Assembly (NCBI RefSeq): GCF_002127655.1
Contig: NZ_NEHB01000015.1
Span: 39,615 to 103,614 of the forward strand
Origin: Janthinobacterium sp. GW456P
GTDB taxonomy: Bacteria; Pseudomonadota; Gammaproteobacteria; Burkholderiales; Burkholderiaceae_D
DNA length: 64,000 nt
Direction of reading: 5' to 3'
Shown here piece by piece: positions 1 through 64,000 of the stretch (position 1 is the first letter of the stretch; each line of letters opens with the position of its first letter). The notes under the pieces are model-generated. The model was not told the origin of the DNA. It ran no database searches and saw only the letters and a program-made list of their open reading frames with translations. The translations under genes and the position numbers were made by a program.

Positions 1-1155
1 GCAGCCATGGTGCCCGTGCGCGGTTCCGGACTGGACCTGTGGGACCAGTCGGGCAAGCATTACCTCGATTTCACCTCCGGCATCGCCGTCAACAGCCTGG
101 GCCACTGCCATCCGGCCCTGGTCGACGTGCTGACCAAGCAAATCAATAATTTGTGGCATTTGGGCAACGGCTACACGAACGAGCCCGTGCTGCGTCTGGC
201 GCTGGCCCTGACGGAAGCGACCTTTGCTGACCGCGCCTTCTTCTGCAACTCGGGCGCGGAAGCCAACGAAGCGGCCCTGAAACTGGCGCGCAAGTACGCG
301 CACACCAAGTTCGGCGCGCACAAGTCGCGCATCATCTCGTGCTTCAGCTCCTTCCACGGCCGCACCCTGTTCACGGTCTCCGTCGGCGGCCAGGCCAAGT
401 ACACGGAAGGCTTCGAGCCGCTGCCGCCATCGATCGACCACATCGCCTACAACGACATCGAAGCGGCACGTGCCGCCATCGGCGATGACGTGTGCGCCGT
501 GATCGTCGAGCCGGTGCAGGGCGAAGGCGGCGTGGTGCCAGGCAATCCCGAGTTCCTCAAGGAACTGCGCGCCCTGTGCGACAAGACCGGCGCCCTCTTG
601 ATTTTCGACGAAGTCCAGAGCGGCATGGGCCGCACTGGCGCGTTGTTCGCCTATATGGGCTACGGCGTCACGCCGGACATCCTGACGGCCGCCAAGGCGC
701 TGGGCAACGGCTACCCGATCGGCGCCATGCTGACCACGAACGAACTGGCGCAGACGCTGGCCGTCGGCACCCACGGCACCACCTATGGCGGCAACCCGCT
801 GGCCGCCACCGTGGCCCTGACTGTGCTCGACACGATCAACACGCCAGCGTTCCTGGCACGCGTGAAAGAAGCGAGCGTCAGCACCATCGCCATGCTGCAA
901 GGCTTGATCACGGATTACCCGCAAGTGTTCTCCGTGGTGCGCGGCAGCGGTTTGCTGCTGGGCCTGGTCGTCAGCGAGGCCTGGAAGGGCCGCGCGAAAG
1001 ACATCCAGAAAGCGGCCGAAGCGCAAGGCTTGATGGTGCTGATCGCCGGCATGGACGTGGTGCGCCTGGCGCCGGCCCTGATCGTCTCGGACGAGCAGAT
1101 CGCCGAAGCGGGCCGCTTGCTGCGCGCCGCCATCGACGGCTTGCTGAAAGCCTGA
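1..1155 (+). CDS. astC: Succinylornithine/acetylornithine aminotransferase, 5' end cut by the window
   Basis: PLP-dependent class III aminotransferase that moves the amino group of N2-succinylornithine (or acetylornithine) to 2-oxoglutarate. The frame is open to base 1; the first ATG at 7 lies inside the conserved PVRGSG segment that normally follows about 20 residues, so the true start is upstream of the window. Visible motifs: [16 protein letters not shown], the [12 protein letters not shown] segment, and the Schiff-base lysine in [12 protein letters not shown] (codon 694-696, residue 230 counted from base 7). It is the first visible gene of an AST cluster, which favours astC/aruC; argD is the close paralogue and the enzyme may serve both pathways. 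Confidence 0.9.
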
Positions 1156-1249
1156 GGCTAGCCTCGCTCCCTGTTTGATCACCGGCCCGCCGCTTTGCTG
1201 CGGGCCGGCTTGGTTCTACCCCAGCATTGTCAGCATTGAAGGAGTACCC

Positions 1250-2281
1250 ATGTATGTTGTCCGTCCGGTAGAAATTGCGGATATTGCAGCCCTAGAAGCG
1301 CTGGCCGCGGTAACCATGCCGGGTGTCCATACCCTGCCGAAGACGCGCGAAAAGATCGCCGCCTCCGTCGAGCGCTCCATCGCCTCGTTTGCCGCCCATG
1401 TCGACATCCCCAGCGAAGAGTCGTACCTCTTCGTGCTTGAATCCCTGCTCGACAAGAGCATTGCCGGCACGGCCGCCATCTTCGCCTCGGCCGGCTCGAA
1501 CGGCACCTATTTTTCCTTCCGCAACGACGTCATCCAACAAGTCTCGCGCGACCTGAACATCAGCCACAGCGTGCATGCGCTGACCCTGTGTTCCGAACTG
1601 ACGGCGTACTCGCAGCTGTCCGGCTTCTTTGTGCGCAACATGGAGCAGGCGGGCCTGGAAGCGGCCCTGCTGTCGCGCGCGCGGCTGCTGTTCGCCGTGC
1701 TGGCGCCGCACCGCTTCGGCGACCGCTTCTTCGTGCCGCTGGCCGGCATCACGGACGCCAACGGCCAGTCGCCATTCTGGGATGCGTTGGGCCGCAAGTT
1801 CTTCCAGATGGATTTCCTCGATGCCGAAAAAGTCATCGGTGGCGCCCGCAACCGTACCCTGATCGTCGAACTGATGCCGCACTACCCCGTGTACGTGCCG
1901 CTGCTGCCCGGCGACGCGCAGGCGGCCATGGGTCAGATCCACCCGAGCGGCGAACTGGCGTTCAATCTGCTGACGGAAGAAGGCTTTGAAGCCGACGATT
2001 ACATCGACATCTTCGACGGCGGCCCGATCCTGCAGGCGCACAAGCATGCGCTGCGCTCGTTTACGGGTTCGCTCACGCGCCGCGTCGTCGCAGGCGTCAC
2101 GCCCAGCCGCACGGGCCTGAAAGTGCACTATGCGGTCGCTTCCGGCGCCGAGCGCAATTTCCGCGCCGTCACCTTCACCTGCGATGCGCTCGAAGCGCAG
2201 GACAGCATCGGCTTGCCGGCCGAGCTGCTCGAGGCGCTGGCCGTGGCCGAAGGCGACAGCGTCATTTGCGTGCGTATCTAA
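1250..2281 (+). CDS. aruF: Arginine N-succinyltransferase, alpha-type subunit (AruF)
   Basis: 343 residues. Catalyses, with the next gene, succinyl-CoA + L-arginine -> N2-succinylarginine, the first AST step. The ATG at 1250 is chosen because GAAGGAG lies just upstream (1238-1244) and the protein starts MYVVRPVEIADIAALEAL, as AstA proteins do; the longer frame from 1175 adds an unconserved leader. AstA-family marks include SPFWDALGRKFFQMDF, IVELMPHYPVYVPLLP and YIDIFDGGPILQA. It is clearly paralogous to the following gene, the heteromeric AruFG arrangement known from Pseudomonas rather than the single AstA of E. coli. 13 nt separate the two genes. Confidence 0.93.
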   Translation: MYVVRPVEIADIAALEALAAVTMPGVHTLPKTREKIAASVERSIASFAAHVDIPSEESYLFVLESLLDKSIAGTAAIFASAGSNGTYFSFRNDVIQQVSRDLNISHSVHALTLCSELTAYSQLSGFFVRNMEQAGLEAALLSRARLLFAVLAPHRFGDRFFVPLAGITDANGQSPFWDALGRKFFQMDFLDAEKVIGGARNRTLIVELMPHYPVYVPLLPGDAQAAMGQIHPSGELAFNLLTEEGFEADDYIDIFDGGPILQAHKHALRSFTGSLTRRVVAGVTPSRTGLKVHYAVASGAERNFRAVTFTCDALEAQDSIGLPAELLEALAVAEGDSVICVRI

Positions 2282-2294
2282 GGGAGTCCATTTT

Positions 2295-3347
2295 ATGCTA
2301 GTAGTACGCGCCATCAACGCCAATGACCTCGATGCCCTGTATGGCCTGGCCAGCCAGGTCGGCACGGGCATGACCACCCTCAAGCCGGACATGAAAATGC
2401 TGGGCGACCGCCTGGCGATTGCCTGCGCCTCGTTCGCCGAAACCATCGCGCCCGAAAAGCGCGACTACATGTTCGTCATGGAGGATACCGACACGGGCCG
2501 CCTGGCCGGCGTATGCGCCATCAAGGGCGCCGTGGGCCTGGAAGAACCATTCTATAACTACCGCATCGGCACCCTGGTCCATTCCAGCCGCGAACTCGAC
2601 GTGTTTACGCGCATGGAAACCCTGTACCTGTCGAACGACCTGACGGGCAGCACGGAACTGTGTTCGCTGTTTTTGCATCCCGACTACCGCAGCGGCAACA
2701 ACGGCAAGCTGCTGTCGAAAAGCCGTTTTTTGTTCATCGCCCAGTTCCCGCACCTGTTTACGGAAAAGCTGATCGCCGAAATGCGCGGCTACCAGGCGCC
2801 GGACGGCAGTTCGCCGTTCTATGAGGGACTCGGCCGCCACTTCTTCAAGATGGATTTCCACCATGTCGACGATTTGACGAGCCTGGGAAAAAAATCCTTC
2901 ATCGCCGAACTGATGCCGCGCCAGCCCATGTACGTGGCCTACCTGCCCGACGAGGCGCAGGAAGTCATCGGCAAGGTGCATCTGAGCACGGCGCCCGCGC
3001 GCCGTTTGCTGGAACAGGAAGGCTTGCACTTCGAAGGCTATGTCGACATTTTCGACGCCGGTCCCGTGCTGCAGGCGCGCGTCTCCGAACTGCGGGCCAT
3101 GCGCGACAGCATGCCGGCCGTGCTCGATGCCGAGGCGGCAGCGGAAGCGTGCGGCGATGTGGCCCAGGCCGAGCCTTACCTGGTGTCGAACACCGACCTG
3201 AAAGATTTCCGCATGATTGTCACCAGCGCCAATCCGCACAGCGGCAAGATCGCGCTGGACGACGCTGAACTGCATCTGCTGCGCTGCCATCACGGCGACA
3301 CCGTGCGCACCTTGTCACTCAACCCGAGGAAGCATCCCCATGTCTAA
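2295..3347 (+). CDS. aruG: Arginine N-succinyltransferase, beta-type subunit (AruG)
   Basis: 350 residues; second subunit of the arginine succinyltransferase. Start at 2295 follows AGGGAG with normal spacing; upstream in-frame sequence belongs to aruF in another frame. Motifs parallel those of the upstream subunit: SPFYEGLGRHFFKMDF, IAELMPRQPMYVAYLP, YVDIFDAGPVLQA. The C-terminus is extended beyond the shared core. The stop overlaps the start of astD by 8 nt (ATGTCTAA), which suggests translational coupling. Confidence 0.93.
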   Translation: MLVVRAINANDLDALYGLASQVGTGMTTLKPDMKMLGDRLAIACASFAETIAPEKRDYMFVMEDTDTGRLAGVCAIKGAVGLEEPFYNYRIGTLVHSSRELDVFTRMETLYLSNDLTGSTELCSLFLHPDYRSGNNGKLLSKSRFLFIAQFPHLFTEKLIAEMRGYQAPDGSSPFYEGLGRHFFKMDFHHVDDLTSLGKKSFIAELMPRQPMYVAYLPDEAQEVIGKVHLSTAPARRLLEQEGLHFEGYVDIFDAGPVLQARVSELRAMRDSMPAVLDAEAAAEACGDVAQAEPYLVSNTDLKDFRMIVTSANPHSGKIALDDAELHLLRCHHGDTVRTLSLNPRKHPHV

Positions 3348-4845
3348 ATCGTCCAGCCTTAATGTGTTTAATTCGTCTACCGCAGCATCGAACTTCATCA
3401 ACGGCGCCTGGCTGCCGGGCACGGGTCGCGAACTCGTTACCATCGATCCGTCGAACGGCAAGCAGACCTGGGCCAGCCTGGAAGCGACCGAGAGTGAGGT
3501 CGAACAGGCTTGCCAGGCCGCCCGCGCCGCCTTTGACGCGTGGGCCGACATGCCCGTCGAAGAACGCATCGCCATCTGCGTGCGCTTCCGCGACCTGCTG
3601 AAGGAGCATGCCGAAGCGCTGGCGCTCTTGATCTCGGAAGAAGTGGGTAAACCCTTGTGGGAGTCGCGCACGGAAGTGGCCACCATGGCCAACAAGATCG
3701 ATATCTCGGTGCAGTCCTACCACGCGCGCACGGGCATCACGCAAGGCAAGATCGCCGACGGCGACGCCGTGCTGCGGCACCGCCCGCATGGCGTGTTCGG
3801 CGTCTTCGGCCCGTACAATTTCCCTGGCCACCTGCCGAACGGCCACATCGTGCCGGCGCTGATCGCCGGTAACACCATCGTCTTCAAGCCCAGCGAATAT
3901 GCGCCGCGCACGGCCGTCAAGACTGTGCAGCTGTGGCAGCAGGCCGGCTTGCCGGACGGCGTCGTCAACCTCGTCAACGGCGGGCGCGACACGGGCGTGG
4001 CCCTGGGCGCCAATGCGCACCTCGACGGCGTGCTGTTTACGGGTTCCTGCCAGACCGGCATCAGCCTGCACCGCCAGTTCGGCGGCCAGCCGGGCAAGAT
4101 GCTGGCGCTGGAAATGGGCGGCAACAATGCGCTCGTCGTATGGGATGTGAAAGACGTGGACGCGGCCGTGCACCACGCGATCTTCTCCGCCTTCGTCTCG
4201 GCCGGCCAGCGCTGCACGTGTGCGCGCCGCCTGGTGGTGCAGGATAACGCCGCCGGTGTTGCCTTCATTGCGCGCCTGGTGGAAGTGGCGGCGAAACTGG
4301 GCATCGGCGCGTCCGACGCCCAGCCGCAGCCGTTCATGGGCCCTGTCGTCTCGAGCGCCGTGGCCGCGCGCCTGGTGCAGGCGCAGGCGGACATGGTGAC
4401 CAGGGGCGGCACCACCTTGCTGCAGATGCGCCAGTTGAATCCCGAGGCGGGCTTTGTCACGGCCGGCATCGTCGACGTCACCAACGCCACCGGCATCCCC
4501 GACGAAGAATGGTTCGGCCCGCTGCTGCAAGTGATCCGCGTGGCCGATTTCGATGCAGCCCTGAAGGTCGCCAACGCCACCGAATTCGGCCTGGCTGCCG
4601 CGCTGCTGTCGGACGATCCGGCCCTGTGGCAAACCTTCCAGACGCGCGCGCGCGCCGGCATCGTCAACTGGAACCGCCCGACCACGGGCGCGGCCAGCAC
4701 GGCGCCATTCGGCGGCATCGGCAAGTCGGGCAACCACCGTCCGAGCGCCTATTACGCGGCCGATTACTGCGCCTATCCGGTCGCGTCGATCGAGAACAGC
4801 GTATTGGAACTGCCGGCCAAGCTGTCACCCGGCCTGAATTTTTAA
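3340..4845 (+). CDS. astD: N-succinylglutamate 5-semialdehyde dehydrogenase
   Basis: 501 residues, aldehyde dehydrogenase superfamily. Oxidises succinylglutamate semialdehyde to succinylglutamate with NAD+ (fourth AST step). The start at 3340 overlaps the aruG stop and gives MSKSSSLNVF before the typical FINGAWLPGTG opening. Catalytic cysteine is in SAGQRCTCARR (codon 4213, Cys292) and the general-base glutamate in ALEMGGNNA (Glu258). FGPYNFPGHLPNGH and the C-terminal FGGIGKSGNHRPSAYYAADYCAYP are AstD hallmarks. Followed after 9 nt by astB. Confidence 0.95.
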   Translation: MSKSSSLNVFNSSTAASNFINGAWLPGTGRELVTIDPSNGKQTWASLEATESEVEQACQAARAAFDAWADMPVEERIAICVRFRDLLKEHAEALALLISEEVGKPLWESRTEVATMANKIDISVQSYHARTGITQGKIADGDAVLRHRPHGVFGVFGPYNFPGHLPNGHIVPALIAGNTIVFKPSEYAPRTAVKTVQLWQQAGLPDGVVNLVNGGRDTGVALGANAHLDGVLFTGSCQTGISLHRQFGGQPGKMLALEMGGNNALVVWDVKDVDAAVHHAIFSAFVSAGQRCTCARRLVVQDNAAGVAFIARLVEVAAKLGIGASDAQPQPFMGPVVSSAVAARLVQAQADMVTRGGTTLLQMRQLNPEAGFVTAGIVDVTNATGIPDEEWFGPLLQVIRVADFDAALKVANATEFGLAAALLSDDPALWQTFQTRARAGIVNWNRPTTGAASTAPFGGIGKSGNHRPSAYYAADYCAYPVASIENSVLELPAKLSPGLNF

Positions 4846-4854
4846 GGAAATCCC

Positions 4855-6195
4855 ATGCACAGCACGCGCGAATACAATTTTGACGGCCTGGTCGGGCCAT
4901 CGCATAACTACGCCGGACTTTCGTTCGGCAACGTGGCCTCGTTCAGCAATGTGAAAAGCGCTTCGAATCCGAAGCAGGCCGCCTTGCAGGGCCTGGCCAA
5001 GATGCGCGCCCTGGCCGCGCGCGGCTTTGCGCAAGCCTTGCTGCCGCCGCAGGACCGGCCCAATTTCCGCCTGCTGCGCTCCATCGGTTTTACGGGCACG
5101 GACGCCGAGGTGCTGGCGCGTGCCTACCAGGAGTCGCCCGTCATCCTGGCCTGCGCGTACTCCGCCTCGCCCATGTGGACGGCGAATGCCGCCACGGTCA
5201 GCCCGTCGGCCGATACGCAGGATGGCCGCGTGCATTTCACGGCCGCCAATTTGAATAACAAGCTGCACCGCGCCTTCGAGCACGCGCAGTCGGCGCGCAG
5301 CCTGCGCGCCATTTTCAGCGACGACCAGCACTTCGCCGTGCACGACGCGCTGCCGTCGACGCCCGCCTTCGGCGACGAGGGCGCGGCCAACCACACGCGC
5401 CTGGGCGCGAACCACGGCGCGCCGTCCGTTGAATTGTTCGTGTATGGCCGCGTGGAGTTCGACCCATCCGCGCCGTCGCCGAAGCGCTACCCGGCGCGCC
5501 AGACCCTGGAAGCGTCGCAAGCCGTGGCGCGCCTGCATGGCCTGGACGTGAAGCGCACCGTGCACGTGCAGCAGAATCCGGAAGTGATCGACCAGGGCGT
5601 GTTCCATAACGACGTCATCGCCGTCGGCAATGGCAATGTGCTGTTCTATCACGAGCAGGCGTTTGCCGATGAAGAGAACAGTCTGTCGCAGCTGCGCCGC
5701 GCCGTCGCCGCCGCGGGGGCCGACTTGCAGGCATTGCGCGTGGACACGGGCCAGGTGCCGATCGCGGACGCTGTGAGCAGCTATCTGTTCAACAGCCAGT
5801 TGCTGACGAAAGAGGGCGGCAAGATGGCGCTGGTGATCCCGCAGGAATGCCAGGAAAACCGCGCGGTGTCGCGCTACCTTGACGGCCTGGTGGCCAGCGG
5901 TGGACCCATCGATGAACTGATCCATTTCGACCTGCGCCAGAGCATGCGCAACGGCGGCGGGCCCGCCTGCCTGCGTTTGCGCGTGGCCCTGACGGAAACC
6001 GAGGCGCGCGCCATGCACCAGGGCGTGATCATGACGGAAACGCTGTACCATCGGCTGGTGCAGTGGGTGGAAAAGCACTACCGCGACCATCTGGAGCCAA
6101 GCGACCTGGCCGATCCGCAGCTGGCGCTGGAAGTGCATGCGGCGCTTGAAGAATTGACGATCATCCTCAACTTACCTGGATTGTACGACTTGTAG
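4855..6195 (+). CDS. astB: N-succinylarginine dihydrolase
   Basis: 446 residues, amidinotransferase-fold hydrolase. Converts N2-succinylarginine to succinylornithine, CO2 and 2 NH3 (second AST step). The ATG follows AAGGAAAT; the N-terminus [21 protein letters not shown] is the family opening. The catalytic cysteine is in [12 protein letters not shown] (Cys372), and [16 protein letters not shown] and [10 protein letters not shown] are also conserved. Length matches AstB (about 445). 150 nt separate it from gdhB; that gap has a TTGACA at 6271 but no convincing -10, so co-transcription is the simpler reading. Confidence 0.96.
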
Positions 6196-6345
6196 GCGAT
6201 AGAAAAACAAACAGAAAAAATCCGAGACAGACTATCCGTAGCACAGAATTGGACGGGCGACCCCCGTCTCTTGACACCGCTGCCGCCCAGCCACAAGCCC
6301 GAACGACAGCGTTGGACATTCACATTACCGTAATGGAGATGCAAG

Positions 6346-9300
6346 ATGAATCACACGCCACAAGATTTGCGTACACAAACGCTGGAGTTGATTAACGCGG
6401 CTGGCAGCGCGGGCAAGGCGGCAGCGCCTGTCGTGCAGCTGGTGCAGGCATGGCTCGACTCGCTCGACGCCGAAGACCTGGCCGATATCGCGCCCGGCAG
6501 CCTGGCGCCCGTGCTGGTCGACGGTTTTACCCAGGCGGCCAAGCGCGCGGGCAGCGGCTGCCAGATCGCCACCCTGCGTTATGCGGATGGCCGTGGCGGC
6601 ATGGCGAGCGCCTTGCTGATCCTGAACGAAGACATGCCTTACCTGGTCGACTCCATCGTCATGGCCATGCGCCGCCAGCACCTGGCCGTGCGCGGCGTGA
6701 TGAATACCGTGCTGCCCGTGCGCCGCGCTCTTGATGGCAGCGTCGAAGCGGTGCGCCAGGCTGGCGACCCGCTCGAATCGTATGTGCTGGTGCTGCTCGA
6801 CGAAGAGCTGGCGCCGCAAGCCCAGGCCGCGCTGGTCGCCGCCCTGGAGGCGGTCGCGCGCGACGCCTTTGTTGTGCGCCGCGACAGCGCCGCCATGAGC
6901 GAGCGCCTGGCCGCTGTCGCCACGGCGGCCGCGCAGCATGGCGAAGAAGGCGCGGAAGTGGCCGCCTTCCTGGAATGGGCGCGCAGCGGCGGCTTCGAAG
7001 TGTTCGGCTACGCCTACTACCGCGTCAAGCCCGGTGTGCGCGAACTGGAACGCGACATTCCCAGCCGCGTCGGCGTGCTGCAGGATACGGCCCACCCGGT
7101 CTACGGCACCTGCCTGGCGAATATCCCGGGCGACTTCGACACCTTGGCCAAGCGCGACTCTGCGCTGTCCATCGTCAAGGCCGACGTGGCCGGTACGTTG
7201 CACCGCGACCAGCAGCTGGACTTCATCGGCGTGCGCGACATGGATGCGCAAGGCGCGATCCTGGGCGAGCATTGCTTCGTCGGCCTGTTTACGCGCGCCG
7301 GCAACTCCACCCCGCTGGCGGCGCTGCCGTTTGCGCGCGGCCGCGTGGCCAAGGTACTGAGCCTGGCCGGCGTGCGCCAGCAAGGCTTCCGCGCCGAGAA
7401 ATTCCGCGAAATCCTCGAATCGCTGCCGCGCACGGAAGCGCTGGAAGCGGACCTCGACTGGCTGGCGCAAGTGTGCGGCGCCGTCGTCTCGCTGTACAAG
7501 CAGCCGCGCACCAAGGTCTTCGCGCGCCGCGACGTGTATGCGCGCCACCTGAACGTGCTGGTCTACCTGCCGCGCGAGCGCTATAGCGCCAGCGTCGCAG
7601 CTAGCCTGGCCAAAGCCCTGCAGGCGAGTTCCGGCGCCACCCACGTCAGCACGCAAACCCTGGTGGCCGACGGCCCCCTGGCGCGCGTCTACCTGATCGC
7701 CCACGCCGCCCGCTACCCGCTGGACCTGGAAACGGATATCGAACAGCCGCTGCTGGGCGTGCTCGATGGCTGGCATAACGGCTTTGCCGCCGTGGCCGAC
7801 GCCGTGCCCGACGTGGCCCTGCGCACCAGCCTGCGCAAACTCTGCGCCACCCTGCCGCTCGATTACGTGGCCGCCACCGCGCCGGCCGTCGCCTTCCGCG
7901 ACCTCGATACCATCCTGCGCAACACCGACGCTTCGCACGTTGCCGTGCGCATCGAGACGGGCGCCGTTACCACGATTCGCCTGTACTCGGCCAACAAAGT
8001 GCCGCCGCTGTCGACCATTTTGCCGGCCCTGCACAATGCGGGCGTGGCCATCGACCGCGAACAGGCATACTCGATTTCGCTGTCCGACCGCACGCGCTAT
8101 TTCGTCACCAGCCTGACGGTCGATGCCGCCAGCGCGGCGAAACTGGCGCAGCCATCCGTCGTCGCCGTGGCGCAGGAATTGTTTGCCGCCCTGTTCAACG
8201 ACACGGCCGAAGACGGCCGCCTGAATGGCCTGGTCATCGAAGGCGGCCTGTCGACGCGCGAAGTGCAGCTGGTGCGCGCCTACACCAGCTACTGGCGCCA
8301 GACGGGCAGCCGCTTCTCGGTGCGCTACATTGCCGAAAGCCTGCGCAAGCAGCCGGCCCAGGTCAAGGCCCTGGTCGAGGCATTCCTGCAGCGCTTCGAG
8401 CCATCGCTGTCCGACGCGCAGCATGCGGCCGCCCTGGAGGCAATCGCCACCATCAAGGCGGGCCTGCCCTCCGTGAACCACGCCGATACCGAGGAAATTC
8501 TCGGCGCGCTGGCCGACCTGATGGCGGCCACCCTGCGTACCAGCTACTTCCAGAACAACCAGCAAGGCGACAAGATCATCTTCAAGTTCGACACCAGCAG
8601 CCTGGCGCTGGTGCCGGAACCGCGTCCTTACCGCGAGATTTTCGTCTTCTCGCGCCGCTTCGAAGGCGTGCATCTGCGCGGCGGTCCTGTCGCCCGCGGC
8701 GGCTTGCGCTGGTCGGACCGCATGGAAGACTACCGCACCGAAGTGCTGGGCCTCGTCAAGGCGCAGATGGTCAAGAACGCCGTCATCGTGCCGGCCGGCG
8801 CGAAGGGCGGTTTTGTCTGCAAGATGATGCCGAAGGACGCCGTGCGTGAAACCATCGCGGCCGAAGGCGAAGCCGTCTACCGCCTGTTCATTTCCAGCCT
8901 GCTGGAAGTGACGGACAACCGCTCGCTGGGCAATATCGTCCCGCCGGTCGACACCGTGTGCTTCGACGACGCCGACCCCTACCTGGTGGTCGCTGCCGAC
9001 AAGGGCACGGCCACGTTCTCGGACATCGCCAACGGCATCGCCGTGCAGCGCGGTTTCTGGCTGGGCGACGCGTTCGCCTCGGGCGGCTCGAACGGCTACG
9101 ACCACAAGAAACTGGGCATCACCGCCAAGGGCGCATTCGAAGCCGTGAAGCGCCACTTCTATGAAATGGACCACGACCTGAACACCACCCCGATCACCAT
9201 GGTCGGCGTGGGCGACATGTCGGGCGACGTGTTCGGCAATGGCGTATTGCTGTCGCGCCAGCTCAAACTGGTGGCCGCCTTCGACCACCGCCACATCTTC

Positions 9301-11061
9301 CTCGATCCGACACCGGACGTCGCCGTCTCGTTCGACGAACGCGCGCGCCTGTTCGCCTTGCCGCGTTCTTCGTGGGACGACTACAACAAGGACTTGATCT
9401 CGGCAGGCGGCGGCGTGTATCCGCGCACCGCCCGCACGATCGAACTGTCGCCGCAGATCCGCGCCGCGCTTGATATCGCCGAGACCTCGCTGGCGCCGGA
9501 AGAACTGATGCACCGCATCCTCAAATCCCCGGTGGACCTGTTCTACAACGGCGGCATCGGCACCTATATCAAGGCCTCGACCGAGACGCACGCACAGGTG
9601 AAGGACCGCGCGAATGACCATATCCGCGTCAACGGCAATGAGCTGCGCGTCAAGGTCGTGGCCGAAGGCGGCAACCTGGGTGCGACGCAAGCGGGCCGCA
9701 TCGAATTCGCGCTGGCCGGTGGCCGCATCTTCACCGATGCGATCGACAATTCGGCCGGCGTCGATTGCTCGGACCATGAAGTGAACGTGAAAATCTGGCT
9801 GGATGTGGAAGTCAATGCGGGCAAGCTGACGGAAGCGGAACGCAACCGCGAGCTGTATGCGATGACGGACGACGTCGAGCGCCTGGTCTTGCGCGACAAC
9901 ACGCAGCAGACGCATTTGCTGGTGCGCGAGTTGCAGGCGCAAAGCGAGAGCGCCGTGCAGGATGGCTATGCCGCGTTGATCGCCAGCCTGGAAGAAGAGG
10001 GCGCCCTGTCGCGCGAGCTGGAGCAATTGCCATCGGTGGCTGAACTGGCGCGCAGGAAGAGCGACGGCCGCGGCCTGACCACGCCGGAACTGGCGGTGGT
10101 GATCGCCAACGTGAAGAATCGTTTCAAGCGCATCCTGTCCGCCTTGCCGCTGACGGACGAAACGTGGGCCGAGCCGGTCCTGAAACCGTACTTCCCATCC
10201 TTGCTGGTGGAAACCCGTTCGGCGCTCGACCACCCGCTGGCCAACGCCATCCTGGCGACCGTGCTGGCCAATGAAGTGATCAACCGCTGCGGCCCGCTGA
10301 TGATCCGCAACCTGGCGGCGGAACATGGCGTGGACGAATCGACCGTGATCCTGGCCTGGGGCCAGGCCTGGGTGGCGCTGAACCTGGCGCCCGTGTTCGA
10401 CGCGCTCGACGCGGATGCCTTGACGGTGCCGCGCGACGTATCGATCAAGGTCGACGCGCAAACACGCGTGCTGCAGCAAACGATGATCGCCGGCGTGCTG
10501 TCGGTACCGGCCGAGCAGTTGCGCGGCGCCGGCCTGGCCGAGCTGACCCGTTTGTTTGGCGCGGAATCGAAGCGCGAGCTGCTCAAAGCCGTCGGCATCA
10601 AGTCGGAAGCGGCGCAGGTAGCCGGCTTGAAGCCGGCCTTCGTGCTGGCGTGGGACGCGATCGACGCGCTGGAAGTCGTCGCCGGCTTCCTGTTCCCGGC
10701 CCTGTCGGTGCCGCGTCCTGCCTCGATGGACCTGGCAGCCTTCCTGCAAGTGGGCCTGGCCCTGCGCAGCCAGGCGGGCATCGACACGCTGGAGCGTGGC
10801 CTGAAGCTGGCCGCGCAAGGCAAGTCGCAGGAACAGTTGCGCAACTATGCGCAGCAGGCCCTGCGCCGCACGCAACAGCGTCTGCTGACGCAGGTGCTGG
10901 CGCGCGCCGAGCAAGGCAATGCGGGCCAGGCCGTCGATGCGGTGACGGGCGCGCTGGGCTTGTCGGCCTATGTGGCGGCGACGGAACTGGAGCAAGCCAT
11001 GCTGGACGTGTGGACGCTCTCCGAGGCAGTCAATAAAGTGACAGTGGAAGCGGCGGTGTAA
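6346..11061 (+). CDS. gdhB: Large NAD-specific glutamate dehydrogenase (180 kDa type)
   Basis: 1571 residues, the size of the L-GDH180 family (Bac_GDH). Deaminates glutamate to 2-oxoglutarate with NAD+, normally for catabolism. The N-terminal half carries the ACT-like regulatory modules; the catalytic core lies roughly at residues 720-1250 and includes RGGLRWSDRMEDYRTEV, KAQMVKNAVIVPAGAKGGFV (about residues 805-825), DVFGNGVLLS and AEGGNLGATQ. Start at 6346 follows GGAGATGCAAG. The stop overlaps the astE start (TAATG), so the two are translationally coupled. Its place inside the AST cluster suggests it disposes of the glutamate that the pathway produces. Confidence 0.95.
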   Translation: MNHTPQDLRTQTLELINAAGSAGKAAAPVVQLVQAWLDSLDAEDLADIAPGSLAPVLVDGFTQAAKRAGSGCQIATLRYADGRGGMASALLILNEDMPYLVDSIVMAMRRQHLAVRGVMNTVLPVRRALDGSVEAVRQAGDPLESYVLVLLDEELAPQAQAALVAALEAVARDAFVVRRDSAAMSERLAAVATAAAQHGEEGAEVAAFLEWARSGGFEVFGYAYYRVKPGVRELERDIPSRVGVLQDTAHPVYGTCLANIPGDFDTLAKRDSALSIVKADVAGTLHRDQQLDFIGVRDMDAQGAILGEHCFVGLFTRAGNSTPLAALPFARGRVAKVLSLAGVRQQGFRAEKFREILESLPRTEALEADLDWLAQVCGAVVSLYKQPRTKVFARRDVYARHLNVLVYLPRERYSASVAASLAKALQASSGATHVSTQTLVADGPLARVYLIAHAARYPLDLETDIEQPLLGVLDGWHNGFAAVADAVPDVALRTSLRKLCATLPLDYVAATAPAVAFRDLDTILRNTDASHVAVRIETGAVTTIRLYSANKVPPLSTILPALHNAGVAIDREQAYSISLSDRTRYFVTSLTVDAASAAKLAQPSVVAVAQELFAALFNDTAEDGRLNGLVIEGGLSTREVQLVRAYTSYWRQTGSRFSVRYIAESLRKQPAQVKALVEAFLQRFEPSLSDAQHAAALEAIATIKAGLPSVNHADTEEILGALADLMAATLRTSYFQNNQQGDKIIFKFDTSSLALVPEPRPYREIFVFSRRFEGVHLRGGPVARGGLRWSDRMEDYRTEVLGLVKAQMVKNAVIVPAGAKGGFVCKMMPKDAVRETIAAEGEAVYRLFISSLLEVTDNRSLGNIVPPVDTVCFDDADPYLVVAADKGTATFSDIANGIAVQRGFWLGDAFASGGSNGYDHKKLGITAKGAFEAVKRHFYEMDHDLNTTPITMVGVGDMSGDVFGNGVLLSRQLKLVAAFDHRHIFLDPTPDVAVSFDERARLFALPRSSWDDYNKDLISAGGGVYPRTARTIELSPQIRAALDIAETSLAPEELMHRILKSPVDLFYNGGIGTYIKASTETHAQVKDRANDHIRVNGNELRVKVVAEGGNLGATQAGRIEFALAGGRIFTDAIDNSAGVDCSDHEVNVKIWLDVEVNAGKLTEAERNRELYAMTDDVERLVLRDNTQQTHLLVRELQAQSESAVQDGYAALIASLEEEGALSRELEQLPSVAELARRKSDGRGLTTPELAVVIANVKNRFKRILSALPLTDETWAEPVLKPYFPSLLVETRSALDHPLANAILATVLANEVINRCGPLMIRNLAAEHGVDESTVILAWGQAWVALNLAPVFDALDADALTVPRDVSIKVDAQTRVLQQTMIAGVLSVPAEQLRGAGLAELTRLFGAESKRELLKAVGIKSEAAQVAGLKPAFVLAWDAIDALEVVAGFLFPALSVPRPASMDLAAFLQVGLALRSQAGIDTLERGLKLAAQGKSQEQLRNYAQQALRRTQQRLLTQVLARAEQGNAGQAVDAVTGALGLSAYVAATELEQAMLDVWTLSEAVNKVTVEAAV

Positions 11062-12080
11062 TGACGCAAGAAGTACGACAAGTTGGGCAGGGCGCTGGCG
11101 GCTTGCCGCCGGCCGTGCAGGCGCTGGCGCAGGCCGATTTCAGCGGCGTGGCGCAGCTGTTCGCCAACGCCGGTTTCACGGTGGCCTTGCCTGCGCCCGG
11201 CATGCTGCAAGTCGTCAAGCCGCAGGCCGATGCGGGCCGCGCCAGCGTGGCCGTCTCGGTGGGCGTGCATGGCGACGAGACGGGGCCGATCGAAGTGCTG
11301 GCGCATCTGCTCGACGCGCTGTCGCGCGACGCGTCGGCACTGGCCGTCGACCTGCTCGTTTGCGTGGGCAATGTCGATGCGATCCGGGCCGGCAAGCGTT
11401 TCATCGACGCCGACCTCAATCGCATGTTCCGTCCCGTGCGGGGCAGCCTGGCGCAGGCGGCGGAAAGCGCGCGCGCCGATGAAATGATCGCCGCGACCAA
11501 AGCGTTCTTTGACGCGGCCGGTCCCGTGCGCTGGCATCTGGATTTGCACACGGCCATCCGGCCTTCCGTGTACCCGACGTTTGCCATCGTGCCGGACCTG
11601 GTGGCCGACGACGCCAAGGCGCAGCTGATAGCCTGGCTGGGTCAGGCGGCCATCGGCGCCATCATCATGAACCCGCAGTCGGCCGGCACCTACAGTTATT
11701 ATTCGGCCGAGCATTGCGGTGCGGCCGCCAGCACGGTGGAACTGGGCCGCGTGGGTACCCTGGGGCAGAATGATTTATCGCTGTTCGATGACGTGTCGCG
11801 GGCGCTGGACGGCCTGTTGCGCGGCATGCCTGCCCAGCCCGTCAAGGCGCCGCCGCACGTGTTCAAGGTGGCGCAGGAAATCATCAAGCACAGTGATGAA
11901 TTCCGCATGGCTTTTGATCGCGGCACGCAGAATTTCACGTCCTTGCCGCAGCACGCCGTGATCGCCAGCGATGGCGACCACGTCTATACGGTGCAGCACG
12001 CGGAAGAGCTGGTGGTGTTCCCGAACCCGGATGTGCGGGTGGGCTTGCGTGCCGGATTGATGGTAGTGCGCGTGGCGTGA
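11061..12080 (+). CDS. astE: Succinylglutamate desuccinylase
   Basis: 339 residues, zinc-dependent AstE/aspartoacylase family. Hydrolyses N-succinylglutamate to glutamate and succinate, the last AST step. Start shares one base with the gdhB stop. Zinc ligands are seen as the HxxE pair in VGVHGDETGPIE (His70, Glu73) and the downstream histidine in HLDLHTAIRPS (His163); VELGRVG follows later. Length is close to the usual 320-345. A strong intrinsic terminator follows, so this is the last gene of the transcript. Confidence 0.95.
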   Translation: MTQEVRQVGQGAGGLPPAVQALAQADFSGVAQLFANAGFTVALPAPGMLQVVKPQADAGRASVAVSVGVHGDETGPIEVLAHLLDALSRDASALAVDLLVCVGNVDAIRAGKRFIDADLNRMFRPVRGSLAQAAESARADEMIAATKAFFDAAGPVRWHLDLHTAIRPSVYPTFAIVPDLVADDAKAQLIAWLGQAAIGAIIMNPQSAGTYSYYSAEHCGAAASTVELGRVGTLGQNDLSLFDDVSRALDGLLRGMPAQPVKAPPHVFKVAQEIIKHSDEFRMAFDRGTQNFTSLPQHAVIASDGDHVYTVQHAEELVVFPNPDVRVGLRAGLMVVRVA

Positions 12081-12105
12081 TCGTCGAGCGATCACGCGGT
12101 ATCAG

Positions 12106-12139
12106 GCGCCAGCCGGGGAAACCCGATTGGCGCTTTTTT
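12106..12139 (+). terminator. Intrinsic terminator of the AST/gdhB operon
   Basis: GCGCCA pairs with TGGCGC, with an inner CGGG/CCCG stem and GAAA loop, followed by six T. It lies 26 nt after the astE stop. A small extra hairpin (TGATCG/CGATCA) overlaps the astE stop itself. Confidence 0.85.
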
Positions 12140-12225
12140 CATAAAAAATGCCGCACAGAAATAATTATCCATTAGGCAATCAATTGATTTAAAATATTTA
12201 CCCTTTGCAATTTTTTGGACCGATC

Positions 12226-13194
12226 ATGTTGAAACGCCTGCTGACAGCCCTGCTGTGCCTGACCCTTTCCGGCCTCACGGCTGCCGCCCCCGCCGACGAG
12301 AAGGCAGCCGCACCGGAAATGACGGCCGAGCAATTTCTCGCCCAGCTGCACCTGCAGCGCGGCAAGATCACCTTGCCTGGCGGCATCGCCACCCTGGATT
12401 TGCCCGCCAACTTCCGTTATCTGTCGCCGGCCGATGCCGAGCGCGTGCTGGTCGATGCCTGGGGCAATCCACCGGGCATGGAATCGCTGGGCATGATCGT
12501 GCCTGCCAAGACCAGCGTGCTCGAGCGCGACAGCTGGGGCGTGGTGGTGACGTATGAAAAGGAGGGGCATATCAAGGATGACGATGCGGACAGCATCAAA
12601 TATGACGAATTGCTCAAGGACATGCAGGCGTCCGTGCTGGAAAATAATGCGGAGCGCAAGAAGCAGGGTTATCCGGGCATCCATTTGATGGGCTGGGCGG
12701 AAAAACCCAGCTATGCCAAGGATACGCACAAGCTGTACTGGGCCAAGGACTTGATGGTCGATGGCGGCGAACACTCGCTGAACTACAACGTGCGCGTGCT
12801 GGGCCGCGAAGGCGTGCTGAACCTGAACGCGATCGCCAGCATGCAGCAGATCGCCACGATCAAGAAAGAGATGCAGCAAGTGACGGCGTTCACGGAATTT
12901 ACCGACGGTAACCGCTACGCGGATTTCGACAGCAAGACGGACAAGGTGGCCGAGTACGGCCTGGCGGCGCTGGTGGCCGGTGGCGTGGCCAGCAAGCTGG
13001 GCCTGTTCGGAAAATTGCTGGCGCTGCTGCTGGCTTTCAAGAAAGTGCTGATCCTGGCCGTCGTGGGCGCCGGTGCGGCCATCGTCAGGTTTTTCGGCGG
13101 CAAGCGCAAGGAAAAGCCGCAGCCACTGCCGCAGCAGGAGCCCGCTGAACAGCCTGCTCATGCGCCCGATGGCAAGGTGAATCTGGAAAAGTAG
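12226..13194 (+). CDS. DUF2167 family membrane-anchored protein
   Basis: 322 residues, function unknown. The ATG at 12226 gives a clean signal peptide (MLKRLLTALLCLTLSGLTAAAPA); an in-frame TTG 21 nt upstream would spoil it. The periplasmic part contains GMIVPAKTSVLERDSWGVVVTYEKEGHI and the YNVRVLGREGVLNLNAIA segment typical of DUF2167. A long hydrophobic stretch (about residues 245-290) ends in a basic, Pro/Gln-rich cytoplasmic tail. No good Shine-Dalgarno is visible. It stands alone between terminators and is probably monocistronic. Confidence 0.8.
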   Translation: MLKRLLTALLCLTLSGLTAAAPADEKAAAPEMTAEQFLAQLHLQRGKITLPGGIATLDLPANFRYLSPADAERVLVDAWGNPPGMESLGMIVPAKTSVLERDSWGVVVTYEKEGHIKDDDADSIKYDELLKDMQASVLENNAERKKQGYPGIHLMGWAEKPSYAKDTHKLYWAKDLMVDGGEHSLNYNVRVLGREGVLNLNAIASMQQIATIKKEMQQVTAFTEFTDGNRYADFDSKTDKVAEYGLAALVAGGVASKLGLFGKLLALLLAFKKVLILAVVGAGAAIVRFFGGKRKEKPQPLPQQEPAEQPAHAPDGKVNLEK

Positions 13195-13293
13195 GATGAA
13201 CTGAGCCGCTCCGTGCGCCGGCGCACACGGGCGCGCTGTCCGAAAACAGCGCCTCGGGTACACTGGCTCATCGTTCACTATCAGGAGTCCGCC

Positions 13294-13803
13294 ATGTCCG
13301 TGTCCATGTATCAGGCCACCATCCCCGTCTTCATCCGCGGCTTGCGGGTCGTCTCGGCCCTGCTGGAAAAAGCGCAAGCCCACGTGGAGGAAGATGGCAT
13401 CGTGCCCGAGATTTTACTGGGCGCGCAGCTGGCGCCCGACATGCTGGACTTGACGGCGCAGGTGCAGCGCGCCAGCGATACGTCGAAGATGTCGGTCGAG
13501 CGCCTGAGCGGCGTGCCCGCACCGAAGTTCGAGGATAACGAAGCGTCGTTTGAACAGTTACAGGAACGCATCGCCAACACCATCGCCTATATCGACAGCG
13601 TCAACGCGGGCCAGATGGCGGGCAGCGCGCAGAAGGAAGTCGTGCTGAACTGGACTGACGAAGGGAAGAAATTCTCGGGCGACAATTACCTGCTCAGCTT
13701 TGCCTTGCCGAATTTCTATTTCCACGTTTCCATGGTCCACGCCATCCTGCGCAACAATGGCGTGGCCGTGGGCAAGCTCGATTATCTGGGCCCGTACGAC
13801 TGA
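13294..13803 (+). CDS. DUF1993 family protein
   Basis: 169 residues, cytosolic. Start at 13294 is set by AGGAG at 13284-13288; the frame is open further upstream without conservation. MYQATIPVFIRGLRVVSALLEKA and the C-terminal FALPNFYFHVSMVHAILRNNGVAVGKLDYLG fit DUF1993, a DinB-like helical-bundle family of unknown function. No catalytic residues can be named. Confidence 0.8.
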   Translation: MSVSMYQATIPVFIRGLRVVSALLEKAQAHVEEDGIVPEILLGAQLAPDMLDLTAQVQRASDTSKMSVERLSGVPAPKFEDNEASFEQLQERIANTIAYIDSVNAGQMAGSAQKEVVLNWTDEGKKFSGDNYLLSFALPNFYFHVSMVHAILRNNGVAVGKLDYLGPYD

Positions 13804-13821
13804 GACCGATTCTGAGACTAA

Positions 13822-14373
13822 TTATTGCTGCGGTTGCTGCTGCACCTGGTTCTGCACCGCATTGCCCAGCATGCCGCCGCCGATCACGCCGGCCACCGTC
13901 GCCAGCGCCTTGCCGCGGCCGCCACCGACCTGATTGCCGATCAAGCCGCCGATGACGGCGCCCGTGCCGATGCCCACGTAGTTCGGTTGTGCCGGTGCCG
14001 GCTGCTGCTGGCGGACCGGTTCGCGGTAGGCGGTGTCGCGGTAGCCATCGTTGTTGTCACGGTAGGCAGGACGCGCCTGCGCCACTTGCGTGTGGTGCAC
14101 GACGCGCTTCTGCTCGACGGGCGCCGGGGCTGGTGCCGGGGCGGCTTGCGCGACGACAGGCGCGGCCACCGGTGCAGTCACGGGCGCCGCCAGGGCTGCC
14201 GCATTCGTCGGCGTCATGGCGGCCACGTCTGCTGGCATGGCAGGCACGTTCGCGCGCGAATTGGGCAGGATGCCGGCGATGGACGCCGCGCCCACCAGGC
14301 ACAGGACCGTCACGGAAATGGCGGCGCCGGCCATCAAGGGGTGGATGCGGCTGGCGGTAGTCGTCGTGTTCAT
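13822..14373 (-). CDS. Glycine-zipper 2TM-domain envelope protein
   Basis: 183 residues. The ATG at 14373 has AGGAGA upstream; a TTG six codons earlier is less likely. An N-terminal membrane segment (about residues 15-37) is followed by an Ala/Pro-rich linker (about 45-90), a Gln/Arg-rich stretch and a C-terminal glycine zipper GIGTGAVIGGLIGNQVGGG...AGVIGGGMLGN (about 137-175), as in SlyB/Rick-17kDa-like proteins. No lipobox is seen. Ends in a Gln-rich tail. Convergent with the DUF1993 gene. Role probably in envelope integrity; unproven. Confidence 0.8.
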   Translation of the reverse strand: MNTTTTASRIHPLMAGAAISVTVLCLVGAASIAGILPNSRANVPAMPADVAAMTPTNAAALAAPVTAPVAAPVVAQAAPAPAPAPVEQKRVVHHTQVAQARPAYRDNNDGYRDTAYREPVRQQQPAPAQPNYVGIGTGAVIGGLIGNQVGGGRGKALATVAGVIGGGMLGNAVQNQVQQQPQQ

Positions 14374-14536
14374 GTGTTCTCCTGGGGGCAATGTGTTGCG
14401 CTGTTGTTGATGTGGCCAGATTAGCGGCCGCGCCTGCCCAAGGCTAGCCCTTGCGCTGTATCAAACGTAAGCAGGTGTAAGCCGCACTTTTCAAAGCACA
14501 GTAGAATCGGTGCTTCCCCTTTTCCGAAAGTCCGCC

Positions 14537-15649
14537 ATGAGCCAGCTATTCACGCCATATGCACTGGGGCCGCTGCGCGTGGCCAACCGCATCGCCATCG
14601 CGCCCATGTGCCAGTACTCGGCCGACAACGGCAATGCCACCGACTGGCACATGATCCACCTGGGCCATTTGGCCCTGTCCGGCGCGGGACTGCTGATGAC
14701 GGAAGCGACGGCCGTCTCGCCCGAGGGACGCATCTCGGCGGATGACCTGGGCCTGTGGTCGGACGCGAATCAAGCGGCGCTGGCCAAGGTGGTGCAGGCG
14801 ATCCGCCGCCATGCGCCGATTCCCTTGGTGGTGCAGCTGGGCCATGCGGGACGCAAGGCGTCGAGCCGCGCACCGTGGCAGGGCGGCGCCTGCGTACACC
14901 TGGCCGAGGGCGGCTGGCAAACGGTGGCGCCATCGGCCATCGCCCACGCGCCTGGTGAAACAGTGCCGCTCGCCCTCGACGAGATGGGTTTGCTGCAAAT
15001 CAAGGGCGCGTTTGTGGCCGCCGCCCAGCGCGTGCATGCGCTCGGCATCGAGGGCATCGAATTGCATGCGGCGCACGGCTATCTGCTGCACCAGTTTTTG
15101 TCGCCGCTGGCCAACCAGCGTACCGATGCCTACGGCGGCAGCCTGGAGAACCGCATGCGCTTTCCGCTGGAAGTCTATGAAGCCGTGCGCGCCGCCGTGC
15201 CCGCCAGCATGGCCGTGGGCGTGCGCATTTCCGCCACCGACTGGGTCGAGGGCGGCTGGGAAATCGAACAAAGCGTGCGTTTCGCGCAGGAACTCAAGCA
15301 GTTGGGTGCCGATTTCATCCACGTCTCCAGCGGCGGTATTTCGCCACAGCAGCAGATTCCCGTGGGACCCGGCTATCAGGTGGCTTTTGCCGAACGCATC
15401 AAGCGCGACAGCGGCTTGCCCACCATCAGCGTGGGCCTGATCACGGAAGCGCAGCAGGCGGAAGACATCATCGCGCACGGCCAGTCCGACATGGTGGCGC
15501 TGGCGCGCGCCATCCTGTTCGATCCCCGCTGGCCCTGGCATGCGGCGGCCCAGCTGGGCGCGCAAGTGCCGGCGCCGCCGCAGTACTGGCGCTCGCAGCC
15601 GCGCGAATACAAGAACCTGTTCGGCGACACGACCCTGGGCCAGCGCTAA
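14537..15649 (+). CDS. NADH:flavin oxidoreductase, YqjM/NamA-type old yellow enzyme
   Basis: 370 residues, FMN TIM barrel. Reduces activated C=C bonds of enals/enones with NADPH in known homologues. Start at 14537 gives MSQLFTPYALGPLRVANRIAIAPMCQYSA. The YqjM-class marks are present: the redox-tuning cysteine in APMCQYS (Cys25) and the substrate-binding HAAH pair (His177, His180) in HAAHGYLLHQFLSPLANQR, followed by TDAYGGSLENRMRFPLE and DFIHVSSGG. Often stress-related in bacteria; the natural substrate is unknown. An adjacent ABC-F gene starts 153 nt downstream. Confidence 0.9.
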   Translation: MSQLFTPYALGPLRVANRIAIAPMCQYSADNGNATDWHMIHLGHLALSGAGLLMTEATAVSPEGRISADDLGLWSDANQAALAKVVQAIRRHAPIPLVVQLGHAGRKASSRAPWQGGACVHLAEGGWQTVAPSAIAHAPGETVPLALDEMGLLQIKGAFVAAAQRVHALGIEGIELHAAHGYLLHQFLSPLANQRTDAYGGSLENRMRFPLEVYEAVRAAVPASMAVGVRISATDWVEGGWEIEQSVRFAQELKQLGADFIHVSSGGISPQQQIPVGPGYQVAFAERIKRDSGLPTISVGLITEAQQAEDIIAHGQSDMVALARAILFDPRWPWHAAAQLGAQVPAPPQYWRSQPREYKNLFGDTTLGQR

Positions 15650-15704
15650 CGTGCCCCGTCTGCTACACTGACGCTTCTTTTCCATTTCTCCAGGACGCTT
15701 CGAC

Positions 15705-15737
15705 ATGCGCCATTGATACTGCCGTGCTGTGCACGGC
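15705..15737 (+). promoter_or_regulatory. ABC-F leader: three-codon ORF plus hairpin
   Basis: In the 153 nt leader of the ABC-F gene a minimal ORF ATG-CGC-CAT-TGA (Met-Arg-His) lies at 15705-15716 with AGGA 9 nt upstream. Four nt later comes a perfect 7-bp hairpin, GCCGTGC-TGT-GCACGGC (15721-15737). No U-run follows, so it is not a plain terminator. The arrangement resembles a ribosome-sensing leader, but that is inference. Confidence 0.4.
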
Positions 15738-15802
15738 CTCGCCCATCCCGCCAGCGCGCCATTGCGCCGCGCGGGTTCGCCAGCCTTGCTCAAGGAGTAT
15801 CC

Positions 15803-17386
15803 ATGCCCGCATTACTACAACTCGACCGTCTTTCCTTTGCGTTGCCCGATGGCCGCGCCCTGTTTTCCGATTTGCAATTTTCCTTTGCCCCGCAACGTAT
15901 CGGCCTCGTCGGCGATAACGGCGTGGGCAAGAGCGTGCTCGCGCGCCTGCTGGCAGGCAGGGCGCAGCCGTCTTCCGGGGCCGTGCGCTGCGACGGCAGC
16001 ATGCATTACGTGGCGCAGGAACTCGATCCGGAGCGCTATCCCACCGTGGCGGCGCTCGCCGGCATGGACGACTTGCTGGCGGCGCTGGCGCGCATCGCCG
16101 CCGGCAGCATCGACGAAGCCGATTACACCCTGGTGGGCGAACGCTGGGATGCCCACGCCCGCCTGCGCCAGGCGCTCGATGCGCTCGATTTGCGCCAGCT
16201 GGATGCCGATACGCCGACGGCCAGCCTGAGCGGCGGCGAACGCCAGCGCATCGCGCTGCAAGGCGCCTGGCTGTCGCAGGCGGACTGGCTGGTGCTCGAT
16301 GAACCGAGCAACCACCTTGACGCCCATCAGCGCGCCCGCCTGGTGGCGCAGTTGGCGCGCTGGCCCGGCGGCTTGCTGCTGATCAGCCATGACCGTGGCT
16401 TGCTCGAGCACGTCGATGCAATCGTGGAACTGTCGCCGCAGGGCTTGCGCAGCTATGGCGGCAATTACGCGCTGTATGCGCAGCAGCGCGCGCTGGAGCA
16501 GGCCGGTTTCGCTGCCGCCCTGCAGGCGGAAAAGGCCGGCGCCAAACGTGAGCAGCGCGAGGCGCAGCAGCACGCCGAGCGCCAGCAGCGCCGAGTCGGA
16601 CGCGGCGAGAGGGAAGGGCGCGAAGGCAATCAGAGCAAGCTGCTGCTGGGCGCGAGAAAGGACAACAGCCAGGATAGCCAGGGCAAGCTGCGCGTGCGCG
16701 CGCAAGAGGCGCAGCAGGCGCGCCAGCAAAGGGTGATGGACGCCAGCGCCCGCTGCGTACCAGAGACCGAACGGCTGCTGCTGGCGCCCGGTAGCCCGGT
16801 GCCCAACGGGAAACTGATCCTGGAGCTGCGTGATCTGGTCTTGCCGCATGGACAGGCGCACGCCATCAAGCTGGTGCTGAGCGGGCCGCGCCGCCTGGCC
16901 GTGACGGGCGACAATGGCAGCGGCAAGTCGACTCTGCTGCGCGTGATCGCCGGGCAGCTGGCGCCCGCCAGCGGCGAGCTGCGCTGCCATGCGCAGGTTG
17001 CCTGGCTGGATCAGCATGCGGGACTGCAGGACGGCGAGTGCAGCGCCGTGCAGCGCTTGCAGGCACGCAACAGCATCGTGCCGGAAGGCGAGCTGCGCAC
17101 GCGGCTGGCACTGCTGGGCATCGCTGGCGCGCGCGCCACCATGCCCAGCCGTTTGCTCAGCGGCGGCGAGCGCATGAAGGTGGCGCTGGCGGCCGAGCTG
17201 TATGCGCAGGCGCCGCCGCAACTGCTGCTGTTAGATGAACCCGACAATCATCTGGACCTGGCCAGCCTGCAGGCGCTGGAGCAGATGCTGCGGCAATATC
17301 AGGGGGCGTTACTTGTGGTTTCGCACGACCAGGCATTTTTGAAGGCGATAAACCTTGACCCGGAGGGCTTGACATTGCAAAAATGA
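15803..17386 (+). CDS. ABC-F family ATP-binding protein
   Basis: 527 residues, two ABC domains and no membrane segment, so a soluble ABC-F protein acting on ribosomes rather than a transporter. Start at 15803 follows AAGGAG. Domain 1: Walker A GDNGVGKS (about residue 37), signature LSGGERQR, Walker B VLDEPSNHLD. Domain 2: Walker A GDNGSGKS (about 370), LSGGERMK, LLLDEPDNHLD. The linker (about 235-330) is charged and Gln/Arg-rich (KREQREAQQHAERQQRR). Subgroup (housekeeping translation factor or antibiotic resistance) cannot be settled by eye. Confidence 0.9.
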   Translation: MPALLQLDRLSFALPDGRALFSDLQFSFAPQRIGLVGDNGVGKSVLARLLAGRAQPSSGAVRCDGSMHYVAQELDPERYPTVAALAGMDDLLAALARIAAGSIDEADYTLVGERWDAHARLRQALDALDLRQLDADTPTASLSGGERQRIALQGAWLSQADWLVLDEPSNHLDAHQRARLVAQLARWPGGLLLISHDRGLLEHVDAIVELSPQGLRSYGGNYALYAQQRALEQAGFAAALQAEKAGAKREQREAQQHAERQQRRVGRGEREGREGNQSKLLLGARKDNSQDSQGKLRVRAQEAQQARQQRVMDASARCVPETERLLLAPGSPVPNGKLILELRDLVLPHGQAHAIKLVLSGPRRLAVTGDNGSGKSTLLRVIAGQLAPASGELRCHAQVAWLDQHAGLQDGECSAVQRLQARNSIVPEGELRTRLALLGIAGARATMPSRLLSGGERMKVALAAELYAQAPPQLLLLDEPDNHLDLASLQALEQMLRQYQGALLVVSHDQAFLKAINLDPEGLTLQK

Positions 17387-17443
17387 CAATTTAATGAAAA
17401 AAGTCACGCTCGATGCCTGTAGAGCATGCTTCATGAACCGATG

Positions 17444-17471
17444 CTGAATTTTGTTTGATTGTCGGTATAAT
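17444..17471 (+). promoter_or_regulatory. Putative promoter upstream of ridA
   Basis: A perfect TATAAT (17466-17471) with a weak -35 (CTGAAT, 16 nt spacer). It would give a leader of about 160 nt before the RidA gene. The leader holds a CAGGGC/GCCCTG stem (about 17567-17592) and an overlapping small frame that I do not regard as a gene. Confidence 0.45.
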
Positions 17472-17640
17472 CCACTGAATAACCGGGCCTATTTGTGAAC
17501 TAAAACTGCTGGTTCACCAATATGATGACGTTTAATCTGGCACTGTTGTCGGTCACTACCGCGCTGCCAGGGCGTCATCCTGCGTGCCCTGCCGTGCATG
17601 AATTCTGGTTTCGCTTATATTGTTTTCTTGGAGAAATAGC

Positions 17641-18099
17641 ATGTCGTTTTACGAAAAACTCAAAGCCCTCAACATTGAACTGCCAGTCGTTGCCGCGCCA
17701 GCTGCCGCCTACGTGATGCATGCCCGCACGGGCAATACCGTCTTCCTGTCCGGCCACCTGGCCAAGAAGGATGGCAAGGTCTGGGTCGGCCAGCTGGGCA
17801 AGGACGTCAGCACGGAAGAAGGCAAGACCGCTGCGCGCGGCATCGCCATCGAACTGATCGCCACTCTGCAAGACGCCTGCGGCGGCGACTTGAACAAGGT
17901 CAAGCGCATCGTCAAGGTCATGAGCCTGGTCAATTCCACCTCCGACTTCACGGAACAGCACCTGGTGACCAATGGCGCCTCGGAACTGTTCGTTGAAGTC
18001 TTTGGCGACAGCGGCAAGCACGCCCGCTCCGCCTTTGGCGTGGCGCAAATCCCGCTGGGCGCTTGCGTCGAGATCGAGCTGATCGCCGAACTGGCCTGA
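17641..18099 (+). CDS. RidA/YjgF/YER057c/UK114 family protein
   Basis: 152 residues. RidA proteins hydrolyse reactive enamine/imine intermediates released by PLP enzymes; this longer form (about 150 aa against about 130 for canonical RidA) belongs to the LPPGSxxxAYV-type subgroup whose substrate is unclear. GAGAAAT precedes ATG 17641. Visible: VFLSGHLAKKDGKVWVGQLGKDV, ARGIAIELIATLQDACGGDLNKVKRIVKV and the C-terminal ARSAFGVAQIPLGACVEIELIAEL. The canonical trimer-interface arginine motif of active RidA is replaced by ARSAFGVAQ, so deaminase activity is likely but not certain. Precedes an amino-acid permease. Confidence 0.85.
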   Translation: MSFYEKLKALNIELPVVAAPAAAYVMHARTGNTVFLSGHLAKKDGKVWVGQLGKDVSTEEGKTAARGIAIELIATLQDACGGDLNKVKRIVKVMSLVNSTSDFTEQHLVTNGASELFVEVFGDSGKHARSAFGVAQIPLGACVEIELIAELA

Positions 18100-18228
18100 C
18101 GCGGTAGCCTGACCACATGAGCATGCCGGCGCTTGCCGCCGGCTCGCCTTTTCCTCCTTTCCAGCAAGAGCGGAACCGCCATTGGGGTGGAGGGATCGGT
18201 GTATTCAAGAAAAAAACGGAGACACGTA

Positions 18229-19659
18229 ATGAAAACGAGTGAACAAGGCTTGCACCGCGGCCTGGGCGAGCGGCAGATCCGCCTGATGGCGCTGGGCGCC
18301 GCGATTGGCGTAGGCCTGTTTTTGGGTTCCGGCAACGCCATCAAGATGGCCGGTCCCGGCATCATGCTGTCGTACATCATCGGTGGCGCCGTCATCTTCA
18401 TGATCATGCGCGCGCTGGGCGAAATGGCCGTGCACAACCCGGTTGCCGGTTCCTTCAGCCGCTATGCCCAGGATTACCTGGGACCCCTGCAAGGCTATCT
18501 GACGGGCTGGAACTACTGGTTCCTGTGGCTGGTCACGTGCGTGGCGGAAATTACCGCCGTCGCCATTTACATGGGCATCTGGTTCCCCGATGTGCCGCGC
18601 TGGATCTGGGCCCTGGCGGCCTTGGGTTCCATGGGCGCCATCAACCTGCTGGCGGTGAAAGCCTACGGCGAGTTCGAGTTCTGGTTTGCCCTGATCAAGG
18701 TGGTCACCATCATCCTGATGATCGTCGGCGGCACGGGCATGATCATCTTCGGTCTCGGCAACGGCGGCGTGGCCATCGGCATCTCGAACCTGTGGACGCA
18801 CGGCGGCTTCTTCCCGAATGGCGCACAGGGCGTGCTGATGTCCTTGCAGATGGTGATGTTTGCCTATCTGGGCGTGGAAATGATCGGCCTGACGGCCGGC
18901 GAAGCGGCGAACCCGAAGAAATCGATTCCCGACGCCATCAATTCGGTGTTCTGGCGCATCCTGATTTTCTATGTCGGCGCGCTGTTCGTCATCCTGTCGA
19001 TCTACCCATGGAATGAAATCGGCACCACCGGCAGCCCCTTCGTCATGACGTTCGAACGCCTGGGCATCAAGACGGCCGCCGGCATCATCAACTTCGTCGT
19101 GCTGACGGCAGCCTTGTCGTCGTGCAATGGCGGCATCTTCAGCACGGGCCGCATGCTGTACAACCTGGCGCTGCAAGGCCAGGCACCGAAGGCGTTTGCG
19201 GAAACCACGGCCAGCGGCGTGCCGCGCCGCGCCATTCTCGTGTCCGTCGTGGCGCTGCTGCTGGGCGTGCTGCTGAACTACATGGTGCCGGAAAAAGTGT
19301 TTATCTGGGTCACCTCGATCTCCACCTTCGGCGCCGTCTGGACCTGGGGCGTGATCCTGGTCACGCAGATCCAGTTCCGCAAGACCTTGACGCCGCTGGA
19401 AATCAGGAACCTGGCCTTCCGCATGCCGTTCGCGCCGTACGGTTCCTGGATTTCGCTGGCTTTCCTGGCCCTGGTGATCGGCTTGATGGCGTATTTCCCC
19501 GATACGCGCATCGCCCTGATGGTGGGACCAGCCTGGCTGATCCTGCTGACGGTGCTGTACTACGCGCTGGGCTTGGCGCCGAAAGCGCGCCGTGATGAGG
19601 TGCCGCAAGGCTACGAAGCGGGCTGGCCAGCGGCCGATGCACCGCACATCAAGAAGTAA
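18229..19659 (+). CDS. APC-family amino-acid permease, ProY-like
   Basis: 476 residues, about 12 membrane helices, AAT subfamily of the APC superfamily, inner membrane. Start at 18229 (GGAGACACGTA-ATG). The N-terminus GLGERQIRLMALGAAIGVGLFLGSGNAIKMAGPG and EMAVHNPVAGSFSRYAQDYLGPL, and later VMFAYLGVEMIGLTAGEAANPKKSIPDAINSV, follow E. coli ProY closely, so a neutral amino acid (proline/histidine type) is the likely substrate. Substrate assignment is by family only. Followed by a strong terminator. Confidence 0.88.
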   Translation: MKTSEQGLHRGLGERQIRLMALGAAIGVGLFLGSGNAIKMAGPGIMLSYIIGGAVIFMIMRALGEMAVHNPVAGSFSRYAQDYLGPLQGYLTGWNYWFLWLVTCVAEITAVAIYMGIWFPDVPRWIWALAALGSMGAINLLAVKAYGEFEFWFALIKVVTIILMIVGGTGMIIFGLGNGGVAIGISNLWTHGGFFPNGAQGVLMSLQMVMFAYLGVEMIGLTAGEAANPKKSIPDAINSVFWRILIFYVGALFVILSIYPWNEIGTTGSPFVMTFERLGIKTAAGIINFVVLTAALSSCNGGIFSTGRMLYNLALQGQAPKAFAETTASGVPRRAILVSVVALLLGVLLNYMVPEKVFIWVTSISTFGAVWTWGVILVTQIQFRKTLTPLEIRNLAFRMPFAPYGSWISLAFLALVIGLMAYFPDTRIALMVGPAWLILLTVLYYALGLAPKARRDEVPQGYEAGWPAADAPHIKK

Positions 19660-19682
19660 TCCAGCGTCGTTGAGCTGAGTCA

Positions 19683-19718
19683 AAAGCGCGCCCCTGTACT
19701 TGCAGCGGCGCGCTTTTT
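19683..19718 (+). terminator. Intrinsic terminator after the ProY-like permease
   Basis: AAAGCGCGCC pairs with GGCGCGCTTT around a 14-nt loop and runs into TTTTT. It separates the two permease genes into different transcripts. Confidence 0.85.
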
Positions 19719-19806
19719 CTTTCATATGGGCAATTCCACGCCCCGCTAGCGCCCATGCGCGTTTCGCGGCGCACGGTTGGCGTTGTTTCCTTGCATCAAA
19801 GTTCTG

Positions 19807-19835
19807 TTTAGCTGAGCCGATGAAAGCCCTATAAT
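19807..19835 (+). promoter_or_regulatory. Putative promoter of the second permease
   Basis: TATAAT at 19830-19835 with a poor -35 (TTTAGC, 17-nt spacer). It is the only sigma70-like box in the 294-nt gap between the two permease genes. Confidence 0.4.
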
Positions 19836-19953
19836 CGCTTAGTTTTGAAAATGGACGCGATCTTTCCGGTTTTTTGCCAGGTAGGGCCGGAGCGCCGTTT
19901 TTAAGTGTTTTTACCCGTCATGCGAAATACGTATGCCTCATAAAGGAAGTCTA

Positions 19954-21426
19954 GTGAGCCAAACCCTGGTCCAGAAACTTTGCCGCACCAAGCCGATCGA
20001 TACCACGGTCGAATATGGTGAAGGCCTCAGCAGCAGTGGCTTGAGCCGGTCCATCGGCCTGTTTTCCCTCACCATGATCGGCGTCGGCGCCACCATCGGC
20101 ACGGGCATTTTCTTTACCATGGTCGAAGCCGTCCCTAAGGCGGGCCCATCGGTCGTCCTGTCTTTCCTGATCGCCGCCATCACGGCCGGCCTGACGGCCT
20201 TGTGCTATGCGGAATTGTCGTTCCGCATTCCTGCCTCCGGCTCCTCGTATTCGTTTGCCTACGCCACCGTGGGCGAATTTCTTGCCTTCATCATGGCCGC
20301 CTGCCTGCTGCTCGAATATGGCTTGGCGGGCAGTGCCGTGGCCATCGGCTGGTCGTCCTACCTGAATAACTTCCTGGAAAATGCGTTTGGCTGGCACATC
20401 CCGGAAATGCTGCGCACGCCGATGATCGTTTCCGGTCCGCATGGTATGGAGTTTCATTCCGGCCACATCAACCTGCCACCGATCTTTTTGATCTGCATGT
20501 GCGGCTTCCTGCTGCTGCGCGGCGCCAAGGAATCGGCCCTGATGAACGCCATCATGGTCATCATCAAGCTGGCGATCCTCGTGTTTTTCATCGTCATCGC
20601 ATTTTCCGGTTTTAACGCCGACAATTTTTTCCCCTTCTTCAATAGCGACAATAGCAAGGGCTTTGCCGGCATGACGGGCGTCACGGCGGCCGCCGGCACC
20701 GTGTTCTTCTCCTTCATCGGGCTCGACACGGTGGCGACGGCGGGCGATGAAGTGAAAAATCCCACGCGCAATGTACCGCGCGGCATCCTCGGCGCCTTGC
20801 TCATCGTCACCGTGTTTTACCTGCTGGTGGCCGTGGCCGCCCTGGGTGCACAACAGGCGAAGCTGTTCGAAGGCCAGGAAGCGGGCCTGGCGGTGATTTT
20901 GCAAAACGTCACGGGCAAGACCTGGCCCGCGCTGGTGCTGTCGGCCGGTGCCGTCATTTCCGTCTTCAGCGTGACGCTGGTAACGATCTACGGCCAGACG
21001 CGCATCCTGTTTGCCGTCAGCCGCGACGGCCTGATCCCGAAATCGTTCCAGAAGATCCATCCGCGCACCCTGGTGCCGGTCAGCAATACCATCATCGTTT
21101 GCCTGGTGGTGGCCCTGGTGGCGGGCTCCGTCGACGCCACCTACCTGTGGGATATGGTCAGCATCGGCACCCTGACCGCCTTCATGGTGGTCTCGATCGC
21201 TGTGCCCGTACTGCGCCACAAGCAGGGCGCGAACCGCATCGAAGGCTTCAGCGTACCGTTCGGGCCGTACGTGATTCCGGGCCTGAGCGTATTGGCTTGC
21301 CTGTACATCATGCGCGATTTGCCGCATACGACGTTTGTCGTGTTCAGCGTGTGGATGGCGGTGACGGTGGCCATTTATTTCCTGTACAGCATGCGGCATT
21401 CGCACCTGGGCAAGAAGGCCCGCTAA
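19954..21426 (+). CDS. APC-family amino-acid permease, cationic/YfnA-like
   Basis: About 490 residues, 12-14 membrane helices, inner membrane. Two starts are possible: ATG 19933 without a ribosome site, or GTG 19954 with AAGGAAG 4 nt upstream; I prefer GTG. After an N-terminal TKPID motif typical of CAT-type carriers comes SIGLFSLTMIGVGATIGTGIFF, then AELSFRIPASGSSYSFAYATVGEFLAFIMAACLLLEYG and FFSFIGLDTVATAGDEVKNPTRNVPRGI. This matches the cationic amino acid transporter (CAT/YfnA/YhdG) group. With the AST cluster nearby, arginine or lysine uptake is an attractive but unproven role. Confidence 0.87.
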   Translation: MSQTLVQKLCRTKPIDTTVEYGEGLSSSGLSRSIGLFSLTMIGVGATIGTGIFFTMVEAVPKAGPSVVLSFLIAAITAGLTALCYAELSFRIPASGSSYSFAYATVGEFLAFIMAACLLLEYGLAGSAVAIGWSSYLNNFLENAFGWHIPEMLRTPMIVSGPHGMEFHSGHINLPPIFLICMCGFLLLRGAKESALMNAIMVIIKLAILVFFIVIAFSGFNADNFFPFFNSDNSKGFAGMTGVTAAAGTVFFSFIGLDTVATAGDEVKNPTRNVPRGILGALLIVTVFYLLVAVAALGAQQAKLFEGQEAGLAVILQNVTGKTWPALVLSAGAVISVFSVTLVTIYGQTRILFAVSRDGLIPKSFQKIHPRTLVPVSNTIIVCLVVALVAGSVDATYLWDMVSIGTLTAFMVVSIAVPVLRHKQGANRIEGFSVPFGPYVIPGLSVLACLYIMRDLPHTTFVVFSVWMAVTVAIYFLYSMRHSHLGKKAR

Positions 21427-21443
21427 TGCAGTCTGTTCCATCC

Positions 21444-21474
21444 AAAACCGCCGCGCTTGCCGGCGGTTTTTTTT
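21444..21474 (+). terminator. Intrinsic terminator after the CAT-type permease
   Basis: AAAACCGCCG pairs with CGGCGGTTTT around a 7-nt loop, followed by further T (eight in all). It ends 20 nt before the S9 peptidase start. Confidence 0.9.
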
Positions 21475-21493
21475 ATTTCTAACCGGAATTTAC

Positions 21494-23443
21494 ATGATGA
21501 AAATAACTGATCTGGCCGCCTGCGGCTTGCTGGCAAGCAGCTTTCTGGGAACCCTGGCGCAAGCCGCGCCTGCCAGCGCACCGGCATTGCGCGATTACCG
21601 GGCCGTGGCGCTGTCGGCCAATGGCCAGCGCATCGCCGCCATCGAATCGAGCAAGGCGGGCGAAGAGCCGCAGCGTCCGCATGCGGCCATCGTCGTGCGC
21701 GACGCCGCCAATGGCGCCATCGTGCAGCAATTCGACCCGTGCGCCGCGTGCTCCTACGACAAGCCCAGCTGGTCGCCCGATGGCAGGCAGCTGGCCTTCA
21801 TCGGCTACGATGCCAAGGCGGGTACGGCGCAGCTGTACTTGGCCACCCTGTCGCAGGCGCAAGCGCGGATGTTGACCAGCATCAAGGGCGTGGCCAGTAC
21901 GGCGCGCTGGTCGCCGGACGGCAAGCAGCTGGCGCTGCTGGCCACGGTCGGGGCGCGCAAGCTGGCCGGCGCCGTGGAGGCGGGCGCGCGCCAGGTGGGT
22001 GAAGTGGGCAGCGCAGACGATGCCCAGCGCATCGCCGTCGTGCCGGCGGGCGGCGGCGAACCGCGCCTGCTGTCGCCCGCGGATACCTATGTGTATGAAT
22101 ACAGCTGGACGCCCGATGGCCGCGGCTTTGTCGCCACCAGCGCGCAGGGCAATGGCGACAGCAACTGGTGGGTCGCCAAGCTCAGCCATATCGATGCGGC
22201 CACGGGTGCCCTGCGCGTAATCGCGTCGCCCGCCATGCAGCTGAACCTGCCGTCCGTCTCGCCGGATGGCAAGACGGTGGTCTTCATCGGCGGCCTGATG
22301 AGCGATTTCGGCTCCATCGGCGGCGATATTTATACCGTGCCGCTGGCCGGTGGCACGCCGCGCAATCTGACGCCGGACTATCGCGGCACCTTCAATGGCG
22401 TGGTCTGGCGCGGCACCGGCTTGCTGGCGACCGCCCTGATCGATTCGCAGCTGGCGCTGGTGCCGGTCGATGCGCAAACGGGGCCGGCCCGGCCCGTGCT
22501 GCTCGGTGAACTGAGCAGTGGCGGCAGCGATGGTCGTCTGTCGTTCAGCGTCGATGGCTCGCAAGCGGCGGCCGCGCAGGAAGATTTTACGCACCCCAGC
22601 TACCTGGTGGCGGGACCGGTGGGCCAGCTGAAAAAGATTACGCGCGACAATGACGGCTTTGCGCCGCAGTTGACGGTGCAGAACGTGGGCTGGAACAACG
22701 AGCAATACAAGGTGCAAGGCTGGCTGCTGGGGCCGTTGAAGACGGAGGCGGGCAAGCGCTATCCCATGGTCGTCAACGTGCATGGTGGACCTGGTGCGGC
22801 TGCCTCGCCCCGCTACGTGGCGGCGAGTACCCTGATCCACGAATTGACGCAAAAAGGCTATTTCGTCTTCCTGCCCAATCCGCGCGGCAGCTTTGGCCAG
22901 GGCCAGGCTTTTACACGCGCGAACATGGCCGACTTTGGCGGCGGCGACTGGCGCGACATCCTGGCAGGGATTGATACCGTGCAAAAAGTGGCGCCCGTCG
23001 ATGGCCAGCGCCTGGGCCTGATCGGCCATTCCTACGGCGGCTTCATGACCATGTGGGGCGTCACTCACAGCGACCGCTTCAAGGCGGCCGTGGCAGGCGC
23101 GGGCGTGTCAAACTGGATCAGCTATTACGGCCAGAACGGCATCAACCAGTGGATGATTCCGTTCTTTGGCGCCTCCGCATATGACAATCCGGCCGTCTAC
23201 CGCAAGGCCTCTCCCATCGAATCGATCAAGGCGGCGAAGACGCCGACCCTGATCTATGTGGGCGAGCGTGACGTGGAAACGCCGGCCGCCCAGTCGCTGG
23301 AATTCTGGCACGGCTTGCGCGCCATGGGCGTGCCGTCCAGCCTGTTCATCTACGACGGCGAAGGCCATTCCTTCCGCAAGCCAGAGCACCAGCGCGACTT
23401 GCAGAAGCGTACTATCGGATGGTTCGAGCAGTATTTGAAGTAG
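21494..23443 (+). CDS. S9 family prolyl-oligopeptidase-type peptidase, exported
   Basis: 649 residues. A signal peptide (about residues 1-25, ending AQAA) predicts a periplasmic or secreted serine peptidase of the DPP-IV/acylaminoacyl-peptidase group. Beta-propeller repeats with SWSPDGRQLAF, RWSPDGKQLAL and SVSPDGKTVVF occupy residues 35-400; the alpha/beta-hydrolase domain follows with the nucleophile in GHSYGG (Ser513), Asp593 in GERDVETP and His625 in GEGHSFRK. VVNVHGGPGAAASPRY forms the oxyanion region. Start is ATGATG at 21494/21497. Probably feeds peptides to the neighbouring permeases. Confidence 0.9.
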   Translation: MMKITDLAACGLLASSFLGTLAQAAPASAPALRDYRAVALSANGQRIAAIESSKAGEEPQRPHAAIVVRDAANGAIVQQFDPCAACSYDKPSWSPDGRQLAFIGYDAKAGTAQLYLATLSQAQARMLTSIKGVASTARWSPDGKQLALLATVGARKLAGAVEAGARQVGEVGSADDAQRIAVVPAGGGEPRLLSPADTYVYEYSWTPDGRGFVATSAQGNGDSNWWVAKLSHIDAATGALRVIASPAMQLNLPSVSPDGKTVVFIGGLMSDFGSIGGDIYTVPLAGGTPRNLTPDYRGTFNGVVWRGTGLLATALIDSQLALVPVDAQTGPARPVLLGELSSGGSDGRLSFSVDGSQAAAAQEDFTHPSYLVAGPVGQLKKITRDNDGFAPQLTVQNVGWNNEQYKVQGWLLGPLKTEAGKRYPMVVNVHGGPGAAASPRYVAASTLIHELTQKGYFVFLPNPRGSFGQGQAFTRANMADFGGGDWRDILAGIDTVQKVAPVDGQRLGLIGHSYGGFMTMWGVTHSDRFKAAVAGAGVSNWISYYGQNGINQWMIPFFGASAYDNPAVYRKASPIESIKAAKTPTLIYVGERDVETPAAQSLEFWHGLRAMGVPSSLFIYDGEGHSFRKPEHQRDLQKRTIGWFEQYLK

Positions 23444-23482
23444 TCATTGGCGGCCTGCCGCAGGCAGGCCAGCCTGGATAAA

Positions 23483-23579
23483 GCGGCTGACAAAATGTTC
23501 AGGGCTAGGCGTCGTGCCGAAGGCAGTACGAATGTACGACGAGGCGCGGCAACAACGCCATGGACTTTTTGTCAGCCGC
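23483..23579 (-). repeat. Stop-codon palindromic element, family 2, copy A
   Basis: 97 nt in the convergent gap between the S9 and FUSC genes. GCGGCTGACAAAA at one end pairs with TTTTTGTCAGCCGC at the other. The core (GTCCATG, GCGTTG, CCTCGTCGTAC, ATTCGTACTGCCTTCGGCA) is shared with the copy at 31839-31937. The stop codon of the FUSC gene lies inside the outer arm. Orientation is given as that of the gene it follows. Confidence 0.8.
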
Positions 23580-25725
23580 GCGGCGCCACAATATGCACGA
23601 TCGCCGCGCTATGGATGACGATCTTGTCCGCATCCGCCTGCAACAGGCGGATGCGGCGCTGCACCAGCGGCCAGCCCGACCAGGTCACGTCGCTGACGGG
23701 CGGTGCGGCAGGGGCGGCCAGCGGGGCGCTGATGGCGGCCTTGTCATCGAGCTGCTCCAGCGCGCGCGACAGGGTCAAACACACTTGCGTGTGGCTATGG
23801 CTGAGCAAGGCATTGACGGGCGCGACAGGCAACTGGCTGGCATGGCGCCCGAGTATCGAGCGCAGGGCCGCCACGTGGGCGACCAATAAGTAATTTTGCA
23901 CGATGAACAGGTTGATGTCTTCCACGGCCCGCTGCTTGCTGGCCGGTTCGTCGAGCATGCGCACCAGCGCCGAGCTGAGCGCGGCCAGGCTGTCCATCAA
24001 ACGCTTGCGCTCGATGCGGTAGGCGAAATCGTCGAAACATTTTCCCTGCAGCAGCGCGAAGCTGGCTTGCATGTACGACAGGTTGACGTTCAGCACCTGG
24101 CGCACCAGCCGCGGCAAGCTCTGGTATTCCCAGTTGGCCAGCACAAAGCTGAACACGCTGGCCACCGCCGCGCCGATCAGGGTATCGATCAGGCGCTCGC
24201 TGACGAGGTTCGGGTTGCTGGGCGCCACCAGATGCATTTGCAGCAGTATCATCAGGCTCACGGCGATGGCCGTGTAGCGGTAGCGCAAGTAAATAAAGGT
24301 GGGCGTGGCGACGATGGACAGGAACAAGATGGCCATCAGCACGATATTGCTGTGCACGAAGCGGATCACGATGGCGGTGATGATGCAGCCGATGATGGTG
24401 CCGATGATGCGGTCGGCGCGGCGCTGGCGCGTCATGCTGAAGGTGGGACGCAGAATGATGACGATGGTCAAGACGATCCAGTAGCTGTGCGCCGCATACG
24501 GCAGCCAGTGGCCGATCAGCAATCCCACGGAGATGGCCATCGACACGCGCAGGGCGAAGCGGAACACGGGCGAGTCGAGGCGCAGGTTGGCCAGCAAGGT
24601 CTTCAGTTCATATTTCTGCTGCGACAAAAACGGCGCCATGTCCGCGCCGCTCCAGAACGGCACGTCGTCGTAGACTTTCTGGCTGGCCAGATGCAGCTCA
24701 CCGATCATCTTCAGAATCGCGCGGATCTTGTTGCGCTGCGCGCGCAGGGTCGCCAGCGCTTCCTGCGCACTGTCGCCTTTTGCGTGCAGGCGGGCAATTT
24801 CCGCTTCGATGTCCGCCCATTCCTTGTCATAGTTGATCTGCGCATACGAGGCGCGCTTGCGCGTGACGGCGTAGGCCACGGACTCGATGTCGCGCGCCGC
24901 CTTGTAGGCGAGGTCGTGCAGGGAGGCCAGGACGTCGGAGTCGGCCAGGTGCTGGCGCAGCAGCGCGTAATCCGTATGCGTGGAGAGGATCAGTTCATAT
25001 AAATCGAGCATGCACACGTGCACTTGCACGACGATGGCATCCTTGCTGTTTTTGTGGCTGCGCAAAATCAGATCGCGCGATGCTTGCTGGCGGTCGGCCA
25101 AAATGCTTTGATGGCGCACCAACTTGTTGAACTGTTCCGTCAAATTGAAACGCGTGTCGTAGAAATCGGCCTTGATGTCGATATACGCGGCCAGTTCGAA
25201 CAGGGCTTCGGCCAGCACTTGCTGCTTGATGCGGTGGCGCAAGACCCAGGCGATGGCCATGGCATAGGCCAGATAAATCAGGCCGCCCAGCATGAACAGG
25301 CCCGCGTGGCGGAACGATTGCTGCCATGTCATCTGGTGTTCCATCGACATGGTCATGATGAACAGCGCGGCCAGTTGCAAGGGCATGGATTTCTTGCCGT
25401 ACACCACCATCATGCTGGCGAGAAAACTGACGAGCACGAGCACCGTCATCAGCAGCCACTGCACGGGGCCGCACAGGCTGATCAATAAAGTGACGGCGCT
25501 GCACAGCAGCACGGAAGCGAGCATTTCGTTGAACTTGTGGCGCAGCGGGCTGGGCATGTCCATCAGGGTCGTGCACAGGGCGCCGATGCACACCGTCATG
25601 GCGGTGGCGCTGTCGCTGATTTCCTGGGTCAGCAAGGCCAGGCCGACCAGACCGATGGCCACGCGCAAGCCCAGGTAAAAATAATGGCTGTAAATAAAGG
25701 TGCGCAGGTTCAGTGCGTAGTGCAT
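23572..25725 (-). CDS. FUSC family (YccS/fusaric-acid-resistance-like) membrane protein
   Basis: 717 residues. Two blocks of membrane helices (about residues 15-165 and 400-530) separated by a long cytosolic helical region, and a soluble C-terminal domain: the YccS/AaeB architecture. Start at 25725 (MHYALNLRTF) has AAGGT upstream; an ATG eight codons earlier lacks one. Conserved YWIVLTIVIILRPTFSMTRQRRADRIIGTIIGC is the FUSC signature. The family includes aromatic-acid and fusaric-acid exporters; substrate here is unknown. The stop codon sits in a palindromic repeat element. Confidence 0.88.
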   Translation of the reverse strand: MHYALNLRTFIYSHYFYLGLRVAIGLVGLALLTQEISDSATAMTVCIGALCTTLMDMPSPLRHKFNEMLASVLLCSAVTLLISLCGPVQWLLMTVLVLVSFLASMMVVYGKKSMPLQLAALFIMTMSMEHQMTWQQSFRHAGLFMLGGLIYLAYAMAIAWVLRHRIKQQVLAEALFELAAYIDIKADFYDTRFNLTEQFNKLVRHQSILADRQQASRDLILRSHKNSKDAIVVQVHVCMLDLYELILSTHTDYALLRQHLADSDVLASLHDLAYKAARDIESVAYAVTRKRASYAQINYDKEWADIEAEIARLHAKGDSAQEALATLRAQRNKIRAILKMIGELHLASQKVYDDVPFWSGADMAPFLSQQKYELKTLLANLRLDSPVFRFALRVSMAISVGLLIGHWLPYAAHSYWIVLTIVIILRPTFSMTRQRRADRIIGTIIGCIITAIVIRFVHSNIVLMAILFLSIVATPTFIYLRYRYTAIAVSLMILLQMHLVAPSNPNLVSERLIDTLIGAAVASVFSFVLANWEYQSLPRLVRQVLNVNLSYMQASFALLQGKCFDDFAYRIERKRLMDSLAALSSALVRMLDEPASKQRAVEDINLFIVQNYLLVAHVAALRSILGRHASQLPVAPVNALLSHSHTQVCLTLSRALEQLDDKAAISAPLAAPAAPPVSDVTWSGWPLVQRRIRLLQADADKIVIHSAAIVHIVAPRG

Positions 25726-25750
25726 GGGATTACCTTGTGGGCAGGGCACA

Positions 25751-25787
25751 GAAAGAGGCGCCGCACCGGGATCTCCGATGCGGCGCC
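25751..25787 (-). terminator. Terminator-like hairpin after the M14 peptidase
   Basis: GGCGCCGCA/TGCGGCGCC, a perfect 9-bp stem with 13-nt loop, followed on the minus strand by TCTTTCT. It lies in the 90 nt between the M14 gene and the FUSC gene. Confidence 0.65.
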
Positions 25788-25815
25788 AGGATATTGCAAT
25801 CGCTACAGCCCGGAT

Positions 25816-27504
25816 TTACATCAAGGCAATCACCGGATAACGCCGCCACTCCGGCTCGGCAAAGCGCTGGCAGTGCTCGAAGATAAAGTCGAGCACGGCT
25901 TCCTGATTGCTCAGCAAGGCCGGATTCGCTGCCTTCCACTCGGCAAACTTGGCCGCCAGCGCAGGCTCATCGCGCAGCAGTTCGGAGGCCATGTCTTCGA
26001 AGACGTAATCGGAAAACGCTTCCTTCTTTTCCAGCACGCTGTTGAAGAAGCCCCAGCGGAAGAAGCTGTCGTGCGCCTGTGGTTCCAGGGTTTCCACGGC
26101 GTAGCGCGCGTTGTCCTGGTCCAGGTGGATCACATAGTCGCCTGCCTGCACGGTGAACTGGCCCGTGCGCGCTTCCAGTTCCACCGTGTCGTGGAACATG
26201 TGGCCTTCATAGGGCATGGTGCGCGTACCGACATTGGTGATGTGGTAGTAGCGTGCCGTTAAGGTCTGTTCGGCGGTAATGCGTGACATTTCGACGCCGT
26301 TCCAGCGCAGGCGTTCGATGACTTCGCGCCACGCCTGCGGCACGATATAAGCTTTCGGCGCCGCCACGGTGACGTCCGCATCGAAGCGGTTGTAATACTT
26401 GATGTCGCGTTCCCACGGCTGCGAGCGGTCGTAGGACAGGCGCTGGTAGTCGCCCAAGATACTCGGCGTGTATTGCGCCGCATAGCCCTTGAAGGGGAAG
26501 GTCGACGGCTGCGCTTCGTTCATGGCCCAGTGGATGGGCCATGCGGCTTGCGTGCGGCCCGCCGCCTTGGCTTGCGCGCGCAGCTGCTTGATCTGTTCGC
26601 CATGTTCGACGGTGAACGCCATGGTGATGTCGAGCAGCGCGCGCATGGACGCATAGCGGTCGGCAAACGGTTTCAGCATGTGCGTTTCCGGCATGAAACC
26701 GATGACGTGGTGCAAGGCCGCAAAACCCGTCGAGAAGCGGGGCACTTCGAGGAATTCGGCGATACCGTGGTCGGGGCTGTCCTTGACGGGGTTGACATAC
26801 GGGCAGGTGGGCCAGCCGGCTTGCTCCATCTGCGCAAAGATATGCGGCAGCATGGTGTCTTGCAAGAAAGGACCCAGGCCATTGCCCAGCTTATCCGTCT
26901 GCGTGTGGATCAGGGTCATCGTGTACGGGTAGTCGGCGCCGTTCGACGTGTGCGTATCGACCATCACGTCCGGGTCCCAGCTGGCCAGCAGGCGGTTGAA
27001 CACTTGCGCGTTCAGGCTGTCGCACTTGATGAAATCGCGGTTCAAGTCCAGGTGGCGGCTATTGCCGCGGAAACCGAATTGCTCCGGGCCATCCTGGTTC
27101 ACGCGCGAGGTGTTGGCGCGGTTCAGGCTGCCATCGACGTTGTAGATCGGAATGAACAGCAGTACGGTGCTGCCCAGCGCCGCCAGGCGTTCCGGCTGCG
27201 TGCACAGGTCGCGCACGATGGCCATGCAGGCGTCGATGCCTTCCGGTTCGCCCGGGTGGATACCGTTGTTGTTGAAGAACACAGTGCGGCCCGCGCGCTT
27301 GATCTGTTCGCGGTCGAACACGCCGTCGGCGCTGACGACGCCAGCATGGATGGGCACGCCCGAATCGGACAGGCCGATCTGTTCGAAGTGCAGCACCTGC
27401 GGGTAGCGTGCGGCGAGATCCTTGTAGAAAGTGATGCATTCCAGCCAGGTCGTGGTCTGGTTGTGGTTACCGAGTTCGTAGGTCGTGCGCAAGTCTGGTG
27501 GCAT
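25816..27504 (-). CDS. M14 family zinc carboxypeptidase
   Basis: 562 residues, no signal peptide, so probably cytosolic. Zinc ligands are visible as HPGEPEG (His83, Glu86) and VDTHTSNGADY (His185); LDLNRDF (Asn155-Arg156) supplies the substrate-binding pair. Start ATG 27504. The C-terminal about 250 residues form an additional domain found in M14-like proteins annotated as DUF2817/peptidase M14-type. Cleaves C-terminal residues of peptides in known relatives; the specificity is not readable. The gene runs parallel to FUSC but a hairpin separates them. Confidence 0.88.
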   Translation of the reverse strand: MPPDLRTTYELGNHNQTTTWLECITFYKDLAARYPQVLHFEQIGLSDSGVPIHAGVVSADGVFDREQIKRAGRTVFFNNNGIHPGEPEGIDACMAIVRDLCTQPERLAALGSTVLLFIPIYNVDGSLNRANTSRVNQDGPEQFGFRGNSRHLDLNRDFIKCDSLNAQVFNRLLASWDPDVMVDTHTSNGADYPYTMTLIHTQTDKLGNGLGPFLQDTMLPHIFAQMEQAGWPTCPYVNPVKDSPDHGIAEFLEVPRFSTGFAALHHVIGFMPETHMLKPFADRYASMRALLDITMAFTVEHGEQIKQLRAQAKAAGRTQAAWPIHWAMNEAQPSTFPFKGYAAQYTPSILGDYQRLSYDRSQPWERDIKYYNRFDADVTVAAPKAYIVPQAWREVIERLRWNGVEMSRITAEQTLTARYYHITNVGTRTMPYEGHMFHDTVELEARTGQFTVQAGDYVIHLDQDNARYAVETLEPQAHDSFFRWGFFNSVLEKKEAFSDYVFEDMASELLRDEPALAAKFAEWKAANPALLSNQEAVLDFIFEHCQRFAEPEWRRYPVIALM

Positions 27505-27653
27505 AGCGGTCTGAGTCTGGGAGGGGGAAGGCGCGCTGGGTAAGTACGCCCGCTAGGGGCCAATTGTAGCACCGGCGTTGGCGCCTTGAGGCGCGGCAGA
27601 TGGGCCGGGCCGAACTTGTGTTATGAATACGTTTCACGCGCAAGGGAGGCGGT

Positions 27654-28232
27654 ATGGGCAAGGCAGCGATGGCAGCGATGGCGGCGCTGGTGTGGTGGGC
27701 TTGCCTGGTGGCACAGGCGGCACCAATTCGCTTGCCGGCGGGCAGGGAACCGGTGGCGCAGGGCGGCTCCGTGACGGCCGCCGCGCAGGGCGCGCTGATA
27801 CGCTACCGGGGCTGGCTGCTGGCCGTCGATGGCGCCGTATCGGAGGAGCGGCCCGACGTCTTGCTGACGTCGGCGAAGGCGGGTCAGGCGCCGCAGCTGC
27901 GAGTCGGCGCGGCGCAGCGTGTCTTGCCCGTATGGTCGGCCTTCGAGCTCGTCAAGGGCAGCGTGCGCCTGCGCATCACGGCGCTGCCGGGGCCGGATGA
28001 GGTGGCCGCGCTGCTGCTGGACTTTGGCGACGGCGATTACCGCATCGTGATTCCCGCCACGCGCATCGCCCCGCCAGCATACCCATTGCTGGCGCAGCGC
28101 TTTCCCGGCGCCGACCTGGCCTTGCTGCTGCAGGATGGCCGGAGGATCATGTTGCCGTTGGGACAAAGCCGCGCGCAAGTGTTTGGTGAGGAGCAAGCCG
28201 TGCCTTACCGTTTCACCAAAGTAAAACGCTAA
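27654..28232 (+). CDS. Hypothetical exported protein
   Basis: 192 residues. A strong AGGGAGG precedes ATG 27654. A signal peptide (about residues 1-24, ending AQAA) and no further membrane segment predict a periplasmic protein. The mature part is beta-rich (QLRVGAAQRVLPVWSAFELVKGSVRLRITALPG) and ends in basic TKVKR. No family recognised. Divergent from the M14 gene. Confidence 0.7.
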   Translation: MGKAAMAAMAALVWWACLVAQAAPIRLPAGREPVAQGGSVTAAAQGALIRYRGWLLAVDGAVSEERPDVLLTSAKAGQAPQLRVGAAQRVLPVWSAFELVKGSVRLRITALPGPDEVAALLLDFGDGDYRIVIPATRIAPPAYPLLAQRFPGADLALLLQDGRRIMLPLGQSRAQVFGEEQAVPYRFTKVKR

Positions 28233-28249
28233 GTCATTAAGCTACAGTC

Positions 28250-28278
28250 AAAAAAAAGCCACTCCCGCAGGAGTGGCT
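28250..28278 (-). terminator. Intrinsic terminator after the S46 peptidase
   Basis: AGCCACTCC/GGAGTGGCT, 9-bp stem, 4-nt loop, followed on the minus strand by eight T. It lies 50 nt downstream of the S46 stop and also closes the gap to the convergent hypothetical gene. Confidence 0.9.
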
Positions 28279-28328
28279 CAGGGAACAACCGCCCGTTGCC
28301 GGGCTTATTAGTTGTTGTTATCCGCGAA

Positions 28329-30482
28329 TTACTCGGCGCCCATTTCTTTCAGCAGGTTATCTGCGTGGTCGATGTGTTTCATGTTCCACAGCATGTAGCG
28401 CAGGTCGACCTGGATCGAGCGGGTGTTGGCCTTGTTGTAGTCCCAGTCGGAAATGATCGAGTCCAAGGTGCCATCGAATGCCAGGCCGATGAATTCGCCT
28501 TTCGCGTTCAGGGCAGCCGAACCGGAGTTGCCGCCGGTGATGTCCAGGGTGGCCAGGTAGTCGACCGGTACGGTTTTCAGCTTCGGATCGACGAATTTGC
28601 CGAAGTCCTTGGCTTTGATCGCGGCCAGTTGATTCGCCGGTGCATTGAACTCGCCCTGGCCAGTGGCTTTGGCGGCGACGCCATTGACGGTGGTGAAGGC
28701 GGTCCAGGTGGTGCCGTCGGCGCCATGGTCACGGCCGGCAACACGGCCGAACGTCACGCGCAGGGTGCTGTTGGCGTCAGGATAGACGGCTTGGCCCTTG
28801 CTCTTCATGAAGGCGATTTTTGCTTTCATGTAGTTGGCGTAGGCTTGCTGGATCTTGCCGGCCAGTTCTTCGTCTTCTGCTTCGTTTTTCAGCGAATCCG
28901 GATACATGGCGACGGCGGCCTGGATGAAGCTGTCCTTGCTGGCCTGGAATTCGGCTGGCGTGCGTTTCAGCCAGGCTGCGCGCTCGGCCTTGTCGCCCAG
29001 CTTGCTGCCGGCATACAGTTTGTCCAGGGCGGCGGCCAGGTCCGCTTGCGACATGCCATCCTTGATGCCGATGGCGGCGTCGAAGCTGGCGCGGCGCTGT
29101 GCGGCCGGTTGCGCGGCGTACTTGGTCAGGCTGTTCAGTACCAGCGCCTTGTCGACTTTTTCATCGTAGGTGCGCTCGACCGAGGTGATGCCCGCTTCCA
29201 GGCGTGGCAAGTCGCGCGACTGATAGCCGGACTTGCGTTCCGTATCGGCCTTGGTGCCTTCGTTCGACAAACGGTACAGGCTGCGTGCCGTGCTCAGCAG
29301 GCGTGGCTGCGCATAGCTGAGGAAGAAATCGCGCTTGGTGTCGGCATCGCGCTCGGCGATCAGCTTTTCCACTTGCTCGATATCACCGGCAAATTCCGCC
29401 TTGCGGGCAGGATTGGCGTTGACCCAGGTTTTCAGGGCTTCGTGTTCAGCCGTCTTGCGCGCCAGGAAGTCGCTGCCGGCGTAGGAATCGAGCATGCCTT
29501 GGCGGTTCTTGTAGTAATTGTTCACGCCGGCAACCTGACCCGCGTATTTCAGGGCAACGTCCTTGTTGTCCTTGGTTTCGCGCGCGATGATGGCCAGGGT
29601 TTCGCCTGACGCTTTCACGAAGGCCGGGTAGTTCCAGTCAAACGTGAACGCCACTTCCGATGGCAGGCGGTGACGGTTGGTGCGGCCAGGGTAGCCCAGC
29701 GCCATGACGAAATCGCCTTCCTTCAAGCCATCCTTGGCCAGCTTCAGTACGTGTTTCGGCTGGTACGGCACGTTGTCCTTGCTGAAGTCGGCAGCTTTGC
29801 CGTCTTTGCTGACGTAGGCGCGGTAGAAACCATAGTCGCCCGTGTGGCGCGGCCACATCCAGTTGTCGGTGTCGCCACCGAACTTGCCGACGCCCGCTGG
29901 TGGCGCGTGCACCAGGCGCACGTCGCGGATTTCCAGTTGCTTGATCAGGTAGAACTCGAGGCCGCCGTAGTAGCTCGACACGGTGCAGCGGAAGCCCGCT
30001 TCTTTTTCGCATTCGGCGACCAGTTTCTTCTGGTTTTTCTCGATCGCATCGATGCGCGCCTTGCCTTGCAGCTTGGCCACGTCGGCGCTGATGATCTTGT
30101 CGCTGACATTCGTCACGGCCGAGGTGACGAAGATGCGGCTGCCCGGGGCGGCCGGCAATTCCTCAGCGAAGGTCTTGGCCAGGAAACCGTTGGCCAGCAA
30201 ATCGCGCTCCTTGGTCGAATTGACCGCCACGCTGTTGTAGACGCAATGGTGGTTGGTGGCAACCAGGCCTTGCGGCGAGACGAACGACGCCGAGCAGCCG
30301 CCCAGGCTGACGATGGCGCCCATCGGGAATTCGGTCAGTTTGGTCAGGGTGGTCGGATCGAGTTTCAGTCCGGCGGCTTTCAGCTCCTTGGCTACTTGTG
30401 GCAGCTGTTGGGGCATCCACATGCCTTCGTCGGCGTGTGCGAAGTTGCTCAGGATGGCGAGCGCGATGAGAGATTTTTTCAT
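28329..30482 (-). CDS. S46 family dipeptidyl-peptidase (DPP7-like)
   Basis: 717 residues, exported (signal peptide MKKSLIALAILSNFAHA). S46 enzymes remove dipeptides from the N-terminus of oligopeptides in the periplasm. Catalytic triad regions: VATNHHC (His78/79), KFGGDTDNWMWPRHTGD (Asp) and ITGGNSGSAAL (Ser653). The P1-selecting position, Arg in acidic-specific DPP11 and Gly in DPP7, reads FDG here (Gly671), which suggests hydrophobic P1 preference. That assignment rests on my alignment by eye. Start at 30482; monocistronic with its own promoter and terminator. Confidence 0.93.
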   Translation of the reverse strand: MKKSLIALAILSNFAHADEGMWMPQQLPQVAKELKAAGLKLDPTTLTKLTEFPMGAIVSLGGCSASFVSPQGLVATNHHCVYNSVAVNSTKERDLLANGFLAKTFAEELPAAPGSRIFVTSAVTNVSDKIISADVAKLQGKARIDAIEKNQKKLVAECEKEAGFRCTVSSYYGGLEFYLIKQLEIRDVRLVHAPPAGVGKFGGDTDNWMWPRHTGDYGFYRAYVSKDGKAADFSKDNVPYQPKHVLKLAKDGLKEGDFVMALGYPGRTNRHRLPSEVAFTFDWNYPAFVKASGETLAIIARETKDNKDVALKYAGQVAGVNNYYKNRQGMLDSYAGSDFLARKTAEHEALKTWVNANPARKAEFAGDIEQVEKLIAERDADTKRDFFLSYAQPRLLSTARSLYRLSNEGTKADTERKSGYQSRDLPRLEAGITSVERTYDEKVDKALVLNSLTKYAAQPAAQRRASFDAAIGIKDGMSQADLAAALDKLYAGSKLGDKAERAAWLKRTPAEFQASKDSFIQAAVAMYPDSLKNEAEDEELAGKIQQAYANYMKAKIAFMKSKGQAVYPDANSTLRVTFGRVAGRDHGADGTTWTAFTTVNGVAAKATGQGEFNAPANQLAAIKAKDFGKFVDPKLKTVPVDYLATLDITGGNSGSAALNAKGEFIGLAFDGTLDSIISDWDYNKANTRSIQVDLRYMLWNMKHIDHADNLLKEMGAE

Positions 30483-30558
30483 TCGAGTTCTGTTCTTTTA
30501 CATTGTAGGGAAGTCGGAATCAGCGGAGTACCCGCTGATTGTGCAGCGGGCGACATAG

Positions 30559-30587
30559 AGTATCCGTATCGAACCCGCACTAGTCAA
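30559..30587 (-). promoter_or_regulatory. Sigma70-type promoter of the S46 peptidase
   Basis: On the minus strand TTGACT, 17-nt spacer, GATACT. It would start transcription about 70 nt before the S46 ATG. Confidence 0.65.
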
Positions 30588-30728
30588 TCACATTTTCCGG
30601 AGGGTATGTTCACACGCGGTTGTTTTAATGGCATGATTTTGGGTGGCGCAGGGGCTGGAACCGGCCGCCAGCCCGCATTTTTCCGTACGGCCGCTGTGGT
30701 ATTGTCCATACGTGTCCTAGTGACAATG

Positions 30729-30760
30729 AAAAATGGCCGGACGCTTGCGCGGCCCGGCCA
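30729..30760 (-). terminator. Intrinsic terminator after glsB-like gene
   Basis: TGGCCGG/CCGGCCA stem followed on the minus strand by TTTTTC, 28 nt after the stop of the membrane protein gene. Confidence 0.75.
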
Positions 30761-30787
30761 CTTGCTGATGCGCAGCTGTTTGACTGT

Positions 30788-31057
30788 TTAGCGTATTTTG
30801 CCGCGGCGTAAAAGATTAACGATGCCCAGCAGGATGACGGCGCCGAGGAATGAGACCAGCAGCGAAGACAGGCTGAAATTGTCGCTATTGATGGTGCCCG
30901 TGCCGAACAGGGGCGCCAGCAGCCAGCCGCCCAGGAAGGCGCCGACGATGCCGACGACGATATTGAGGAAGATGCCCTGTTGTGCATTGGTTTTCATGAC
31001 CATGCTGGCCAGCCAGCCGATGACGCCGCCAATAACGATCCAGATAATGAAATTCAT
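30788..31057 (-). CDS. GlsB/YeaQ/YmgE family stress-response membrane protein
   Basis: 89 residues, three membrane helices with Gly-rich packing: IIWIVIGGVIGWLASMVM, IFLNIVVGIVGAFLGGWLLAPLFG and SFLGAVILLGIVNLL. This is the transglycosylase-associated/YeaQ family, often under general-stress control; molecular function unknown. CGGAGGACCAC precedes the ATG at 31057. Length is typical (80-90). Confidence 0.9.
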   Translation of the reverse strand: MNFIIWIVIGGVIGWLASMVMKTNAQQGIFLNIVVGIVGAFLGGWLLAPLFGTGTINSDNFSLSSLLVSFLGAVILLGIVNLLRRGKIR

Positions 31058-31165
31058 GTGGTCCTCCGCGGTGGATAAGTGGGTGTGTCATGTCATAACA
31101 ACATCATGCCAATGGATAGTGATGCCGCACGATAGAAAAGTCCAGCGGATTCGCGTCGTGCATGC

Positions 31166-31200
31166 AAAAGCCCGCCTGGCTGCGGGCAGCGAGGCGGGCT
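31166..31200 (-). terminator. Intrinsic terminator of the b561-YceI-YceI cluster
   Basis: AGCCCGCCT/AGGCGGGCT, 9-bp stem with 14-nt loop, followed on the minus strand by TTTT. It lies 22 nt after the last YceI stop. Confidence 0.8.
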
Positions 31201-31221
31201 TGTCCTGCGGAAAGGTCGTGT

Positions 31222-31797
31222 TTAATCGGCCTTGATCGCTTCAACCTGGATGGCCAGCTTGACTTCCGGCGAGAACGCCGGCATGCCGTAGTTCAGGCCG
31301 AAGTCGCTGCGCTTGAATTCCGCCGTGGCATCGGCGCCGCACACTTCACGCTTGTAGCGCGGGTGCATGATGCACTTGAACTTGCTCACGTTCAGCTTGA
31401 CGGGCTTGGTCACGCCCAGCAAGGTCAGTTCGCCATCGACTTCCACCAGTTGCTCGCCGTTGAACTTGAGCGACGTACTTTTGTAGGTGATTTGCGGAAA
31501 TTTCTCGACGTTGAACATGTCCGCTTTTTTCGCGTGCGTATTCATGGCGTCCAGGCCGAAATCGATCGAATCGGCATCGATGACCAGGTCCAGGCTGCCC
31601 GTCTTGGCAGCGCGGTCCAGGGCGACCGTCCCCTTGGTCTTGTTGAACTTGCCGCGCCACACCGACATGCCCATGTGATCGGCTTCGAAGCTGGGGAAGG
31701 TGTGCGTCGGGTCGAGGTTGTAGTGGTCGGTAGCGGCCATGGCCGAACCCGCGCCGGCGGCTGCCAGCACGGCGATCATCAAGTGCGAGAATTTCAT
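31222..31797 (-). CDS. YceI family periplasmic protein (second copy)
   Basis: 191 residues with signal peptide (MKFSHLMIAVLAAAGAGSAMA). YceI proteins are lipocalin-like beta barrels that bind polyisoprenoids such as ubiquinone-8. Seen: YNLDPTHTFPSFEADHMGMSVWRGKFNKTKG and GELTLLGVTKPVKLNV. Two cysteines (CIMHPRYKREVC) could form a disulfide. Third gene of a cytochrome b561-YceI-YceI series, 140 nt after its paralogue, with a palindromic element between. Confidence 0.92.
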   Translation of the reverse strand: MKFSHLMIAVLAAAGAGSAMAATDHYNLDPTHTFPSFEADHMGMSVWRGKFNKTKGTVALDRAAKTGSLDLVIDADSIDFGLDAMNTHAKKADMFNVEKFPQITYKSTSLKFNGEQLVEVDGELTLLGVTKPVKLNVSKFKCIMHPRYKREVCGADATAEFKRSDFGLNYGMPAFSPEVKLAIQVEAIKAD

Positions 31798-31838
31798 GCA
31801 GATCCTATAGTTGAACAGGTTTTGGGGTTGTTTTTGGT

Positions 31839-31937
31839 AACGCCTGAAAAACGTTCAGGACAAGGCGCCTTGCCGAAGGCAGTACGAATAGTACGACGAG
31901 GCAAGAGCAACGCAGTCATGGACGTTTTCTCAGGGTT
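31839..31937 (-). repeat. Stop-codon palindromic element, family 2, copy B
   Basis: 99 nt between the two yceI genes. AACGCCTGAAAAACG at one end pairs imperfectly with CGTTTTCTCAGGGTT at the other. It shares the CCTCGTCGTAC and ATTCGTACTGCCTTCGGCA core with 23483-23579, in the same orientation relative to the preceding gene. Its end is the first base of the upstream YceI stop codon. Confidence 0.8.
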
Positions 31938-32491
31938 TACTGGGCTGCGACGTGGAATTTGATGGTGACTTCATCGGCAACCATGCTCGTGTCTTTCCAT
32001 TCGCCTTCACCGATGTTGTAGGTCAGGCGCTTGATCGGCAGGGCGCCGTCAAACGCGTATTTGCCGCCATCGGCTTTCACGGCCAGGGGGAAGGTCACGT
32101 CGGTGGTCTTGCCTTTGATGCTCAGCTTGCCGGTGACCGTCAGCTTGCCCGCGCCGGCAGCCTTGATGCTGCTCGAGACAAAGGTGGCTTTCGGGAACTG
32201 GGCCGCATTGAACCATTCTTTCTTCGCCACTTCCTTGTTGTACTCGGGGTCGCCGATATCGATGCTGGCCGTTTCGATTTCCACCGACGCTTTTGAGGCA
32301 TCCGGCGTGGCCGGGTTGTAATCGATGGCGATATTGAATTTCTTGAACTTCGCTTCCACGGGCACGTTCATTTGCTTGAACACGGCCGACACGCTGGTCT
32401 TGGCGGGATCGACTTTCAGCAAGGTGGCGGCGGTGGCGGCCACGGACAGGCCCAGCAGGGAAGCGAGGACGATGCGTTGGGTGGTTTTCAT
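31937..32491 (-). CDS. YceI family periplasmic protein (first copy)
   Basis: 184 residues with signal peptide (about residues 1-21). Lipocalin-like polyisoprenoid-binding family: LLKVDPAKTSVSAVFKQMNVPVEAKFKKF, FNAAQFPKATFVSSSI and GKLSIKGKTTDVTFPLAV. Only distantly similar to the other YceI here (different length and no Cys pair), so they are diverged paralogues. Lies between cytochrome b561 and the second YceI; a palindromic element flanks it on each side. Confidence 0.92.
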   Translation of the reverse strand: MKTTQRIVLASLLGLSVAATAATLLKVDPAKTSVSAVFKQMNVPVEAKFKKFNIAIDYNPATPDASKASVEIETASIDIGDPEYNKEVAKKEWFNAAQFPKATFVSSSIKAAGAGKLTVTGKLSIKGKTTDVTFPLAVKADGGKYAFDGALPIKRLTYNIGEGEWKDTSMVADEVTIKFHVAAQ

Positions 32492-32542
32492 CTTATTTTT
32501 TTCCTGTAGTTTCAGTGATCAAAGCAGATTAAGACGGACTTG

Positions 32543-32690
32543 GAACGTCGGACAAAACCGTAGCGAGCGGAAGTGCGGCTCGGCGCCCCCGTTGCTCCGA
32601 GTAGCGGACCTGTGCTTGGCACGGGGCCGCCGAGGCAGTGAGCATCGCAGGCCGCAAATCGCGACGCGCAGTAGGTTTGGTTCGACGTTC
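32543..32690 (-). repeat. Stop-codon palindromic element, family 1 (long form), copy A
   Basis: 148 nt between cytochrome b561 and yceI. Outer arms GAACGTCG (32543-32550) and CGACGTTC (32683-32690) pair perfectly. Inside are the family marks CGTAGCGAGCGG and GCGACGCGCAGTAGGTTT, with a long GC-rich inner hairpin (CTCGGCGCCCC / GGGGCCGCCGAG). It ends one base before the b561 stop codon. Confidence 0.85.
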
Positions 32691-33215
32691 TTAGGGCAGC
32701 ATGCGTTTCAGCACCCCGTCGCGGTCGATGAACTGGTGCTTCAGCGCCGCCAGCACATGGGCGGCCACGGCGGCGGCCATTGTCATGTTCAGAACATAAT
32801 GAATCTCTTTTAAAAGTGGCTTAAGTTCCGGGTTCGGCGCCATGATGACGGGCAGCTGGAACAGGCCCAGGTAGACGACCGGCACGCCGGCGGCCAAGGT
32901 GTACAGGTAGCCGGAGATGGGTACGGCGAAGATCAGGACGTACAGCAGCACATGCATGGCGTCGGCGGCCTTCTTTTGCCAGGCAACCATGCTGGCCGGG
33001 TGCGGTGGCGGTACATTCGCCTTGCGCCACAGCAGGCGGATGGCGGCGATGGCCAGCACGGTCACGCCCAGCCATTTGTGCCACGAGAAATATTTAAGCT
33101 TGGTGGGCGTCAGGCCGGGAATGTCCGTCATGACCAGGCCCATGACGAAGGCGCTGATGATCAGCAGGGCGGTCAGCCAGTGCAGGATGATGGCGGTGGT
33201 GGTGTAGCGTTGCAT
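32691..33215 (-). CDS. Cytochrome b561
   Basis: 174 residues, four membrane helices, di-heme quinol-linked cytochrome (CybB/YceJ type) in the inner membrane. Candidate heme ligands His12 (LHW), His46 (WHKW), His138 (IHYVLN) and His152 (AAHVL) have the same order and near-identical spacing as the four CybB ligands. Adjacent YceI genes match the common yceJ-yceI pairing, which links electron transfer with a quinone-binding protein. Start 33215. Confidence 0.92.
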   Translation of the reverse strand: MQRYTTTAIILHWLTALLIISAFVMGLVMTDIPGLTPTKLKYFSWHKWLGVTVLAIAAIRLLWRKANVPPPHPASMVAWQKKAADAMHVLLYVLIFAVPISGYLYTLAAGVPVVYLGLFQLPVIMAPNPELKPLLKEIHYVLNMTMAAAVAAHVLAALKHQFIDRDGVLKRMLP

Positions 33216-33321
33216 CGATGGCTTTCTTGAATGTAGTACGTATTAGGACTAATTCGGCCTAATATACCAAAGAAAAGCAAATTGCGCTGCGTGCTGGAGA
33301 TTCTACAAGAAAGATTGCCGT

Positions 33322-33365
33322 AAAAACCGCGGGGCGGGCAGCATTTGTGTGCTGGCCGCCCCGCG
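33322..33365 (-). terminator. Intrinsic terminator of purB
   Basis: CGCGGGGCGG/CCGCCCCGCG, a perfect 10-bp stem with 18-nt loop, followed on the minus strand by GGTTTTTA. It lies 36 nt after the purB stop. Confidence 0.88.
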
Positions 33366-33400
33366 CGAGTGGGATCGCAGGATCCCCAGGTAGAAAATGC

Positions 33401-34795
<1,395 letters not shown>

Positions 34796-35056
34796 TTAAA
34801 GAAACGGTTGGCGTGTGGCGCGCGGGGAGGGCAGGGCTATTGCATACAGCAACACTGACGGCGCCACAGTAAAGGGCGATTTTACCACCGCTGGCCGCTG
34901 GCCAGCCGTCCATCGGGCGCCGGCGCACCGCATTTGGGCCGAATCCGGCTCCGATGCGGCGTGCCTGCCACACCATGGAGACGGCGGGGCGCGTGCTGCC
35001 AAACACCGCGGCCGCCGATGCTATACTGCTTGCTGATCCTTTACCTTAAAGCAGCC

Positions 35057-35671
35057 ATGAAACTGATCGGTTCCCTCGCCAGCCCGTATGTCCGCAAAGC
35101 CCGTATCGTGCTGGCGGAAAAAAAGCTCGACTATGTCTTCGAGCTGGAAAACGTGTGGGTGCCGGAAACCCGCATCGCCCAGGCCAATCCCCTGGGCAAG
35201 GTGCCCTGCCTGGTGATGGAGGATGGCAGCACCTTGATCGACTCGAAAGTCATCGTCGAATACCTCGACACGCTCACGCCCGTGTGCAAGCTGCTGCCGG
35301 CCGGCGGCAATGGCCGCGAGCGGGCCGACATCAAGAACTGGGAAGCGCTGGCCGACGGCATCCTCGACGCGGGCGTGCTGGTGCGTCTGGAGCGCACGCA
35401 GCGTCCGCCCGAGCAGCAGAGCGCCGTCTGGATCGCGCGCCAGCTGGACAAAGTCACGCTGGGCCTGGCGGCGCTCGAGGCACGCCTGGGCGAGAGCGCC
35501 TATTGCGCCGGCAAGAACTACACCCTGGCTGACGTGGCCGTGGGTTGCACCCTGGGCTGGCTCAGCTTCCGCTTCCCGGAAATCGAGTGGCGCGCCGATC
35601 ACCCGGCGCTGTCGCGCCTGTTCGACAAACTGTCCGAGCGCCCATCGTTCAAGGACACCGCGCCGCAGTAA
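35057..35671 (+). CDS. Glutathione S-transferase family protein (YibF-like)
   Basis: 204 residues. Thioredoxin-like N-domain (MKLIGSLASPYVRKARIVLAEKKLDYVFE, NPLGKVPCLVMEDGSTLIDSKVIVEYLD) and an all-helical C-domain (NYTLADVAVGCTLGWLSFRFPEIEW). SPYVRK is the usual GSH-activating serine region. Similar in size and motifs to E. coli YibF. The start at 35057 has only a weak ribosome site; a TATACT at 35022 could be its -10. Substrate unknown. Confidence 0.9.
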   Translation: MKLIGSLASPYVRKARIVLAEKKLDYVFELENVWVPETRIAQANPLGKVPCLVMEDGSTLIDSKVIVEYLDTLTPVCKLLPAGGNGRERADIKNWEALADGILDAGVLVRLERTQRPPEQQSAVWIARQLDKVTLGLAALEARLGESAYCAGKNYTLADVAVGCTLGWLSFRFPEIEWRADHPALSRLFDKLSERPSFKDTAPQ

Positions 35672-35683
35672 AGGCCCGGACAT

Positions 35684-35711
35684 AAAAAAACCGGCAATTG
35701 CCGGTTTTTTT
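35684..35711. terminator. Bidirectional terminator between gst and bfr
   Basis: A complete palindrome: seven A, ACCGGCAATTGCCGGT core, seven T. It serves the GST gene on the plus strand and bfr on the minus strand. Confidence 0.92.
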
Positions 35712-35730
35712 TTGCGCCTGTCGAAGGAAA

Positions 35731-36207
35731 TTATTCTTCAACCGCCATCTGGCTTTGCAGATAATTTTGAATGCCGACTTTGGCAATCAGGTCGATCTGC
35801 GTTTCGAGCCAGTCGATATGCTCTTCCGTGTCTTCCAGGATCATCAGGAACAGGTCGCGCGAGACGTAGTCGCCCGCTTTTTCGCTGATGGCGATGCCTT
35901 CCTTGACGGTGGCGTGCGCGGCGCGTTCCAGTTTCAAATCGCATTCCAGCATTTCCGGCGTGTTCTCGCCGATCAGCAGCTTGTGCAGCGCTTGCAGGTT
36001 AGGCAGGCCGTCGAGCATCAGGATGCGGTCGATCAGCTTGTCGGCGTGCTTCATTTCGCCGATCGATTCTTCGTATTCCTTCTTGCCCAGCTTTTCCAGG
36101 CCCCAGTGCTTGTACATGCGCGCATGCAGGAAGTACTGGTTGATGGCCGACAGTTCGTTGGTGAGCTGTGCGTTGAGCATGCGGATGACTTCTTTATCGC
36201 CCTTCAT
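35731..36207 (-). CDS. bfr: Bacterioferritin
   Basis: 158 residues. Start 36207 (AAGGAATTCCC-ATG) gives [26 protein letters not shown]; the longer frame adds an unconserved 74-residue leader. Heme-binding Met52 and ferroxidase ligands Glu18, Glu51 and His54 fall at canonical positions ([11 protein letters not shown]), with further ligands in [12 protein letters not shown]. Stores iron as a 24-mer with heme. Divergent from piuC and next to bfd/tonB/feoAB. Confidence 0.97.
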
Positions 36208-36387
36208 GGGAATTCCTTTGTTCTGTGTCGCGTTCGATGATGAAACCGCAGGCTGCTGGCGTTCACGGCCGGGTGGCGCAGGGCTGCCTGGTGGCGCGCA
36301 GGTTGCCGGTTTCGCTATGCCCGCATGATAGCGCAAAATATCGGTGATTTCCGGTGCTAAACGGCATTTTTCCGTCTTTTTAACGTA

Positions 36388-36416
36388 AATATCGTGCGAA
36401 TAAAACCCATTCTCAA
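36388..36416 (-). promoter_or_regulatory. Promoter of bfr
   Basis: Minus strand TTGAGA, 17-nt spacer, GATATT, which would give a leader of about 175 nt before the bfr ATG. CCATTCTCA, half of a Fur-like site, overlaps the -35. Confidence 0.6.
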
Positions 36417-36458
36417 GTGGATTGCTCACTTGCGCCGTTTTTTATTTGTTAAGGAAAA

Positions 36459-36473
36459 TGAAGGCCATTCTCA
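36459..36473. promoter_or_regulatory. Weak candidate Fur box
   Basis: TGAAGGCCATTCTCA matches the 7-1-7 Fur consensus (TGATAATNATTATCA) at 9 of 14 informative positions. Only the right half is good. Listed because it lies between two iron genes. Confidence 0.3.
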
Positions 36474-36566
36474 TTCGCGTTCCTGGCGCTCTTTTTTGCT
36501 CGCCGGCACGCCTGCCTGGCCGCGCTGAACAGGCGGGAAATGTTGGTCCATTCTTGCTTTTGTGTC

Positions 36567-36595
36567 TTCTTGGCCGCTACCGGCGATGCGATAAT
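36567..36595 (+). promoter_or_regulatory. Candidate promoter of piuC
   Basis: TTCTTG, 17-nt spacer, GATAAT (36590-36595), 36 nt before the piuC ATG. The -35 is poor. Confidence 0.4.
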
Positions 36596-36630
36596 CAGGC
36601 AGGGATATTTACTGAAAAAAGGATAGCAAG

Positions 36631-37311
36631 ATGATGCTGCATATACCCGGCGTGCTGACGCCGGAACAGGTGACGCAGTTTCGCCAGCGCCTGGCGCAGA
36701 CGGACTGGGTCGATGGGCGCGCCAGCGTCGGGGCGCAAGGCGCGCAAGTCAAGCGCAACCGCCAGCTGGCCGAAGGTTCGCCGCTGGCGCTGGAGCTGGG
36801 CGAGATCGTCAGCCGCGCGCTGATGGCCAATCCCCTGTTCTTTGCCGCCGTGCTGCCGCTGCGCATCCTGCCGCCCTTCTTCAACAGCTATGCGGGCGGC
36901 GAGCACTATGGCCTGCATATCGACGGCGCCATCCGCACGCCGAAAAACGGCATGCAGTCAATGCGCGCCGACGTCTCGTCGACCGTGTTCCTGAGCGAGC
37001 CGGACGAGTACGAGGGCGGCGAGCTGGTGGTGGTCGATGCGTACGGCACGCATGAAGTGAAACTGCCGGCTGGCGACGTGATCGTGTATCCGTCGAGCAG
37101 CGTGCATCAAGTGCTGCCCGTCACCAGTGGCGAGCGCATCTGCTCTTTCCTGTGGACGCAAAGCATGGTGCGCGAGGACTGGAAGCGCAGCATGCTGTTC
37201 GAGCTCGATCAAAACATCCAGAGCGTGCGCGCAGAACACGGCGATTCGCCGGCCACCGTGGGACTGACGGGGCATTATCACAACCTGCTCAGAATGTGGG
37301 CGGAGATGTAA
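36631..37311 (+). CDS. piuC: PiuC/YbiX-type Fe(II)/2-oxoglutarate-dependent hydroxylase
   Basis: 226 residues, PKHD-type dioxygenase. Iron triad is His96-x-Asp98 (HYGLHIDG) and His159 (SSSVHQV); Arg169 in GERICSFLW would bind 2-oxoglutarate. Usually iron-repressed and genetically linked to TonB-dependent siderophore receptors (PiuA/Fiu); no receptor is adjacent here, but tonB-bfd follows. Start ATGATG at 36631 with AGGA upstream. Confidence 0.93.
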
Positions 37312-37380
37312 GGCCGGGGTCAGACCCCGCTGAAGTTGGCGCTGAACCTTGCGTTGGCGGTGTCGAGGGTCTGCCCCCTT
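37312..37380 (+). repeat. GGGGTCAGACCCC palindrome segment after piuC
   Basis: Begins right after the piuC stop: the palindrome GGGGTCAGACCCC (37317-37329), then about 40 nt on GAGGGTCTGCCCCC, which can pair with its left part. No T-run. It looks like another stop-proximal intergenic element but differs from the two families described here. Confidence 0.4.
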
Positions 37381-37394
37381 GGGACAGTACGGGC

Positions 37395-37436
37395 AAAAAA
37401 AAGTCTGCCTGGCCCGGGGATGTAGGCTGGCAGACT
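37395..37436 (-). terminator. Intrinsic terminator of bfd-tonB
   Basis: AGTCTGCC/GGCAGACT stem followed on the minus strand by eight T. It lies about 100 nt after the tonB stop. Confidence 0.75.
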
Positions 37437-37537
37437 GAAACAAGCAAATCGCTTGACGAAAAACGGGCGCAAAAAAGCAAGCAGGGCACACGGTGCGATG
37501 CTTGCGGGCTGGCAGCGGCGCCGTGGCCGCCGGAAGG

Positions 37538-38248
37538 CTAGCTCAGCTGGAAGGTCAGCGGTACTAAAACGTACACGGGCACGGGTTTGCCGTTTTCGAT
37601 CATCGGCTTGAACAGCGCCCGCTGCGCGGCCTGGCGGCCCGCTTCATCGAGATTCGTGTAGCCGGTCGATTTCTGGATCAGGATTTGCTCGGGCAAGCCC
37701 TTTTCATTGATCAGGATGCGCAGCACCACGGTGCCGCTTTCGCCCAGGCGGCGCGACAGATTCGGGTAGACCAGTTGCGGCGCCTTGATGTATTCCACGC
37801 TGCTGACGGTGCGCGGCGTCGCTGGCGCTGGCGGCGTCGGCGACGGGGCCGCTGGCGCCGTCGGCGCGGCGGTGGCGACAGGTGCGGCTTCGGCGCGCGT
37901 CGGCTGCGGCGGCGTGATCGTCGGTTCGCTCGGCGCCACGGCGATCAGCGGCAGCGGCGGAATCACGGCTTTCGGCACGGGGGCGCTCAGTTCCACGGTT
38001 TTCGGTACGGACGGCGCCGGCGGTTTCGGCGGCGCCGGCGGGGCGATGATGCTGATGGTCGTGATGGTCGGCATGGCCGCCGTGACGACGCGGCTCAAGA
38101 GACCGCTCTGGATGGCGTAAAAACCGGCGATATGTAGCACGACGATGGCCATCAGCGGCGCGAATTTGTTGCGCTTCTTGTCGAAGTCGGCAAATTGCTG
38201 CACGGCCTGCACCGTTACGGGCGGGGGCATCATCGTCATGGCGTTCAT
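37538..38248 (-). CDS. tonB: Energy transducer TonB
   Basis: 236 residues. One N-terminal membrane helix (FAPLMAIVVLHIAGFYAIQSGLL), a Pro/Ala-rich periplasmic spacer (about residues 65-150, with many APxPP units), and a C-terminal TonB domain (YPNLSRRLGESGTVVLRILINEKG...ALFKPMIENGKPVPVYVLVPLTF). Couples the proton-motive force to outer-membrane receptors. Start taken at 38248, 8 nt after the bfd stop; ATG 38239 is also possible. exbB/exbD are not in the window. Confidence 0.92.
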   Translation of the reverse strand: MNAMTMMPPPVTVQAVQQFADFDKKRNKFAPLMAIVVLHIAGFYAIQSGLLSRVVTAAMPTITTISIIAPPAPPKPPAPSVPKTVELSAPVPKAVIPPLPLIAVAPSEPTITPPQPTRAEAAPVATAAPTAPAAPSPTPPAPATPRTVSSVEYIKAPQLVYPNLSRRLGESGTVVLRILINEKGLPEQILIQKSTGYTNLDEAGRQAAQRALFKPMIENGKPVPVYVLVPLTFQLS

Positions 38249-38256
38249 CGCTTTCT

Positions 38257-38472
38257 TTAGTTTGTCAGTACAGCTCGCATCAATACGGTTTCTTGCAGCG
38301 CCACGGTGGCGTTCAGGTGATCGTTCAGCACTTCCCGCGCGCAGGTGTGGCATTTGCCGCAGCAGGTGGCTACGCCCAGGTCGCGGCGCAGTTCGGCCAT
38401 GCTGGACAGGCCAAGATCGACGGCTTGACGGATTTCACGATCAGATATGTTGTTGCAGACACATACAATCAT
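38257..38472 (-). CDS. bfd: Bacterioferritin-associated ferredoxin
   Basis: 71 residues, [2Fe-2S] protein that reduces bacterioferritin to release stored iron. Ligands Cys4, Cys6, Cys38 and Cys41 (MIVCVC...TCCGKC) are at the standard positions. A near-perfect Fur box lies about 70 nt upstream, so expression under iron starvation is expected. Forms an operon with tonB, 8 nt apart. Confidence 0.96.
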   Translation of the reverse strand: MIVCVCNNISDREIRQAVDLGLSSMAELRRDLGVATCCGKCHTCAREVLNDHLNATVALQETVLMRAVLTN

Positions 38473-38539
38473 TGCTACACCTTCTGGCTGGAGGATGAAC
38501 AGACACTAGTGCTTAAAAGCATTGTTGCTAGTGTTTTAA

Positions 38540-38554
38540 TGAGAATCATTATCA
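38540..38554. promoter_or_regulatory. Fur box upstream of bfd-tonB
   Basis: TGAGAATCATTATCA matches the 7-1-7 Fur consensus at 13 of 14 informative positions, within the classic AATGAGAATCATTATCATT 19-mer. Placed to repress bfd-tonB; it is too far (about 325 nt) from feoA to control that gene directly. Confidence 0.85.
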
Positions 38555-38720
38555 TTACGTTTCATTGTCGCGCAAAGTGCAGGACAATGCAAGCGATTTT
38601 GATCAAGTGTGCGGCAGTTGGCGGCCTGGCGCGGCAGCGTGATATGCGCTTCACGCGCATGGCGCAGCCCTTGGCAGGGGCGGCTCTCCGGGCTAAATAA
38701 AAACAATTCGCATTCATGTT

Positions 38721-38726
38721 TATAAT
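38721..38726 (+). promoter_or_regulatory. Candidate -10 box of feoAB
   Basis: TATAAT, 150 nt before feoA. No clear -35; the AT-rich stretch before it (AACAATTCGCATTCATG) could hold an activator or a degenerate Fur site. Confidence 0.4.
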
Positions 38727-38877
38727 GCTGGTATTGTCTCGGACGGGCGCCGTCTGGACACACTGAAAGGCCGCTTGTCGGTAATGCGCAACAGTTGCGT
38801 TTTACCTCACAACATCAGGGCATGCGCCACGCGCGGCAGTTGCTCCCCGGTGTTCTTAATTTGAACGGAATTTGCTC

Positions 38878-39162
38878 ATGACTCTAGTTCCACCCCTGAT
38901 GACGCTCGACGCGCTGGCAGTCGGCCAGAGCGGCACGGTGTTGCATATCACGCCCCACGCGGCAGGACAGACGGAAGACGGCGTCGACCTCGTCCGCCGC
39001 TTGATGGAGCTGGGATTCGTTCCCGGCGAACGACTCCGCATGCTCAAGCGCGGTATTCCCGGCGGCGATCCGCTGGCCATCAAGGTCGGCAATGCCACGT
39101 TTGCACTGCGCCGCTTCGAAGCGGCGCTGATCACGATTCAACCGCTGCTTCAACCGGAATAA
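38878..39162 (+). CDS. feoA: Ferrous iron transport protein A
   Basis: 94 residues, SH3-like cytosolic partner of FeoB. GLVRRLMELGFVPGERL-type core is present (LVRRLMELGFVPGERLRMLKRGIPGGDPLAIKVGNATFALRR), which is the FeoA signature. ATG 38878 is preferred to the TTG two codons upstream. Two nt before feoB. Confidence 0.93.
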   Translation: MTLVPPLMTLDALAVGQSGTVLHITPHAAGQTEDGVDLVRRLMELGFVPGERLRMLKRGIPGGDPLAIKVGNATFALRRFEAALITIQPLLQPE

Positions 39163-39164
39163 AT

Positions 39165-41066
39165 ATGGGTGCCGTAGAAACTATCGTGGAAGCGGGCGCG
39201 CACAAGCCGCCGCACCAGCCACAAATCGCCTTGCTGGGTAATCCGAACTGCGGCAAGACCGCCCTGTTCAACCGTTTGACGGGCGCGCGCCAGAAAGTGG
39301 CGAACTACGCCGGCGTGACCATCGAGCGCAAGGAAGGCCATTTCACGTCGCCAAGCGGCAAGCCCGTGCGCGTGCTCGACCTGCCGGGCGCCTACAGCCT
39401 GTCGGCCACCACGCCCGACGAAGCCATCACGCGCGACGTGGTGGGCGGGCTGCGCCGCGGCGATCCACGACCGGACGCCATCGTCTGCGTGGTCGATGCC
39501 ACCAACCTGCGCCTGAATTTGCGCCTGGTGCTGGAAGTCAAGCGCCTGGGCCTGCCCATGCTGCTGGCGCTGAACATGACGGACGTGGCGCGCAAGCGCG
39601 GCATGCTGATCGACACGGCCAGGCTGTCGCAGGAACTGGGCATGCCCGTGGTGGAAACCGTGGCGGTGCAGCACGATGGCGAAAAAGCCCTATTGAATGC
39701 CATCGACGCCATGCTGCCGCTGCCGGCCGTGGAGGCGCAACCGCTGGCGGCCATCGACGCCGTGAGCGTCGAAGAAACCCAGCGCGAAGTGCGCCGCATC
39801 CTGGCCGCCGTCAGCAACGACACGCGCGACAGCGGCAACCTGACGGAAAAAATCGACGACGTGGTGCTGCACCCCGTGTTCGGCCCCATCATCCTGGCCG
39901 TGCTGATGTTCCTGATCTTCCAGGCCGTGTTTGCCTGGGCCGCCACGCCGATGGAAATGATTACCGACGGCATGGGCCATCTGGGCGCCGCGCTGACGGC
40001 GAGCATGCCCGATGGCCACCTGAAAAGCCTGCTGGTCGAAGGCATCATCGGCGGTGCCGGCAGCGTGCTGGTCTTCCTGCCGCAGATCCTGATCCTGTTC
40101 TTCTTCATCCTGAGCCTGGAAGACTGCGGCTACCTGCCGCGCGCGGCCTTTTTGCTGGACCGCCTGATGGGTGGCGTGGGCCTGTCGGGCCGCGCCTTCA
40201 TCCCGCTGCTGTCGAGCTTTGCCTGCGCCATTCCCGGCGTGATGGCGGCGCGCACCATCCAGAACCCGCGCGACCGCCTGGTCACCATCATGATCGCGCC
40301 GCTGATGACGTGCTCGGCGCGCCTGCCCGTGTATGCGCTGATCATCGCCGCCTTCATTCCCCAGCGCCAGGTATGGGGCTATCTGAGCCTGCAAGGCCTG
40401 GTGCTGTTCGCGCTGTACTTCGCCGGCATCATCTCGGCCATGGCCGTGGCTTGGGTCATGAAGCGCAGCATGGGCGTGCGCGGCAACCAGCCGCTGCTGC
40501 TGGAACTGCCGGCCTACCACTGGCCGCATCTGCGCAACCTGGCCGTCAGCCTGTGGGAGCGCGCGAAGATCTTCCTCACGCGCGTCGGTACCATCATCCT
40601 GAGCCTGATGATCATCCTGTGGTTCCTCAGCACCTTCCCCGGCGCGCCGGACAACGCGATCCATCCGCCCATCTATTACAGCCTGGCCGGCATCCTGGGC
40701 CGCGGCCTGGAAGTGATCTTCGCGCCCATCGGCTTCAACTGGCAGATCTGCATCGCGCTGGTGCCGGGCATGGCGGCGCGCGAAGTGGCCGTCGGCGCGC
40801 TGGGCACCGTGTATGCGCTGTCGCAAACGGGCGACGCGCTGGCCTCCACGCTGGAGCCGCTGATCGCGCATTCGTGGTCGATGGCCACGGCATTGTCGCT
40901 GCTGGCCTGGTACGTGTTCGCGCCGCAGTGCCTGTCGACCCTCTCCGTGGTGAAACGCGAAACGGGCGGCTGGCGCTATCCGCTGCTGATGGCCGGCTAT
41001 ATGTTCGCCCTCGCGTATGCCGCCTCGTTCATCACGTACCGCGTCGCCCTGTTGCTGGGCGCTTAG
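39165..41066 (+). CDS. feoB: Ferrous iron transporter B
   Basis: 633 residues. N-terminal G-domain: G1 GNPNCGKT (25-32), G3 DLPGAYSL, G4 NMTD; then a GDI-like helical region and the membrane domain (two Gate motifs, e.g. FIPLLSSFACAIPGVMAARTI and the second in VALVPGMAAREVAVGALG). Imports Fe2+ across the inner membrane. Somewhat shorter than E. coli FeoB (773), as in other betaproteobacteria. Confidence 0.96.
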   Translation: MGAVETIVEAGAHKPPHQPQIALLGNPNCGKTALFNRLTGARQKVANYAGVTIERKEGHFTSPSGKPVRVLDLPGAYSLSATTPDEAITRDVVGGLRRGDPRPDAIVCVVDATNLRLNLRLVLEVKRLGLPMLLALNMTDVARKRGMLIDTARLSQELGMPVVETVAVQHDGEKALLNAIDAMLPLPAVEAQPLAAIDAVSVEETQREVRRILAAVSNDTRDSGNLTEKIDDVVLHPVFGPIILAVLMFLIFQAVFAWAATPMEMITDGMGHLGAALTASMPDGHLKSLLVEGIIGGAGSVLVFLPQILILFFFILSLEDCGYLPRAAFLLDRLMGGVGLSGRAFIPLLSSFACAIPGVMAARTIQNPRDRLVTIMIAPLMTCSARLPVYALIIAAFIPQRQVWGYLSLQGLVLFALYFAGIISAMAVAWVMKRSMGVRGNQPLLLELPAYHWPHLRNLAVSLWERAKIFLTRVGTIILSLMIILWFLSTFPGAPDNAIHPPIYYSLAGILGRGLEVIFAPIGFNWQICIALVPGMAAREVAVGALGTVYALSQTGDALASTLEPLIAHSWSMATALSLLAWYVFAPQCLSTLSVVKRETGGWRYPLLMAGYMFALAYAASFITYRVALLLGA

Positions 41067-41075
41067 GAGAAAACC

Positions 41076-41357
41076 ATGTGGCAAACCCTCATCGTCGCCC
41101 TGATCGTCGCAGCCGCGCTGCTGCATTTTTCGACCAAGTACCTGCCGGCGGGCGTGCGCCGCGCCATCGTGCGCGGCCTGGTGCGCTGCGGCCTCGATGA
41201 GGCGAAGATGTCGACCTTCTTCAAGGTGGCGCCGGGCTGCGGCAGCGGCTGCGGTTCCTGCGGCTCCTGCGACAGCCCGCCGCCACCGTCCGCCACGCCG
41301 CCGGCCGACGGCAGCAGCAAGCGCGTGATCCTGATGCAGGTGCAGCGCCAGGATTGA
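41076..41357 (+). CDS. Small Cys-rich membrane protein, DUF6587/FeoB-associated-like
   Basis: 93 residues, 9 nt after feoB with GGAGA before the ATG. One N-terminal membrane helix (LIVALIVAAALLHF), a basic linker, then a Cys/Gly cluster CGSGCGSCGSC (about residues 55-65) and a Pro-rich tail. It takes the position of FeoC but lacks the winged-helix fold. The cluster could bind iron or a metal near FeoB; this is inference from position and composition. Confidence 0.75.
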   Translation: MWQTLIVALIVAAALLHFSTKYLPAGVRRAIVRGLVRCGLDEAKMSTFFKVAPGCGSGCGSCGSCDSPPPPSATPPADGSSKRVILMQVQRQD

Positions 41358-41421
41358 TGTACGTCTGGTCACGGGCGCGCCCGTGGGCTACACTGGACTT
41401 TCCGCATGGCAAGGAGTGGCA

Positions 41422-41583
41422 ATGGCGATACTGTTGATCTTCATGTTTTTGTTTGCGGTCGCCACCTGGCTGCTGGCCAGCCGGCGCGGCCGCCACGGGG
41501 GACTGTGGTTCGGCATCGGCCTGTTCCTCGGGCCGTTTGCCTTGCTGGCGGTGGCGGCCCTGCCGCCCGTCGCGGCGCGCTGA
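41422..41583 (+). CDS. Hypothetical 53-residue membrane protein
   Basis: AAGGAG at 41411-41416 precedes ATG 41422. Two hydrophobic segments (AILLIFMFLFAVATWLLA and GLWFGIGLFLGPFALLAVAALPPVA) separated by basic SRRGRHG predict a helical hairpin in the inner membrane. It resembles small superinfection/phage-shock-type hairpin proteins only in layout. It closes the feo cluster before a terminator. Confidence 0.6.
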   Translation: MAILLIFMFLFAVATWLLASRRGRHGGLWFGIGLFLGPFALLAVAALPPVAAR

Positions 41584-41595
41584 GCCTGTATTGTT

Positions 41596-41620
41596 AAAAC
41601 CCGCCACCGCGGGTTTTTTT
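41596..41620. terminator. Terminator between the feo cluster and the AraC gene
   Basis: AACCCGC-CACC-GCGGGTT with four A before and seven T from the stem on; usable on both strands, strongest on the plus strand. It overlaps the AraC stop codon by two bases. Confidence 0.85.
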
Positions 41621-42539
41621 ATGCCTGCGCGCACGCGTGGCGCAGCCGGTACTGGCGCGGCGAGCACGCCATGACGCGCTTGAAGGCGTGGCTGAAGGCG
41701 CTGTCCGAATCGTAGCCCAGCGCCTGTGCGATCGCGGCGATGGGTGCGCCGCTGCCCTTCAGGCGCCGCGTGGCCAGGCGCATGCGCCAGCGCAGCAGGT
41801 AGTCGAGCGGCGTCACGCCCACCCTGTTCTTGAAATGCACGGCAAAGGCGGAGCGCGACTGGCCCGCGACCGCGGCCAGCTGCGGCAAGGTCCAGCGGTG
41901 GGCCGGTTGCGCATGCATGGCCTCGATGGCCGCGCGCAGCCTGGGATCGGCCAGCGCAAACAGCCAGCCTGCCGGGTGCGAGGCCTGCGCTGCCAGATAC
42001 TGGCGCAGCATCTGCAGCAGCATCATGTGGCCCAGGTGGCGCGTCATCAGCGCCGCACCGGGCGCCGTCGCCTGCAGTTCCTGCGCCAGGCGTCGCAAGG
42101 CCCAGTGCAGCACGCCGGCCTGGTCTGTATCGCCGCGCACGTGCAGCAGCGGCGGCAGGCAGTCGAGCAGGATGGCCGCCTCGTCGCCAAAGCTGAAGCG
42201 TCCGCCGATCAGAAAAAAATCGTGCCGTGGCGCGCCGTGGCGGGCCACGCCCTGCTGCGCGTGCCTGTACACGTCCAGTGCCGGCGTGGCAGGCAAGCCG
42301 GGTGCGCTGGCCAGCGTGAATGCATGCCCCTGCGCCAGCAGGAAGCAGTCGCCTGTATGCAGTTGCACGGGAACGTCGATGCCCGCGACCGTCAACCAGC
42401 AACCGCCTTCGATCACGGCGTTGAACTTGATGCCGTCCGGCGGCGGAAAGTCGATGGCCCACTCGCCGCCCGCCTTCAGGCCGGCAAAATAGGAACTGCG
42501 CGTATCAAACAGCGAAAGTACATCGGAGAGCAAATCCAT
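41619..42539 (-). CDS. AraC-family transcriptional regulator
   Basis: 306 residues. N-terminal cupin-type sensor domain (about residues 8-180; AVIEGGCWLTVAG, LHTGDCFLLAQGHAF) of the AraC_binding/Cupin_6 type and a C-terminal pair of helix-turn-helices (WTLPQLAAVAGQSRSAFAVHFKNRVGVTPLDYLLRWRM, APIAAIAQALGYDSDSAFSHAFKRVMACSPRQYR). Divergent from a short-chain dehydrogenase with a 128-nt shared gap, so it probably regulates that gene, as is common for this pairing. Confidence 0.9.
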   Translation of the reverse strand: MDLLSDVLSLFDTRSSYFAGLKAGGEWAIDFPPPDGIKFNAVIEGGCWLTVAGIDVPVQLHTGDCFLLAQGHAFTLASAPGLPATPALDVYRHAQQGVARHGAPRHDFFLIGGRFSFGDEAAILLDCLPPLLHVRGDTDQAGVLHWALRRLAQELQATAPGAALMTRHLGHMMLLQMLRQYLAAQASHPAGWLFALADPRLRAAIEAMHAQPAHRWTLPQLAAVAGQSRSAFAVHFKNRVGVTPLDYLLRWRMRLATRRLKGSGAPIAAIAQALGYDSDSAFSHAFKRVMACSPRQYRLRHACAQA

Positions 42540-42667
42540 GGTGGGGTTTAATTCTGGACGATAGCGATAGTATTGAAGATTTTACGCCATTCACTGTCCA
42601 GTTTTTTGCGCGCAACATATCCATCTCGCCAGCATTCGGACTGGCGCCACTTGCAAAGGCAGATCCC

Positions 42668-43658
42668 ATGGACAGCATCAACCAGCAACAAACTCCCCTG
42701 CGCTCCGGTTTTGATGCCGCCACGACCGCCACCGAGGCGCTTGCCGGGCGCGACCTGTCCGGCATGCAGGCCATCGTCACGGGCGGCGCGTCGGGCCTGG
42801 GTCTGGAAACGGTGCGCGTGCTGGCCGGTGCCGGCGCCAAGGTACTGGTGCCGGCGCGCGACCCGCATCTGGCGCAAGCTGCCCTGGACGGCTTGGCCGG
42901 CGTGGAGGTCGCCGCGCTCGACCTGCTCGATCCGCAATCGATCGATGCCTTTGCCGCCGCCTTGCTTGCCACCGGCCGCGCCCTGCACGTGCTGGTCAAC
43001 GGCGCCGGCATCATGGCCACGCCCTTGCTGCGCGATGCGCGTGGCTACGAGGGGCAGTTCGCGACGAATCACCTGGGGCATTTCCAGTTGACGGCACGCC
43101 TGTGGCCCGCCCTGCGGCGGGCGCGGGGGGGCGCGCGTGGTGTGCGTATCATCGCTGGGACACCGGCAGGCCGCCACCGACCTGGATGACCCGCATTTCC
43201 TGCGCCAGCCGTACGACAAATGGCGCGCGTATGCTCAGTCAAAAAGCGCGAATGCCTTGTTTGCCGTGGAACTGGACCGGCGCGGCGCGGCGCACGGCGT
43301 GCGCGCCTTTTCGCTGCATCCGGGTGCCATCCTGACGCCGCTGGTGCGCCATCTGGACCTCGACGACTTGCGCCGGGTCGGGGCGCTCGATGACGAGGGC
43401 CAGGTGAATCCGCCGCCGCAATCGGGTTTCAAGAATGTGGCGCAGGGCGCCGCCACCGCCGTCTGGTGCGCCACCAGCGCGCAGCTTGAGGGCCTGGGCG
43501 GCGTGTATTGCGAAGATTGCGATATCGCTACCCTGGTGGCGGACGACAGCACGGGGCCGGGCGTGCGGCGCTGGGCGGCCGACCCCGCGCAGGCACGCCG
43601 GCTATGGGCGCTCAGCGAGCAGATGACGGGCGTGCGCTTCGATTGCGACGCAGCATAA
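42668..43658 (+). pseudogene. Short-chain dehydrogenase/reductase, broken by a one-base frameshift
   Basis: The first part reads from ATG 42668 to about 43130: NAD(P) motif TGGASGLGLE, then NGAGIMATPL and QFATNHLGHFQLTARLWPALRRA. The second part continues one frame later to 43658: VVCVSSLGHRQAATDLDD, YAQSKSANALFAVELDRRG (catalytic Tyr/Lys) and the C-terminus. The switch is at a run of seven G (43125-43131). Six G would restore ARGARVVCVSSLGH and a single protein of about 330 residues, with both halves otherwise intact. Could be a true mutation, a phase-variable tract, or a sequencing error. Related to WW-domain oxidoreductase/protochlorophyllide-reductase-like SDRs. Confidence 0.85.
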
Positions 43659-43682
43659 AAAATGCCGGGCAATGCCCGGCAT
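43656..43682 (-). terminator. Intrinsic terminator of the GH3 gene
   Basis: ATGCCGGGC-AAT-GCCCGGCAT, 9-bp stem, followed on the minus strand by six T. It lies 20 nt after the GH3 stop. Confidence 0.85.
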
Positions 43683-43701
43683 GTGCGAGGGCGGCGTGGC
43701 T

Positions 43702-45243
43702 TTACGCCTTGCCGGCCAGCTTGTCGACGACCGGCACCAGCGCGGCCGGGCGGCAGCCGAAGGCGGCCAGGCGGCCTTGCGCGTGGGGCGCCAGGTCCAG
43801 GTCGTAGGGCAAACGGCCCGCCACCAGCCACAGTTTATCGTGCGGCAGGGCCTCGACCAGGCGGCGCTGGCCGTCGACGAACATGGCGTTATACGTTTGC
43901 AGCACGATCTGCTGCGCGCCTTGCGCAAAGGCGATGGCCTCGTTGACCTCGTCGTCCAGCGCTTCGGCCGACAAGGCATATTCGCGCACGTCCAGACCCG
44001 CTTCGAGCAGCGCCGGCAGCATCGAGCTGCGCGCTTCCTTGTTGCGGCCCAGCGCCACTTCGTCGATCTCGCTGCGCGAGCGTACTTCCACCGTCAGCAG
44101 GGTCACGGGCAGGCTGGCGTCGAGCGCGCGGTAGTCGCCCTGCACGCGCAGTGCCGCTTTTTGCAGCAGCTGCGACAGGGCCATGGCGGCCGGCTGCATC
44201 AGCGCCGGCGGATTGACCGGGCGTTCGCGCCAGTCGCGCACGGCGCGGTTGCGCTTGAGTTCCGCCACGCGCGCGCAAGCCGCCTCGATGCGCGAGATCG
44301 CAATGTCGCCGCGCTCCACGGCGGCGATGACAGCCTCGATGGCCGCCGTCTGCTGCGCTTCGCGGTGCGAGATGAGGACGATGTCGGCGCCCGCCTGCAA
44401 GGTAGCGATGGCGCCCTGTGGGATGCCGATGCCGTCGGCGATCGCCGCCATTTCCAGGCAATCGGTGATGACCACGCCCTTGTATTGCATTTCACCGCGC
44501 AGCAGGTCCGTCAGCACGCCTTTCGACAGCGTCGCCGGCACGCTGGTGTCGGCCTCGAAGGCGGGGAAGACCACGTGCGCCGTCATGATGGCGTCCACGC
44601 CGCCGGCGATCGCCGCGCGGAACGGCGCCAGTTCCACGGCGCGCAGGCGTTCCTTGTCGTGCGGGACCAGGGCCATGGCGTAATGCGTGTCGATGGCCGT
44701 GTCGCCGTGGCCGGGAAAGTGCTTGGCGGTGACGGCCACGCCGCTGGCGCGCTGGCCGCGCATGGCCGCCATGCCGTAGTCGATGACGGTGGCGGCATCC
44801 TCGCCATACGCGCGCACGCCGATGACGGGGTTGTTGCGGTTGTTGTTCACGTCCAGCACGGGCGCGAGCAGCATATTGATGCCCACCTGGCGCATTTCAT
44901 CGCCGCTGATCTGGTTCATGCGTTCGCAGTCCTCGATGGAGCCGGCCGCCTGGAAGGCCATTGCCGCGGGAATCGGCGTGACGCCCTGCTCGATGCGCAT
45001 CACCATGCCGCCTTCCTGGTCGATGGAGATCAAGAGCGGGATGTCGGACACTTCGGCGTTGATCTCCTGCAGTTCGCGGCACAGCGCGGACACTTGCGCC
45101 GGCGTGTGCACGTTGCGGCGGAACAGGATCACGCCGCCGACCTTCTTTTCGCGTATCAAGGTCTTGATATGCTCGTCCGCCTGCAGGGCGTCGAAGCCCA
45201 CCATGAACAACTGTCCTATTTTCTCGCGCAAACCCTGCTCCAT
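43702..45243 (-). CDS. Glycoside hydrolase family 3, NagZ-like beta-N-acetylhexosaminidase
   Basis: 513 residues, no signal peptide. Start 45243 (GGAGGAG upstream) rather than the 17-codon longer frame. GH3 N-domain: VGGVILFRRN, ISIDQEGGMVMR and the NagZ-specific loop AKHFPGHGDTAIDTHYAM, which carries the general-acid Asp/His dyad; nucleophile Asp is in VVITDCLEM. About 170 C-terminal residues are extra compared with the roughly 340-aa enterobacterial NagZ. Removes GlcNAc from recycled muropeptides in family members; fits the amgK/murU pair elsewhere in the window. A second, canonical nagZ may exist outside. Confidence 0.85.
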   Translation of the reverse strand: MEQGLREKIGQLFMVGFDALQADEHIKTLIREKKVGGVILFRRNVHTPAQVSALCRELQEINAEVSDIPLLISIDQEGGMVMRIEQGVTPIPAAMAFQAAGSIEDCERMNQISGDEMRQVGINMLLAPVLDVNNNRNNPVIGVRAYGEDAATVIDYGMAAMRGQRASGVAVTAKHFPGHGDTAIDTHYAMALVPHDKERLRAVELAPFRAAIAGGVDAIMTAHVVFPAFEADTSVPATLSKGVLTDLLRGEMQYKGVVITDCLEMAAIADGIGIPQGAIATLQAGADIVLISHREAQQTAAIEAVIAAVERGDIAISRIEAACARVAELKRNRAVRDWRERPVNPPALMQPAAMALSQLLQKAALRVQGDYRALDASLPVTLLTVEVRSRSEIDEVALGRNKEARSSMLPALLEAGLDVREYALSAEALDDEVNEAIAFAQGAQQIVLQTYNAMFVDGQRRLVEALPHDKLWLVAGRLPYDLDLAPHAQGRLAAFGCRPAALVPVVDKLAGKA

Positions 45244-45373
45244 GCTGCAACTCCTCCGGTATTGATTGTGACGACGGCATACGTATTCTGGCACCGTGGT
45301 GGCGCATCGTGGCGGTCACCGGAAAAGCTGCCTTGGTTTTGTACTTGTTTTGGTATTGTATTGGATTTGGGTT

Positions 45374-45417
45374 TTTGCGCAAGTGGTTATTAAGTGGTAT
45401 TGCTTCACTTGCGCAAA
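45374..45417. repeat. 12-bp inverted repeat after the glutamate-synthase-like gene
   Basis: TTTGCGCAAGTG and CACTTGCGCAAA, perfectly complementary, separated by 20 nt, 7 nt beyond the stop at 45425. No T-run on either strand, so it is a 3' hairpin or an operator rather than a standard terminator. Confidence 0.55.
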
Positions 45418-45424
45418 CACCGCA

Positions 45425-47035
45425 TCAATCGAGGCGCTGGAACGAGGCCGATTGCGCCTTGGGCCAGTACAGGCCGAACACGGGCGGCAGTTGCGGCAGC
45501 TGGCTCGGGTCGAGCAGCTGGCCCGCTTCCAGGAAGGGCAGCAGGGCCGACGCCAGTTTCACCTGGTTCGGCGAGATGCGCCGCACCAGGTGGTGCGGGC
45601 GCAGTTCCTGCGGATGCGCCAGTCCGGCGGCGGCGATCAGTTCGGCCAGCGCCTTCATGGTGTTCTGGTGGAAGTGCGCCACGCGGGCGATCTTGTCGGA
45701 TACCACCAGCGCGCGCTGGCGCTGCGGGTCTTGCGTGGCCACGCCCGTGGGGCAGCGGTCCGTGTGGCAGCTTTGCGACTGGATACAGCCCAGCGCGAAC
45801 ATGAAGCCGCGCGCCGAATTGCACCAGTCGGCGCCCAGCGCCAGCAGGCGGGCGATGTCGAAGGCCGTGATGATCTTGCCCGAGCAGCCGATCTTGATCC
45901 TGTCGCGCAGGTTGGCGCCCACCAAGGTGTTATGCACGAGCACCAGCGCTTCCTGCAGCGGCGTGCCCACGTGGTCCGTAAATTCCAGGGGCGCCGCGCC
46001 CGTACCCCCTTCGCTGCCGTCGACGACGATGAAGTCGGGCGTGATGCCCGTTTCCAGCATGGCTTTGACGATGGCGAAGAATTCCCACGGATGGCCGATG
46101 GCCAGCTTGAAGCCCGTCGGCTTGCCGCCCGACAGGGTGCGCAGGCGGTCTATAAAGTGCAGCATTTCCAGCGGCGTGGAAAAGGCGCTGTGCGCCGCCG
46201 GCGAGACGCAATCCTCGCCCACCATCACGCCGCGCGTGGTGGCGATCTCGATCGTCACTTTCGGGCCGGGCAGCACGCCGCCGTGGCCCGGCTTGGCGCC
46301 CTGCGACATTTTCAGCTCGATCATCTTGACCTGCTCCGAGCTGGCGTTGGCGATGAAGCGCTCTTCCGAAAACGTGCCGTCCTGGTTGCGGCAGCCGAAG
46401 TAGCCGGAACCGATTTCCCATACCAGGTCGCCGCCGTTTTCGCGGTGGTAGGGGCTGATGCTGCCTTCGCCCGTATCGTGCATGAAGCCGCCGCTGCGCG
46501 CGCCGCCGTTCAGGGCCAGGATGGCGTTGGCCGACAGGGCGCCAAAGCTCATCGCCGAGATATTGAAGACGCTGGCCGAATACGGCTTGGCGCGCGGGCA
46601 GTCCGGATGGTTGCCGATCTCGATGCGGAAGTCGTGGCCCGTGACCTTGGCGGGGGCGATGGAATGGTTGATCCATTCGTAGCCCGCTTCATACACGTCG
46701 AGCTGGGTGCCGAACGGGCGCTTGTCCGTCTGCTCCTTGGCGCGCTGGTAGACGATGCTGCGCTGGCTGCGCGAAAACGGCGTCGCCTCGCTGTCGCTTT
46801 CCAGGAAATACTGGCGGATTTCGGGGCGGATGCTCTCAAAAAAGAAGCGGAAATGCGCGAGGATGGGGTAGTTGCGGCGCAGGGCGCGCTTCGTTTGCAG
46901 CAGGTCGCTGATGCCGACCAGGGTCAGGGCACCGGCCAGCACGGGCAGCCAGTAATGGTCGTAATAAAACAGGGACAGGACAAAGATGGCTGCCGTCGCG
47001 ATGAAGGTCAGGTAGCGAAATGGTACTAGGTGCAT
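45425..47035 (-). CDS. FMN-binding glutamate synthase family protein, membrane-anchored
   Basis: 536 residues. Two N-terminal hydrophobic segments (YLTFIATAAIFVLSLFYY, WLPVLAGALTLVGISDLL) precede a GltB-like FMN/Fe-S domain: NISAMSFGALSANAI, EGSISPYH, GHGGVLPGPKVT, DGSEGGTGAAPLEF, and the cysteine cluster CIQSQSCHTDRCPTGVATQ, which matches the 3Fe-4S site of glutamate synthase. It lacks the glutamine amidotransferase domain, so it is not a full GltB; the real reaction of these stand-alone proteins is unknown. ATG 47035 has CGGAG upstream. Confidence 0.88.
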   Translation of the reverse strand: MHLVPFRYLTFIATAAIFVLSLFYYDHYWLPVLAGALTLVGISDLLQTKRALRRNYPILAHFRFFFESIRPEIRQYFLESDSEATPFSRSQRSIVYQRAKEQTDKRPFGTQLDVYEAGYEWINHSIAPAKVTGHDFRIEIGNHPDCPRAKPYSASVFNISAMSFGALSANAILALNGGARSGGFMHDTGEGSISPYHRENGGDLVWEIGSGYFGCRNQDGTFSEERFIANASSEQVKMIELKMSQGAKPGHGGVLPGPKVTIEIATTRGVMVGEDCVSPAAHSAFSTPLEMLHFIDRLRTLSGGKPTGFKLAIGHPWEFFAIVKAMLETGITPDFIVVDGSEGGTGAAPLEFTDHVGTPLQEALVLVHNTLVGANLRDRIKIGCSGKIITAFDIARLLALGADWCNSARGFMFALGCIQSQSCHTDRCPTGVATQDPQRQRALVVSDKIARVAHFHQNTMKALAELIAAAGLAHPQELRPHHLVRRISPNQVKLASALLPFLEAGQLLDPSQLPQLPPVFGLYWPKAQSASFQRLD

Positions 47036-47139
47036 GGGCACTCCGGGGAAGTCAGACTGATACTGCTGAGTGTACCGGTGATTTGTAGATCTTGCTGACT
47101 GGAAAAGTGTGCTGTTGGAGCGGTGCTATCCATACTTGC

Positions 47140-47259
47140 AACGCCTGACAAAACCGTAGCGAGCGGCAGTGATTTGCGGCCGAGAAGCGCAACCGTACTC
47201 TAGTACGGTGAGCATCGCCGGCCGCAAAGCGCGACGCGCAGTAGGTTTTGTCAGGTGTT
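47140..47259 (-). repeat. Stop-codon palindromic element, family 1 (short form), copy B
   Basis: 120 nt. AACGCCTGACAAAACC pairs with GGTTTTGTCAGGTGTT. Core: CGTAGCGAGCGGCAGTGATT, CCGTACTCTAGTACGG hairpin, GCGACGCGCAGTAGG. The 104-nt inner part (47147-47250) differs from the copy at 60988-61091 at one base only. Its end overlaps the first base of the M48 stop codon. Confidence 0.88.
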
Positions 47260-48272
47260 TACCGTTGTGCCGCGCGGATGCGCTCAACCCGCTCGGCGCT
47301 GGCCGGATGGCTCGACAGGTAGGACGTGCCTTCGTCCAGTTTGCCCAGGGCGACAAACACCTGCGCCAGGTGTTCCAGCGCGATGCCGTTCTGGCGCAGC
47401 ATGGCGATCGCGTAGTCGTCCGCTTCGCGCTCGACATCGCGCGAATACTTCAAGTCCAGCAGCAGCGGCGGCAAGGTCGCCACCACGGTCGAGACGTCGC
47501 CGAACAGCAGCGCCGCGCCGGCGCCCACGGCCGAGGTCTGGATCAGGCGGCGCGTCAGGTGGCGCTGCTGCAAATGGCCCAGTTCATGCGCCAGCACACC
47601 CATGATGGCGTCGTCGTCCGGCATCAGTTCCACCATTTCATCGGTCAGCACGATGTCGCCGGACGGCAGGGCGAAAGCGTTCGGGCCGATCTTGCTCTTG
47701 CGGAAAACGATGCGGTGCGTGGGCGCGCTGTCGCCGGGCGTGGCCAGGCGCGCGAACCGGGCGCGCAAGGCTTGCTGGCGCGCGCCATCGAGCTTGCTTG
47801 CCGCAAACACGTGGCCGTCGAGGAAATCGAGCACGCCCTGGCCCAGCTGGCGCTCGACGGACTGGGGAATCGCATACGCGACGCCCTTCGCCACCACGGG
47901 CAGCAGGTACTGATAGCTGAGCCACAGGGCCAGCACGGTGGCGACCGTGGCCAGCAGGGCGCCGCGCCAGCTTTGCTGCAGCCGCACCACCCAGCCGTCG
48001 CGGTGGCCCGTCTCATGCAGCACGTCGTTGAAGGCCGCCTGGTCGGCGATCTCCAGGTAGGCGCCGTCGGGAAAGCTGACCTTGCGCACGGCGTGGCTGC
48101 TGCGTTCGGACACGTGCAGCTCGCCCAGCGGGCAGCTGCGCTCGATATCGCCGGTCAGCATGGCCATGCCATCGCGCACGCTGAGCGTGACGTGGTACAG
48201 GCGCGAGGTCTGGCCGTCGAAATAGCGCGCGGGCACGGGGCCCGCACCCGGCGCGTGGTGATCGAGCGTCAT
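47259..48272 (-). CDS. M48 family metallopeptidase
   Basis: 337 residues. Zinc motif HELGH (MGVLAHELGHLQQRH) with third ligand in SRDVEREADDYA. One membrane segment at about residues 104-125 (ALLATVATVLALWLSYQYLL) anchors it, with a non-catalytic N-domain in front. Similar to HtpX/BepA-like and Oma1-type peptidases in quality control. Follows yjgN by one nt (TAG-C-ATG), which implies coupling. Confidence 0.9.
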   Translation of the reverse strand: MTLDHHAPGAGPVPARYFDGQTSRLYHVTLSVRDGMAMLTGDIERSCPLGELHVSERSSHAVRKVSFPDGAYLEIADQAAFNDVLHETGHRDGWVVRLQQSWRGALLATVATVLALWLSYQYLLPVVAKGVAYAIPQSVERQLGQGVLDFLDGHVFAASKLDGARQQALRARFARLATPGDSAPTHRIVFRKSKIGPNAFALPSGDIVLTDEMVELMPDDDAIMGVLAHELGHLQQRHLTRRLIQTSAVGAGAALLFGDVSTVVATLPPLLLDLKYSRDVEREADDYAIAMLRQNGIALEHLAQVFVALGKLDEGTSYLSSHPASAERVERIRAAQR

Positions 48273-48273
48273 G

Positions 48274-49326
48274 CTACAGCGACAGGTCGAAGTCCAGCAG
48301 ATCGACCATGCCTTCGCCCGTGGCAGAGACTTGCTCGCCGGTGGCGGCGACGAAGGCGTCCAGGCTGCCGTGCACCAGCATCGACGTCGCTTCCAGGCGG
48401 TACTTCAGCCAGCGCACCTGGGCGAAGGGCGAAAACAGGCCCAGGGTGACGACGATACCGAGCAGGTTGGTCAGCATGACGAAGGTGGTGCGGCCCCAGG
48501 TCAGCTGCGACTGGAACTGGTGCTGCTGCAGGCGCGTGTGGTTCCAGATGAGGTTCTGGATCATGGTCAGGAACAGCGGCAGCACGATAAAGGCCCACGC
48601 ATACAGGGCGGCCACCGCGCCGAAGATGCTGCCGGCCTTGGTGACATCGTTGGCGTTGCTGGCAAAGGTGGCGAAGACGCTGGCGAAGACGACAAAGATC
48701 AGGACCAGGAAACCGGCCAGCAGCAGGGCGAAGAACAGCAGATAGGTTTTGTAGAAGCTGCCAACCGAGGCGTCAAAGCTGAAATTGCTGTTGCCGAAGC
48801 GGCTTTGCGTATGCTGGAAGCGCTTCAGGCGCTGGTGCAGGAACGGCGTCATCAGGCCAGCCGTGAAGGTGTTCAGGATGGGCAGCCACAGGAAGTATTT
48901 GTAGGCTTCCCTGGCGCTGCCGTCGAAGCCGAAGCGGATGCCGCGGTAGCTGGTGTTGTAGAGCTTGAATTGCAGGCTTTTCCAGACCAGCCATGGCAGC
49001 ACGGCCATCATCAGCACGAGCATGATCAGGCCGACGATGGGCGAGATCTGGAAGGCGATGTTGTAGCCGCCGATCAATACCACGGCCGCGATGCGGCCCT
49101 TCAGGATGGCGACGGCATTGCCGTGGTATTCGAAGCTGCTGCCGGCCAGGTGGGTGCTGGAATAGAAATAGCGGTTGCGGCGCACCTTGGCCCAGGCGGA
49201 ATAAATGCCCAGGGTGACAATGCTCAGCAGCAGGTTGACGATCCAGATACGGAAGTATTCGCTGCCGGTGGCGCTGAAGGTAATGGCTTCACGCTTGGGC
49301 GTGGTGTTGTTGGTATCGAAATCCAC
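48274..49326 (-). CDS. YjgN family (DUF898) membrane protein
   Basis: 350 residues, six or more membrane helices. Two internal repeats of the DUF898 pattern: YFRIWIVNLLLSIVTLGIYSAWAKVRRNRYFYSSTHLAGSSFEYHG and the later TTFVMLTNLLGIVVTLGLFSPFAQVRWLKYRLEATSML. Function unknown. Cotranscribed with the M48 peptidase, a frequent pairing in betaproteobacteria, so a shared membrane-protein quality role is possible. Confidence 0.9.
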   Translation of the reverse strand: MDFDTNNTTPKREAITFSATGSEYFRIWIVNLLLSIVTLGIYSAWAKVRRNRYFYSSTHLAGSSFEYHGNAVAILKGRIAAVVLIGGYNIAFQISPIVGLIMLVLMMAVLPWLVWKSLQFKLYNTSYRGIRFGFDGSAREAYKYFLWLPILNTFTAGLMTPFLHQRLKRFQHTQSRFGNSNFSFDASVGSFYKTYLLFFALLLAGFLVLIFVVFASVFATFASNANDVTKAGSIFGAVAALYAWAFIVLPLFLTMIQNLIWNHTRLQQHQFQSQLTWGRTTFVMLTNLLGIVVTLGLFSPFAQVRWLKYRLEATSMLVHGSLDAFVAATGEQVSATGEGMVDLLDFDLSL

Positions 49327-49492
49327 AGGGGAGTTTCCTTACTTATTGGAAACAAAACAAGATAAGGGAAGATTGAAAAGTTATCAATTGAAAATAGTGT
49401 TTTTCGCAATTATTTTTGGTGTGCGGCCCCTGCCGCCGCGATTTTTCCGTCCCGGCTATACTGGGACTCAACCATTGCCAACGGAAATCGCC

Positions 49493-50164
49493 ATGATCGT
49501 CGTCCACCATCTGAACAATTCGCGCTCGCAGCGCGTGCTCTGGCTGCTTGAAGAACTGGGCCTCGACTACGAGGTCAAGCGCTATCAGCGCGACCCGACA
49601 ACCATGCTGGCGCCCGCCTCGTTGAAGGCCGTGCATCCGCTGGGCAAGTCGCCCGTGATCACGGACGGCGCCAACACCATCGCCGAATCGGGCGCCATCA
49701 TCGATTACCTGGTCGAGCGCTACGGCAATGGCCGTTTGATACCGGCGGCGGGCACGCCGGAAAAATTGCGCTGGACCTATTGGCTGCACTTCGCGGAAGG
49801 CTCGGCCATGCCGCCGCTGCTGATGAAGCTGGTGTTCGACAAGGTCGAATCGTCGCCGATGCCGTTTTTCGTGAAACCGATCGCGCGCGGCATCGCCGGC
49901 AAGGTCAAGAGCAGCTTCATCATGCCGAATATCAACAGCCAGCTGGCCTACATGGAAGCGGAACTCGAGAAAAGCAAATGGTTTGCCGGCAATGAATTCA
50001 CGGCGGCCGACATCCAGATGAGCTTTCCGCTGGAAGCGGCCGCCATGCGCGGCGGGCTCGACGAGCGCCTGCCGAAACTGACGGCCTTTTTGCAGCGCAT
50101 CCATGCGCGCCCGGCCTACCAGCGCGCCCTGGAACGCGGTGGGCCCTACGATTTCGCCAAATGA
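49493..50164 (+). CDS. Glutathione S-transferase
   Basis: 223 residues, canonical two-domain GST. MIVVHHLNNSRSQRVLWLLEELGLDYEVKRYQRDP and HPLGKSPVITDGANTIAESGAIIDYLVERYG give the GSH site; the C-domain contains NEFTAADIQMSFPLEAA. HHLNNSRSQR places it with the GstB/YfcF-like or yeast Gtt1-like group. Start at 49493 follows a weak ACGGAAAT. Substrate unknown. Confidence 0.9.
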   Translation: MIVVHHLNNSRSQRVLWLLEELGLDYEVKRYQRDPTTMLAPASLKAVHPLGKSPVITDGANTIAESGAIIDYLVERYGNGRLIPAAGTPEKLRWTYWLHFAEGSAMPPLLMKLVFDKVESSPMPFFVKPIARGIAGKVKSSFIMPNINSQLAYMEAELEKSKWFAGNEFTAADIQMSFPLEAAAMRGGLDERLPKLTAFLQRIHARPAYQRALERGGPYDFAK

Positions 50165-50235
50165 AGGGCATTCAAGACCGATGTGCGGGGAGCCATACGG
50201 TAAAATGATCGATTCAACCAGTATTTATTTACCGC

Positions 50236-51009
50236 ATGGCCAGACTCCTCGCTATCGACGGCTTGAATATCGTACGCCGCGTCTACGAAGCCAGTCCTGA
50301 ACCCGATTCCGACCTGAAGGCGGAGATCGCGCTGCGCCATGCGCTGTCGTCGTTTCGCACCCTCATCAACGACCACGAGCCGACGCACATCCTGCCGGCC
50401 TTCGACTTTGGCGGCCCCACCTGGCGCCACGCCCTGTATGCCGGTTATCGCGAGGGGCGCCAGCCCATGCCGCAGGTGCTGCGCGATGCCTTGCCCGGAT
50501 TCTATGCCACCCTGGCCAGCTTCGGCATGCACGTGGTCAGCATCCCCGAGGTCGAGGCCGACGACGTGATCGGCACGGCCGTCATGCGCTGGCTGCACGA
50601 GGGGCGCGGCGCGGCCGTCATCGCCACCACCGACAAGGATTTGCACGGTCTGATCGCCCACGGCGCGCTGGTGTGGGACCATTTCAAGGGTATCTGGCAC
50701 GACCACGCCTGGGTCGAGAAAAAGTTCGGCGTGCCGCCGGAACTGCTGCCCGACCTGCTGGCGCTGATGGGCGACGTCACCGACAGCATTCCCGGCGTGT
50801 CGAAGATCGGCCTGAAGACGGGCGCGAAACTGTTGCGCGCTTACGGCAATATCGACGCCGTGATGGCCGGCGCGGGCATTTTGCCCGGCGCACTCGGTGA
50901 AAGCCTGCGAAAAGAGCGGGAAATACTGTATCTTTCAAGAAAGTTAGTGGAACTCAAGACGGACGTGACGTTAGGCGTGACCTGGAACAAGCTGGCGTGG
51001 GAAAAGTAA
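50236..51009 (+). CDS. 5'-3' exonuclease, Xni/ExoIX-like
   Basis: 257 residues, the stand-alone PIN/5'-nuclease domain homologous to the N-domain of DNA polymerase I. Metal-binding acids in LLAIDGLNIVRR, EVEADDVIGT and TTDKDLHGL; the helix-hairpin-helix is MGDVTDSIPGVSKIGLKTGAKLL. ExoIX of E. coli is a flap endonuclease with K+ site; similar role likely in DNA repair. ATG 50236 with no strong ribosome site. Confidence 0.9.
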   Translation: MARLLAIDGLNIVRRVYEASPEPDSDLKAEIALRHALSSFRTLINDHEPTHILPAFDFGGPTWRHALYAGYREGRQPMPQVLRDALPGFYATLASFGMHVVSIPEVEADDVIGTAVMRWLHEGRGAAVIATTDKDLHGLIAHGALVWDHFKGIWHDHAWVEKKFGVPPELLPDLLALMGDVTDSIPGVSKIGLKTGAKLLRAYGNIDAVMAGAGILPGALGESLRKEREILYLSRKLVELKTDVTLGVTWNKLAWEK

Positions 51010-51047
51010 GACGCCAGGCAAGAACAATCAAGCAAGGGAAGTAAATC

Positions 51048-51458
51048 ATGATGTTAAAGACAGTCCTGATCGATAGCAGCGCCGTGGCGCGCGGCCTGCT
51101 GAACACGGTCCTGACCGATGGCGGCTACGATGTCTGCGGGCAGACGCATACCAGCGCGCTGGGGCTGGCGCTGCTGGTCAAGCACCATCCGCATTTCGTC
51201 TGCATCGCGCGCGAGCAGGTGGAAGACGGGACGAATATTGTGCAAACCATCCGCGCCCAGTATCCGAAGACGCTCATTTTCATGGTCTCGGGCGGCATCG
51301 ACGCCGCCTCGCTGCAGGCGGCCCACGCGATGGGCGTGTCGGGCTTCATCGTGAAACCGTTCATGGCCGACACGGTCCTGAAAACCGTGCGCAATACGGT
51401 GATCGCCATGGTGCGCAAGCAGCAGCAGGCGCTTGCCGCCGCTGCAAAAGACACCTGA
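51048..51458 (+). CDS. Atypical response-regulator receiver protein
   Basis: 136 residues, a single CheY-like domain without output domain. TVLIDSSAVARGLLNTVL, IFMVSGG and GFIVKPF (conserved Ser and Lys) fit the fold. The phospho-acceptor position, normally Asp in PDxVxxD, reads PHFVCIAR here, so Asp is replaced by Ala54; the first of the usual acidic pair is also lost (LID in place of VDD). It probably cannot be phosphorylated in the normal way. The last codons lie in a palindromic repeat. Confidence 0.85.
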   Translation: MMLKTVLIDSSAVARGLLNTVLTDGGYDVCGQTHTSALGLALLVKHHPHFVCIAREQVEDGTNIVQTIRAQYPKTLIFMVSGGIDAASLQAAHAMGVSGFIVKPFMADTVLKTVRNTVIAMVRKQQQALAAAAKDT

Positions 51459-51599
51459 TAAAATCTACTGCGCGTCGCGATTTGCGGCCGGCGATGCTCA
51501 CTGGCTCGGCGCCCCCGTACTAAAGTACAGTTGCGCTTCTCGGGCCAACGGGGGCGCCGAGCCTCACTGCCGCTCGCTACGATTTTTTCAGGCGTTGTT
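51451..51599 (+). repeat. Stop-codon palindromic element, family 1 (long form), copy C
   Basis: 149 nt. Begins ACACCTGATAAAATC, in which the TGA is the receiver-gene stop, and ends GATTTTTTCAGGCGTTGT, its imperfect complement. Carries CTACTGCGCGTCGCGATTTG and CACTGCCGCTCGCTACG. The inner hairpin has a perfect 15-bp stem (51503-51517 with 51549-51563). Confidence 0.88.
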
Positions 51600-51635
51600 A
51601 TTGAGTTGGATGAGTAAAAATTTACTTAACCAACC

Positions 51636-51665
51636 TAACTTCAGGCCAGCTAACTTCAGGCCAGC
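51636..51665. repeat. 15-bp tandem duplication at the mnmA stop
   Basis: TAACTTCAGGCCAGC occurs twice in direct succession. The second copy contains the mnmA stop codon. Confidence 0.8.
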
Positions 51666-52771
51666 CCCGTGGCGCTGGCGATGATGCCGCCACCGAGGCA
51701 CACGTCGCCGTCGTACAGCACGGCCGACTGGCCCGGCGTGACGGCCCATTGCGCTTGGTCGAACGCCATGCCGAAGTGCTCACTCCCCTCCGGCAGCAGC
51801 TGGCAAGCCACGTCGGCCTGGCGGTAGCGCGTCTTGGCGCTCAAGGGGCCTGCCTGCGGCGCCGTGCCGGCGACCCAGCTGGCCTGGTCGGCGCTCAAGG
51901 CCGGCGACAGCAGCCACGGGTGGTCGTGGCCCTGCACCACCCACAGGGTGTTGTTGGCGATATCCTTGCGCGCCACATACCAAGCGTCGCTGCTGCCGTC
52001 CGCGTTCTGGTACGACTTCACGCCGCCGATGCCGATGCCCTTGCGCTGGCCCAGGGTATAAAAACTCAATCCCACGTGTTCGCCCACCGTCTTGCCGTCG
52101 GCCGTCTTCATCGGGCCCGGCTTGTACGAGAGGTAGCGGTTCAGGAATTCGCGGAACGGGCGTTCGCCGATAAAACAGATACCCGTCGAATCCTTCTTCT
52201 GGGCGTTCGGCAGCGCCAGTTTTTCGGCGATCTGGCGCACTTGCGTCTTCGGGATTTCACCGAGCGGGAACAAGGTCTTGGACAACTGCGCCTGGTTCAG
52301 GCGGTGCAGGAAGTAGCTTTGGTCCTTGCTGGCGTCGACGGCTTTGAGCAGTTCATAACGGCCCGCGTCGGTCGGCGCCTGGCGCACGCGCGCATAATGG
52401 CCGGTGGCGATCAGGTCGGCGCCCAGGGTCATGGCGTGGTCAAGAAACGCCTTGAACTTGATTTCGGCATTGCACAGCACGTCCGGGTTCGGCGTGCGGC
52501 CGGCCTGGTACTCGCGCAGGAAATCGGCGAACACGCGGTCCTTGTATTCGGAGGCGAAATTGACGGCTTCGATATCGACGCCGATGACGTCGGCCACGCT
52601 GGCCGCGTCGATCCAGTCCTGGCGCGTGGAGCAGTATTCCGAATCGTCGTCATCTTCCCAGTTTTTCATGAACAGGCCGATGACTTCATAGCCTTGTTCC
52701 TTCAGCATCCATGCCGCGACCGAGGAATCGACCCCGCCCGACATGCCGATCACGACTTTCTTCTTGCTCAT
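51656..52771 (-). CDS. mnmA: tRNA-specific 2-thiouridylase MnmA
   Basis: 371 residues. Inserts sulfur at C2 of U34 in tRNA for Lys, Glu and Gln. PP-loop [11 protein letters not shown] near the N-terminus; catalytic cysteines in [12 protein letters not shown] and [10 protein letters not shown]; typical [17 protein letters not shown]. Preceded by a Nudix gene 42 nt away, the same nudJ-mnmA order as in E. coli. Confidence 0.97.
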
Positions 52772-52813
52772 CTTGCTTTCCAGTGTACTTTAATAATATG
52801 GCAATGCGTATTG

Positions 52814-53293
52814 CTATGCGCTATTGAAAACGGACGCATGCGTGTGCAGCAGGGCCAGCGGCGCCCGCCGGCCGGCCAGGTATTCGTCCACGCACTGCAG
52901 CACCAGCGGGCTGCGGTGGCGTTCCTGGCACGCCGCCAGCTCGTCGCGCGTCATCCACAGGGTACGGATGATGCCTTCGTCCAGCGGGCGATCATGCTCG
53001 GCGCCGGCGGTGCCGCAAAAGGTGAAGCGCAGATAGGTCACGTCCTCGCCCGTGCGCAGCGACTGGTAGCGCGACATGTACATGCCGACCAGTGCCGTGG
53101 GGATGAAATCGTAGGCCGCTTCTTCCAGCGTTTCGCGGATCACCGCCTGTTCCAGCGACTCGAACGGGTCGAGGTGGCCGGCCGGCTGGTTGAGCTTGAT
53201 GCCTTCGCTGGTCTCTTCTTCAATCAGTAAAAACAGGCCATCGCGCTCGACGATGGCGGCCACGGTGACAGAGGGTTTCCAGATTCTCGGCAT
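52814..53293 (-). CDS. nudJ: Nudix hydrolase, NudJ-like
   Basis: 159 residues. Nudix box GHLDPFESLEQAVIRETLEEAA (G-x5-E-x7-RE-x-x-EE; the terminal Gly is Ala, as in some NudJ proteins). VTVAAIVERDGLFLLIEEE and KLNQPAGHLD are typical of NudJ, which hydrolyses thiamine and nucleoside pyrophosphates. Symbol supported by motif and by adjacency to mnmA. Confidence 0.85.
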   Translation of the reverse strand: MPRIWKPSVTVAAIVERDGLFLLIEEETSEGIKLNQPAGHLDPFESLEQAVIRETLEEAAYDFIPTALVGMYMSRYQSLRTGEDVTYLRFTFCGTAGAEHDRPLDEGIIRTLWMTRDELAACQERHRSPLVLQCVDEYLAGRRAPLALLHTHASVFNSA

Positions 53294-53704
53294 GATTCCA
53301 TCCTTGAAAGAGCCGACATTTTATCTTGTTCTGCGCGCGCGGTTTGAAGCCGGCCTTTTGTTGCGCGGACATATTGATAAATGACAACGTTTTAGCAAAT
53401 AGCGGTGGGAGGTACTTACGTCTTTCCCGGGGAGCGCACTAGCATGGGGGCTGAGGCGGCAAGATGGCAGGAAGCGCCCGCTAATATAGGCTTTCCCTGT
53501 GGTCAAAACAAGCGCGCACGCTAGCTCGACTGTGGTGAGATTGACACACCTTTCCCACAATATGGGCGCCGCGCCGCATGGTGAAACAAATCATGGATGC
53601 GGACGAAATTAGTGTCGTACGACTAAAAGTTGCTGCTTCACAAACGTTTAACGCGCTGCTTTCCGTGTTAGATTCTAGTCAGTTTATCAATTAGCGGAGG
53701 CATC
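53294..53704. other. 411-nt intergenic region between nudJ and pntAA
   Basis: Divergent promoter region. A TTGACA at about 53552 has no matching -10. TTTAAC followed after 16 nt by TAGATT (near 53650-53675) is a weak pntAA promoter candidate. No gene, repeat or RNA recognised. Confidence 0.5.
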
Positions 53705-54820
53705 ATGAGGATAGGCATACCGGCCGAAACACGGCCTGGTGAAACCCGGGTGGCAGCCACGCCCGAGACAGTCAAGAAGCTGGCAGCCAAGCATCAGGTC
53801 GTCGTGCAGTCGGGAGCGGGCGTGCAAGCCTCGATTCCCGACGACGCGTATGCCGCCGCCGGCGCGCAGATCGGTACCGCCCAGGAAGCCTATGGCTGCG
53901 CCATCGTGCTCAAGGTGCGCGCCCCCGATGCCGAAGAACGGACCCTGATGGCCAGCGGCACGGTGCTGATCGGCATGTTGAACCCGTTTGACGCGGACAA
54001 TATCGCCGCCATGGCCGCGGCCGGCCTGTCCGCCTTCGCCCTGGAAGCCGTGCCGCGCATCACGCGCGCGCAGTCGATGGACGTGCTGTCGTCGCAGGCG
54101 AATATCGCCGGCTACAAGGCCGTGCTGGTGGCGGCGAATACCTACCAGCGCTTCATGCCCATGCTGATGACGGCGGCCGGCACCGTCAAGGCGGCCCGCG
54201 TGCTGATCATGGGCGTGGGCGTGGCAGGCTTGCAGGCGATCGCCACGGCCAAGCGCCTGGGCGCCGTCATCGAGGCGTCCGACGTGCGCCCGCCCGTCAA
54301 GGAACAAGTTGAATCGCTGGGCGCCAAGTTCCTCGACGTGCCCTTTCTGACCGACGAAGAAAAGGAAATCGCCAAGGGCGCGGGCGGCTATGCGCGCGCC
54401 ATGCCGGCCGACTGGATGCGGCGCCAGGCCGAACTCGTGCACGAACGGGCGAAGCTGGCCGACATCATCATCACCACGGCACTGATTCCCGGCCGCGCCG
54501 CGCCCGTGCTGATCTCGGAAGAAACGGTGAAGGCCATGAAGCCCGGTTCCGTCATTGTCGACCTGGCCGTCGAGCAGGGCGGCAACTGCCCGCTCTCGGA
54601 ACTGGGCAAGACGGTCGTCAAACACGGCGTCTACATCGTGGGCGAGCCGAACCTGGCGACCCTGGTGGCGGCCGATGCCTCGGCCCTGTATGCGCGCAAC
54701 GTGCTGGATTTTTTAAAGCTCATCATCGACAAGGACGATCAATTGCGGATCGACCGCGAGGATGAAATCATCAAGGCCAGCCTGGTTTGCGCGGATAGCG
54801 CGATCTTACGTCAATCATAG
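53705..54820 (+). CDS. pntAA: NAD(P) transhydrogenase subunit alpha, part 1
   Basis: 371 residues, soluble NAD(H)-binding domain I of the proton-translocating transhydrogenase. MRIGIPAETRPGETRVAATPETVKKL opens it; the Rossmann motif is GVGVAGLQAIATAKRLGA; RPPVKEQVESLGAKF and TALIPGRAAPVLI follow. GCGGAGGCATC precedes the ATG. In this three-gene form alpha is split in two, unlike E. coli pntA. Confidence 0.96.
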   Translation: MRIGIPAETRPGETRVAATPETVKKLAAKHQVVVQSGAGVQASIPDDAYAAAGAQIGTAQEAYGCAIVLKVRAPDAEERTLMASGTVLIGMLNPFDADNIAAMAAAGLSAFALEAVPRITRAQSMDVLSSQANIAGYKAVLVAANTYQRFMPMLMTAAGTVKAARVLIMGVGVAGLQAIATAKRLGAVIEASDVRPPVKEQVESLGAKFLDVPFLTDEEKEIAKGAGGYARAMPADWMRRQAELVHERAKLADIIITTALIPGRAAPVLISEETVKAMKPGSVIVDLAVEQGGNCPLSELGKTVVKHGVYIVGEPNLATLVAADASALYARNVLDFLKLIIDKDDQLRIDREDEIIKASLVCADSAILRQS

Positions 54821-54835
54821 AGCGCCGGAGAGAAT

Positions 54836-55150
54836 ATGGAAATCAGTCACACCATCACCAACCTGATCATCTTCGTGTTGGCCATTTATGTCGGCTACCA
54901 CGTCGTCTGGACCGTCACGCCGGCGCTGCATACGCCGCTGATGGCCGTCACCAATGCCATTTCCGCCATCATCATCGTCGGCGCCATGCTGGCGGCCGGC
55001 CTGACCGATGGCCCGCTGGCGCAAGTGGCCGGCACCCTGGCCGTGGCGCTGGCCGCCGTCAATGTATTCGGCGGCTTCCTCGTCACGCAGCGCATGCTCG
55101 AGATGTTCCGTAAAAAAGAACCGAAGGCCAAGCAAGGAGCAAAAGAATGA
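54836..55150 (+). CDS. pntAB: NAD(P) transhydrogenase subunit alpha, part 2
   Basis: 104 residues, the short membrane part of domain II: three hydrophobic helices ([63 protein letters not shown]) and a basic tail. GGAGAG precedes the ATG. The stop overlaps the pntB start (ATGA). Confidence 0.95.
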
Positions 55151-56613
55151 GTCACGCCATGAGCTTCGTCACCATGAACCTGGTGACGATGATGTACCTG
55201 ATCGCCTCGGTGTGCTTCATCCAGGCCTTGAAAGGCCTGTCGTCGCCATCGACGGCGCGCCGCGGCAATGCCTTCGGCATGAGCGGCATGGCCATCGCCG
55301 CTGTCACCACCGTGGCGCTGATCCTGAAACTGAAGGAACAGCAGACGGGCGGCATGGGCCTGACCCTTGTCATCATCGGCATCGTCACGGGTGGCGCCAT
55401 CGGCGCCTACCTGGCGAAAACCGTGGAAATGACGAAGATGCCGGAACTGGTGGCGGCCATGCACTCGCTGATCGGCCTGGCGGCCGTCTGCATCGCCGTG
55501 GCGGCCGTGTCGGAACCATGGGCCTTCAATATCGCGAAACACGGCGAGGCGCTGCCCATCGGCAACCGCTTCGAGCTGTTCATCGGCACCTTTGTCGGCG
55601 CCATCACGTTCTCCGGTTCGGTGATCGCCTTCGGCAAGCTGTCGGGCAAATACAAGTTCCGCCTGTTCCAGGGCGCGCCCGTCAGCTTCAAGGGCCAGCA
55701 CATGCTCAACCTGGTACTGGCGCTGGTGATGGTGGGCCTGGGCCTGGCGTTCTGCTTCGCCGATGGCGTGCAGCCGGCCTGGACGCCGTTCGTCATCATG
55801 ACCCTGATCGCCTTCGCGCTGGGCGTGCTGATCATCATCCCCATCGGCGGCGCCGACATGCCGGTGGTGGTGTCGATGCTCAACAGCTACTCGGGCTGGG
55901 CCGCGGCCGGCATCGGCTTTTCGCTGAATAACTCGATGCTGATCATCGCCGGCTCATTGGTCGGTTCTTCCGGCGCGATCCTGTCGTACATCATGTGCAA
56001 GGCCATGAACCGCTCGTTCTTCAACGTCATCCTCGGCGGCTTCGGCGGCGATGCGCCGGCCGCTGGCGCGGCGGGCGCGCAGGAACAGCGTCCGGTCAAA
56101 TCAGGTTCGGCCGACGATGCCGCCTTTATCATGAGCAATGCGGAAACCGTCATCATCGTGCCCGGCTACGGTCTGGCCGTGGCGCGCGCGCAGCATTCGC
56201 TGAAAGAACTGGTGGAAAAGCTCACGCACAAGGGCGTCACCGTCAAGTATGCGATCCACCCCGTGGCGGGGCGCATGCCGGGCCACATGAACGTGCTGCT
56301 GGCCGAGGCGGAAGTGCCGTACGACCAGGTCTTCGAGATGGAAGACATCAACGGCGAATTCGGCCAGACGGACGTGGTGCTGGTGCTGGGCGCGAACGAC
56401 GTCGTCAACCCGGCGGCGAAAGATCCGAAATCGCCGATCGCCGGCATGCCGATCCTCGAAGCCTATAAGGCCAAAAGCATCATCGTCAACAAGCGCTCGA
56501 TGGCGTCCGGCTATGCGGGCCTGGACAACGACCTGTTCTACCAGCCGAACACGATGATGGTGTTTGGCGACGCCAAGAAGGTGATCGAGGATATGCTCAA
56601 GGCAGTTGAGTAA
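55147..56613 (+). CDS. pntB: NAD(P) transhydrogenase subunit beta
   Basis: 488 residues. About eight or nine membrane helices form the proton channel, then the NADP(H)-binding domain III (from about residue 310): [83 protein letters not shown]. Makes NADPH from NADH using the proton gradient. Overlaps pntAB by 4 nt. A short tandem duplication sits at its stop codon. Confidence 0.97.
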
Positions 56614-56630
56614 GGCAGTTGAGTAAGGCA
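56599..56630. repeat. 13-bp tandem duplication at the pntB stop
   Basis: The unit TAAGGCAGTTGAG (with preceding AAGGCAGTTGAG) is repeated, so two TAA codons follow each other 13 nt apart, the first being the pntB stop. Confidence 0.75.
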
Positions 56631-56651
56631 GTGCCTTAGTCAACTGAAGAT

Positions 56652-56676
56652 GGCCCGCCTTGCGCGGGCCGTTTTT
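56652..56676 (+). terminator. Intrinsic terminator of the pnt operon
   Basis: GGCCCGC/GCGGGCC stem with 5-nt loop followed by GTTTTT. The T-run overlaps the stop codon of the convergent GGDEF gene. Confidence 0.85.
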
Positions 56677-57628
56677 ATTGGGCGGCCGCTGCGGCGACGA
56701 CTTTATTGCGTCCCTGGTGCTTGGCCGCGTACAGGGCCTTGTCGGCATCCGACATGGCCGCGTCCAGGCTGGCGCCGGCCGTCAGGGAGGCCACGCCGAT
56801 GCTGATGGTCACCTGCAGTTCGCCGCCATCGGGCAAAGGCGTGATGGCGGCGGCCACGGCGGCGCGGATGCGTTCGGCCACCTTGTGCGCCTGCCGCAGG
56901 CTGGCGTCGGGGAACAGCAGGCCGAACTCCTCGCCGCCGAGACGGGCCGCCACGTCGGTGATGCGTCCCGTGTCGCGCAGCGCCTGCGCCACCGTGCGCA
57001 GCACGGCGTCGCCCACGGCATGGCCGTAGCGGTCGTTGATCTTCTTGAAATGGTCGAGGTCGGCCACGCCCACGGTCAGGGCGGCGCCGCTGCGTGCCGC
57101 GCGCGCCATCGCCTGCTCGGCTTGCGCTTCATAGGCGCGCCGGTTGGGCAGCGACGTCAGCGCATCGTGCAGCGCCTGCTGTTCCAGCTGCGCCAGCAGG
57201 CTGGCGTTTTTTGCCGCCAGTTCGCGCCGTTCGCGCACGTCGAGCAAGAAGGCGCCGAAATAGCGGATGCCGTCGACCACGCCCAGGTCCAGCGCCTTCA
57301 TTTCGATGGGAATCATTTGCGCATCGCGGTGGCGGATGGCGAATTCGCGTATCTTGCCCAGCACGCTGGAGGTGCGCGAACTGCGGATGTAATTGATCAC
57401 GTGGTTGTCGTGCTGCGCGCCGACGGCGTCGGGCAGCAGGCCGTTCAGGGTCTGGCCCAGCAATTCCCCGCTGGCATAGCCCGACAGCGCCTGCATGGCG
57501 CCATTGATATAGCGGATGCGGCAATGTTCATCGATGATGATGACGGCGTCGAGGGCGTCTTCCAGCAGGCGGGAAAAGAGCACTTCGGGAAGAGCGGCAG
57601 GCGGTGCTGCGGGCAATGCATCTGTCAT
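56675..57628 (-). CDS. PAS-GGDEF diguanylate cyclase
   Basis: 317 residues, cytosolic. PAS domain at about residues 18-135 (AVIIIDEHCRIRYINGAMQALSGYASGELLGQTL), short coiled coil, then GGDEF domain (about 150-310) with DALTSLPNRRAY, DLDHFKKINDRYGHAVGD and the active site GGEEF. An inhibitory I-site RxxD (RITD) lies five residues before it, so product feedback is expected. Makes c-di-GMP in response to whatever the PAS domain senses. No neighbour suggests the signal. Confidence 0.93.
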   Translation of the reverse strand: MTDALPAAPPAALPEVLFSRLLEDALDAVIIIDEHCRIRYINGAMQALSGYASGELLGQTLNGLLPDAVGAQHDNHVINYIRSSRTSSVLGKIREFAIRHRDAQMIPIEMKALDLGVVDGIRYFGAFLLDVRERRELAAKNASLLAQLEQQALHDALTSLPNRRAYEAQAEQAMARAARSGAALTVGVADLDHFKKINDRYGHAVGDAVLRTVAQALRDTGRITDVAARLGGEEFGLLFPDASLRQAHKVAERIRAAVAAAITPLPDGGELQVTISIGVASLTAGASLDAAMSDADKALYAAKHQGRNKVVAAAAAQ

Positions 57629-57743
57629 GGAACGGTCGCCAAAAACCAGGTGACAGCCATTGTCGCATCCGCAGGCCGTTTACTCCATGCCGGAGACGTT
57701 CCGTGTTTCTTTTTCGCCCGTGCCCTTTACTTATTGTTAAGGT

Positions 57744-58886
57744 TCAGCGGCGGCCGTACATCATCAGGGTGGCCAGGCTTTTGCGCGCGGGGCTGAAAAC
57801 GTCCAGCAAGCCCAGCGACAGGCCCAGCAAGCCTTGCGTGGGGGCGCTGCCCGTGAAGATGCGCGCCATGGTGTCGGTGACGCGCACGGTCAGGCCCCGG
57901 TCGGCCTGGCGCAGGCTGGCGTAGTGCTCCAGCCCGGCCGGGCTGCTGTCCTGCGCCAGCACGCGGGCCAGCACGGCGGCGTCGCGCAAGCCCAGGTTCA
58001 GGCCCTGTCCCGCCACCGGATGCAGGGTTTGCGCCGCATTGCCGATGGCGACCGTGCGCGCCGTGCCGTTCGCCTGCGCGTTCAGGCCCAGCGGATAGGC
58101 CAGGCGCGCCGTGGTGTGGGTAAAGCGTCCCAGGCGGCTGCCGAAAGCGGCGCCCAGGCGCGCCAGGAAGGCTGCCTCGTCCAGCGCCAGCAATTGCTCC
58201 GCGCGCGTGGGCGGCACGCACCACACCAGCGCGTAGCCGTCGTCCTGCGGCAGCAGGGCCAGCGGACCTTCGTCGGTGAAGCGCTCGTACGCGCGGTGCG
58301 CGATGGGGGCGCTCGTGCGCACATGGGCGATGATGGCGCTTTGGCCATAATCGCGGCTGACGGCGCGTTCCGGCTGCTGGCCGAACAGGCCGCCCTCGGC
58401 CTGCACCAGCAGACCGGCGCGCAAGCTCGACGCGGCGCCCGCCTGGTCGATCTGCACGGACACGCCGGCGGCGTTTTCCTCACTGCCCGTCACCAGGGCC
58501 GGGCGCAGGCTGGCCACGCCCAGGCGCTCGCACACGTCGGCCAGCGCGCTGACGACGGCGCCGTAACGCGCCACATAGCCGAGCGCCTCGACGCCATGTT
58601 CGCCGCGGTCCATCAGGCTGCGCCCGAACTGGCCGCGGCGCGACACGTGGATCTGGTGGATAGGCGTCGCCTCCACGGGCCAGGCGCCCGCTTCCTCGAG
58701 TATCTGGCGGCTGCCGTGCGACAGGGCGATGGTGCGCGGGTCGCGCCGGGCTTGTTCGAGGGATTTGGCGTCGAGCAGGGCGATGCCGGCGGCGCGGCTG
58801 CCCCGCTGCACCAGCAGGGCGGCCAGGGCCATGCCGACGGGGCCGGCGCCGCAGATGGCGAGATCGAAAGTGGATGGTGTATGCAT
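57744..58886 (-). CDS. ubiH: Ubiquinone biosynthesis FAD-monooxygenase UbiH-like
   Basis: 380 residues, class A flavoprotein hydroxylase. FAD motif DLAICGAGPVGMALAALL; RTIALSHGSRQILEEAG; and the second FAD region GNAAQTLHPVAGQGLNLGLRDA. The GNAAQ variant (against GDAAH in UbiF/UbiI) is that of UbiH, which hydroxylates C6 of the ubiquinone ring. Downstream of pepP by 9 nt, the pepP-ubiH order known from other proteobacteria. Confidence 0.88.
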   Translation of the reverse strand: MHTPSTFDLAICGAGPVGMALAALLVQRGSRAAGIALLDAKSLEQARRDPRTIALSHGSRQILEEAGAWPVEATPIHQIHVSRRGQFGRSLMDRGEHGVEALGYVARYGAVVSALADVCERLGVASLRPALVTGSEENAAGVSVQIDQAGAASSLRAGLLVQAEGGLFGQQPERAVSRDYGQSAIIAHVRTSAPIAHRAYERFTDEGPLALLPQDDGYALVWCVPPTRAEQLLALDEAAFLARLGAAFGSRLGRFTHTTARLAYPLGLNAQANGTARTVAIGNAAQTLHPVAGQGLNLGLRDAAVLARVLAQDSSPAGLEHYASLRQADRGLTVRVTDTMARIFTGSAPTQGLLGLSLGLLDVFSPARKSLATLMMYGRR

Positions 58887-58895
58887 GCGGCGGGG

Positions 58896-60221
58896 TTAAT
58901 CCTGTGACATCAGTTGTTCGATTTCAGCGATGCTCTTGGGCGCCGTGCTGAAGACTTCATGGCCTTGCGGCGTGACCAGCACATCGTCCTCGATGCGGAT
59001 GCCCGTATGCCAGAACTGCTCCGGCACGCCGGCGCCGGGACGCACGTAGATGCCCGGTTCCACCGTCAGCACCATGCCCGGTGCCAAAGCGCGCCAAGGC
59101 TTGCCGGGCGCATCCGTGTCGCGGTAGGCGCCCACGTCGTGCACGTCCATGCCCAGCCAGTGGCTGGTGCCGTGCATGTAGAAGGGCATATAGGCCTTGT
59201 CGGCGATGACGTCCTGCGCGCTGCCGCTTTTTTGCCGGTCCAGCAAACCCAGGTCCAGCATGCCCTGCGCCAGCACTTGCACGGCCGCCTCGTGGATGGC
59301 GCTGTGCGGCAAGCCGGGGCGAACCATGTCCAGCGCCGCCTGCTGCGCCGCCAGCACCAGCTCGTACAGCGCCCGCTGCGGGCCGCTGAAACGGCCGTTG
59401 ACGGGCCAGGTGCGCGTGATGTCGGAGGCATAGCCATCGAGTTCGCAGCCGGCGTCGATCAAGACCAGCTCGCCTTCTTTCAATACCGCGTTGTTGGCGC
59501 TGTAGTGCAGGATGCAGGCGTTGCCGCCGCCCGCGACGATGGAGGAATAGGCGGGAAACTGCGCGCCGCTGCGGCGAAATTCGTACAGCAGCTCCGCTTC
59601 GAGCGCATATTCGTGCATGCCGGGCCGCGTGGCGCGCATGGCGCGTACGTGGGCGGCGCTGGAAATGGCGGCCGCGCGGCGCATCAGCTGCTGTTCCTGC
59701 GTGTCTTTCAGCAGGCGCATGGCGTCAAGCATGCCACTGATGTCATGCGCGATGGCGGGCGCCGTGACGCCGCTGCGGGCCTTTTGCCGCACGTTGTGCC
59801 GCCAGAGCTTCACCTGCGCATCGAGGCTGCCGCCCAGCGCATAGTAGATGGCGGGAGAGTCGGCCAGCAGGCGCGTCATTTCCACGTCGAGTTCCTCGAT
59901 GGGGAAGGCGGCGTCAAAACCGAAGCTGGCGCGCGCCGCCTCGGGACCGTGGCGGAATCCGTCCCAGATTTCGCGCTCCGTGTTCTTTGCGCGGCAAAAC
60001 AGGATGGCGCGCGCGGGCGCCGTGGCGCTGGCGGCCACCAGGGCCATGGTGCTGTCGGGTTCCGCAAAGCCGCTCAGGTAGTAGAAATAGCTGTCGTGGC
60101 GGTACGGATAATCGCAATCGCTGTTGCGCGGCACTTCGGGCGCCGTGGCGATGACGGCCACGCTGCCCGGCAGCATCTGCGCCAGCAGTGCGGCGCGGCG
60201 TGCCGCGTAATTGGCCATCAT
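58896..60221 (-). CDS. pepP: Xaa-Pro aminopeptidase (aminopeptidase P)
   Basis: 441 residues, pita-bread metallopeptidase M24B. Dinuclear Mn ligands: LIDAGCELDGYASDITRTW (two Asp), HGTSHWLGMDVHDVG (His), LTVEPGIYV (Glu), GIRIEDDVLVT (Glu). N-terminal AMP_N domain DCDYPYRHDSYFYYLSGF. Starts at ATGATG (60221/60218) overlapping the murU stop; the longer frame to 60290 lies inside murU. Releases N-terminal residues preceding proline. Confidence 0.95.
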   Translation of the reverse strand: MMANYAARRAALLAQMLPGSVAVIATAPEVPRNSDCDYPYRHDSYFYYLSGFAEPDSTMALVAASATAPARAILFCRAKNTEREIWDGFRHGPEAARASFGFDAAFPIEELDVEMTRLLADSPAIYYALGGSLDAQVKLWRHNVRQKARSGVTAPAIAHDISGMLDAMRLLKDTQEQQLMRRAAAISSAAHVRAMRATRPGMHEYALEAELLYEFRRSGAQFPAYSSIVAGGGNACILHYSANNAVLKEGELVLIDAGCELDGYASDITRTWPVNGRFSGPQRALYELVLAAQQAALDMVRPGLPHSAIHEAAVQVLAQGMLDLGLLDRQKSGSAQDVIADKAYMPFYMHGTSHWLGMDVHDVGAYRDTDAPGKPWRALAPGMVLTVEPGIYVRPGAGVPEQFWHTGIRIEDDVLVTPQGHEVFSTAPKSIAEIEQLMSQD

Positions 60222-60937
60222 GTTGCGCTGGCCTTGGCCGTGACGCCATTGAGCACGTCGAGTTGTGCCGGCGTGCCCACATTGGTCCACTCGCCGGTAT
60301 AGACTTCGCCGCCCACGCGGCCCTGGTCCGCGTACCGGCGCAGCAAATCGCCCAGTTTGGCGTGGCTGCCGGGCGTGATGCCGTCGAACATTTCAGGACG
60401 GTACACGCCGATGTTGGCGAAGGTCCACTTGGTGTCGTCCGTATTGTTGATCGAGAACAAGGTCAGGCCGAAGTCGCCCTTCGGGTGGAAGTCCGGGTTG
60501 GGCACCAGGTAGGTCCAGGCGATGTCGCGCTGATCGGCCGGATACGGCGTACCCAGCACATCCTTGTCGGCCAGCACGTCGAGCACTTGCTTGAAATCAA
60601 AGTAAGGGCAATAGATGTCGCCGGAAATGGCGAGGAACGGTTCTTCGCCCAGCAAGTGGCGCGCCTGGGCGATGCCGCCCGCCGTTTCCAGCGGCGTCGT
60701 TTCCGGCGAATACGCGATGCGCGCGCCGTACGCGCTGCCGTCGCCCAGGGTTGCCTCGATCTGCTGGCCCAGGTGCGAATGGTTGATGACGATGTCCGTG
60801 ATGCCGGCGCGCACCAGGTTCAGCACATGCCAGACGATCAGCGGGCGGCCGCGCACTTTCAGCAGCGGTTTGGGACAGGTATCGGTAAGCGGACGCATCC
60901 GTTCACCGCGGCCTGCGGCAAAGATCATGGCTTTCAT
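60218..60937 (-). CDS. murU: N-acetylmuramate-1-phosphate uridylyltransferase
   Basis: 239 residues, nucleotidyltransferase fold: MKAMIFAAGRGERMRPLTDTCPKPLLKVRGRPLI, AISGDIY and ANIGVYRPEMF. In Pseudomonas MurU makes UDP-MurNAc from MurNAc-1-P in the peptidoglycan-recycling bypass that avoids the fosfomycin target MurA. Assignment rests on similarity and on the kinase AmgK just upstream. Its stop overlaps the pepP start. Confidence 0.88.
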   Translation of the reverse strand: MKAMIFAAGRGERMRPLTDTCPKPLLKVRGRPLIVWHVLNLVRAGITDIVINHSHLGQQIEATLGDGSAYGARIAYSPETTPLETAGGIAQARHLLGEEPFLAISGDIYCPYFDFKQVLDVLADKDVLGTPYPADQRDIAWTYLVPNPDFHPKGDFGLTLFSINNTDDTKWTFANIGVYRPEMFDGITPGSHAKLGDLLRRYADQGRVGGEVYTGEWTNVGTPAQLDVLNGVTAKASAT

Positions 60938-60980
60938 GGGTAGTCTTTTCTGATTTGTTCAGTAATTTTTCTGTGGTTAC

Positions 60981-61100
60981 GACATCGGACAAAACCGTAG
61001 CGAGCGGCAGTGATTTGTGGCCGAGAAGCGCAACCGTACTCTAGTACGGTGAGCATCGCCGGCCGCAAAGCGCGACGCGCAGTAGGTTTTGGCCGGTGTC
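60981..61100 (-). repeat. Stop-codon palindromic element, family 1 (short form), copy D
   Basis: 120 nt between amgK and murU, beginning one base after the amgK stop codon. Ends GACATCGGACAAAACC and GGTTTTGGCCGGTGTC pair, with G-U pairs. The inner 104 nt are identical to the copy at 47147-47250 except one C/T difference, while the outermost arms differ. Confidence 0.88.
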
Positions 61101-61101
61101 A

Positions 61102-62169
61102 TCAGAATGTGTAGCCGACCTGGGGCGTTTTGTTCTCCAGCGCATCGAGCAAGCGCACCAGCGGCTTGAGTTCCGTGTAGCGGTTGGCCGTCTTGCGCAC
61201 GTAGTCGAGCACGGTTGGCAAATCGCCCATGTACAGATCCTTGCCATCGCGGTAATTCAGGCGCGAGAACAGGCCGAGGATTTTCAGGTGGCGCTGCAGG
61301 GCCGTGAATTCGAAATCGCGGTAGAAGGCGTCGATGTCGGGATTCACCGGCAAGCCCAGCTGCTTGGCGCGCTGCCAGTAGCGGATCACCCAGTCGAGCA
61401 CGAGTTCCTCGTCCCACTGGATATACGCGTCGCGCAGCAGCGAGGCGATGTCGTAGGTGACGGGACCGAAGACGGCGTCCTGGAAGTCGAGGATGCCGGG
61501 ATTGGGGAGCGAGCCATCGTTGATGTGCATCAAATTACGCGAATGGTAGTCGCGGTGCATGAATACTTGTTGCTGCGACAAGATATTCGCCGTGATGGCT
61601 TCGAAGACCTTGTCCAGCTGGGTTTGTTGCACGTCCGTCAAGGTGGCGCCCAGGTGTTTGCCGATAAACCATTCCGGGAACAGATTCATTTCGCGCAGGA
61701 TGAAGGCGCGGTCGAATTCGGGCAGCACGTCGGGGGCGCTGGCCAGCTGGATTTTCATCAACGATTCCAGTGCTTCGGCGTACAGCACGCTGGCGTTGTC
61801 GTGGTTCAGGGCGTCCAGATATGTAGTCGTGCCCAGGTCGGACAGCAGCAAAAAGCCCTGCTCCAGGTCTTGCGCGATGATGTCGGGCACGGACACGCCG
61901 GCGCCTTTCAACAAGCCGGCCACCTTGACAAAGGCGGGCACGTTTTCGCGCTCGGGCGGCGCATCCATGGCGATCAGTGTCTTTCCTGGCAATGTTGTGT
62001 TGCTTGGCAGCACATCGAGACGGTAGTAGCGGCGGAAGCTGGCATCGCTGGAAGCGGGGCGGGCGGATTCGGGCGCGACGAGGTTCAGCGGGGCCAACCA
62101 GGCTTTCAACAGGGGCAGGCGAGCGTCGGCGGAGGCCGGCGCGGCAGGGGAATTGGGGGAGAATGACAT
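61102..62169 (-). CDS. amgK: N-acetylmuramate/N-acetylglucosamine kinase AmgK-like
   Basis: 355 residues from ATG 62169; a longer frame reaches 62220 but enters the group II intron end. Aminoglycoside-phosphotransferase fold: SSDASFRRYYRLDVL (nucleotide loop), catalytic loop FMHRDYHSRNLM and metal motif LDFQDAVFGPVTYDIASLLRDAY. AmgK phosphorylates MurNAc at C1 for MurU. No Shine-Dalgarno is evident. amgK and murU are 164 nt apart with a palindromic element between. Confidence 0.88.
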   Translation of the reverse strand: MSFSPNSPAAPASADARLPLLKAWLAPLNLVAPESARPASSDASFRRYYRLDVLPSNTTLPGKTLIAMDAPPERENVPAFVKVAGLLKGAGVSVPDIIAQDLEQGFLLLSDLGTTTYLDALNHDNASVLYAEALESLMKIQLASAPDVLPEFDRAFILREMNLFPEWFIGKHLGATLTDVQQTQLDKVFEAITANILSQQQVFMHRDYHSRNLMHINDGSLPNPGILDFQDAVFGPVTYDIASLLRDAYIQWDEELVLDWVIRYWQRAKQLGLPVNPDIDAFYRDFEFTALQRHLKILGLFSRLNYRDGKDLYMGDLPTVLDYVRKTANRYTELKPLVRLLDALENKTPQVGYTF

Positions 62170-62242
62170 TAAGCGGCCTGTGGAATCGGGTTGATGGTGC
62201 GGAGGGTAGGAGAACCCCATTGCTGGAAGCTCTCCCCCCTAA

Positions 62243-62276
62243 GAACCGTGCGTGCGACTTTCACCGCACACGGCTC
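62243..62276 (-). ncRNA. Group II intron domain V
   Basis: 34 nt that fold as GAGCCGTGTGCGG-TGAAA-GTCGCACGCACGGTTC with the catalytic AGC triad near the 5' base and a GAAA tetraloop, matching bacterial domain V. It lies 18 nt after the stop of the reverse transcriptase. Confidence 0.88.
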
Positions 62277-62293
62277 AAGCATAATAAAAGTCC

Positions 62294-63997
62294 CTATGCA
62301 GGGACCGGCTTCGCAACTTGTAAATCGTTTGCGTGCACATTTATATGGCAATTTGGGTGCAATAATACGCGATTTCCAAGGGCGTCGGAACCACCTGCCA
62401 CACGGTATTCCATGTGGTGGTCATGCCATCCGGTTTCCATGTTCATCTCGTATCCACACAGAGCGCACAAGCCACGTTGGTCGAGGTAGAGCTTGGCCCA
62501 CTCACGCCGGTAAGACATGTTTTTCAACATGCGTTCCTGCCGAAGGGTTTCACCATACAGTTCCCATTGTGGATCGTAGGGGTGATAGCCGCCCTTGATC
62601 TTCGTGTGACGCAGAATCGCCGTACCCGGTAACGAGTACAGTTCTTTCGTGGCCTTATTGCCGTTCTTTGTGACAACGTCCGCTGCAAACCCCCGATTTC
62701 CACTCTCGCTTGGGCGCCAGTATCGGTCGCGTATCCAACTGTCGGTTTTCTTCGGATGCCTGCGCATGGCCCAGCGACGAAGCCGCCAGTACAGCAGCGA
62801 CTCCATCGTTGAGAACGCCTCCTTGGCGACGACAGGGCTGTGATATTGCGCCCAGCCCCGCAGCATGGGGTTCAGCAATCGAATGAGATTCTCTTGCTTC
62901 GCCCCGATGTTTTCGCTGATCGTCTTCCTCAGCTTTTCATAGAACGCTTTCATGTTCTTCTTACTTGGCTTGATGAGCAGTGTCCCGGAATATTTTCGGA
63001 AGTTCCACCCCAGGAAGTCGAAGCCCTCATCGATGTGCACGATCTTGGTTTTGGCACTGGACAGCCGCAATCCTCTGACTGCAAGAAACGCTTCGATCCA
63101 AGGCCTGATTTCCGTCTCCAGCAATTCCTTCGATCCACTGGTAACGACAAAATCGTCGGCATATCGCACGACACCGACTTTGAGCTTGCCTGCCTTTGAC
63201 TTGCCGAATTTCGCACCGAGGTGCGCAATCAGTTCAGTCTCCAGCCCGTTCAACGTCCAATTCGCTAGGGCAGGGCTGATGATGCCGCCCTGTGGCGTTC
63301 CAGCTGTGGTTGCCATCAATTGCTTCCGGTCAACTACCCCGGATTTCAGCCATTTAGACAGGATCGACTTATCCATGAAGACATTGTCGACCAGCCATTG
63401 ATGGTTGATATTGTCGAAAAAACCTTCGATATCGGCATCCAACACCCAGGTTGCCGAGACTTTCCGGCAGGTCTGGAGAAAAATTTGCGACATAGCATCG
63501 GCCGTTGAGCGATTTTTGCGAAACCCGTATGAATTGGGATCACTCAGCGTTTCCAAGACCGGATCCAGGGCCAACAGGTGAAGCGCCTGCATCGCCCGGT
63601 CCCGCATGGTGGGGATGCCCAGTGGGCGCATCCTTCCATTTGACTTGGGAATAAAGACCCTCCGTAATGGCAGGGGCCGATAGCCTTGTCTCTTCAACTG
63701 TGCAATGGCAGCGAACTTCTGCGTTGCTGAGTCCCACAACTGCTGGTCCACGCCTGCGGTTCGTTTGCCTTGATTCTCTGTCACTCGTTTGACTGCCAGC
63801 GCTTTCGCGCTGAACGAGTGGGTTAGCCACCTTTGCAGCGCTTTCGCCCTGCGCCAGTCGCCTTCCTGTGTCGCCTTCGTTAATCGATGCTGCATGGCTC
63901 TCACGTTGCGTTGTACGCGCCGCCAGTTGATGGCGACCCATTCAGTAGGCACGTGCGAGGACGCAGAACCGGCAAGACTGCTAGCGGTTACTTTCAT
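62294..63997 (-). CDS. ltrA: Group II intron reverse transcriptase/maturase with HNH endonuclease
   Basis: 567 residues, complete. N-terminal RT0 region (WRRVQRNVRAMQHRLTKATQ...GKRTAGVDQQLWD), RT core with IPKSNGRMRPLGIPTMRDRAMQ, TPQGGIISPALAN and the YADD active site (VVRYADDFVV), then the maturase X domain (NPMLRGWAQYHSPVVAKEAF) and a C-terminal HNH nuclease (CALCGYEMN...HDHHMEYRVAGGSDALGNRVLLHPNCH). All catalytic residues are intact, so it is probably active in splicing and mobility. Chloroplast-like or related HNH-bearing class. Confidence 0.95.
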   Translation of the reverse strand: MKVTASSLAGSASSHVPTEWVAINWRRVQRNVRAMQHRLTKATQEGDWRRAKALQRWLTHSFSAKALAVKRVTENQGKRTAGVDQQLWDSATQKFAAIAQLKRQGYRPLPLRRVFIPKSNGRMRPLGIPTMRDRAMQALHLLALDPVLETLSDPNSYGFRKNRSTADAMSQIFLQTCRKVSATWVLDADIEGFFDNINHQWLVDNVFMDKSILSKWLKSGVVDRKQLMATTAGTPQGGIISPALANWTLNGLETELIAHLGAKFGKSKAGKLKVGVVRYADDFVVTSGSKELLETEIRPWIEAFLAVRGLRLSSAKTKIVHIDEGFDFLGWNFRKYSGTLLIKPSKKNMKAFYEKLRKTISENIGAKQENLIRLLNPMLRGWAQYHSPVVAKEAFSTMESLLYWRLRRWAMRRHPKKTDSWIRDRYWRPSESGNRGFAADVVTKNGNKATKELYSLPGTAILRHTKIKGGYHPYDPQWELYGETLRQERMLKNMSYRREWAKLYLDQRGLCALCGYEMNMETGWHDHHMEYRVAGGSDALGNRVLLHPNCHINVHANDLQVAKPVPA

Positions 63998-64000
63998 GCT

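Follow-up and report, generated by a model that had tools for sequence, protein, structure and literature searches.

Integron attC sites are single-strand hairpins with conserved unpaired bases that lie directly behind the stop codon of a gene. REPs have been described as units of 20–40 bp, and their GTAG ends can provide the TAG stop codon (PMC3733652). In E. coli, an earlier study placed 260 of 496 REPs ≤15 nt from a stop codon, and a newer one 446 of 4,072 (PMC12306157). The rayt genes are reported to be flanked by two inverted REPs (PMC2817692). The YPAL/RU-2 element of Yersinia is given as 168 bp, and duplicates 3 to 26 bp of its target, with targets at or next to regions of dyad symmetry (PMC2229807).

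The window, a 64,000-nt stretch of a Janthinobacterium sp. GW456P contig, contains four copies of a palindromic element (Table 1). The initial annotation had placed four copies here, each with one end facing a stop codon on either genome strand, and both the sequence and the match to a covariance model (R1) bear this out. Between copies 2 and 4, 8 of 120 positions are different, with only one difference within the best 104, in agreement with the 103 of 104 inner bases previously counted for these two copies 14 kb apart. Two details had to be revised. The inner stem of copy 3 is perfect, as described, but measures 16 bp rather than 15 bp. The GTAG-type ends are also present, but they are not the outer limit of the element: beyond them lies a 16-nt inverted repeat with the consensus RACRCCTGACMAAACC ... 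GGTTTTGTCAGGYGTY. The core carries the GTAG motif at each end, where it opens CGTAGCGAGCGG and recurs in GCAGTAGG.

Table 1. Element copies in the window and the features around them. Positions are those of the window; distances to stop codons are counted from the first position of the model.
Feature	Position	Strand	Remarks
Copy 1, long form, behind b561 gene (Pfam Ni_hydr_CYTB)	32544..32689	-	model R1, 83.2 bits; contig 72158-72303
b561 stop TAA	32691..32693	-	+1 nt from copy 1
Copy 2, short form, behind peptidase M48 gene (Pfam)	47140..47259	-	148.5 bits; contig 86754-86873
M48 gene stop TAA	47259..47261	-	-1; 1 nt common to stop and copy 2
Copy 2 outer stem, 3' arm	47140..47155	-	pairs with 47244-47259; fold and covariation over 63 copies
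Copy 2 outer stem, 5' arm	47244..47259	-	fold and covariation over 63 copies
Copy 3, long form, behind receiver-domain gene (Pfam)	51450..51596	+	97.3 bits; contig 91064-91210
Receiver gene stop TGA	51456..51458	+	-9 nt; within outer stem of copy 3
Copy 3 extra inner hairpin, 5' arm	51503..51518	+	perfect 16 bp with 51548-51563
Copy 3 extra inner hairpin, 3' arm	51548..51563	+	pairs with 51503-51518
Copy 4, short form, in gap between APH-family gene (amgK) and nucleotidyltransferase gene (Pfam)	60981..61100	-	145.6 bits; contig 100595-100714
APH-family gene (amgK) stop TGA	61102..61104	-	+1 nt from copy 4
Nucleotidyltransferase gene, other side of copy 4 from APH-family gene	60218-60937		

The family extends well beyond the window. 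At least 96 copies, including the four in the window, scored above 50 bits with model R1 in the genome, a lower bound because the model was applied to the best 150 of 6,987 first-look candidates. The 133 model rows were reduced to these 96 copies by setting aside 37, comprising 30 rows that read these copies on the opposite strand and seven shortened forms. The copies range from 102 to 147 nt, mostly 118–134 nt, with exactly 120 nt in 63 of the 96. The four window copies had no match in Rfam 15 up to E = 5, and nothing on the element appeared in the titles and opening abstract lines of the listed literature on repeats in Oxalobacteraceae, Janthinobacterium and the betaproteobacteria. Published papers were also searched with 10–12-nt pieces of the element, and those listed included no bacterial-repeat paper by title.

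The element folds into a single long, imperfect hairpin, in which covariation is strong and mismatches are conserved. Each of the 16 positions of the outer stem forms a Watson–Crick pair in 53 to 90 of the 96 copies. Covariation was calculated from the 63 copies with a length of exactly 120 nt, leaving out the 33 of other lengths. In this set, 87.3% of cells are paired, and 31 of 46 pairs have changed on both sides. Cells changed on both sides number 254, compared to 74.3 in shuffled alignments (none of 500 reached 254) and at most 63 when the pairing was slid. When eight copies were dropped by eye, the remaining 55 gave 88.0% paired cells and 218 changed on both sides, compared to 60.9. Judged from column counts, the T-run GGTTTT on the sense strand varies less than the mirrored run of the opposite arm.

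The elements sit directly behind native stop codons in one fixed orientation. The CTACTGCGCG end falls within -11 to +8 nt of the stop codon of the gene facing it in 73 of the 96 copies, while the opposite (right) end is at a gene stop in three; a genome-wide count thus upholds the preference for stop codons and for orientation seen in the window. A stop codon faces the left end in 79 of the 95 copies for which a gene was found on that side. Counting strictly from 0 to 8 nt past the stop, the fraction is 54 of 96, compared to 3.3% of intergenic points (1,442 of 43,547; binomial, 9e-54), where the background is restricted to the fetched regions and assumes uniform insertion across intergenic DNA. 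Gene calls came from a home-made codon-usage finder that had been trained on the window, and some of the 23 copies classed as not at a stop may therefore follow genes that it missed. Among the 96 copies, 46 lie between two sense genes, 13 between two antisense genes and 33 between convergent genes. Start codons on the right side are ≤50 nt from the element in 13 of 49 cases, such as the nucleotidyltransferase gene in the window, at 43 nt. Five of seven internally shortened forms inspected by eye still follow a stop triplet; such relics resemble ordinary small hairpins. The data support recently spread palindromic elements that keep one orientation relative to the stop codons to which they are tied.

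When sites are compared between related species, the elements are seen to have been inserted directly behind native stop codons. At the M48 site, the element is present in four of 18 Janthinobacterium loci, behind the same stop each time, and several of 17 further sites compared across related species are occupied solely in the GW456P genome or patchily. The family thus has both the terminal inverted repeats of a palindromic MITE, in the form of the 16-position outer stem, and occupied and empty orthologous sites.

The flanks revealed one signal, a TNA triplet one base outside each end. TNA occurs at -4 to -2 in 8 of the 23 copies away from gene stops, and 38 of all 96 copies have it at +1 to +3, compared to a background of 4.5%, in a test that was framed after the junctions had been seen. 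Since 8 of 23 copies away from stops begin behind TNA, a sequence target is pointed to. (TNA at -1 is equally frequent in these copies, 8 of 23, but the element's own letters contribute there.) At gene stops, TNA was found at -4 to -2 in just 20 of 73 copies. Twelve copies have TNA on both sides, identical in seven, compared to 3.7 in shuffles; this excess is weak, as 83 of 2000 shuffles reach seven. Apart from TNA, there is no flank signal above chance in Janthinobacterium. A target duplication was rejected in this genome: repeats of ≥5 nt lying ≤8 nt from the ends were found in 2 of 96 copies, compared to 1.07 in shuffles, both expected registers gave a z of about 1, and the top z (3.4) fell at an unrelated register. 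Inverted flank repeats outside the outer stem were likewise rejected (highest z 2.6). The TNA preference alone does not account for the excess of left over right ends at stops.

Among 44 genera sampled from the family, at least 29, Janthinobacterium included, gave matches to divergent relatives that share this plan, and the plan was seen in at least 30 loci of 12 other genera. In two related lineages, flanking direct repeats of ≥5 nt accompany 11 of 24 copies, compared to 0.62 in shuffles (0 of 2000 reach this number). These repeats, of 5–6 nt, do not fit a 3-nt TNA duplication. The stop-codon lock is weak in these relatives, with 7 of 24 copies ≤2 nt from a stop, on either side, as predicted by the finder trained on the window and applied to other genera without retraining.

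The repeated copies, the single hairpin plan, the stop-linked orientation, the differing occupancy between species and the TNA enrichment were all observed directly. On this basis, the elements are probably palindromic, MITE-like, non-autonomous mobile elements that spread as a single long, imperfect hairpin and insert in one orientation at TNA sites, most of them stop codons. The conserved mismatched hairpin core may be recognised by a transposase provided in trans. The hairpin would be inserted at TNA sites and tolerated in coding-dense DNA mainly where these are TAA or TGA stops, with some feature of the gene 3' end, such as the termination of transcription or translation or a local structure, setting its orientation. 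Once inserted, it would make up the first part of the transcribed 3' UTR. By analogy with REPs and ERIC, a stable structure a few nucleotides past the stop is likely to influence the decay or the translation of the mRNA. No autonomous partner with the same ends was found among the listed part of the 112 places in the GW456P genome that match the end pattern with 1–2 mismatches, or seen with the same pattern and tolerance in two related genomes.

We considered the possibility that the arrangement reflects selection rather than targeting. Insertion would then be wide, and only sense-oriented copies directly behind stops would have been kept because their transcript hairpin is of use, by protecting the 3' end, causing partial termination or damping translation. 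The orientation bias of 73 to 3, the strong covariation and the greater constancy of GGTTTT on the sense strand would all be consistent with this, and there is precedent in REPs <16 nt from a stop, which are reported to lower translation (PMC12306157), and in ERIC, whose orientation is described as crucial to its effect on the transcript (PMC2229807). However, among 21 orthologous copies, 26 of 32 one-sided changes break pairs, and the 11 double changes that preserve a pair all stem from a single site (T1), where ten arise when the comparison involves copies of a different subfamily. Thus, pairing is not visibly guarded in place. The TNA preceding copies away from stops and the persistence of shortened forms behind stop triplets also argue against selection, which we regard as rather unlikely to be the explanation.

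It is more doubtful still that gene termination itself serves as the address, so that a single-stranded or extruded hairpin enters DNA exposed where translation and transcription end, with the stop codon and the direction of transcription together setting both site and orientation. More generally, any mobile element that addressed stop codons precisely and in one direction would offer a natural means of adding DNA after genes while leaving them intact, and could serve as a test case for the way in which transposition recognises the ends of genes.

The elements are very unlikely to be intrinsic transcription terminators that spread and displaced the native ones. The stem followed by GGTTTT is suggestive of a terminator, 33 of the copies lie between convergent genes, and by eye, element-free M48 sites have a short GC-rich hairpin, in many cases followed by a T-rich stretch. 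However, the T-run has just four Ts and falls within the outer stem, most copies lie between genes in the same direction (the 46 sense and 13 antisense cases above), and 13 of the 49 right-side start codons are ≤50 nt away. Moreover, terminator-like sites to the right of stop-located copies have been kept, in 24 of 73 cases, compared to 46 of 191 control stops. These raw counts, with 4 of 23 for the other copies, also led us to reject a preferential placement before native terminators, and the mean folding energy of the right flank was no stronger than behind control stops. A consensus terminator scan of 46900–61400 yielded none at the three copies covered, with a loop limit of 8 that makes it blind to the whole long hairpin.

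The initial annotation had suggested a REP/RAYT-type origin. The palindromic, recently spread and stop-tied character of the elements was supported, but a RAYT (Y1 transposase) origin was not. The genome contains three Y1_Tnp matches, and the element model had no match up to E = 1 in these loci (about 1.5 kb on each side), nor were the exact element end motifs present. No Y1_Tnp gene thus lies between two inverted element copies, as a rayt gene would. One 9-nt motif of a divergent subfamily occurs once in one of the loci (L031). The single candidate of the three that was scanned (open frame of 242 aa, 224 aa searched) scored 50.1 bits, below the NCBIfam cut-off of 80 for REP-associated transposases. 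The element is a single hairpin of full length rather than a simple hairpin unit of 20–40 bp headed by GTAG or GTGG. IS200/IS605-type Y1 transposition is not known to produce matching flank repeats such as those in the two related lineages. Although GTAG stands at both ends of the core, the element is palindromic with about a hundred copies, and Y1_Tnp matches exist in each of the 23 genus members searched, we reject a RAYT association and regard REP/BIME elements moved by a RAYT as the least probable origin, based on the element-free Y1_Tnp loci, the low candidate score, the unit length and the matching flank repeats in relatives.

Sister species, with their occupied and empty sites, allow both targeting and the effect on expression to be tested directly. 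The elements resemble attC sites in plan and position but differ in that their core sequence is conserved over its whole length. REP/BIME elements are similar in being palindromic, extragenic and numerous, with a GTAG end and often near stops (PMC12306157), but differ in their 20–40 bp units and REP-flanked rayt genes, neither of which was found in this genome. Correia/NEMIS and ERIC are likewise MITE-like hairpins of about 100–160 bp that are cotranscribed with genes, and Correia/NEMIS also has long and short forms through an internal segment; by the description used for comparison, however, they have TA at their termini, and that description mentions no stop-codon address (PMC2229807). YPAL/RU-2, at 168 bp and in an account that mentions no one-way stop-codon lock, resembles the present family as a long palindromic non-autonomous element with filled and empty sites (PMC2229807).

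The four copies of the palindromic element that the initial annotation had placed in the window proved to be genuine when their sequences were examined. When aligned, they share a core with the gene-sense consensus CTACTGCGCG ... GATGCTCAC ... GCTTCTC ... CGCTCGCTACG. The alignment of the four copies also revealed an outer inverted repeat beyond the core, which the initial annotation had omitted. The reported near-identity of copies 47140 and 60981 held as well, with one difference in the best 104 positions. In the complete assembly (6.27 Mb in 78 contigs, with the window located in contig C7), a nucleotide search with a single copy gave 47 matches, and a covariance model made from 32 copies matched 133 rows with an E-value of 1 or less. 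Retaining matches above 50 bits left at least 96 copies (a lower bound, from 150 of 6,987 candidates scored), which are 102–147 nt long, and exactly 120 nt in 63 cases. The 37 excluded rows comprised 30 opposite-strand readings of the same near-palindromic copies and seven shortened forms, five of which follow a stop triplet, as judged by eye. The two long forms in the window and other copies of 127–134 nt carry GGCTCGGCGCCCCC-type inserts in one arm, which may be either the left or the right, or in both arms, as though the arms had been extended or copied singly. A group II intron lies directly upstream of the APH-family gene that precedes copy 60981; its domain V match scores 65 bits, and the adjoining ORF has RVT_1, RVT_N, GIIM and HNH domains.

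Element copies and a neighbouring feature in the window
Feature	Position	Strand	Basis
Element copy, long form	32544-32689		
Element copy	47140-47259		
Element copy, long form	51450-51596		
Element copy	60981-61100		
Group II intron	62201-63997	-	RF00029 domain V + ORF domains

Genes were called with a simple codon-usage finder trained on the window. For 95 copies a gene was found on the left, CTACTGCGCG side of the element, and in 79 of these it is the stop of that gene that the left end faces; in 73 of the 96 copies the stop is −11 to +8 nt away, most often at +1 (25 copies). A stop faces the right end in 47 of the 96 copies, at distances of 1 to 497 nt, and is within the same −11 to +8 nt range in three. 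Among the 96 copies, 54 are located 0–8 nt past a stop, a position taken by 3.3% of intergenic insertion points (1,442 of 43,547; binomial 9e-54). Judged by the left and right counts and by this intergenic background, the attachment to stops and the fixed orientation first noticed in the window are thus far above chance genome-wide. The stops at element copies are TAA (34), TAG (21) and TGA (18); those of all predicted genes in the same regions are TAA (155), TGA (107) and TAG (54).

Orthologous sites were found both filled and empty. The M48 peptidase preceding copy 47140 has orthologs of 82–94% identity in 18 named Janthinobacterium records, and 24 of the 46 loci matched by the protein were read. 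The element occupies four of the 18 Janthinobacterium loci, always directly past the same stop; the other 14 are empty, most with a short GC-rich hairpin instead (by eye), and the element was present in none of the six loci read from other genera. Comparison of further element sites covered up to 14 genus members for S1–S7 and three for T1–T10. The element was absent from every compared genome at S1, T2, T3, T9 and T10, and present at S3, S5, S6 and S7 in a patchy set of two or three compared genomes that differed by site. Occupied orthologs at the S and T sites nearly all have the element beginning no more than a few nucleotides from the stop; the exceptions are a truncated copy at T5 in genome G030 and the copies at T8 in G017 and G007, which are displaced or have internal deletions. 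Past the element at S1, S5 and T10 the sequence matches the native 3′ region of the element-free species, so at these sites the element was inserted without replacing native sequence. At T1, the element sits at the same place in all three compared species, two of which hold another subfamily; this means either that insertion has recurred there or that another copy has converted the resident one. T2, T4 and T6 do not allow a clean comparison, because an element-free ortholog has a different stop position. Past the same stops at S3 (G015, G003, G007 and G019) and S6 (G015 and G003) there is another repeat, of the GTCGGATTACGCG...GCGCTAATCCGACCTACG type, in species without the present element there.

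Target duplication was not apparent in the Janthinobacterium sp. GW456P genome, where repeats of at least 5 nt within 8 nt of the ends occur in two of the 96 copies, compared to 1.07 in shuffles. Two signals did stand out at the junctions, both involving the trinucleotide TNA (background 4.5%), in a test devised after the junctions had been inspected. TNA is found at −4 to −2 on the left in 8 of the 23 copies not at gene stops and 20 of the 73 at stops, and at +1 to +3 on the right in 38 of the 96 copies. At −1 it also occurs in 8 of the 23 non-stop copies, but the element's own conserved A contributes to this count. Where TNA is present on both sides (12 copies), the trinucleotide is the same in seven, versus 3.7 by shuffling (83 of 2000 shuffles reach seven), an agreement that is no more than suggestive.

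One copy with its edges folds into a single imperfect hairpin of 125 nt (−64.8 kcal/mol, z −7.8). Covariation was scored for the full set of 63 copies that are 120 nt long, on the structure from one of them. Paired cells amount to 87.3%, a percentage flattered by the derivation of the structure from a member of the set and by the kinship of the copies; the informative figure is the contrast in double changes, with 254 double-changed cells compared to 74.3 in shuffles (0 of 500 reach 254) and at most 63 when the partner was slid. Double-sided changes affect 31 of the 46 pairs, and all 15 pairs of the outer stem. Such covariation need not be a sign of a working RNA. Among 21 orthologous copies, pairs are broken by 26 of the 32 changes on one side only; the 11 pair-keeping double changes are all at T1, 10 of them relative to copies of another subfamily. 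The upkeep of pairing is therefore more visible among spreading copies than within resident copies. In the S5 copy in G030 (L316, ortholog of the copy at C24:75450), the usual right-arm sequence is replaced by the left arm of the same copy in reverse complement, in what looks like template switching or copying across the hairpin during replication.

For 46 of the 96 copies the genes on both sides run in the sense direction, which makes it unlikely that each copy acts as a strong terminator; a further 33 separate convergent genes. To the right of stop-class copies, terminator-like sites (24 of 73) occur at about the frequency seen after control stops (46 of 191). REPs less than 16 nt from a stop are reported to reduce translation (PMC12306157), and an orientation-dependent alteration of transcript stability is described for ERIC (PMC2229807). 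By analogy, the effect of the present element on expression may be REP- or ERIC-like.

Within the genus, at least one match at 1e-6 was found in 34 of 37 genomes (up to 59 matches scored per genome); G014, G028 and G035, two of which are incomplete, gave none at this threshold. In a sample of the bacterial family, matches occurred in 161 of 294 genomes and in 29 of 44 genera, including Janthinobacterium. Thirty loci from 12 other genera, drawn from genomes already known to have matches, follow the same plan by eye, and their outer stem and core flanks vary by lineage, yet remain complementary. In the G192 and G176 lineages, direct repeats of at least 5 nt (such as CTTACG, CATCAG and TGTTGG) surround 11 of 24 copies, compared to 0.62 in shuffles (0 of 2000 reach this). 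In seven of the 24 loci a predicted stop is no more than 2 nt away, whichever side is considered. This lock is much weaker than that in Janthinobacterium, and the strict one-way lock has therefore so far been demonstrated for Janthinobacterium only. A tandem array of ≈8 related elements was seen in another genus (L292, G305:C2:124900-127600).

The proposed link to a RAYT (REP-associated Y1 transposase) was not borne out: a search of the three Y1_Tnp loci in the Janthinobacterium sp. GW456P genome with the element model gave no match. Two of these Y1 transposase-like loci (L031 and L032) have inverted repeats of 36–37 nt that contain GGGTCAGGTCCG; the frame in L032 is interrupted by a stop. The third gene, an open frame of 242 aa, scores under the RAYT cut-off and has counterparts, by frame length alone (242–278 aa), in the 23 genus members searched. 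G015 has at least 59 element matches and one Y1_Tnp match. No longer element with the same ends that might serve as an autonomous partner was seen among the places listed by an end-pattern search. A bare right end at C38:316 (L383, G000:C38:1-331) lies past what resembles, by eye, the end of a transposase gene of the IS110 family, and is apparently from an element split by an insertion sequence.

We call the element a palindromic non-autonomous mobile element. By behaviour, the nearest known systems are YPAL and REPs, from which it differs in length, in having a conserved mismatched core, in its spread across one bacterial family and in its one-way stop-codon address.
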